A stretch of DNA of 25,636 nt. Source: a virus. Both the position numbers and the translations under genes were made by a program. Each line of letters starts with the position of its first letter. Within the stretch, counting starts at the first letter, position 1. Location of the stretch: IMG/VR virus record IMGVR_UViG_3300032753_001470, positions 1 through 25,636 of that record. One strand, written 5' to 3'. The notes under the pieces are model-generated. The model ran no database searches, was not told the origin of the DNA, and saw nothing but the letters and a program-made list of their open reading frames with translations. Positions 1 to 25,636 of the stretch are shown here, in pieces.

Positions 1-2
1 TG

Positions 3-41
3 TCAGAAATACTTGATTATGATGCGTTACCTAGTTTATAA
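3..41 (+). CDS. 3' end of an upstream gene (partial)
   Basis: One frame is open from the window edge and ends in TAA at 39-41 with the tail SEILDYDALPSL. Its acidic, protein-like composition suggests the C-terminus of a gene that begins outside the window. A second frame is also open from the edge, to a TAA at 55-57, so the frame choice is uncertain. Phage glutaredoxin genes often follow ribonucleotide reductase genes, but twelve residues cannot identify the family. Confidence 0.35.
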   Translation, partial: SEILDYDALPSL

Positions 42-42
42 T
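13..42 (+). promoter_or_regulatory. Sigma70-type promoter before glutaredoxin gene
   Basis: TTGATT (13-18) and a perfect TATAAT (37-42) are separated by 18 bp. A predicted start near 49 leaves a very short leader with AAAAAGGA just before the ATG at 59. The promoter overlaps the end of the upstream gene. Confidence 0.55.
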
Positions 43-58
43 AGTAAAAAGGAATAAT

Positions 59-286
59 ATGAAAGCAATAGTATGGAGTAAAAACGCCTGCCCATTTTGT
101 GACCAAGCTAAGGGCTTGCTCAAAATGAAAGGCATTGAATACGAAGAAAGAAACATTAACAAAGATTATACACGTGAACAATTATTGGAAGCAGTACCTA
201 ATGCCAGAACTGTACCGCAAATCTTTTTAGACGATAAATTAATAGGCGGGTTCACAGAACTCAAGAAACATTTCGAAAAGGTATAA
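59..286 (+). CDS. Glutaredoxin (NrdC/GrxC-like)
   Basis: A 75-residue single-domain glutaredoxin. It shows the dithiol active site CPFC (11-14), the cis-proline glutathione-binding motif TVP (51-53) and the GG pair (63-64) followed by a final helix. Glutaredoxins of this size reduce disulfides in the cytoplasm, and in T4-like phages the NrdC protein supplies electrons to ribonucleotide reductase. The start follows AAAAAGGA by a normal distance. It has its own sigma70-like promoter and is followed after 1 nt by the next gene, suggesting an operon. Family assignment is firm. The link to ribonucleotide reduction is inferred from phage biology, because no reductase gene is visible here. Confidence 0.93.
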   Translation: MKAIVWSKNACPFCDQAKGLLKMKGIEYEERNINKDYTREQLLEAVPNARTVPQIFLDDKLIGGFTELKKHFEKV

Positions 287-287
287 T

Positions 288-578
288 ATGTTAATTTCAA
301 AAGGTATAGCAGAAGGTGAAATTGTAACAATCAAAACCACAGCAGGTGAAGAGATTGTTGCTAAGTTAGTAGAAGATGGCCCACTCGGTGTCAAGGTTAA
401 AAAGCCATTGTGCTTAACAGCTACTAAGGATGGAATTGGACTAGTGCCATTTTTGTTTACTACAGATCCAGATGCAGATGTTACAATTAACAAAAATAGC
501 ATTATGGTATTGGCCGCAACTATTAAAGATGCCGCAGATACATACATCCAACAAACAACCGGCATTAAACTAGCATAA
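288..578 (+). CDS. Conserved phage protein, possibly Sm-like fold
   Basis: A 96-residue protein starting 1 nt after the glutaredoxin stop. The N-terminal two thirds alternates short beta-like segments: EIVTIKTTAGEEIVAKLVE, a PLGVKVKKP turn, then a GLVPFLF hydrophobic strand. This pattern of 'function, then modified by a small molecule or RNA-like ligand, then strand' resembles small Sm-like barrels often found in T4-like aquatic phages, but the resemblance is from memory. The C-terminus is helical (DAADTYIQQTTGI). There is no signal peptide or membrane segment. An RNA-binding role would follow if the Sm-like fold is right; nothing in the sequence proves it. Confidence 0.7.
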   Translation: MLISKGIAEGEIVTIKTTAGEEIVAKLVEDGPLGVKVKKPLCLTATKDGIGLVPFLFTTDPDADVTINKNSIMVLAATIKDAADTYIQQTTGIKLA

Positions 579-588
579 GGAGAATTAT

Positions 589-777
589 ATGTCAAAATAC
601 GCAGAATTTACAAAATTAGTAGAAACAATGGAAGGTGACTTCGAAAAGTTTTACGACAAAGGTGTTAGTGCCGCAGGTACTCGTGTTCGTAAACACTTGC
701 AAGAACTTGCAAAGTTGTGCAAAGAAACACGCAACGATGTAACAGCAGTTAAGAACGCTCGTAAAGAATCAAAGTAA
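589..777 (+). CDS. Histone H1/Hc1-like DNA-binding protein
   Basis: A 62-residue basic helical protein with AAGTRVRKHLQELAKLCKE (27-45), closely matching the conserved core of bacterial histone H1-like proteins (Hc1 family, known from Chlamydia and many Bacteroidetes). The segment DFEKFYDKGVSAAGTR is the typical run-in to that core. Family members bind and compact DNA. In a phage it could coat viral DNA, join the nucleoid or alter host chromatin; that role is inferred. It has a good GGAG ribosome site 6-8 nt before the ATG and sits between two genes of unknown function in one operon. Confidence 0.8.
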   Translation: MSKYAEFTKLVETMEGDFEKFYDKGVSAAGTRVRKHLQELAKLCKETRNDVTAVKNARKESK

Positions 778-778
778 T

Positions 779-1834
779 ATGACTGTTAATGTTGTATCCA
801 TTCCTGCTACAACGACTGTAGACTTAAACAAAGCCTTTACAATGCAAGGATTGTTTAATACAGTTTACAGTTCGTTGCCTGACGGAAAAGAATACACAGT
901 AACTGGTATTAGTTTTGAATTTATGGGAATGAGTTGTGCTAACTCGGGTATTATCGATACTTACGCTCAAATCAAAGACGCTATATCTAGACTTTACAAT
1001 TATATAATGAAAAGTTATCTAGAACCTATATGGCAATTGTTAAATGCATTACTTAAGGCGTTAGAAGCAGTTGTTGGTAAATTATTAGATTTAGATTTAT
1101 CGTTACCTATTTTAAATTTAACCGTAAGTGACTTGTTTAGTGACAACTTGTATGAAAAACTTCTTACAGCAATTACAAACTTGTACCATACTGCAATCGA
1201 TGACCTGAAGTCTTTATTAAATTTTTTAGGAATTCCATTTGAAACTTGGGGTGGCTCTGAAGCTCCTCAAATTGATATTGCTAATATCGTTAAAAATGTA
1301 ATGGTAAGTTTGTGGTCTGCATTGTTACAAAAAATAAAATTAATTTTTGATGCAATTAAAACAGGATTAGCGGCATATGATTACATCACTAGCCCTGGCA
1401 CTTTCCCTCCACCATTGAGCACAATATGGAACACGGCTTTATCGGCAATCGGAGAAGAGATTGTTGCGCTTATTGCATTAGGCGGTCCAACAATAAAAGC
1501 AATCCAAGATGCTATTGTAGATTTTGTAAAAGCGGCCTTGAACAAAGCAGTAGTTACAGCAGAAGAAATATTAGCATATCTTAAAAATTTCACATTGTCA
1601 CCATTCGGCAAACCATTTGACTGGGAATTTCCATTTAATCCATTTGTTGATTCGGCATGGAAAGATCTTAGTCAGTTATTAGGCGATATGAAATTATTTT
1701 GTATTAACTTCTTAGGTTTACTCATAGCACAATTCATCAAGCTAATTGATGCAATACTTAAAGTGTTTGGTTTAAGCCTTAGTTTTCCAGTACTAACAAT
1801 TCATTATAGTGTTTGTGCAATAATTAAAGAATAA
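779..1834 (+). CDS. Long helical protein of unknown function
   Basis: A 351-residue protein that starts 1 nt after the previous stop. I do not recognise the family. The sequence is dominated by long amphipathic and hydrophobic helices, for example LLNALLKALEAVVGKLL near residue 90 and FLGLLIAQFIKLIDAILKVF near 320, separated by proline-rich turns such as FPPPLSTIW. No signal peptide, catalytic motif or clean membrane-span pattern is evident; Leu, Ile and Ala are very abundant. It could be a membrane-associated or pore-like protein or a helical virion component. The next gene has its own AAGGAG ribosome site after a 10-nt gap. Confidence 0.75.
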   Translation: MTVNVVSIPATTTVDLNKAFTMQGLFNTVYSSLPDGKEYTVTGISFEFMGMSCANSGIIDTYAQIKDAISRLYNYIMKSYLEPIWQLLNALLKALEAVVGKLLDLDLSLPILNLTVSDLFSDNLYEKLLTAITNLYHTAIDDLKSLLNFLGIPFETWGGSEAPQIDIANIVKNVMVSLWSALLQKIKLIFDAIKTGLAAYDYITSPGTFPPPLSTIWNTALSAIGEEIVALIALGGPTIKAIQDAIVDFVKAALNKAVVTAEEILAYLKNFTLSPFGKPFDWEFPFNPFVDSAWKDLSQLLGDMKLFCINFLGLLIAQFIKLIDAILKVFGLSLSFPVLTIHYSVCAIIKE

Positions 1835-1844
1835 GGAGAATAAA

Positions 1845-2147
1845 ATGAAAAAAGTTTTAGCAATCATATTATTATCTTTCGCATCATTGGCACAAGCCCA
1901 ATGGCATCACGGCGGAGGACATTATGTTTATCGTCCAGGATACGGTTGGGTAGTTCCTAGTATTGTTGGAGGAGTAATTGGATACGAGCTAGCTCGACCG
2001 AGACAGCCCGATGTTGTAGTAGTACAGCCTCAGCCAGTTTACCCTGCGCCACAAGTTGTTCCACCACAAGCACCATATGGTTACCATTGGGAAGCAATCC
2101 TAGATGCTAACTGTAATTGCTACAGAAGTGCATTAGTGCCTAATTAA
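1845..2147 (+). CDS. Small exported Gly/Tyr/Pro-rich protein
   Basis: A 100-residue protein with a clear Sec signal peptide (MKKVLAIILLSFASLAQA, cleavage predicted after AQA at 18). The mature part begins with His/Gly/Tyr-rich sequence, then a small glycine-rich hydrophobic stretch (IVGGVIGYELA), a proline/valine/glutamine-rich segment and a tail with cysteines in NCNCY. This resembles small periplasmic or outer-membrane glycine-zipper proteins of proteobacteria. Start is set by AAGGAG eight nt upstream. The function is unknown; secretion is well supported. Confidence 0.8.
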   Translation: MKKVLAIILLSFASLAQAQWHHGGGHYVYRPGYGWVVPSIVGGVIGYELARPRQPDVVVVQPQPVYPAPQVVPPQAPYGYHWEAILDANCNCYRSALVPN

Positions 2148-2155
2148 GGATACAA

Positions 2156-2386
2156 ATGAAATTTTACGAACGTGCCGCACGTAGCCTAGGCAAAGTAGTT
2201 ACCTGGAGAATTCTAGTAACAATTACTAATTTCTTTGGTGGGTGGATTGCTAGTGGTAATCCTTGGGTAGGGCTCGGAGTTGTTAGTTTTGCACTAGTGG
2301 TTAACAGCGTATTATACTACTTCCATGAAAGAGTATGGAATAAAATAGATGCTGGCAAGCAGGTCAAGGAAGATGTCGTTTCTTAA
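2156..2386 (+). CDS. DUF2061 family small membrane protein
   Basis: A 76-residue protein matching the DUF2061 pattern: RSLGKVVTWRIL at the start, two hydrophobic segments (about 17-35 and 39-56) and the family hallmark YYFHERVWNKI near the end. Family function is unknown; members are small inner-membrane proteins common in proteobacteria and sometimes linked to sulfate or nucleotide metabolism genes. It starts 8 nt after the previous stop and its end overlaps the next gene by 14 nt. Confidence 0.82.
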   Translation: MKFYERAARSLGKVVTWRILVTITNFFGGWIASGNPWVGLGVVSFALVVNSVLYYFHERVWNKIDAGKQVKEDVVS

Positions 2387-2654
2387 TGAATATCTCATTG
2401 AAATCAATGAATTCCCACAAAGCGGAAAAGACCGTAATCTTTACACTATAAAAGATTACTTTTATTACGATTCAAACGTCCGGGAATACGGGTATCGAAA
2501 CTTATTGATACCCGTTTCTTGCATTATAAATAAGGATGCAATACCTAGCGAAACAGTCATTAGAGAACTGATAAATAAGCAAGTACCCGTAATGAAGCGG
2601 GAAATAGATATTGTTAACCACAAAGAAATCTGGAGTTTTGATTATGACAACTAA
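2373..2654 (+). CDS. Small protein of unknown function
   Basis: A 93-residue soluble protein. The ATG at 2373 is chosen over an upstream start at 2349 because AAGGAAG lies just before it. It overlaps the DUF2061 gene by 14 nt and the solute-binding-protein gene by 11 nt, so translation is probably coupled in a chain. The sequence is mixed alpha/beta (EYLIEINEFP, NLLIPVSCIIN, VIRELINKQVPV) without a motif I can name. Its coding sequence contains two ATAAATA motifs, at 2526 and 2571, upstream of the next gene. Confidence 0.7.
   Translation: MSFLNEYLIEINEFPQSGKDRNLYTIKDYFYYDSNVREYGYRNLLIPVSCIINKDAIPSETVIRELINKQVPVMKREIDIVNHKEIWSFDYDN
2525..2577 (+). promoter_or_regulatory. Possible late promoters upstream of DctP-like gene
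   Basis: TATAAATA at 2525-2532 is an exact match to the T4 late promoter consensus, and a second ATAAATA lies at 2571-2577. Both are inside the preceding small gene, 67-112 nt before the DctP-like start at 2644. Chance occurrence in AT-rich DNA is possible. Confidence 0.4.
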
Positions 2655-3588
2655 GCACGTAAAATGGGTTTTAGCACACGAACCAATCGAATTGTTTATT
2701 CGTGCCGCAAAGGTATTTGCCGGTGAAGTAAATGCAAGAGCACCTGGTGCATTAGATATCGAAGTTATGACTATGAGCGAATACTCAGAAAAGTATAACA
2801 ACGGTGTTGTAGTTGACAAGCATAGTCTAGTAGATTTGTTAGACAACGGCCTAATTGAAATGAGCCAAACTTACACAATCACATTGGGTAAGATCAACAA
2901 AGATTTCTTCGCATTAGATTTACCATTCTTATTTAAAGATCACGACCATGCTACTCGTGTGTTCGAAGGTGCAGTTGGTAAACAGCTATTGGATAGCTTG
3001 CAAGAATCTAAAAAGATCAAAGGTTTAGCATTTACATACTCAGGCGGTTTCCGTATTATTCCAGGAAACGAACCAGTTAGCAAAATTGAGGACTTGCGTG
3101 GTGTAAAACTACGTACAAGTTTTAGTCCAGTAGCGATTGAAACATTCAAGACATTAGGTGCTGATGTAGTTCCAATGGAATTAGAAGAACTTACAGAAAA
3201 CTTAGGTAAGGCAAATGTTGCTATTGGTGAAAGTACATATCCACGTATCTATGCACTTAACCAAGCAGGCGTAAGCAATTATATTAACCACACAGAACAC
3301 AGCTTGTTCCTAACAAGCATTCTAGTTGGTAGTGAATTCTGGAATACACTAAGTCCAGAACTACAACAAGTAGTAAGTGAATCAGCTCAAGCCGCGGCAC
3401 GTTACGAGCGTAGCATCAGCATTGATGATGTTTTACAAACACAAGCTCGTGCAGAAGCAGACGGTATTGAAGTTATTCGTATGTCAACTGAAGAGCAACA
3501 GCGTTTTGCTGATGCTACACAAGTTGTTTATACAAAATTTGCCGATTATTTTACTCCTGGACTTGTAGAACAAATCAAAAAGCACTAA
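2644..3588 (+). CDS. TRAP-type solute-binding protein (DctP-like), no signal peptide
   Basis: A 314-residue protein with the DctP fold signature: FIRAAKVFAGEVNARAPGAL near the start, LDLPFLFKD, then KIEDLRGVKLRTS with the conserved Arg, and LGADVVPMELEEL. Bacterial DctP proteins bind organic acids such as dicarboxylates in the periplasm for a DctQM permease. Here the protein starts directly with the mature domain (MTTKHVKWVLAHEP) and no hydrophobic leader precedes it in frame. The start at 2644 follows TGGAG. No permease gene is nearby. The product should stay cytoplasmic or enter the virion, so a classical transport role is doubtful; it may sense or sequester a metabolite. Confidence 0.88.
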   Translation: MTTKHVKWVLAHEPIELFIRAAKVFAGEVNARAPGALDIEVMTMSEYSEKYNNGVVVDKHSLVDLLDNGLIEMSQTYTITLGKINKDFFALDLPFLFKDHDHATRVFEGAVGKQLLDSLQESKKIKGLAFTYSGGFRIIPGNEPVSKIEDLRGVKLRTSFSPVAIETFKTLGADVVPMELEELTENLGKANVAIGESTYPRIYALNQAGVSNYINHTEHSLFLTSILVGSEFWNTLSPELQQVVSESAQAAARYERSISIDDVLQTQARAEADGIEVIRMSTEEQQRFADATQVVYTKFADYFTPGLVEQIKKH

Positions 3589-3596
3589 GGTTGTAG

Positions 3597-4631
3597 ATGA
3601 TTCTGTATTATAATACACATGCCGTTTCTACCTATTTAAAACAGAATCCAAGACAGCTACAGCATTTTCTATCTAAATATTACTCTCCTGAGTTGTTCAA
3701 CAAGTATGAACGATTTGGATTGAATACACATAACATGATTTATGATAGAACATGTTCATTACCACATTATCTTAATATTAGTCAGTTACATCCAATTCCT
3801 GCAAGACAAGACAACTACAATCGTAGTTTTTTTGAAATAGCAGAACAACGTGCTAAAGAATTGTTAGCATTAGGACAGCCTATTAATGTAATGTGGAGTG
3901 GCGGTCTAGATAGTACGTTTATACTTTTCATGTTACAAAAATATGCAAATGATCCAGACCAAGTTAGAGTTTACGGAACATATAACAGCATTATAGAATC
4001 CGGAGATCTGTTTGATCGCAGGATTAGTAAAGAATTCAAATACAATATTAAAGTTGCATCTAGCAATCAGTTTAATTTTAAAGAATTTGACGGAATCTAT
4101 GTAAGCGGAATGTGCGGTAATCAATTGTTTGGACCTACCGATGATTTCTTTGCAAATGGCAATACTGCCATGTTTCATCACACATTAGGAACTCCTGAAA
4201 CAATATACGAAGATTACAAAACTAATATTGATCCTGCCCTGTTAGAATTCTTAGATCCGGTTATCAAATCTAGTCCTCGTCCAATTGAAACTGTAGCCGA
4301 CTTACGTTGGTACTGTATCTTTAATCTAGACTGGTATACTGCACTTTACGAACATAGAACGCACATAGATCCAGCGACTGCTAAAAATATACTGGGATTC
4401 TTTGATACAGAAGATTTTCAAATTTGGGCAATCAGTACCAAAGAACCCTTTACAAAAGTCAAAGGAGATCCTAACACCCATCGTTGGCAAATGCGTGAAG
4501 TGTTAGATGAACTGTTTGGCGAAACACACTACGCTAAAAATAAACCAAAACGTATTAGTAATTTTTCAGCACTAGATCCATATTGGATGTTTTTATTTGA
4601 AAACTATAATAATTCCTACTTGCGAAAGTAG
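3597..4631 (+). CDS. PP-loop ATPase, asparagine-synthase-like
   Basis: A 344-residue protein with a PP-loop nucleotide-binding motif SGGLDS (101-106) preceded by a hydrophobic strand, and a second motif SGMCGNQLFG (170-179) matching SGxGGDELFG of asparagine synthase domains. Such enzymes adenylate a carboxylate and let an amine attack it. The usual N-terminal glutaminase domain with its catalytic Cys2 is absent, the first 95 residues are different, and the total is far shorter than AsnB. It therefore likely uses ammonia or another amine, or forms an amide or lactam on an unknown substrate. It starts 8 nt after the DctP-like gene, suggesting shared expression. Confidence 0.8.
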   Translation: MILYYNTHAVSTYLKQNPRQLQHFLSKYYSPELFNKYERFGLNTHNMIYDRTCSLPHYLNISQLHPIPARQDNYNRSFFEIAEQRAKELLALGQPINVMWSGGLDSTFILFMLQKYANDPDQVRVYGTYNSIIESGDLFDRRISKEFKYNIKVASSNQFNFKEFDGIYVSGMCGNQLFGPTDDFFANGNTAMFHHTLGTPETIYEDYKTNIDPALLEFLDPVIKSSPRPIETVADLRWYCIFNLDWYTALYEHRTHIDPATAKNILGFFDTEDFQIWAISTKEPFTKVKGDPNTHRWQMREVLDELFGETHYAKNKPKRISNFSALDPYWMFLFENYNNSYLRK

Positions 4632-4648
4632 CGTAAATAATGTATAAT
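4620..4648 (+). promoter_or_regulatory. Sigma70-type promoter before iscU
   Basis: TTGCGA (4620-4625), 17 bp, perfect TATAAT (4643-4648). It spans the stop of the preceding gene. A GTAAATA (4633-4639) late-like motif lies in the spacer; the 10-mer CGTAAATAAT there recurs at 16351-16360 before csgF. The predicted start near 4655 falls past the AGGAG at 4649-4653, so this promoter would give a nearly leaderless message. Confidence 0.55.
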
Positions 4649-4658
4649 AGGAGCATAT

Positions 4659-5042
4659 ATGGCATATTCAGACAAAGTTATTGACCACTACGAAAATCCT
4701 CGTAACGTAGGATCTTTTGATAAAAACGATCCTAGCATAGGCACAGGCATGGTCGGTGCACCAGCTTGCGGTGACGTAATGAAATTACAAATAAAGGTAG
4801 AAAATGGTATTATTAGAGATGCTCGTTTCAAGACATACGGATGTGGTTCCGCAATCGCTTCTAGTTCACTCGTTACAGAGTGGGTCAAAGGAAAAACACT
4901 GGACGAAGCAGGTAGTATCAAAAATAGCGAAATCGCTGAAGAACTTGCTCTCCCGCCAGTAAAGATACATTGTTCAATTCTAGCAGAGGATGCCATTAAG
5001 GCCGCTATCGATGATTATCGTAACAGACACAGCGCAAGCTAA
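4659..5042 (+). CDS. iscU: IscU Fe-S cluster scaffold
   Basis: A full-length 127-residue IscU, near family standard. It has the three cluster cysteines C37 (PACGD, with D39), C62 (YGCGSA) and C105 (IHCSI), H104, and the HscA/DnaK chaperone-recognition motif LPPVK (98-102). IscU assembles [2Fe-2S] clusters with sulfur from IscS and passes them on with chaperone help. The sequence is very close to proteobacterial, particularly betaproteobacterial, IscU, which points to recent acquisition. It overlaps iscA by 32 nt. No iscS, hscA or fdx is present, so host IscS must supply sulfur; the phage DnaK at 10584 might act on it, but that is speculation. Confidence 0.97.
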   Translation: MAYSDKVIDHYENPRNVGSFDKNDPSIGTGMVGAPACGDVMKLQIKVENGIIRDARFKTYGCGSAIASSSLVTEWVKGKTLDEAGSIKNSEIAEELALPPVKIHCSILAEDAIKAAIDDYRNRHSAS

Positions 5043-5337
5043 AATTAAACAAAATCTTGCCAAAAGAGGCAAGGGTGTTGGTATTCGCATAGGTGTAAGA
5101 ACTACCGGATGTAGCGGGCTTGCTTACGTACTAGAATATGTGGATAAGTATGAAGCCGAAGAAGGGGTTGTAAACTACGCACAGGGCGATTTTTGTGTGC
5201 TAGTAAGTTTAAAAGATGAGCCATATCTAAATGGCCTAACAATGGACTGGGTCCGCAATGGACTTAATGAAGGGTTTGATTTCCAAAATCCTAATGAAAG
5301 AGATCGCTGTGGATGCGGCGAGTCCTTTAGAGTTTGA
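5011..5337 (+). CDS. iscA: IscA-type Fe-S carrier
   Basis: A 108-residue A-type carrier with the three conserved cysteines C34 (TTGCSGLAY), C100 and C102 (CGCGESF). The GLNEGFDFQNPN segment matches IscA rather than ErpA or SufA. A-type carriers move [2Fe-2S] or [4Fe-4S] clusters from the scaffold to targets. The start at 5011 begins MIIVTDTAQ, which aligns with the IscA N-terminus; an earlier ATG at 4990 would add seven poorly matching residues. It overlaps iscU, so the pair is coupled. Its TGA stop is embedded in the -35 box of the next promoter. Confidence 0.95.
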   Translation: MIIVTDTAQAKIKQNLAKRGKGVGIRIGVRTTGCSGLAYVLEYVDKYEAEEGVVNYAQGDFCVLVSLKDEPYLNGLTMDWVRNGLNEGFDFQNPNERDRCGCGESFRV

Positions 5338-5362
5338 CATTTCCCAAAAGTGACTGTATAAT
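5334..5362 (+). promoter_or_regulatory. Consensus sigma70 promoter
   Basis: Perfect TTGACA (5334-5339), 17-bp spacer and perfect TATAAT (5357-5362). The TGA stop of iscA (5335-5337) lies inside the -35 box. The predicted start near 5369 leaves a leader containing TTTGGAG before the next gene. Confidence 0.85.
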
Positions 5363-5394
5363 AGCTGTATTGTTATAACTTTTGGAGATTTATT

Positions 5395-5793
5395 TTGAGT
5401 ATGCATCTAGAAGGTCCGTGGCTATCAACTACTGGCAAAAAGAAAGGCAAAAAGAAATGGGCAAGTGCCGAAGCTAAAAGAAAGGCAGAACAGTTGGAAG
5501 AAAGCTGGAAAGAACTACTTAAACGCCAAGGTCTTGAACTCGAAGAAAAGAAACGCAAACGTGCAATGACAGCCGAAAGTTTGGGCTCGAGTTACAGTTT
5601 GAAAATCCCAGAAGGGCGCAATACAACTGCTCATATTAAGAGCAAAGATACCGGCGGCGGCAACGCAACGCTAGCACCAGCCAAAGTTTATACCGGTATC
5701 AAGGTAAAAGGCATCGCGACCATGCATAAAAGCAACGCAGTGCCGGTTTTTAGTGATGAAGAGGCAGTAGATATCTCTAGAATGAGGAGATAA
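5395..5793 (+). CDS. Conserved phage protein of unknown function, TTG start
   Basis: A 132-residue protein. Its first half is a highly charged Lys/Glu-rich helix (KKKGKKKWASAEAKRKAEQ onwards, about 15-58), probably coiled coil. The second half ends with YTGIKVKGIATMHKSN and VFSDEEAVDISRMRR, a C-terminal domain I recognise from many unrelated tailed phages, always annotated hypothetical. A TTG start at 5395 is preferred over the ATG at 5401 because GGAG at 5384-5387 is spaced 7 nt from TTG but 13 from ATG. It is expressed from the consensus promoter directly upstream. Function unknown. Confidence 0.82.
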   Translation: MSMHLEGPWLSTTGKKKGKKKWASAEAKRKAEQLEESWKELLKRQGLELEEKKRKRAMTAESLGSSYSLKIPEGRNTTAHIKSKDTGGGNATLAPAKVYTGIKVKGIATMHKSNAVPVFSDEEAVDISRMRR

Positions 5794-5796
5794 ATA
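5790..5796 (+). promoter_or_regulatory. Late-type promoter motif ATAAATA
   Basis: ATAAATA resembling the T4 late promoter core. The TAA stop of the preceding gene (5791-5793) forms its middle. A start near 5803 would give a leader of about 160 nt, containing a strong hairpin, before the hydrolase start at 5962. Confidence 0.5.
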
Positions 5797-5850
5797 GTGC
5801 CCGATCATAATAATAGTATATTACCCTCGTCGTCAGAGGATAACTATATA

Positions 5851-5876
5851 TTGTCCACTAAAAGTTTAGTGGGCAA
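5851..5876 (+). promoter_or_regulatory. Leader hairpin upstream of hydrolase
   Basis: An 11-bp stem, TTGTCCACTAA (5851-5861) with TTAGTGGGCAA (5866-5876), one G-U pair, loop AAGT. It lies between the ATAAATA motif and the hydrolase start at 5962. There is no following T-run, so it is more likely a leader structure than a terminator. Confidence 0.55.
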
Positions 5877-5961
5877 GGCTAATTTTTATAGGAGACATAT
5901 CGACAGCCAAAATAACCATGACGGTGGTAGCGACACCTCATCCAGCGTAAAGGAGAAAAAA

Positions 5962-6492
5962 ATGATACGCATTATCAAAATTTTAGTAAATCTAGCAGTA
6001 GCGATAAGTGTGCTAGCACTAGCACAATTCGCAGTTTCAAAGAAATTTGAACATTTAAAACAAGCCCGAGATTCGGCAAGCCCTATTACAGCACAAATGA
6101 GACAACAGCAATTAGATTGTCTAGCTCGTAATATATACCATGAAGCAGGCAGTGAACCTTTTGAAGGTAAAGTAGCTGTAGCTCAAGTAACAATTAACAG
6201 AACAGAAAGTGGACAATTCCCATCTGATATTTGTAAAGTAGTCTACCAAAAAAATGTAGTCTATGAAAAGGTCATGTGCCAATTTAGTTGGTATTGTGAA
6301 GGACCTAGTGCATTGAAGCCAATGAATGATGCAATGTACACAGAAAGTATGGAAGTAGCAAAGAAAGTATTATTGGAAGGATTCCGTCTTCCAGATTTGA
6401 AAAACGCCCTATACTTTCATGGAGATTATATCCAGCCTGGCTGGAATAAAAAACCCGTAGCTAAGATTGGTCATCACATTTTTTACAACTAA
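5962..6492 (+). CDS. Membrane-anchored SleB-type cell-wall hydrolase
   Basis: A 176-residue protein starting at the ATG behind AAAGGAG (5949-5955). One N-terminal transmembrane segment (about 4-21) is followed by a Hydrolase_2 (SleB/CwlJ) domain: LDCLARNIYHEAGSEPFEGKV with the family Glu in YHEA, then VAVAQVTINR and CQFSWYCEG. These enzymes are peptidoglycan lytic transglycosylases or amidases; here it would act on the periplasmic face for lysis. The frame stays open upstream to a GTG at 5797 that has its own GAGGAG seven nt ahead, so an alternative form with a 55-residue extension is possible. Confidence 0.9.
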   Translation: MIRIIKILVNLAVAISVLALAQFAVSKKFEHLKQARDSASPITAQMRQQQLDCLARNIYHEAGSEPFEGKVAVAQVTINRTESGQFPSDICKVVYQKNVVYEKVMCQFSWYCEGPSALKPMNDAMYTESMEVAKKVLLEGFRLPDLKNALYFHGDYIQPGWNKKPVAKIGHHIFYN

Positions 6493-6500
6493 GGACAACT

Positions 6501-6848
6501 ATGATATCAAACGAAGTTTTTTCAAAATTTAAATCAAATCTTTCTAGTTTTTTCGATCTAGACAAACTAGTTGAAAACATCAAAACCCATGCTCCGCATG
6601 TAAGTGCAGAAACAATGGGCTGGGTAGCAGTGATCCTGCTACACCTAGCTACGATTCCTACAGAGTTGGCAGTTTTAACAGGATTAACTGAAAAAATGCC
6701 TCCAGTGGATTTGGTGTTGTTTAGCTGGGCAGGATTATTTTGCTTTTTTATCAAGGCCGCAATTCAGAAGGATTTTCTGAACATTGTAACCATTGGTTTT
6801 GGGTTCTTTTGCCAAGCCGGACTACTTGCTTTAATTGTGTTTAAGTAA
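6501..6848 (+). CDS. Small integral membrane protein
   Basis: A 115-residue protein with an amphipathic N-terminal part (about 1-40) and three hydrophobic segments: about 41-60 (WVAVILLHLATIPTELAVL), 70-88 (VLFSWAGLFCFFIKAA) and 94-113 (IVTIGFGFFCQAGLLALIVF). I do not recognise the family. It starts 8 nt after the cell-wall hydrolase, and a small multi-span protein beside a lytic enzyme raises the idea of a holin, but nothing else supports that. Confidence 0.75.
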   Translation: MISNEVFSKFKSNLSSFFDLDKLVENIKTHAPHVSAETMGWVAVILLHLATIPTELAVLTGLTEKMPPVDLVLFSWAGLFCFFIKAAIQKDFLNIVTIGFGFFCQAGLLALIVFK

Positions 6849-6856
6849 TCCAAGGG

Positions 6857-6863
6857 CTAAATA
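6857..6863 (+). promoter_or_regulatory. Late-type promoter motif CTAAATA
   Basis: CTAAATA, one base off ATAAATA. Its predicted start near 6870 precedes CAGGAG (6873-6878) and the ATG at 6887, so here the spacing suits a working late promoter with a normal leader. Confidence 0.5.
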
Positions 6864-6886
6864 TACTATAAACAGGAGTAGGCAAA

Positions 6887-7576
6887 ATGGCCGGATCAGG
6901 ATACCAACAAGATAAGAATCAGTTAACTCAGGGAATTTACCAAGTTACTGTTAATACTAATACAAACTTTGCAACCACTGGAACAGCTGGCGGCGGCGTA
7001 AACCCATATGATTGGGATAGTTCAAACTATACTAATACCAGTAGCATGAGCGCCGCACAAGCGTTACTTCTAGCACAAGGAAACTTGCGTTGGGAACGTG
7101 TTGTAGAAGCACTTTCAGGCATAGCAGATTGCCGTATTTTAGACGTAGTTGTTACTGGTGCAACAAACGGTACTGATGCTACTGCACAAAATACACAAGT
7201 TGTTTTCACTGTAGAATTTGACCGTGATGCGTTTGTTCTAGGCGAATGGAACAAATATCTAGCTAGCCAAAGTTCATCAGCTAACGGTACATTTACTAAC
7301 AGCGATGGTACAGTTTACACAGCCTACAATAGTTTGAATTCTACTGGTACTGCTATTAACACAACAGCATTGGCAATTACAGATATTGTTACCACTGCTA
7401 TTGCAACTGGTGGAACAACAGGATGGTATAAAACTTATCGTGTTTGGAATCCAGCTCAAACTGGTGACTCACAAGTTAAAGTTACTATTACTCAACCAGC
7501 TACGCCAGCACAAATTTATGCTAACGTATCAACATCGCAATTAGCTGGAACAACTCTAGCAGGAACTCCGCTATAA
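6887..7576 (+). CDS. Probable phage structural protein
   Basis: A 229-residue protein rich in Thr, Ser, Asn, Ala and Gly, without signal peptide or membrane segment. It starts MAGSGYQQDKNQL and contains a helix-rich SMSAAQALLLAQGNLRWERVVEALS followed by beta-like repeats with VVFTVEFDRDAFVLGEW and YKTYRVWNP. Composition and the late-type motif with its own leader suggest a virion protein. A good CAGGAG ribosome site precedes it, and a strong hairpin follows its stop. I cannot name the family. Confidence 0.7.
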   Translation: MAGSGYQQDKNQLTQGIYQVTVNTNTNFATTGTAGGGVNPYDWDSSNYTNTSSMSAAQALLLAQGNLRWERVVEALSGIADCRILDVVVTGATNGTDATAQNTQVVFTVEFDRDAFVLGEWNKYLASQSSSANGTFTNSDGTVYTAYNSLNSTGTAINTTALAITDIVTTAIATGGTTGWYKTYRVWNPAQTGDSQVKVTITQPATPAQIYANVSTSQLAGTTLAGTPL

Positions 7577-7587
7577 AATAATTGAAC

Positions 7588-7615
7588 AAATAAGGACTTG
7601 CAAAAGTCCTTATTT
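7588..7615 (+). terminator. Perfect 12-bp hairpin with GCAA tetraloop
   Basis: AAATAAGGACTT (7588-7599), GCAA loop of the stable GNRA class, AAGTCCTTATTT (7604-7615). It follows the structural-gene stop by 11 nt. The T-rich 3' arm could serve as a weak terminator, but there is no separate T-run. It overlaps the promoter for the next gene. Confidence 0.6.
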
Positions 7616-7625
7616 CAAGTATAAT
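7598..7625 (+). promoter_or_regulatory. Sigma70-type promoter overlapping the hairpin
   Basis: TTGCAA (7598-7603), 16 bp, TATAAT (7620-7625). The ATG at 7632 is only 6 nt beyond the -10 box, so transcripts from it would be leaderless or nearly so. Confidence 0.45.
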
Positions 7626-7631
7626 TACAGG

Positions 7632-8882
7632 ATGATACTAGCTTACTTACTCTTACTAACTGGTTTAACAATTTCGGCGGTCGCTATTTACTACTCTGTA
7701 GTAGGTTTGACCGCTATTTTTTCCGCGGCTGTTATTCCCATTATGATTATGGGTTCGGCTTTGGAAATTGGTAAACTTGTCTGCGCCTCTTGGTTAAAAG
7801 CCAATTGGGAACGTGCTCCACGTTTCATGAAAATCTACATGACTATAGCAGTCGTAGTATTGATGCTTATTACATCAATGGGCATTTTTGGATTCCTTTC
7901 AAAAGCCCACAATGACCAAAATTTAGTGTCAGGTGATGTTCAATCTAAATTGGCAATATATGATGAAAAGATCAAAACAGCCAAAGAAAATATTGAAAGT
8001 GACCGTAAACAACTTAAACAGATGGACGAAGCTGTTGATCAAATCTTAGCTCGTTCAACCACAGAAGGCGGAGCAGACAAGGCCAATGCTGTACGTAAAA
8101 GTCAGCAACGAGATCGCAGTTCACTTGCCAAAGATATCGAATCTAATCAAAAGGTCATTGCTGATCTTAACGAACAGTCGGCACCAATCCGAGCAGAGAA
8201 TCGTAAAGTGGAAGCTGAAGTTGGTCCTATCAAGTATATTGCGGCATTCATATACGGTGCAAATCCAGATGCATCATTACTTGAAAGTGCAGTAACATGG
8301 ATCATTATAATGATTGTTATAGTGTTTGACCCACTAGCAGTTATTATGTTACTTGCTAGCCAAATGACTTTTGCATGGGCGAGAGAACAAAAAGAAGAAG
8401 AACATCCTACTATTGCCGAATTAGATACCTTTGTTGGAGAAAAGCCAACCAAAGAAGAATTGGAACAAATAACAGATCCAGAAGCTCCTCCATTAGAAGA
8501 AAAGGTTGAAGTAAAACCTGCTCCAATGGTATCAACAGTAGTTCCGATGGAAGAAATTGTTTTACCTACAGTAGTTACACAATTTGCCCTGCCGGATGTT
8601 GAAGTTCCAGATACTCCAGTTACAGAAGAAGAAGCTAGCGAGTTAGAAAAATGGAACAAGATGATTGAAGAAGCAGAACGTCAACTTGCCCAAGAAATAG
8701 AAAAAGAACAAGAAGCTAAAGTAGAAGAAAGCACAGTTGAAGAACGTGTTGCTCGTGGTGAAACTTATATTAATAACGAAGGCGATGAAGTATCTGCTAT
8801 CGACGACGAATCCGAAGAATCAAAAAAAAAGACGTACATGATGAAGGATTCGGAGGGAAATTCTATAACAATGAGCAGGTAA
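7632..8882 (+). CDS. Four-span membrane protein with coiled coil and acidic tail
   Basis: A 416-residue protein. Hydrophobic segments lie at about 2-22, 24-47, 67-90 and 221-246. Between the third and fourth is a charged coiled coil (95-195, with KAHNDQNLVSGDVQSKL and QQRDRSSLAKDIESNQ). After the last span an acidic, Pro- and Glu-rich tail runs to the end. The family is a conserved unknown of T4-like aquatic phages as far as I recall. Near its end the A9 run at 8822-8830 contains A_AAA_AAG; a -1 shift there would replace the last 16 residues with 42 others and stop at 8959, giving 442 residues. Confidence 0.82.
   Translation: MILAYLLLLTGLTISAVAIYYSVVGLTAIFSAAVIPIMIMGSALEIGKLVCASWLKANWERAPRFMKIYMTIAVVVLMLITSMGIFGFLSKAHNDQNLVSGDVQSKLAIYDEKIKTAKENIESDRKQLKQMDEAVDQILARSTTEGGADKANAVRKSQQRDRSSLAKDIESNQKVIADLNEQSAPIRAENRKVEAEVGPIKYIAAFIYGANPDASLLESAVTWIIIMIVIVFDPLAVIMLLASQMTFAWAREQKEEEHPTIAELDTFVGEKPTKEELEQITDPEAPPLEEKVEVKPAPMVSTVVPMEEIVLPTVVTQFALPDVEVPDTPVTEEEASELEKWNKMIEEAERQLAQEIEKEQEAKVEESTVEERVARGETYINNEGDEVSAIDDESEESKKKTYMMKDSEGNSITMSR
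8822..8831 (+). other. Candidate -1 frameshift site (A_AAA_AAG)
   Basis: The zero-frame codons TCA AAA AAA AAG contain A_AAA_AAG at 8825-8831, the same heptamer used by E. coli dnaX. The -1 frame then stays open to TGA at 8957-8959, overlapping the next start as ATGA. A 7-bp pairing, CGAATCC (8807-8813) with GGATTCG (8846-8852), encloses the site. A missing A in the assembly would give the same picture. Confidence 0.5.
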
Positions 8883-8955
8883 TTGGCTATATACAAAATG
8901 CAGAACAGATGAATTCTGATGCACTTTGGTCCAAACTTAACAAAAGAATGACAGT

Positions 8956-9375
8956 ATGAATTTAGGAAAAATAACACTAATTACCCCACCTGATAAATTG
9001 TTCAATAATACTCTAAGTTACTTGCTAGTACAACCAAGCAACTTTATTAAAGAACAGTTTCAAACAATTTTAAGTCAAAGTATAGATGACTTGAATATAT
9101 TCATATACGACCATGACGATACTGACATTAGTTGGTTACTAAGTGTAGCAAGCCAAGCTCATGGTATTATTATTGATGTAGACAACTGTGATCCTATGAC
9201 ACACAAGTTTATATCATTTTTGCTAGCCGAGCCAAACGTCTTTTATATTACCAAAGATGAAACAACTCCTTACAATCTAATCAGCAAAAATCGAATTTAT
9301 GATTTGGATTGGATTGTAGCAAAAATACATGACTCCGAAGAGGAAGATAACGATAATGATCCACAAGAAGACTAG
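8956..9375 (+). CDS. Conserved phage protein of unknown function
   Basis: A 139-residue soluble protein with alternating strands and helices: KITLITPPDKLF, FIYDHDDTDISWLLSVASQAHGIIIDVDN and VFYITKDE. This order looks like a small Rossmann-like or receiver-like fold, without a recognisable nucleotide loop. The C-terminus is strongly acidic (DSEEEDNDNDPQED). Its ATG overlaps the TGA of the -1 frame of the preceding gene, and its end overlaps the bS21 gene by 20 nt. The function is unknown. Confidence 0.75.
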   Translation: MNLGKITLITPPDKLFNNTLSYLLVQPSNFIKEQFQTILSQSIDDLNIFIYDHDDTDISWLLSVASQAHGIIIDVDNCDPMTHKFISFLLAEPNVFYITKDETTPYNLISKNRIYDLDWIVAKIHDSEEEDNDNDPQED

Positions 9376-9589
9376 AGGCACTGGAGTAACGGTCAAAGAC
9401 GGCGAGAATATCAATCAAGCCCTACGCCGTTTCAAACGTAAAATGGACGATTCCAAAAAATTGGACGATTTACGTGCCAAAGAGTTTTATGAAAAACCCA
9501 CCACTGAACGCAAACGTAAGAAGGGTGCGGCCAAAGCTCGTTGGAATAAAAAACTCCGTGACCAACAATTACCACCAAAACTCTATTGA
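9356..9589 (+). CDS. rpsU: Ribosomal protein bS21
   Basis: A 77-residue basic protein with the bS21 hallmark: VTVKDGENINQALRRFKRK (about 11-29), followed by a long charged helix with FYEKPTTERKRKKGAAKAR. bS21 sits in the 30S platform near the anti-Shine-Dalgarno and helps initiation. Phage copies are known from pelagiphages and huge phages and are thought to replace the host protein and favour viral messages. The ATG at 9356 is used because the matching N-terminus begins there; it lies inside the preceding gene. Its TGA is inside the -35 box of the following promoter. Confidence 0.95.
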   Translation: MIHKKTRGTGVTVKDGENINQALRRFKRKMDDSKKLDDLRAKEFYEKPTTERKRKKGAAKARWNKKLRDQQLPPKLY

Positions 9590-9614
9590 CATTTGATATA
9601 ATATCTGTTATAAT
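9586..9614 (+). promoter_or_regulatory. Consensus extended sigma70 promoter
   Basis: Perfect TTGACA (9586-9591), 17 bp, perfect TATAAT (9609-9614) with the extended TG (TGTTATAAT). The bS21 stop TGA (9587-9589) lies in the -35 box. It drives the exonuclease-mazG pair. Confidence 0.88.
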
Positions 9615-9643
9615 TTAAGTTAACTAGTAAAGAAAGAACTTAA

Positions 9644-10228
9644 ATGGCAAAAACAGATATTATGATCGATTTAGAAACTCTGGCGACATCAACCGATGCC
9701 GCCATTCTTACGATTGGCGCAGTGAAATTCGATCCGCTTGGCAAAGATGTAGAGGAGCCCGATATGGATTCTCTTTATCTTAGAGTAGATTTGGATAGTT
9801 GTGATGAAATTGGACTAGTAACAAACGACGATACTATTGAGTGGTGGAGTAAACAAGATCCTGCCGCACAAGCAGAAGCATTTAGTGAAGTTGACCGCAT
9901 ACACATTAGAGATGCCTTTGAGCAATTATATAAATTTTGCTGGGGCGCAAAACGTGTTTGGTCCAACGGTAGTGTGTTCGATATTATGATTTGTGAACAC
10001 GTATATAAAAAGATTGGCAAAGCCATTCCTTGGCAGTTTTGGCAAATTAGAGATGTGCGTACTATTTTTGATTTAGGAATTAACCCAAATCGTCCACCAG
10101 TACTAAAACATCATGCATTAGAAGATGCATGGAATCAGGCAGTAGGCGTTCAGAATGTCTACAATACATTACGCACTTCGACTACATACGAAGGCAAGAT
10201 GATAACACCATTTGCAAATCAGAGGTAA
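9644..10228 (+). CDS. DEDDh 3'-5' exonuclease
   Basis: A 194-residue DnaQ-fold nuclease. The acidic pair DLETL sits at 9-11 (D9, E11), a further Asp is at D113 in NGSVFD, and the last motif is KHHALEDA with H157 and D161, forming a DEDDh set. The length and the NDDTIEWWSKQDPAA segment match the Rv2179c-like exoribonuclease family (DUF5051), which includes many T4-like phage proteins and resembles T4 DexA. It degrades RNA or single-stranded DNA from the 3' end, perhaps host transcripts. It has its own consensus promoter and is followed by mazG after 1 nt. Confidence 0.9.
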   Translation: MAKTDIMIDLETLATSTDAAILTIGAVKFDPLGKDVEEPDMDSLYLRVDLDSCDEIGLVTNDDTIEWWSKQDPAAQAEAFSEVDRIHIRDAFEQLYKFCWGAKRVWSNGSVFDIMICEHVYKKIGKAIPWQFWQIRDVRTIFDLGINPNRPPVLKHHALEDAWNQAVGVQNVYNTLRTSTTYEGKMITPFANQR

Positions 10229-10229
10229 T

Positions 10230-10520
10230 ATGAACGAAAGAGAAAGAGAAGTAATGAACATTCTTTCAGAGGAATGTGCAGAAGTTATTCAGGCAATTAG
10301 TAAATGTCACAGATTCGGTTTAGATAATTTTAAACCAGGAAAGCCTAAAACTAACAGAGGACATTTAGAAGAAGAACTTGGCGACTTGCTAGCCATGATT
10401 GATATTCTAGTGGACATGCAGGTTGTAGATTTAGATACACTAGAAACTGCAAAAATAGCAAAAATTGAAAAACTAAAAAAATGGTCAAATATTTTCGCAG
10501 ATTTGACCGACGAGGCATAA
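10230..10520 (+). CDS. mazG: MazG-like nucleotide pyrophosphohydrolase
   Basis: A 96-residue all-alpha NTP pyrophosphohydrolase. The metal-binding pattern EExxE (14-18, SEECAEVIQA) and ExxD (49-52, EEELGDLLAMID) is intact. Such enzymes cleave NTPs to NMP and pyrophosphate; phage MazG is common in cyanophages and related myoviruses and is proposed to adjust nucleotide or alarmone pools. The ATG at 10230 follows AGAGGTAAT and begins 1 nt after the exonuclease gene. Its TAA stop is embedded in the ATAAATA motif before dnaK. Confidence 0.9.
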   Translation: MNEREREVMNILSEECAEVIQAISKCHRFGLDNFKPGKPKTNRGHLEEELGDLLAMIDILVDMQVVDLDTLETAKIAKIEKLKKWSNIFADLTDEA

Positions 10521-10523
10521 ATA
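10517..10523 (+). promoter_or_regulatory. Late-type promoter motif before dnaK
   Basis: ATAAATA at 10517-10523, with the mazG stop TAA (10518-10520) inside it. A start 6 nt downstream would fall at 10529, exactly where the sequence shared with the hsp20 leader begins. Confidence 0.55.
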
Positions 10524-10528
10524 AATTT

Positions 10529-10583
10529 GTAGAGCGCCGTAAAGGGCCTACAAATTTACTTGCTTAATTATAAGGAGAAAATT
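10529..10583 (+). ncRNA. dnaK leader RNA element (copy 1)
   Basis: A 5'-terminal stem-loop closed by GTAG (10529-10532) and CTAC (10548-10551), with an inner GCC/GGC helix. In the DNA the outer repeat extends to 10 bp (AAATTTGTAG / CTACAAATTT). Then come CTTGCTTAATTATAAGGAG and the ATG. CTTA pairs with TAAG across ATTA, covering part of the ribosome site. A second copy precedes hsp20. Confidence 0.65.
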
Positions 10584-12491
10584 ATGAGCAAAATCATCGG
10601 TATCGATTTGGGTACAACAAACAGTTGCGTAGCTATCCTAGAAAATGGAGTAGCAAAAGTTATTGAAAATAGCGAAGGCGCACGTACAACACCATCAATC
10701 ATTGCATACACAAAGGACGAGATCCTAGTAGGTGCAACAGCAAAACGACAAGCAGTCACAAATCCAAAGAACACAATTTACGCGGCCAAGCGTCTTATTG
10801 GACGTAAGTTTGAAGAACAGGCTGTGCAAAAGGACATCGATTTGATGCCTTACAAGATTGTCAAAGCAGACAATGGCGATGCATGGATCGAAGCGAATGA
10901 CCAAAAACTAGCACCACAACAAGTGTCTGCTGAAGTACTTCGCAAAATGAAAAAGACTGCTGAAGACTATCTTGGACACGAAGTGACACAAGCAGTTATT
11001 ACTGTACCAGCTTACTTTAACGATAGTCAACGTCAAGCTACCAAGGATGCAGGACGTATTGCTGGCTTAGAAGTTCTACGTATCATTAACGAGCCAACAG
11101 CGGCCGCACTAGCATATGGTGTTGATAAAGAATCCAAGAAAGACCGTAAAATTGCCGTATACGACTTAGGTGGTGGTACATTTGATATTTCCATCATTGA
11201 AATCGCTAACCTAGACGGAGACAAGCAAATCGAAGTATTGTCAACAAACGGTGATACATTCCTAGGCGGTGAAGACTTTGACCAAGCTATCATGGACTAC
11301 TTGGTAGATGAGTTTAAGAAAGATTCAGGAATGGATCTAAAAACAGACGTGCTAGCATTGCAACGTTTGAAAGAAGCCGCAGAAAAGGCTAAGATTGAAT
11401 TGTCATCAAGTCAATCTACTAGCGTTAACTTGCCATACATTACAGCAGATGCAAGTGGTCCAAAACACATGAACGTTACTATCAGCCGTGCTAAGTTTGA
11501 AGCAATGGTTGAAGGCTTAATTGCTCGTTCAATTGAGCCATGTAAAGTAGCTATGGCAGATGCTAAAGTTACAGCCGCAGACATTGACGAAGTTATCCTA
11601 GTCGGTGGACAAACACGTATGCCTAAAGTACAAGAAGCAGTTGAGAAACTATTCGGTAAGGCTCCACGTAAAGACGTTAACCCAGACGAAGCTGTAGCCG
11701 CAGGTGCCGCAGTACAAGGCGCTGTGTTAGCAGGTGATAAGACAGACGTATTGTTGTTAGACGTAACTCCATTGACATTAGGTATTGAAACAATGGGTGG
11801 TGTGTTTACTAAGCTAATTGCTAAGAACACAACAATCCCAACTAAACACTCACAAGTTTTCTCAACAGCAGAAGACAACCAACCAGCTGTAACTGTCAAA
11901 GTTGCACAAGGTGAACGTGATTTGTTTAGATACAACAAATTACTAGGCGAATTCAACTTAGAAGGTATTGACCCAGCACCACGTGGTGTTCCACAAGTTG
12001 AAATTACTCTAGACATTGATGCTAACGGTATCTTGAATGTAAGTGCCAAAGATAAAAACACTGGCAAAGAAAACAAGATTACCATCAAATCTGATTCGGG
12101 ATTAACAGAAGCTGAGATCCAACGCATGGTTCGTGAAGCAGAAGAAAACGCAGAATCAGACAAGAAGCAGGCAGAATTGATCAATGCTCGTAATAATGCT
12201 GAAGGTACTACACACAGTATCAAAAAGGATTATGACAAGTATAAAGATCAATTGACTGAAGATGAGCGTACTAAATTCGAAGATGCAGTCAAATCAATCG
12301 AAGAGGCTTGCAAAGGCGAAGATAAGGAAGCAATCGATAAGTCAGTTCAAACTTTCTTTGAGGCCGCTGGTCCAGTAATGGCTAAGAAACAAGCCGCTGA
12401 ATCAACAACAGCAGAAACTCCAGCTCAATCAGCTGAAGGCCAAACTGTTGATGCTAGCTTCACAGAAGTTGACAATAAAGAAGAGAAGTAA
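10584..12491 (+). CDS. dnaK: DnaK (Hsp70) chaperone, full length
   Basis: A complete 635-residue DnaK, close to the usual 638. The ATPase motifs are present: [10 protein letters not shown] at the start, [10 protein letters not shown] near 195 and [10 protein letters not shown] near 340. The interdomain linker [15 protein letters not shown], the beta substrate-binding domain and the helical lid all follow; the end is [11 protein letters not shown]. It refolds and transfers client proteins in the cytoplasm with DnaJ and GrpE, which must come from the host because neither is here. The sequence resembles betaproteobacterial DnaK. Start at ATG 10584 follows AAGGAG. Full-length DnaK is rare in phages; it may aid virion folding or Fe-S transfer. 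Confidence 0.98.
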
Positions 12492-12497
12492 TATAAT
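12469..12497 (+). promoter_or_regulatory. Consensus sigma70 promoter inside dnaK 3' end, for hsp20
   Basis: Perfect TTGACA (12469-12474), 17 bp, perfect TATAAT (12492-12497). The -35 box lies within dnaK codons. The predicted start near 12504-12505 coincides with the first base of the leader element shared with dnaK. Confidence 0.85.
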
Positions 12498-12504
12498 TAA
12501 AAAC

Positions 12505-12559
12505 GTAGGGTGCCGATGGTCGGGGCCTACAAATTCTTGCTTAATATAAGGAGATAAAA
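12505..12559 (+). ncRNA. hsp20 leader RNA element (copy 2)
   Basis: Stem GTAGG (12505-12509) with CCTAC (12526-12530), inner stem CCGA/TCGG, then CTTGCTTAATATAAGGAG before the ATG at 12560. It shares GGGCCTACAAATT, CTTGCTTAAT and ATAAGGAGA with copy 1 while the apical loop differs. CTTA pairs with TAAG across ATA, again masking the ribosome site. Confidence 0.65.
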
Positions 12560-12982
12560 ATGCAATTAAGAGCAATAGACCCAGCACACTTAGCTAACCT
12601 AAGTAGAGCACTAGTAGGATTTGATCATATTTTCAATCAACACCTACAAACAACAAATGGAAACTATCCTCCACACAACATCGTGAAATATAGTGATAGC
12701 GAATATGCTATTGAAATAGCAGTCGCAGGTTTCAGTAAACCTGAAATCACAGTAGAAGTAGATCAAGATCAATTGATTGTAAAAGGCAAAAAAGCCGAAA
12801 CAACAGATTCAAGTGTTCAGTATCTACATCGTGGACTTGCTAGCCGTGATTTCGAGCAAACTTATACACTTGCCGAATACATGGAAGTTAAGGATGCAGA
12901 AGTTAAGGACGGTATGCTGATTATCAATATCGAGCGTATTGTGCCAGATGCGTTGCAACCACGTAGCATTACAATTAAATAA
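12560..12982 (+). CDS. hsp20: Small heat-shock protein Hsp20 (IbpA-like)
   Basis: A 140-residue alpha-crystallin protein. The domain spans about 35-130 with YAIEIAVAGFSKPEITVEV and the closing motif KDGMLIINIERI; the tail has the I-x-I anchor (SITIK) used for oligomer assembly. Its N-terminal part is like IbpA. It holds unfolding proteins for DnaK to refold. Hsp20 genes are a hallmark of T4-like cyanophages and relatives. Here it follows dnaK, has a consensus promoter and carries the dnaK-type leader element, so the two chaperones are likely coregulated. Confidence 0.95.
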   Translation: MQLRAIDPAHLANLSRALVGFDHIFNQHLQTTNGNYPPHNIVKYSDSEYAIEIAVAGFSKPEITVEVDQDQLIVKGKKAETTDSSVQYLHRGLASRDFEQTYTLAEYMEVKDAEVKDGMLIINIERIVPDALQPRSITIK

Positions 12983-12988
12983 TCAACC

Positions 12989-13006
12989 GGGGGAGGCAAC
13001 TCCCCC
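12989..13006 (+). terminator. GC-rich 7-bp hairpin with GCAA tetraloop
   Basis: GGGGGAG (12989-12995), GCAA, CTCCCCC (13000-13006), between hsp20 and clpS. It is very stable but lacks a T-run, so it may be an mRNA stabiliser or processing barrier rather than a true terminator. A second GCAA hairpin is at 7588-7615. Confidence 0.6.
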
Positions 13007-13025
13007 ACTTATAGAAAGAGAAAAA

Positions 13026-13328
13026 ATGCCAACTACAGATATCCAACTAGACGAAAAAGTTAAAGTAACTATTACAGAACCAAAGCGTTGGAAAGTTATT
13101 TTGTTGAACGATGACAGTACTCCTATGGAATTTGTCATTTCGTTGTTAATGGAAGTTTTTAAACACAATCAAAACTCTGCCCAGGATATCATGTTACAAG
13201 TGCATGAAACTGGAAGTGGAATCGCCGGTATCTATAGTTTTGAAATTGCTGAAGCTAAGGCTGTTGATGCAACTAATCTAGCTCGCAATAACAACCACCC
13301 ATTACAAATTAAATTGGAAGAAGAATGA
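13026..13328 (+). CDS. clpS: ClpS adaptor of the ClpAP protease
   Basis: A 100-residue ClpS with a short N-terminal extension and the core WKVILLNDDSTPMEFV (22-37), including the substrate-pocket N28, D29 and M34, then H60 in the VHETGSGIAGIYSFEIAEAK helix. It delivers N-degron substrates to ClpA. ClpA and ClpP come from the host. By supplying its own adaptor the phage could redirect host proteolysis. The start at 13026 follows an AGAAAGAGA ribosome site; its TGA overlaps the next ATG as ATGA. Confidence 0.95.
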   Translation: MPTTDIQLDEKVKVTITEPKRWKVILLNDDSTPMEFVISLLMEVFKHNQNSAQDIMLQVHETGSGIAGIYSFEIAEAKAVDATNLARNNNHPLQIKLEEE

Positions 13329-13876
13329 GCCTAAGAGAATTAACTAAGGAAGCACACACCAACGCAGAGCGTCAAGAGTTTGTAAAGATTCTCTTTAGTG
13401 GTACAATCAATCCTAAGCTCTATGCTACATACTTAAAAAATCAACATCCAATGTATGAAATTTTAGAAGTATGTGCAATGCCTCACCAAATTCTACATGG
13501 ACTACCAGACATTCGTCGTGCCCCTGCAATCCTAGCAGATTTCCAGGAACTATGGAAAGACGAAGATGGTGAAGTAGAACTACTACCTATTACAAACAAA
13601 TATATCAAATATATTTTAAGCATTAAAGACGATCCTAAGAAATTAATGGCACACATTTATGTTCGCCATATGGGAGATTTAGCTGGCGGACAAATGATTG
13701 CTAAACGTGTTCCAGGCAAAGGTCGTTATTATAAATTTGAAAACCCAGAAGAGTTAAAGGAAGCCATCCGTGCTAAAATTGACGATAGTATGGCCGACGA
13801 AGCAAAAGTATGCTTTGAGTACGCTACAGAATTTTTTAAGCAGATGATGGATCATGTTGAATACACCGACGAGTAA
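13325..13876 (+). CDS. Heme oxygenase (biliverdin-forming)
   Basis: A 183-residue all-helical protein of the HO-1 type. It has LRELTKEAHTNAE with the proximal heme ligand H11, and the distal-helix motif GDLAGGQ (117-123, usually GDLSGGQ) followed by the KRVPGKGRYYKFE segment. It opens heme to biliverdin, CO and iron. It overlaps clpS by ATGA and the bilin reductase by 23 nt, so the heme-to-bilin pair is translationally coupled. Phage ho genes occur in cyanophages and in marine viruses with pcyX. The product could feed the next enzyme or free iron for the phage Fe-S genes. Confidence 0.93.
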   Translation: MSLRELTKEAHTNAERQEFVKILFSGTINPKLYATYLKNQHPMYEILEVCAMPHQILHGLPDIRRAPAILADFQELWKDEDGEVELLPITNKYIKYILSIKDDPKKLMAHIYVRHMGDLAGGQMIAKRVPGKGRYYKFENPEELKEAIRAKIDDSMADEAKVCFEYATEFFKQMMDHVEYTDE

Positions 13877-14549
13877 AGTTTGGGATACTCTAATAAATAT
13901 TCAGCATTTATTGGAGACTAATTTTGGCAGGACTGGCACTGAAATCTTTGAACCCGAAATGGATCGATTCAACCAACCTGGGTGGGTTAATCGTGTATGG
14001 AGTTCTACTCTTTATCGCCGTGCTCATATTGATGTGGTTGATGCAAGAGATACGAAAGGGCTCTGGATGATGCATTGTTGCATCTTCCCTCATTTACACA
14101 ATCCTGCTCCTATTTTTGGATTTGATGTTATTGCTGGTAAAAACAAGATGACCGGCTGTTTCATTGACTATAGCCCTACAGAAGACAAGTTCCATCCTAT
14201 GCTAGACTACTTTGGCGAAGAAGTATCACGCTATGAATGGTTCAAAAAGCGTGAACTACCCGACTGGGCTAAACGTATTTTTAGCCAGCATATGGTAGCC
14301 GCAGGCAACGTTAGCAATGACAGCGAACTAGCACAGATTAGCAGTTTAGCCCACATTCTAGTAAATCATTACCTAGAAACAGTAGGCGAAACTAATAATC
14401 GTGTAGTTGATACTACAGTATTTCAAAACTATTACTGCGATAATCAAAAACAAAACCCGCATACACCTAAGGTTATGGCTAGTTTAGGCTTAAACGAGGA
14501 AGATGTGCGTGTTTTCATACAGGATTGCCTCTTCCCTAACATCGCATAA
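13854..14549 (+). CDS. Ferredoxin-dependent bilin reductase (PebS/PcyX-like)
   Basis: A 231-residue FDBR, near the 233 of phage PebS. Recognisable landmarks are STLYRRAHIDVVDAR, MMHCCIFPHLHNPAPIFGFD, AGKNKMTGCFIDYSPT and a C-terminal YYCDNQKQNPHT. H74 (MHCC) and D91 (FGFD) line up by memory with catalytic His88 and Asp105 of PcyA; D60 replaces Glu76. FDBRs reduce biliverdin to phycobilins using ferredoxin. Non-cyanobacterial phages are reported to carry the PcyX type beside ho, and this arrangement fits that. PebS versus PcyX cannot be settled by eye. The role in a non-photosynthetic host is unknown. Confidence 0.9.
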   Translation: MLNTPTSKVWDTLINIQHLLETNFGRTGTEIFEPEMDRFNQPGWVNRVWSSTLYRRAHIDVVDARDTKGLWMMHCCIFPHLHNPAPIFGFDVIAGKNKMTGCFIDYSPTEDKFHPMLDYFGEEVSRYEWFKKRELPDWAKRIFSQHMVAAGNVSNDSELAQISSLAHILVNHYLETVGETNNRVVDTTVFQNYYCDNQKQNPHTPKVMASLGLNEEDVRVFIQDCLFPNIA

Positions 14550-14552
14550 ATA
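14546..14552 (+). promoter_or_regulatory. ATAAATA motif before the possible nuclease
   Basis: ATAAATA with the preceding gene's TAA (14547-14549) inside it. The next ATG is only 7 nt beyond, and no Shine-Dalgarno is seen, so any transcript would be leaderless; translational coupling to the upstream stop is the alternative. Confidence 0.4.
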
Positions 14553-14559
14553 TTATACT

Positions 14560-16296
14560 ATGCGTGTACTTGACATTATCAACCCTTCTACTAGAATCAT
14601 TAATGAAATATTAATGAAAACCAGTGGTGCCGATAACGATTGGAAAAAATCAAAATACTACGAATCTTTTCTTGAGGGTATTCAAGAACAGATGGTGTAT
14701 TCTTTCAACGTCGGCTCTCGTTCAAAAACAAAAACTCGACCAGCTGAAGCCGGAAGAAACTTTCAAGGGAAAGTGCTCAATCCTAAAAATGTTGCTACAC
14801 AATTTAGTCATGCACTTAAAAATGATACACTTAATGCTGTAACATTTGATGTACAAGTTTACGATGAAGATCGTGGAGAATTCACTAAAGAAGTTGTTAA
14901 AGACGTAAGACTTAACAACATATGGAAAGACGAAAAAGTTACCGGCCAATTAAAGGTTAACATGGGTAACGTTTCTGAAGCAATTCTAGGTAGTGCAGTT
15001 GCGGCCAAGTTTATACATCAGGGTAAACTTGTAACTGAACAGATGGTTATGCAAGTTGCACAACAGTTAGCTGAAAATAGGGGAGTCTATCAGGCTAAAG
15101 CAGGTAAGGATGTTTTATTCTTTAGAGTATCTATTCCATTCATGGATAAGAAGGCATTTTATGCATGGGTTGGCAAAGATAGTCGAAATAAATCTTTAAA
15201 AGACTACGGTGTTGATGATAAAACTATCGCATTGTTTGATCGAAGACTACGTGCATCTGTAGAGTATGCAAATACTTCAAAGCGTGTATTGAGTGCAGTT
15301 GAAGAAGCTAAACAAGCTCCTAAGAATAACAAAGTCGATGTACTTAGTGATGGCGGAGATAAAGAGAATCAAACTTCCACAAAAGTAGATCTTAAGATTT
15401 TAATCAATGGTAGAGAAAGTGCTAAACGATTGTTAAGTGTTAAGGCAGGCGATGTTGCACAATTTGGTCAAGTAGGCGGCCATAATTTTGAAAACATCAA
15501 TGAATTCTTTTCTACTACATTAGGAATTGTGTTGCCTGATAACTTACGATCATATTTTTACGATGTTAGTACAAAAGGTGATGAAGCTAAACAACAAAAA
15601 CAACACAATTACGAAAATGGATTCCAAATGGCCTATGCTAATGCATTACGTCAAGTAAAAGCAAGAGCAAGTAAAAGCGAATCCGATTTTATTCAAGACG
15701 TCTATAAAGGTTTAATGTATCACTTGACTAGAAATGAGCCAGGGGTAGAAATGGTAATTTTAGATCCTGATGGTAAGAAAGCATTTAGTGAGTTAAGTTT
15801 CGGACCAGAGTTTAAAGAAGCATTAGAAGAATTATCATTGTACGTTGTTGAAACTGGAGGCACAGAAGGGTTCGGTATAGCAATTTATGGTTTCCCGCAA
15901 GGTGCAGTTGCTAAAAAATATGTGCCTAGCAGAAAAGATGCTGATAGTAAATTGATTGAACTTAGATCACAATTAACTAAATCTTTCAATGTTAGAAATA
16001 GAGTTGGCATGGGCAACTTATTGAAAAAGATTGCCGACATCGAAACTCAATTAGAACGTCAAAGCCAACATCAACAAAATCAACAGCAACATCAACCAGC
16101 TCAACAGCAACATCATCAGCAAACACAACAAAACCGAGATAATAAAATTGTGCCTAATAATACTAACGGACAACCAGATGCATTAAGCCATATGGCTACA
16201 CAAGTAAATGTTCCTGGAATGCAACAAAAACGCAAAACAGCTAAACCATTGACAACTGTAGGTCAAGACGAGTTTGATAACGACGAAGAAATGTAA
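14560..16296 (+). CDS. Possible encapsidated nuclease-like protein with capsid-targeting-like N-terminus
   Basis: A 578-residue protein. The ATG at 14560 is preferred to 14503, which would lie deep in the preceding gene. The N-terminus MRVLDIINPSTRIINE has a hydrophobic-acidic start and an I-N-E triplet at 14-16, like T4 capsid-targeting peptides cut by the prohead protease after (L/I)xE. A central region has NVSEAILGSAVAAKF (E140), KVDLKILI (D277) and LLSVKAGDVAQFGQVGG (S293-K295), reminiscent of a degenerate PD-(D/E)XK nuclease core; this is tentative. About 493-520 is Gln/His-rich, then a disordered tail ends FDNDEEM. Possibly an injected protein. Confidence 0.7.
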   Translation: MRVLDIINPSTRIINEILMKTSGADNDWKKSKYYESFLEGIQEQMVYSFNVGSRSKTKTRPAEAGRNFQGKVLNPKNVATQFSHALKNDTLNAVTFDVQVYDEDRGEFTKEVVKDVRLNNIWKDEKVTGQLKVNMGNVSEAILGSAVAAKFIHQGKLVTEQMVMQVAQQLAENRGVYQAKAGKDVLFFRVSIPFMDKKAFYAWVGKDSRNKSLKDYGVDDKTIALFDRRLRASVEYANTSKRVLSAVEEAKQAPKNNKVDVLSDGGDKENQTSTKVDLKILINGRESAKRLLSVKAGDVAQFGQVGGHNFENINEFFSTTLGIVLPDNLRSYFYDVSTKGDEAKQQKQHNYENGFQMAYANALRQVKARASKSESDFIQDVYKGLMYHLTRNEPGVEMVILDPDGKKAFSELSFGPEFKEALEELSLYVVETGGTEGFGIAIYGFPQGAVAKKYVPSRKDADSKLIELRSQLTKSFNVRNRVGMGNLLKKIADIETQLERQSQHQQNQQQHQPAQQQHHQQTQQNRDNKIVPNNTNGQPDALSHMATQVNVPGMQQKRKTAKPLTTVGQDEFDNDEEM

Positions 16297-16298
16297 CA

Positions 16299-16322
16299 TT
16301 TTCTTAATCTAGATTAAGAAAA
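16299..16322 (+). repeat. Perfect 24-bp palindrome
   Basis: Half-site TTTTCTTAATCT followed by its exact reverse complement. As RNA it forms a 10-bp stem with a CTAG loop; as DNA it could be a dimeric protein-binding site. It follows the preceding stop by 2 nt, upstream of the csgF leader. The missing T-run argues against an ordinary terminator. Confidence 0.75.
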
Positions 16323-16351
16323 CAGCATATATTATACTTTCGTTCCTCTAC

Positions 16352-16358
16352 GTAAATA
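16352..16358 (+). promoter_or_regulatory. Late-like motif GTAAATA before csgF
   Basis: GTAAATA within CGTAAATAAT, the same 10-mer as at 4632-4641. The predicted start near 16365 precedes GGGAG (16374-16378) and the ATG at 16387, giving a sensible leader. Confidence 0.45.
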
Positions 16359-16386
16359 ATACGAAGACTTAGTGGGAGCGAATACC

Positions 16387-16854
16387 ATGTCGAAAAAGCT
16401 ATTAGTAGCATTGTCATTGTTGCCATCACTAACGATGGCGGCACCTTTAAACGACTTTACATTTAAAAGTCCAGCATTTAACGGCAACGGATACGGTACA
16501 TACGTACTAACTATCGAAAACGAGCAATATACTCGTCAACAAACAATTAATCAAGCAGTACAGGCCGCCGCACAGCAGGCAAAAGCAGACGCGGCTAATA
16601 CTCCTATTAATCAGTTTTTAACAAACTTAGAATCACGCATCTACGCACAAATTAGTCAAAATACTGCCACTGCTATGTTTAGCGGTAGTTCAAGTACTTG
16701 CGTAAGTAGCGCGGCTTGTTCATTCCAATTTGATGCTAATACTAGTATTAGTTGGTACTGGGCAGGATCTAATATTGTAATGCAAGTTACACAACCTAGT
16801 GGTTCTAGTACTATTACTGTGCCGACTGGTTCCTTTAACATGACCGGACATTAA
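16387..16854 (+). CDS. csgF: CsgF-like curli assembly factor
   Basis: A 155-residue secreted protein. The signal peptide ends at TMA (18), giving a mature start APLNDFTFKSPAFNGN that keeps the FxFxxPxFxGN motif with which CsgF enters the CsgG pore in E. coli. A helical stretch NTPINQFLTNLESRIYAQIS and C-terminal beta strands follow, also as in CsgF. CsgF sits at the outer mouth of the pore and couples secretion to fibre nucleation. ATG 16387 is chosen behind GGGAG. It is 1 nt upstream of csgG, the usual partner. Confidence 0.9.
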   Translation: MSKKLLVALSLLPSLTMAAPLNDFTFKSPAFNGNGYGTYVLTIENEQYTRQQTINQAVQAAAQQAKADAANTPINQFLTNLESRIYAQISQNTATAMFSGSSSTCVSSAACSFQFDANTSISWYWAGSNIVMQVTQPSGSSTITVPTGSFNMTGH

Positions 16855-16855
16855 A

Positions 16856-17998
16856 ATGAAAAAAGGATTAATTGCCCTAGCCATCATTTCAGCTTTAAGC
16901 GGTTGTGCAATAACACAAAAGATGGGTGTAGAGTACAAGCCAGAAGTTGCAGAACGTAAACTACAAAAAGAATTCGACACAGTACCATTACCTAATGGTC
17001 CAAAAGTCACAGTAGCAGTATACAGTTTTAAAGATCAAACTGGACAGCGTAAAGCAGTTAGCTCTTATGCTAGCTTCTCAACAGCAGTCACACAAGGTGC
17101 TGAACCATTCTTAATCAGCGCACTACAAGATGTTGGACACGGCACATGGTTTGATGTTGTTGAACGTGTTAACATTGATAATTTAATTAAAGAACGTACT
17201 ATTATCAAGCAAATGCGTGATATGTATGAAGGCCCAAATGCCAAACAGTTGATGCCATTGCAGTTTGCAGGCATTATTATTGAAGGCGGCATCATCGGCT
17301 ACGATAGTTCGAGCGAGAGTGGCGGTGCCGCATACCGTTGGTTAGGCATTGGTCCACAGACTCAATATAGCAAAGATATCGTTACCATTAGTCTACGTGC
17401 TGTTAGCGTAAACACTGGTAAAGTGCTGGCAACTGTATCAGTTACAAAGACTGTATACAGTACAGCAGATAGTTTTGCTATGTTGAAATTCTTCAACGAT
17501 GGCACACAAGCCTTTGAAGGAGAAACTGGATTAACTATTAACGAACCCGGTACCTTAGCAGTTAAAGCAACTGTTGAAGCCGCAGTAGTTGAGTTAATTA
17601 AAGAAGGACAACGCAAGGCTGTGTGGGACTTTAGAGAACCACCTAAGCCAGTAGTGTTGAATAAAATTGAAGAAGCGGCGCCTATAGTAGCTGAAGCACC
17701 TAAACCACAACCAAAAGTGGCCGAAGATATGGCAGTGAAAGAAGGCATAGCTCCTCCAGTTGTAACTAAAAATGACCCACCACCTGCTGAGGAAATAAAG
17801 TATCTTAAATCGGCGGCCTATTTGTATGCAAAACCTGAGTCAGGTGCGCAAAAACGCTGGCAGTTGAAAGAAGGTACACGTTTAAATGTTAAGAGAAAAG
17901 ATGAGGGATGGTGGTTTGCTAAAGACGATAATGGACATGGCGGATATGTCCAAGAAAATGATTTAACAGACGAGGTAAAAGCAGTAACCAAAAAATAA
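16856..17998 (+). CDS. csgG: CsgG curli secretion channel with C-terminal SH3 domain
   Basis: A 380-residue lipoprotein; E. coli CsgG has 277. The lipobox LSGC places the lipid-modified Cys at 17. The CsgG domain (about 20-260) has KVTVAVYSFKDQTGQ, FSTAVTQGA, IIEGGIIGYDS, LGIGPQTQY, ISLRAVSVNTGKVL and a final AVWDF. E. coli forms a nonameric outer-membrane pore. A Pro/Ala-rich linker (262-314) leads to an added SH3-like domain (about 316-371, ending GWWFAKDDNGHGGYVQ), expected to face the periplasm and perhaps bind peptidoglycan. The constriction loop RKAVSSYASFSTAV differs from the E. coli pattern. csgE is absent. Confidence 0.95.
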   Translation: MKKGLIALAIISALSGCAITQKMGVEYKPEVAERKLQKEFDTVPLPNGPKVTVAVYSFKDQTGQRKAVSSYASFSTAVTQGAEPFLISALQDVGHGTWFDVVERVNIDNLIKERTIIKQMRDMYEGPNAKQLMPLQFAGIIIEGGIIGYDSSSESGGAAYRWLGIGPQTQYSKDIVTISLRAVSVNTGKVLATVSVTKTVYSTADSFAMLKFFNDGTQAFEGETGLTINEPGTLAVKATVEAAVVELIKEGQRKAVWDFREPPKPVVLNKIEEAAPIVAEAPKPQPKVAEDMAVKEGIAPPVVTKNDPPPAEEIKYLKSAAYLYAKPESGAQKRWQLKEGTRLNVKRKDEGWWFAKDDNGHGGYVQENDLTDEVKAVTKK

Positions 17999-18003
17999 CA
18001 AGA

Positions 18004-18049
18004 GGACTTAGGTCCCAGGAGCAGTGCCAGAGATTAGAAATTTGGCACT
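18004..18049 (+). promoter_or_regulatory. Hairpins between Shine-Dalgarno and start of curlin gene
   Basis: A small hairpin GGAC-TTAG-GTCC (18004-18015) is followed by AGGAG (18017-18021) and a 7-bp stem AGTGCCA/TGGCACT (18023-18029, 18043-18049). The ATG is at 18058. The AGGAG lies 36 nt from the ATG, but folding the stem out leaves about 9 nt, a normal spacing. Confidence 0.6.
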
Positions 18050-18057
18050 AGAACAAT

Positions 18058-18921
18058 ATGGTTCAAAGTAAAAAAGGCGCTGGCAGTTTGTCGAGAAAAG
18101 TAACTGCAATGCTTGTGTTGTCTGCAATGGCAACATTGGCGAATGCGGCTGATAATAGCATCTATATTAATCAGTCTGGTAGTAGTAGCACAATTAACAT
18201 GACACAAGATGGCGCAGGCAACGTAGTGCGCGGAGTGCAAGGAGTTGGTGGCGGCAATACTACACCAGCAACAATCAACGGTGATAGTAACACAGTTAAT
18301 GTAACACAAACTGGAACAGGTAGTACATTAAACTTTGGTATTCAAACTACCATTGCCAATGGTTCTCCTTTGCAGAATGGTAATACATTTGATTATAGTG
18401 TAACTGGTAACAACGCTACAGCAACTATCGATAGTAACAACAATGGTGCTGGAACTAGTGCTAGTAACTATTTGAATGTTACTCAAGCTGGTAACTATGC
18501 TGGATTAAATGCCAACATTTTAGGTAGTAACAACAGTATCACAGCATCAACAGCTGGCGGCAGTAACAATACTATTGTAACAACTACCAATGGTAACAGC
18601 AATACACAAACTATTGCAGTAACTGGCGGTGGTGCTAACTCTGTAACTATTAATCAAGGTATTGGCGGAACAGCAGTAGCCAGCGGTAACACAGCAACTA
18701 CTAACAACAATGGTGTGGTAAACCTTACTATCACTGGTGCAAGTAACACCGTAGCTATTGCACAAACTAGTGCTGGTTATGCTGATACAACTGTACTAGC
18801 ATTAAACGGTAGTAACAACAATGCAACTATTGTGCAAAATGCAAGTGCTGGTAACACAACAGTGAATGTACAAAGCACTGGTAGCAGTAACACATTTAAT
18901 ATCCGTAGTAATGCACACTAA
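18058..18921 (+). CDS. Curlin-like repeat protein (CsgA/CsgB-like)
   Basis: A 287-residue secreted protein. The signal peptide runs through LANA (about 30) after a basic n-region (SKKGAGSLSRK). The mature chain is almost entirely Asn, Ser, Thr, Gly and Gln in curlin-type strand repeats such as SIYINQSGSSSTINMTQDG, SNTVNVTQTG and GASNTVAIAQTS, with regularly placed Q and N. E. coli CsgA and CsgB polymerise into extracellular amyloid through such repeats. It is a likely cargo of the CsgG pore just upstream. No good ribosome site lies close to ATG 18058; the hairpin-spaced AGGAG is proposed. At the DNA level the repeats are Asn-Asn (AACAAC/AACAAT) rich. Confidence 0.9.
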   Translation: MVQSKKGAGSLSRKVTAMLVLSAMATLANAADNSIYINQSGSSSTINMTQDGAGNVVRGVQGVGGGNTTPATINGDSNTVNVTQTGTGSTLNFGIQTTIANGSPLQNGNTFDYSVTGNNATATIDSNNNGAGTSASNYLNVTQAGNYAGLNANILGSNNSITASTAGGSNNTIVTTTNGNSNTQTIAVTGGGANSVTINQGIGGTAVASGNTATTNNNGVVNLTITGASNTVAIAQTSAGYADTTVLALNGSNNNATIVQNASAGNTTVNVQSTGSSNTFNIRSNAH

Positions 18922-19094
18922 TGTATAACGGTCAATTCTTGCAAATGATGTATCAGCAATGGTGTAATGGTAATGACTCATACACTTATGCTTGGAAAGA
19001 TTTTGTAGAATTGGCCGCTAGACATAATGCAGTTACAACAGAGTTAATGTTAGAAGAACTAAAAAAGTATAGCTGGTTCAGCTGGAGGGATTGA
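18921..19094 (+). CDS. Small protein of 57 residues
   Basis: ATG overlaps the curlin stop (TAATG) and the TGA overlaps the FecR start (TGATG), so it is tucked between both genes and likely coupled. The product, MYNGQFLQMMYQQWCNGND onwards, is soluble, Tyr- and Trp-rich and helical (WKDFVELAARHNAVTTELM), ending KKYSWFSWRD. It has no signal peptide. I do not recognise it. GGAGGGA near its end serves as the ribosome site of the next gene. Confidence 0.7.
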   Translation: MYNGQFLQMMYQQWCNGNDSYTYAWKDFVELAARHNAVTTELMLEELKKYSWFSWRD

Positions 19095-20227
19095 TGAAAT
19101 TATGGGTTTTAATTTTTTCGTTACTAATTACATTAAATGCCTACGCTGGAATAGGAACTATAACAGAGCAGGTCGATACACCACCATCTATTGTACGTTC
19201 TAAAACTACACTAACTGGTGCCAAGGGTACCGGTGTTGAAATGGCAGACGCCATTAACACAACCAAAGGCAAAGTAGGTATTACATTTGCTGATGATACA
19301 AAAGTAGAAGTAAACGAAAACAGTAAACTGGTAATCGACGACTTTGTCTATGATCCTAAATCAAGCAAAGGCGGCAAACTAGCTATGAAGTTTGCTAGCG
19401 GTACTGTCAAGTATGCTAGTGGTGCAATCGCACACAATGATCCCTCCAAAGTAGCTATCAATACTCCAAGTGCAACTATTGGTGTGCGCGGCACTGACTT
19501 TACTGCAACAGTAGATGATGCTGGTGTTAGTACAATTATCTTGTTGCCCAGCTGTCCTATTAACAAAATTATTCGTGACATTGAAGCAGAATGTAAAGTA
19601 GGAAAAATTGAAGTTTATAATGATGCAGGTAGTGTCCTATTAGACAAAGCGTTTCAAGGCACTAAAGTAGAAAGTCGCGGAGTTGCTCCAATGAAACCCG
19701 CTGTATTAAAATTATCACTAGATACCATTAATAATTTATTGATTGTTAGTCCACCGTCAGAATTAAACAAGAAAGATAAGATAGAATCTCAGACTAGAGT
19801 ACTACAGGTAGGTGATATGTTAGCTGTAAATTATCTACAACAAAACTTTTTACAAAACGAATTTGATAAAGAAGGCCCAGTTTGGGATAACCCATTAGCT
19901 AAACCACTACTACAACAATACTTCTTAGAAGATATTTTCAATATTTTAAGCCAACAGTTGCAACAAGAAGCCGCGGCTCTGTTGAGTAATCAACTAAATC
20001 CACAGGCACAATTATTTCCAGATTGGTTTAAAGCCAGTTTAGTAACTAAAGAAGTAACACCTACAACAGCAACACTATGTCGCCCAGACGGCAGTAGTAA
20101 CGTAGCTTGTATCAGTGTACCCAAAGATCAAAATACAACAACTTTTATTCAACAAGCAGATGGCGTGAATATTAAGAACCGTATCAATGCTGGCGGCAAT
20201 ACTATTATTACACTAAAGCAGAATTAA
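19094..20227 (+). CDS. Secreted FecR-domain protein
   Basis: A 377-residue protein with a signal peptide (MKLWVLIFSLLITLNAYA) and a FecR-type beta domain: IVRSKTTLTGAKGTGVEM, DAINTTKGKVGITFADDT, NSKLVIDDFVYDPK, then INTPSATIGVRGTDFTATV. FecR domains sit in the periplasm and take part in signalling or surface assembly. The second half has Gln/Asn/Leu-rich helices (LLQQYFLEDIFNILSQQLQQ) and ends in NTIITLKQN, like a single curlin strand. ATG 19094 follows GGAGGGA. FecR-domain genes are often found beside CHASE2 cyclase genes; a CHASE2 cyclase occurs 3.9 kb downstream. Confidence 0.88.
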   Translation: MKLWVLIFSLLITLNAYAGIGTITEQVDTPPSIVRSKTTLTGAKGTGVEMADAINTTKGKVGITFADDTKVEVNENSKLVIDDFVYDPKSSKGGKLAMKFASGTVKYASGAIAHNDPSKVAINTPSATIGVRGTDFTATVDDAGVSTIILLPSCPINKIIRDIEAECKVGKIEVYNDAGSVLLDKAFQGTKVESRGVAPMKPAVLKLSLDTINNLLIVSPPSELNKKDKIESQTRVLQVGDMLAVNYLQQNFLQNEFDKEGPVWDNPLAKPLLQQYFLEDIFNILSQQLQQEAAALLSNQLNPQAQLFPDWFKASLVTKEVTPTTATLCRPDGSSNVACISVPKDQNTTTFIQQADGVNIKNRINAGGNTIITLKQN

Positions 20228-20228
20228 T

Positions 20229-22412
20229 ATGAAACGTTTTCTTACAATATTCTTTTCATTACTAATGATTCATTTAACTGGGTATAGTCAGTATGCGTTC
20301 TCTGGCGATTTACCCACCGGCTATTTGGGAAGTGTGTTATCATATACTAATGTTGGTAATATACAAACATACAATTATAGTTTTACTCCTACAACAACCG
20401 GATTAGACTATGTTGGTTTTGCATTTAGACAAGATCCTGGATGGTGGACATTTACCGCTCCTAAAGTAACATTAAGCAATTCAACAACTAACTTACTGCT
20501 AAATGGAAATTTACAATATGGTGGAACTGTATCTAGTGTAGGTATACAAGCCCCTGCCGATTGGGGTGTATGGTATCAAACTGGTGCAGTCCCATATGCG
20601 GCTGGTAGCTGGAGTCCTTATCAATGGTATGACGGGGCTGTTGGTAGTTATGATGGTATCTATCAAGGTCTTAGTGTAACTGCAGGTTCAACATACAATA
20701 TTAGTTTTAGTTTATTAGGTACTGATCCGTCTCAAAATCCTTCAATCGAAGTAGGAACATATTTTGGTTCGTGTGCTAACGGCTCTACGTTGTTTAGTTG
20801 TACTCCTGTAAGTACCGCGGGGTTTACAGTAATGGCGACTCCAGCGCAAACACAGGGAACAGGTGGAGCACCTACAGTAACTAGTACAAGTTCTGCTAAC
20901 TCAAATAGTACTGTTATCATAGGCAATCAGCAAGTGGTGTTAACTACAACTACAACCACGACCCACTGGAGTGATGGCACTACAACTACTAGTACAAGTA
21001 CATCACAGAATGCTCTATCAAGTTCAGCGTTCACCGGAGTACATTTTGGCCCTAGTCAAGTAGCAGATACACAGTGGAACGTTAATGCTTGTATGAATAC
21101 AACAACTTGCCAAGTCTACAGCACCTTGCCAGGCGTAACTTACGAAACAGGTAGTCGCCTAACTATTGGTGCTACACAATATATTACATTTATTCCTAAC
21201 ACAGGTGGCGACAGTTCAACATATCCATGGACTATGATTTTAGTTAATGCAGATGGTACATTTACAGCCCTAGGAACAGGACGTATACTAGTTGAAGGTG
21301 TTGATAGTTCAGGACATATATTTTTATTTTTTACCAATAGTACATTAAACGTAACATTATTAAGTGGCAACGTAGGTTTAACAGGACAAGGTGCTACATT
21401 CACAGGTACTGCTAGTCCTTCAGCAACAGCTACAAACACACTATCAGGCGGAATGAGTGCTACACCATTATCGGCTGGACAAACTGGCGGTACTGGCGGC
21501 GCAGTTGCTCCTACCGTAGTAAGTACAAGTAATAGTGTGATTACTACAACTTCAACAAATGGTGCAACTGTTAATACATACAGTCAACCTGTAACTATTA
21601 CAACTTGGAGTGATGGTACAACTACTACTGCTAACAATGGTAGTGCTACGCTAATTAGTTCAACTATTACAGGTAGTAGTGGCGGAACAACCACCGGGCA
21701 ACAAAACGATATCAATGCTTTCAATGGTAATGCTATTAACGGTAGTGGTATATACATCCGTCAGAGTGGTAATAATGACATCATTAATATTACGCAAGTG
21801 GGTACGCATAATTTAATTGGCGGTGTTAATACACAGTTTGCCGCAGTACAAAATGGTAACAACACTATCAATATTAAACAAGGAAATGGTAACGGTAGTA
21901 AGAACGAACTTGATATGAGTCTTGTTGGTGGAAGCAACAATCTAACAGTTACGCAGTCTTATGATGTTAATAGCACAAGTGCAGGTAATAACTATCAAAA
22001 AGTAAATGTCAACGGATTTAGCAATACTGTAACTACCAGCCAAACTAACGATGGTGGCTTGCAAGGACATTTTGCTGAAATTGATGTTACTGGAAATTAC
22101 AATAGTGTAAGTGTTACTCAGAGTAATAACACACAAAAACAAGCGTTCGTATCAGCTAACGGTAACAACAATACAATTCAAACTACACAAACAGGTACCG
22201 GCGCACATTATGTAAGTGTAACAGAAGTGGGCAATGGTAATAGTGCTGTAGTTAATCAAAGTGGAAGTGTTGCTAATACAGCAACAATTACCTTAACTAA
22301 CGCTGGTGCGCCTGCCAGCGTTAATTTAACTCAAACAGGCGGACAAAGTTACGGTGTACAACAAACTTGCTACACTACTTGCGGCACAATTACAGTAAGA
22401 CAGGGCAACTAA
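20229..22412 (+). CDS. Large secreted modular protein with curlin-like C-terminus
   Basis: A 727-residue protein. A signal peptide precedes SQYAFSG (about 19-24). The N-terminal module (about 25-215) is beta-rich with paired Trp (FRQDPGWWTF, APADWGVWYQ) and resembles secreted carbohydrate-binding sandwiches. A Thr/Ser-rich part contains two copies of WSDGTTTT, one near 250 and one near 460, flanking a central domain with Cys pairs (NACMNTTTC). From about 510 to the end, curlin-type repeats appear: IYIRQSGNNDIINITQVG, NNTINIKQGNG, SNNLTVTQS, NNNTIQTTQTG. It could be an adhesin displayed on curli-type fibres. No strong ribosome site is seen. Confidence 0.85.
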   Translation: MKRFLTIFFSLLMIHLTGYSQYAFSGDLPTGYLGSVLSYTNVGNIQTYNYSFTPTTTGLDYVGFAFRQDPGWWTFTAPKVTLSNSTTNLLLNGNLQYGGTVSSVGIQAPADWGVWYQTGAVPYAAGSWSPYQWYDGAVGSYDGIYQGLSVTAGSTYNISFSLLGTDPSQNPSIEVGTYFGSCANGSTLFSCTPVSTAGFTVMATPAQTQGTGGAPTVTSTSSANSNSTVIIGNQQVVLTTTTTTTHWSDGTTTTSTSTSQNALSSSAFTGVHFGPSQVADTQWNVNACMNTTTCQVYSTLPGVTYETGSRLTIGATQYITFIPNTGGDSSTYPWTMILVNADGTFTALGTGRILVEGVDSSGHIFLFFTNSTLNVTLLSGNVGLTGQGATFTGTASPSATATNTLSGGMSATPLSAGQTGGTGGAVAPTVVSTSNSVITTTSTNGATVNTYSQPVTITTWSDGTTTTANNGSATLISSTITGSSGGTTTGQQNDINAFNGNAINGSGIYIRQSGNNDIINITQVGTHNLIGGVNTQFAAVQNGNNTINIKQGNGNGSKNELDMSLVGGSNNLTVTQSYDVNSTSAGNNYQKVNVNGFSNTVTTSQTNDGGLQGHFAEIDVTGNYNSVSVTQSNNTQKQAFVSANGNNNTIQTTQTGTGAHYVSVTEVGNGNSAVVNQSGSVANTATITLTNAGAPASVNLTQTGGQSYGVQQTCYTTCGTITVRQGN

Positions 22413-22416
22413 TCAG

Positions 22417-22423
22417 ATAAATA
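22417..22423 (+). promoter_or_regulatory. Late-type promoter motif ATAAATA
   Basis: ATAAATA four nt after the preceding stop. The predicted start near 22430 precedes AAAGG (22440-22444) and the ATG at 22450, so it fits a promoter for the small genes that follow. Confidence 0.5.
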
Positions 22424-22449
22424 ATAGTAGCAGTTAATGAAAGGCTATT

Positions 22450-22584
22450 ATGTTTGCATTGTATTTCGCGGCGGCCGGTTTCTTCACTGTGTTCGGATGG
22501 AACGCAGGTCAAATAGTGTGGGACAAGTATATAGATCCCCCAGCAATAGAACAACCAGCAGTAAAAAATGAAAGAACCAAGTAA
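22450..22584 (+). CDS. Tiny membrane protein, 44 residues
   Basis: MFALYFAAAGFFTVFGWNAG opens a hydrophobic segment (1-23), followed by QIVWDKYIDPPAIEQPAV and a basic end. An AAAGG ribosome site and an upstream late-type motif support it. The Cys-free, single-span layout is common for small phage membrane proteins of unknown role. It overlaps the next ORF by 17 nt. Confidence 0.65.
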   Translation: MFALYFAAAGFFTVFGWNAGQIVWDKYIDPPAIEQPAVKNERTK

Positions 22585-22687
22585 GAAAACCTGGGTGGAT
22601 CACTATGAGCGTGTTGTTGACAATGTGCTAAGAATACTATGGTTAATACTATTAATTACATGGATATATGACGGACACAGATTATGA
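22568..22687 (+). CDS. Tiny membrane protein, 39 residues
   Basis: A basic N-terminus (MKEPSKKTWVDHYERV) leads to one hydrophobic helix (LRILWLILLITWIYDG) and ends HRL. Its start is inside the previous small gene and its TGA overlaps the next ATG as ATGA, a packing that supports real translation. It has no strong ribosome site and may be coupled. I do not recognise it. Confidence 0.6.
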   Translation: MKEPSKKTWVDHYERVVDNVLRILWLILLITWIYDGHRL

Positions 22688-23328
22688 AAAAAACTATTGC
22701 ACTATTTCTGCATGATCCTAAATGTAGTGTACAAAGCGGTAACGGTATTATGAAAGCCCTAAGCGGCCGTTACAATTTTAAAATCTTTGGAAAGAATCCT
22801 GTTGAAGAAAACTTTTTCAAACACGTAGATATGGTAGCAATACCTGGAGGGTTTGGAGATAGTGATAGTTTTGATGTATCATTTAGACATAATCTTTGGG
22901 AAGTTAAAGAATACGTAAAACATGGCGGTAGATACTTAGGAATATGTATGGGCGCCTATTGGGCAGGATCTAATTACTTCAATATATTAGAGGGTGTGGA
23001 TGCTGTACAATATTTAAAACGCCCAGGTACAGATACTCGTAGACCTCATGCTAAAAACATAGCGATAACATGGCGCAATAAACCTATGAATATGTTTTGG
23101 TATGATGGCTGTGCTTTAGTAGGTAATCCAAGCAAATTTGAAACAGTTGCTACCTATGCAAACGGCGATGCTATGGCTATTATGCAAAATCGCATAGGTT
23201 TAATAGGATGCCACCCAGAAAGTGAGAAATTCTGGTATGACGGCTATAGTTGGATGCGTCGACATTGGCATGAAGGGCATCATCATGCCTTACTTTTAGA
23301 ATTTGTCAGTGAGCTAATGCACAGATAA
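22684..23328 (+). CDS. Class I glutamine-amidotransferase-like protein (BPL_N type)
   Basis: A 214-residue GATase1-fold protein with VAIPGGFGDSD (51-61), the nucleophile C88 in YLGICMGAYWAG, and H177/E179 in IGCHPESE forming a Cys-His-Glu set. The family resembles BPL_N, the N-terminal domain of eukaryotic biotin-protein ligase, found alone in bacteria and phages with unknown role. It may be a hydrolase or amidotransferase on an unknown substrate. It starts by ATGA overlap with the tiny membrane ORF. The TAA stop lies inside an ATAAATA motif. Confidence 0.83.
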   Translation: MKKTIALFLHDPKCSVQSGNGIMKALSGRYNFKIFGKNPVEENFFKHVDMVAIPGGFGDSDSFDVSFRHNLWEVKEYVKHGGRYLGICMGAYWAGSNYFNILEGVDAVQYLKRPGTDTRRPHAKNIAITWRNKPMNMFWYDGCALVGNPSKFETVATYANGDAMAIMQNRIGLIGCHPESEKFWYDGYSWMRRHWHEGHHHALLLEFVSELMHR

Positions 23329-23331
23329 ATA
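23325..23331 (+). promoter_or_regulatory. ATAAATA motif before tail-lysozyme-like gene
   Basis: ATAAATA with the upstream TAA (23326-23328) inside it; the ATG at 23336 is only 4 nt on. No ribosome site is seen. It mirrors the arrangement at 14546. Confidence 0.38.
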
Positions 23332-23335
23332 CTGA

Positions 23336-24094
23336 ATGAAGATATTTGAACTAATTAACGAAGAAGATGATCCTTTAGGGCAATTTATACAGAAAAAAGG
23401 GCTTTCTTCTAATTCACCAGCAGATAAATTTGCGGCCGCAATCGAGCAAGAAGACGAGATTTCCAAAATAGCTACGGGTAAACTTAGCCCTGCTTCATTG
23501 CATAGTAGAGAACCTGTTCCTAAAGCTACTGCAACACCAGTTCCTACTTCTCAAGTTAAACCTACTCAGCTACCTCCTGCAAAACCAGCACAAGCACAAG
23601 CACCTGTAAAAACAGCACAGGCACCAACAACTGCAAAACCAACATCAACACCTGCCCCTAAAGTTAATATTCAACAACCGGCAGGATCTATTCCTTGGAA
23701 AGATATTGCTAACTATTGCAGAACAAAATGGAATATGAGCGTAGAGCAAGTAGCTGGCATGCTAGCTAATGTACAAGCAGAGTCTGGGTTTATTGCTAAC
23801 AAACAATGGATAGACAGTAATGGTTTACCAGCCGGCGGATTATTTTCACACAACGGTGTAAGATTCCAAGCACTTACTCAAGCACTTGGTAATAATTGGA
23901 AACAAAATTGGCAAGGACAAGTTGATTTTGCAATGAATGAAAAAGAAGGTCGTACATACAGAGCATCACAATATTCTAGTCCTACACAGGCTAGTCAGGC
24001 ATGGACTAAGATTTTTGAAAGACCAAGACATGCTAATAGACAAGCTGTTATCCGTGCTCCAGCATCGACTCAATATTATAGTGGAATGAAATGA
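23336..24094 (+). CDS. Tail-lysozyme-like protein with capsid-targeting-like N-terminus
   Basis: A 252-residue protein. The N-terminus MKIFELINEEDD resembles the T4 internal-protein leader MKTYQEFIAEA, with INE at 7-9 as a possible prohead-protease cut. A Pro/Ala/Lys/Gln-rich linker spans about 60-112. The C-terminal domain (about 118-250) resembles phage tail lysozymes: VEQVAGMLANVQAESGF with probable catalytic E149, AGGLFSHNGVRFQAL, then NWQGQVDFAMNE. It would cut peptidoglycan, perhaps on entry if packed in the virion. No signal peptide. It overlaps the cyclase gene by ATGA. Confidence 0.82.
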   Translation: MKIFELINEEDDPLGQFIQKKGLSSNSPADKFAAAIEQEDEISKIATGKLSPASLHSREPVPKATATPVPTSQVKPTQLPPAKPAQAQAPVKTAQAPTTAKPTSTPAPKVNIQQPAGSIPWKDIANYCRTKWNMSVEQVAGMLANVQAESGFIANKQWIDSNGLPAGGLFSHNGVRFQALTQALGNNWKQNWQGQVDFAMNEKEGRTYRASQYSSPTQASQAWTKIFERPRHANRQAVIRAPASTQYYSGMK

Positions 24095-25636
24095 TTAAGA
24101 AAATATTATTAAGTCCATGGACAGCACTTTTAACGCTAGCAATAGTGTTATGTATTCGCATTGAAGATCCAAAATTTGTCGAGAGTATAAAATTAAATTA
24201 CTTCGATACACTCATATCATCAAAAGCACCAACTGAAAATAACATATATACTGTTAATATAGATGAAGCTTCAATTGACAAATATGGATGGCCAATACCA
24301 AGAGCAGACTATGCTAAAATCGTACGAGATTTATACTCGCACGGAGCAGGGCTTGTTGTACTTGATGTACTCATGTCTGAAACAGACCGCACAGGTGGAG
24401 ATAGTGCGCTGGGTCAAACTCTAAGTAAGTATCCAGTAGTACTTACTAGTGTAACATCAAATAAAACTAAAAATACTCCACGTGCTCCTGGAAGTGCTGT
24501 AATTGGAGCGGAAAACATTGGAGCATTAAACGAAGTAACTTATGCTGGCCTTATTGCCAACGTTCCTCAATTAGAAAATGCCGCGGCAGGAGTTGGTATT
24601 ATTAGTACTATGACAGAAGTTGATGGTGTTACTCGTCGCCTTCCTTTAGTAGTTGCTGTAGATGATAAACTTTATCCAGGTCTTGCTTTAGAAACCTTAC
24701 GTGTCGCTACAGGTAATACAACATTTCAAATTAAACTAAGTCCGCTTGGCGTAGACAAAATGCGATTGCCAGGTGACATTGGTATCATTACTACAGATGC
24801 TAAAAGTCGTGTATGGGTAGACTGGAGTCAAAAGAATAAACAAGTATCACTATCAAATTTACCTAAAGACTTTGGTGGTGCTATTGTAATCGTTGGACCT
24901 ACTGCGGCTGGTATTGCTAATCCTGTGCCTACTAGTTTAGGATCGGTATGGCCACAAGATGTACAAGCCGCCGTAATGGGCACTATGATTAATAAAGTTG
25001 TTATCGAGCGACCAGCATGGGCTGACTATGCCGAAATCGGTGCTTTAGCAGTAATGGGCATAGTATTACTATTTTTAACAAGGTGGACTTATGTTGGACT
25101 TGCTAGTGTTATTGGTTTTATTCTTATTTCTGTTTTTGGTAGCAGATATGCTTTTAACAATTACCTTTACCTTATTGACAGTTCTTTGTTGGTTTGTGGG
25201 GTTATATTGGTTAGTTTACATGCTTATGGGATTAAGTTCGTAAGTGAATTTTTACAAAAACAACAAATTAAAAAACAATTTGGTAGTTATGTAAGTCCTG
25301 TTATTGTAGAACGATTACAAAAAAATCCAGAACTTATTAAATTAGGCGGCGAAGAAAAAATGCTTACAGCAGTTATGACTGATATGCGTAACTTTACTGG
25401 ACTAGGCGAAAAGTACGGTGCAGACGTACAAGGTTTTACTAAAATCATGAACGAATACATGACTGCTATAAGCCAGCCTGTATTTGACAATGACGGATGT
25501 TTGATCAAATTTATTGGGGATGCAAGTTTACACATACATGGAGCTCCGTTAGATGATGCTAACCATGCTGTCCATGGAGTTAAGACTGCATTAGAAATGA
25601 TTGAATCGGTTGAAAAATTTAATGAAAAATTAGTCG
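24091..25636 (+). CDS. CHASE2 / class III adenylate or guanylate cyclase (3' truncated by window)
   Basis: An open frame of 515 codons runs off the window. An N-terminal signal anchor (LLSPWTALLTLAIVLC) precedes a CHASE2 periplasmic sensor (about 30-300): YTVNIDEASIDKYGWPIPRADYA, GLVVLDVLMSE and VGIISTMTEVDGVTRR. Three hydrophobic segments follow (about 313-375), then KKQFGSYVSPVIVERL and a class III cyclase domain: TAVMTDMRNFTGLGEK with metal Asp, then LIKFIGDASLHIHGAP with the second Asp and a Lys typical of ATP use. It should make cAMP (or cGMP) in the cytoplasm in response to a periplasmic signal. Start overlaps the lysozyme stop by ATGA. Confidence 0.92.
   Translation, partial: MIKKILLSPWTALLTLAIVLCIRIEDPKFVESIKLNYFDTLISSKAPTENNIYTVNIDEASIDKYGWPIPRADYAKIVRDLYSHGAGLVVLDVLMSETDRTGGDSALGQTLSKYPVVLTSVTSNKTKNTPRAPGSAVIGAENIGALNEVTYAGLIANVPQLENAAAGVGIISTMTEVDGVTRRLPLVVAVDDKLYPGLALETLRVATGNTTFQIKLSPLGVDKMRLPGDIGIITTDAKSRVWVDWSQKNKQVSLSNLPKDFGGAIVIVGPTAAGIANPVPTSLGSVWPQDVQAAVMGTMINKVVIERPAWADYAEIGALAVMGIVLLFLTRWTYVGLASVIGFILISVFGSRYAFNNYLYLIDSSLLVCGVILVSLHAYGIKFVSEFLQKQQIKKQFGSYVSPVIVERLQKNPELIKLGGEEKMLTAVMTDMRNFTGLGEKYGADVQGFTKIMNEYMTAISQPVFDNDGCLIKFIGDASLHIHGAPLDDANHAVHGVKTALEMIESVEKFNEKLV

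Follow-up and report, generated by a model that had tools for sequence, protein, structure and literature searches.

Does a virus make its own receptor-controlled nucleotide cyclase and, if so, with which partners would this enzyme work? The question is raised by a viral contig of 25,636 nucleotides (IMG/VR record IMGVR_UViG_3300032753_001470, positions 1 to 25,636; the whole stretch is called the window here). The original prediction, made from the letters alone, had read the last open reading frame of the window as a CHASE2 sensor joined to a class III cyclase domain, had placed it in one transcription unit with a lysozyme-like gene and had paired it with a FecR protein. It had also regarded a virus making its own regulated second messenger as unusual and had suggested that it could reset host genes under cAMP control.

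Reading frame and domains of the viral cyclase

The reading frame starts with ATG, comprises 515 codons of about 680, as full-length relatives have about 680 amino acids, and is still open at the end of the contig. In the domain search, CHASE2 reached 132.5 bits against a cut-off of 26.3. The Guanylate_cyc match at residues 426–512 scored 18.0 bits, below the cut-off of 21.9 bits, because only half of the domain is present; in full-length relatives, taken from 20 large phage records, the cyclase domain was above the cut-off in every record. Hydropathy and the structural model of a full-length relative (locus L002, pLDDT 91) agree on the topology of a CHASE2 receptor, with one membrane helix before the domain and three after it. 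In the model, a helix at residues 10–26 is followed by the CHASE2 fold, and three membrane helices lie within residues 310–396, the last of them continuing into the linker. On the C-terminal side, a cyclase fold (420–605) precedes a helical tail, and the catalytic half matches CyaB of Pseudomonas aeruginosa (PDB 3r5g) with a TM score of 0.90 by target length at 31% identity.

Both metal-binding aspartates (Asp431 and Asp477) and the ATP-type Lys473 are in place, as had been predicted. These three positions are invariant across all 159 aligned viral relatives, and the transition-state Arg is present in each of the 155 that reach that far. The reading frame encodes a CHASE2 receptor followed by the initial half of a class III nucleotide cyclase domain, and the domain assignment of the original prediction stands.

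The cyclase gene belongs to a curli cluster

Positions 16372–25636 of the window hold csgF, csgG, curlin and FecR genes alongside the cyclase, as is characteristic of the phage curli or type VIII secretion system (T8SS) cluster. All genes share one strand and are separated by −4 to 271 bases; their order is csgF, csgG, curlin-like, FecR, curlin-like, amidotransferase, lysozyme, cyclase (Table 1).

Table 1. Features of the curli cluster and of the cyclase gene in the window
Feature	Position	Strand	Basis or remark
CsgF homologue	16372..16854	+	profile E=1.4e-49
CsgG (curli outer-membrane pore), SH3-like C-terminus	16856..17998	+	Pfam 1.6e-45
Curlin-like repeat protein (CsgA/B-like)	18058..18921	+	profile from Melnitz and HTVC008M curlin-associated proteins, E=1e-44
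Exported FecR-domain protein (predicted)	19091..20227	+	Pfam 1.6e-10; phrog_37870 5.8e-111; model
Second, larger curlin-like repeat protein	20229..22412	+	profile E=1e-38
Protein like class I glutamine amidotransferases; insertion between the curlin and cyclase genes	22684..23328	+	few relatives elsewhere
Phage_lysozyme2 (tail-lysozyme) protein	23336..24094	+	overlaps cyclase by ATGA
CHASE2 receptor nucleotide cyclase gene, 5' three quarters	24091..25636	+	ORF, Pfam, full-length relatives
N-terminal transmembrane helix, residues 2–24	24094..24162	+	hydropathy; helix in L002 model
CHASE2 domain, residues 16–324, predicted periplasmic	24136..25062	+	Pfam 2.6e-38; L002 model pLDDT 91
Transmembrane helices 2–4, residues 310–385	25018..25245	+	hydropathy; L002 model
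Linker helix region, motif KFVSEFLQKQQIKKQF, sensor/cyclase exchanges concentrated here	25204..25290	+	breakpoint analysis
Class III cyclase domain, first half	25366..25636	+	Pfam, alignment; Asp431 codon 25381, Lys473 codon 25507, Asp477 codon 25519

The first curlin-like protein gave no match to Pfam curlin, and the number of curlin repeats counted with a crude pattern was inside the range of shuffled sequences. The curlin identity therefore rests on the profiles made from annotated phage curlins.

Among phages, the conserved order is csgF-csgG-curlin-FecR-curlin-cyclase. Of the 118 viral loci that extend 6 kb or more upstream, 94 have csgF, csgG, curlin and FecR all on the strand of the cyclase; overlapping contigs were kept in this count. 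These four genes are the conserved partners of the cyclase. The lysozyme-like gene had been assigned to the same transcription unit, because its stop (24094) and the cyclase start (24091) overlap in ATGA. The overlap is real, but the link is incidental: in a comparison with 239 loci the Phage_lysozyme2 gene was present in the window only, and the amidotransferase gene in six loci, which marks the overlap as a local insertion and not as a conserved link. One match to the T4 late promoter TATAAATA was found in the window, and none near the cluster; Rfam and tRNA scans of the window gave no matches.

The window carries further genes of host-like character. Overlapping genes for a heme oxygenase and a ferredoxin-dependent bilin reductase lie at 13325–14549; the cultured relatives of this phage infect non-photosynthetic bacteria. 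At 4659–5337 and 10560–13328, an IscU scaffold protein (profile-checked) and HesB/IscA-like, DnaK, small heat-shock-like and ClpS-like proteins (read from sequence) are encoded; so large a set of host-like genes with protein-folding and iron-sulphur functions is unusual. A TRAP-type solute-binding protein (2611–3588; DctP, 2.4e-49) has no obvious signal peptide, and the transporter subunits are absent from the window. The protein encoded at 3597–4631 has an ATP-loop motif like that of asparagine synthase and QueC, with weak matches only.

The cyclase is a member of a published phage family

A search of IMG/VR for relatives of the cyclase found 349 encoding stretches, and an alignment-based search at least 600. 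Among annotated phages, only Melnitz (four strains, 39% identity) and HTVC008M (34%) have a relative; the window cyclase matches those of HTVC008M and Melnitz with E=8e-85 and 2e-96, respectively, over 98–99% of the query, and phrog_35576 with 1.1e-156. A T4-type capsid protein was matched in 12 of 20 large carrier records, and several records exceed 300 kb. An "adenylate cyclase" together with FecR was published in 2022 as part of the curli (type VIII secretion) cluster of pelagiphages (PMC9599517). The window gene is a member of this published family, and a cyclase made by a phage, called unusual in the original prediction, had already been annotated in HTVC008M and Melnitz.

A junction between phage and bacterial DNA, which had been named as a possible artefact, is excluded. 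The reading frame does end with the contig, and bacterial homologues exist, so that an assembly error or a bacterial gene on a contig mis-called as viral had to be considered. However, between 11973 and 25569 the window has a collinear counterpart in an independent contig, that of the closest viral locus (L001), and two cultured phage species have the same cluster. Viral relatives are 45–82% identical to the window cyclase among the alignment-based matches listed, whereas the bacterial matches found reach at most 32%. We regard the artefact as refuted and its probability as negligible.

Two catalytic types of the phage enzymes

The viral enzymes fall into catalytic types, which we name by three letters, the first for the second purine residue and the others for the two transition-state residues. 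Among the 155 that reach the C-terminal half, 93 are DSR, 60 TNR and 2 SNR, with no mixed combinations. In a catalytic tree calculated without the two diagnostic columns, DSR forms one clade with full support, although deep branches of this FastTree phylogeny are unsure. The best 80 bacterial relatives comprise 73 SNR enzymes, 6 TNR enzymes and a sole DSR enzyme, that of locus L151. A search of 289 alphaproteobacterial genomes for further DSR enzymes, from which 30 loci were read, returned 29 SNR enzymes and the DSR enzyme of the query locus.

In the window copy the second purine position and the two transition-state positions lie beyond the end of the contig; in its closest relatives the second purine residue is Asp. 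Six of six diagnostic residues within the window frame agree with DSR (I416 just upstream of the domain, G439, I472, S479, H481 and H483). The window enzyme is thus probably of the DSR type, with Ser in place of the transition-state Asn and with the Arg kept. An active site of this kind is apparently new for phage cyclases. Absence of the transition-state Asn and Arg had been named as evidence against a working cyclase. Half of this is probably borne out, as the Asn is replaced in the predicted DSR type; there the Arg is retained. Lack of the Asn does not refute activity, since active cyclases without it are known: Rv1900c, which has His for Asn and is said to use both ATP and GTP, and others (PMC4886424), and XC_0250, which lacks Asn and Arg and makes cGMP (PMC3770947).

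Sensor and catalytic halves are exchanged at the linker

Distances between sensor halves and between catalytic halves of 119 non-redundant viral sequences are nearly unrelated (r 0.23–0.28). Within the sensor and within the catalytic part, by contrast, the two halves agree with each other (r 0.87 and 0.93, respectively). Comparable decoupling was absent from 76 bacterial relatives, in which the sensor-catalytic correlation was 0.78–0.83. Along the gene, the change is located within residues 362–407. For 54 non-overlapping pairs, the best breakpoints have a median at residue 378 (interquartile range 372–385, L002 numbering), where the linker that follows the last membrane helix is most conserved; such estimates can be pulled by a conserved stretch or by unequal rates in the two halves, but the block structure is independent of them.

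Single pairs illustrate this structure in both directions. Loci L171 and L197 are 99% identical in the sensor and 65% in the catalytic part; for L001 and L215 the values are 50% and 98%, respectively. The window itself is 85% identical to L001 in the sensor and only 52% in the catalytic part, which groups with those of L017 and L002 (85–86%). Mapping of the catalytic type onto the sensor tree gives about 20 changes, 11–12 of which are forced by well-supported branches, deep branches being unsure in this FastTree phylogeny as well; DSR enzymes form a single clade by their catalytic part but are dispersed across the sensor tree.

Chimeric assembly might account for single pairs. As a general cause it is insufficient, because the cultured phage Melnitz shows the exchange, with a catalytic part 86–88% identical to those of L199 and L224 and a sensor only 33–34% identical, and because twelve or more separate changes occur on the sensor tree. 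Judged from the sequences, the two halves have been swapped between phages at least 11–12 times, at the linker. Repeated swapping of this kind has apparently not been described before; in the open-access literature searched, neither CHASE2 in phage genomes nor a sensor/cyclase domain exchange had been reported.

FecR as a predicted exported partner

The pairing of FecR with CHASE2, which the original prediction had likened to one in proteobacteria, was recovered both in the phage clusters and beside bacterial CHASE2 cyclases. FecR is called an iron-dependent regulator in PMC9599517. The window protein has a signal-peptide-like start followed by the FecR domain at residues 55–147; a cytoplasmic N-terminus before one membrane helix, as in a FecR-type anti-sigma factor, was not found in it. 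Because of this start, which leaves no room for a cytoplasmic part, and of a structural model that resembles the periplasmic signalling domain of PupR, we take the protein for a putative exported partner rather than an anti-sigma factor. The correlation of FecR distances with sensor distances (r=0.47) is no stronger than that of CsgG with the sensor (r=0.46), so that no specific contact between FecR and CHASE2 can be claimed. The last 60 residues of the FecR model form a confident beta region, similar to a curlin repeat, with an invariant Gln at its end. From the model, FecR itself may perhaps dock to curli.

Bacterial relatives next to secretion genes

Of 55 bacterial loci whose upstream sequence was long enough, 25 have a FecR gene on the cyclase strand, usually at a distance of some 100 bases, and none has csgF, csgG or curlin. 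Genes for type I secretion (ABC or HlyD) occur near 23 of the 80 best bacterial relatives, a raw count on the fetched flanks, and often adjoin the cyclase directly. In six loci (L118, L129, L151, L153, L154 and L160), an HlyD protein with an N-terminal cNMP-binding domain is encoded directly upstream. Further cNMP-binding proteins are encoded directly downstream of the CHASE2 cyclase in L118, L129, L153, L154 and L160. On the contig of L151, from a single cell of marine SAR116, genes for ABC-C39, cNMP-HlyD, the CHASE2 cyclase and FecR stand in a row (1328–8706), which suggests control of type I secretion by a cyclic nucleotide. Judging from these gene neighbourhoods, the link of the bacterial relatives to type I secretion and FecR is apparently new.

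Proposed function and alternatives

We consider it fairly probable that the phage enzyme is a receptor cyclase that couples the state of the envelope or of curli export to cAMP, which is read by a receptor of the host. Starting from the architecture, the conserved metal and ATP-type residues, the gene cluster and the modular exchange of halves, as far as they can be read from the sequences, we give here the most probable reading of product, ligand, activation by FecR and curli, and host receptor. The periplasmic CHASE2 domain would be held by one N-terminal and three further membrane helices and would act with FecR and the curli-export proteins of the same cluster. Some state of the curli-export apparatus, or of the envelope of the infected cell, would turn the cyclase on, and the linker helix would carry the signal from CHASE2 to a homodimeric class III cyclase in the cytoplasm. 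The product of this cyclase is most likely cAMP, and the cyclic nucleotide would be bound by a host receptor of the CRP type. The host receptor must be assumed because a cNMP-binding domain (PF00027) was found in none of 20 phage records, two of them complete isolate genomes, compared with 10 of 14 control genomes.

The predicted DSR type, without the transition-state Asn, counts against this reading. One alternative, which we regard as unlikely, is that DSR enzymes are active cyclases whose product differs or is less strictly defined (cGMP or both nucleotides), so that exchange of TNR and DSR cassettes would switch the message. It would agree with the joint change of Asp and Ser versus Thr and Asn, with the contrast between one catalytic clade and its scatter on the sensor tree, and with the precedents of Rv1900c and XC_0250. 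However, a single ancestral change within one clade would couple the residues equally, and with Lys and Asp the DSR enzymes have the pair of residues that classically specifies ATP. In mammalian cyclases, turnover falls when the transition-state Asn is lost, and DSR proteins might be weakened or inactive as cyclases and be retained as envelope sensors or scaffolds. We find this improbable, as a dead enzyme is expected to drift, whereas every DSR enzyme has kept the metal Asp pair, Lys, Asp and Arg, and the fold is intact in the L002 model and its match to CyaB. For the CsgGF pore of Melnitz, a role as pinholin or secretin has been proposed (PMC9004378), and the whole cluster, including the cyclase, could in the same way time lysis. 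The lysozyme-like gene overlapping the cyclase would suit this role, but among the loci compared it is peculiar to the window, and the curlin-like proteins and FecR, for which a lysis model has no need, are conserved with the cyclase; timing of lysis is thus distinctly improbable.

The receptor cyclase might also be part of an exchangeable platform. A fast-varying CHASE2 sensor, matched to the surroundings of the phage, would repeatedly be rejoined to one of two cyclase cassettes, the DSR cassette having a different or differently tuned output, and the path from envelope signal to second messenger would be re-wired during curli export. We offer this as a speculation that is unlikely to hold. 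If the receptor-cyclase reading is true, a virus with a regulated second messenger and an export pore would exert an unusual kind of host control, in phages widespread in water. The swapped halves provide natural chimeras for testing signal transfer in CHASE2 receptors.

Comparison with known systems

CyaB of P. aeruginosa shares the catalytic fold with the phage enzymes but has another sensor and keeps the transition-state Asn. The T8SS cluster of pelagiphages (PMC9599517; HTVC008M AGE60353.1, Melnitz QZI95054.1) has the same order, and its cyclase is homologous over the whole length at 34–39% identity. The window differs from it by the inserted amidotransferase and lysozyme genes and is without a cultured close relative. 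CHASE2 is not named in the text of PMC9599517, and we found no mention there of a Ser-for-Asn active site or of an exchange of halves. The SAR116 locus L151 encodes a DSR catalytic domain of the phage type, about 66–71% identical to those of phages. In contrast to the phages, it is associated with type I and not type VIII secretion, has its own cNMP-binding protein and carries a distantly related sensor half.

Two bacterial systems combine FecR with CHASE2. In Burkholderia contaminans, a biofilm operon encodes a LysM-FecR protein and a CHASE2 histidine kinase (PMC5192318); as in the phages, a FecR protein adjoins a CHASE2 sensor, here tied to surface and biofilm behaviour, but the output is a histidine kinase and not a cyclase. 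CyaD1 of Sinorhizobium meliloti is a CHASE2 receptor cyclase that signals through the CRP-type Clr, becomes constitutive once CHASE2 is deleted and has the FecR protein SMc02177 as its neighbour (PMC5498481). Like the phage enzymes, it joins a CHASE2 receptor to a class III cyclase and is encoded next to a FecR-domain protein; it differs in being bacterial and in controlling root infection via its own adjoining Clr, whereas the tested phages encode no such receptor. From the FecR and secretion neighbours of the bacterial relatives, from CyaD1 and from the Burkholderia pair, we infer that phage and bacterial CHASE2 cyclases report on, or control, surface export. The links to both type I and type VIII secretion suggest that this may be a general rule for FecR/CHASE2 cyclases.
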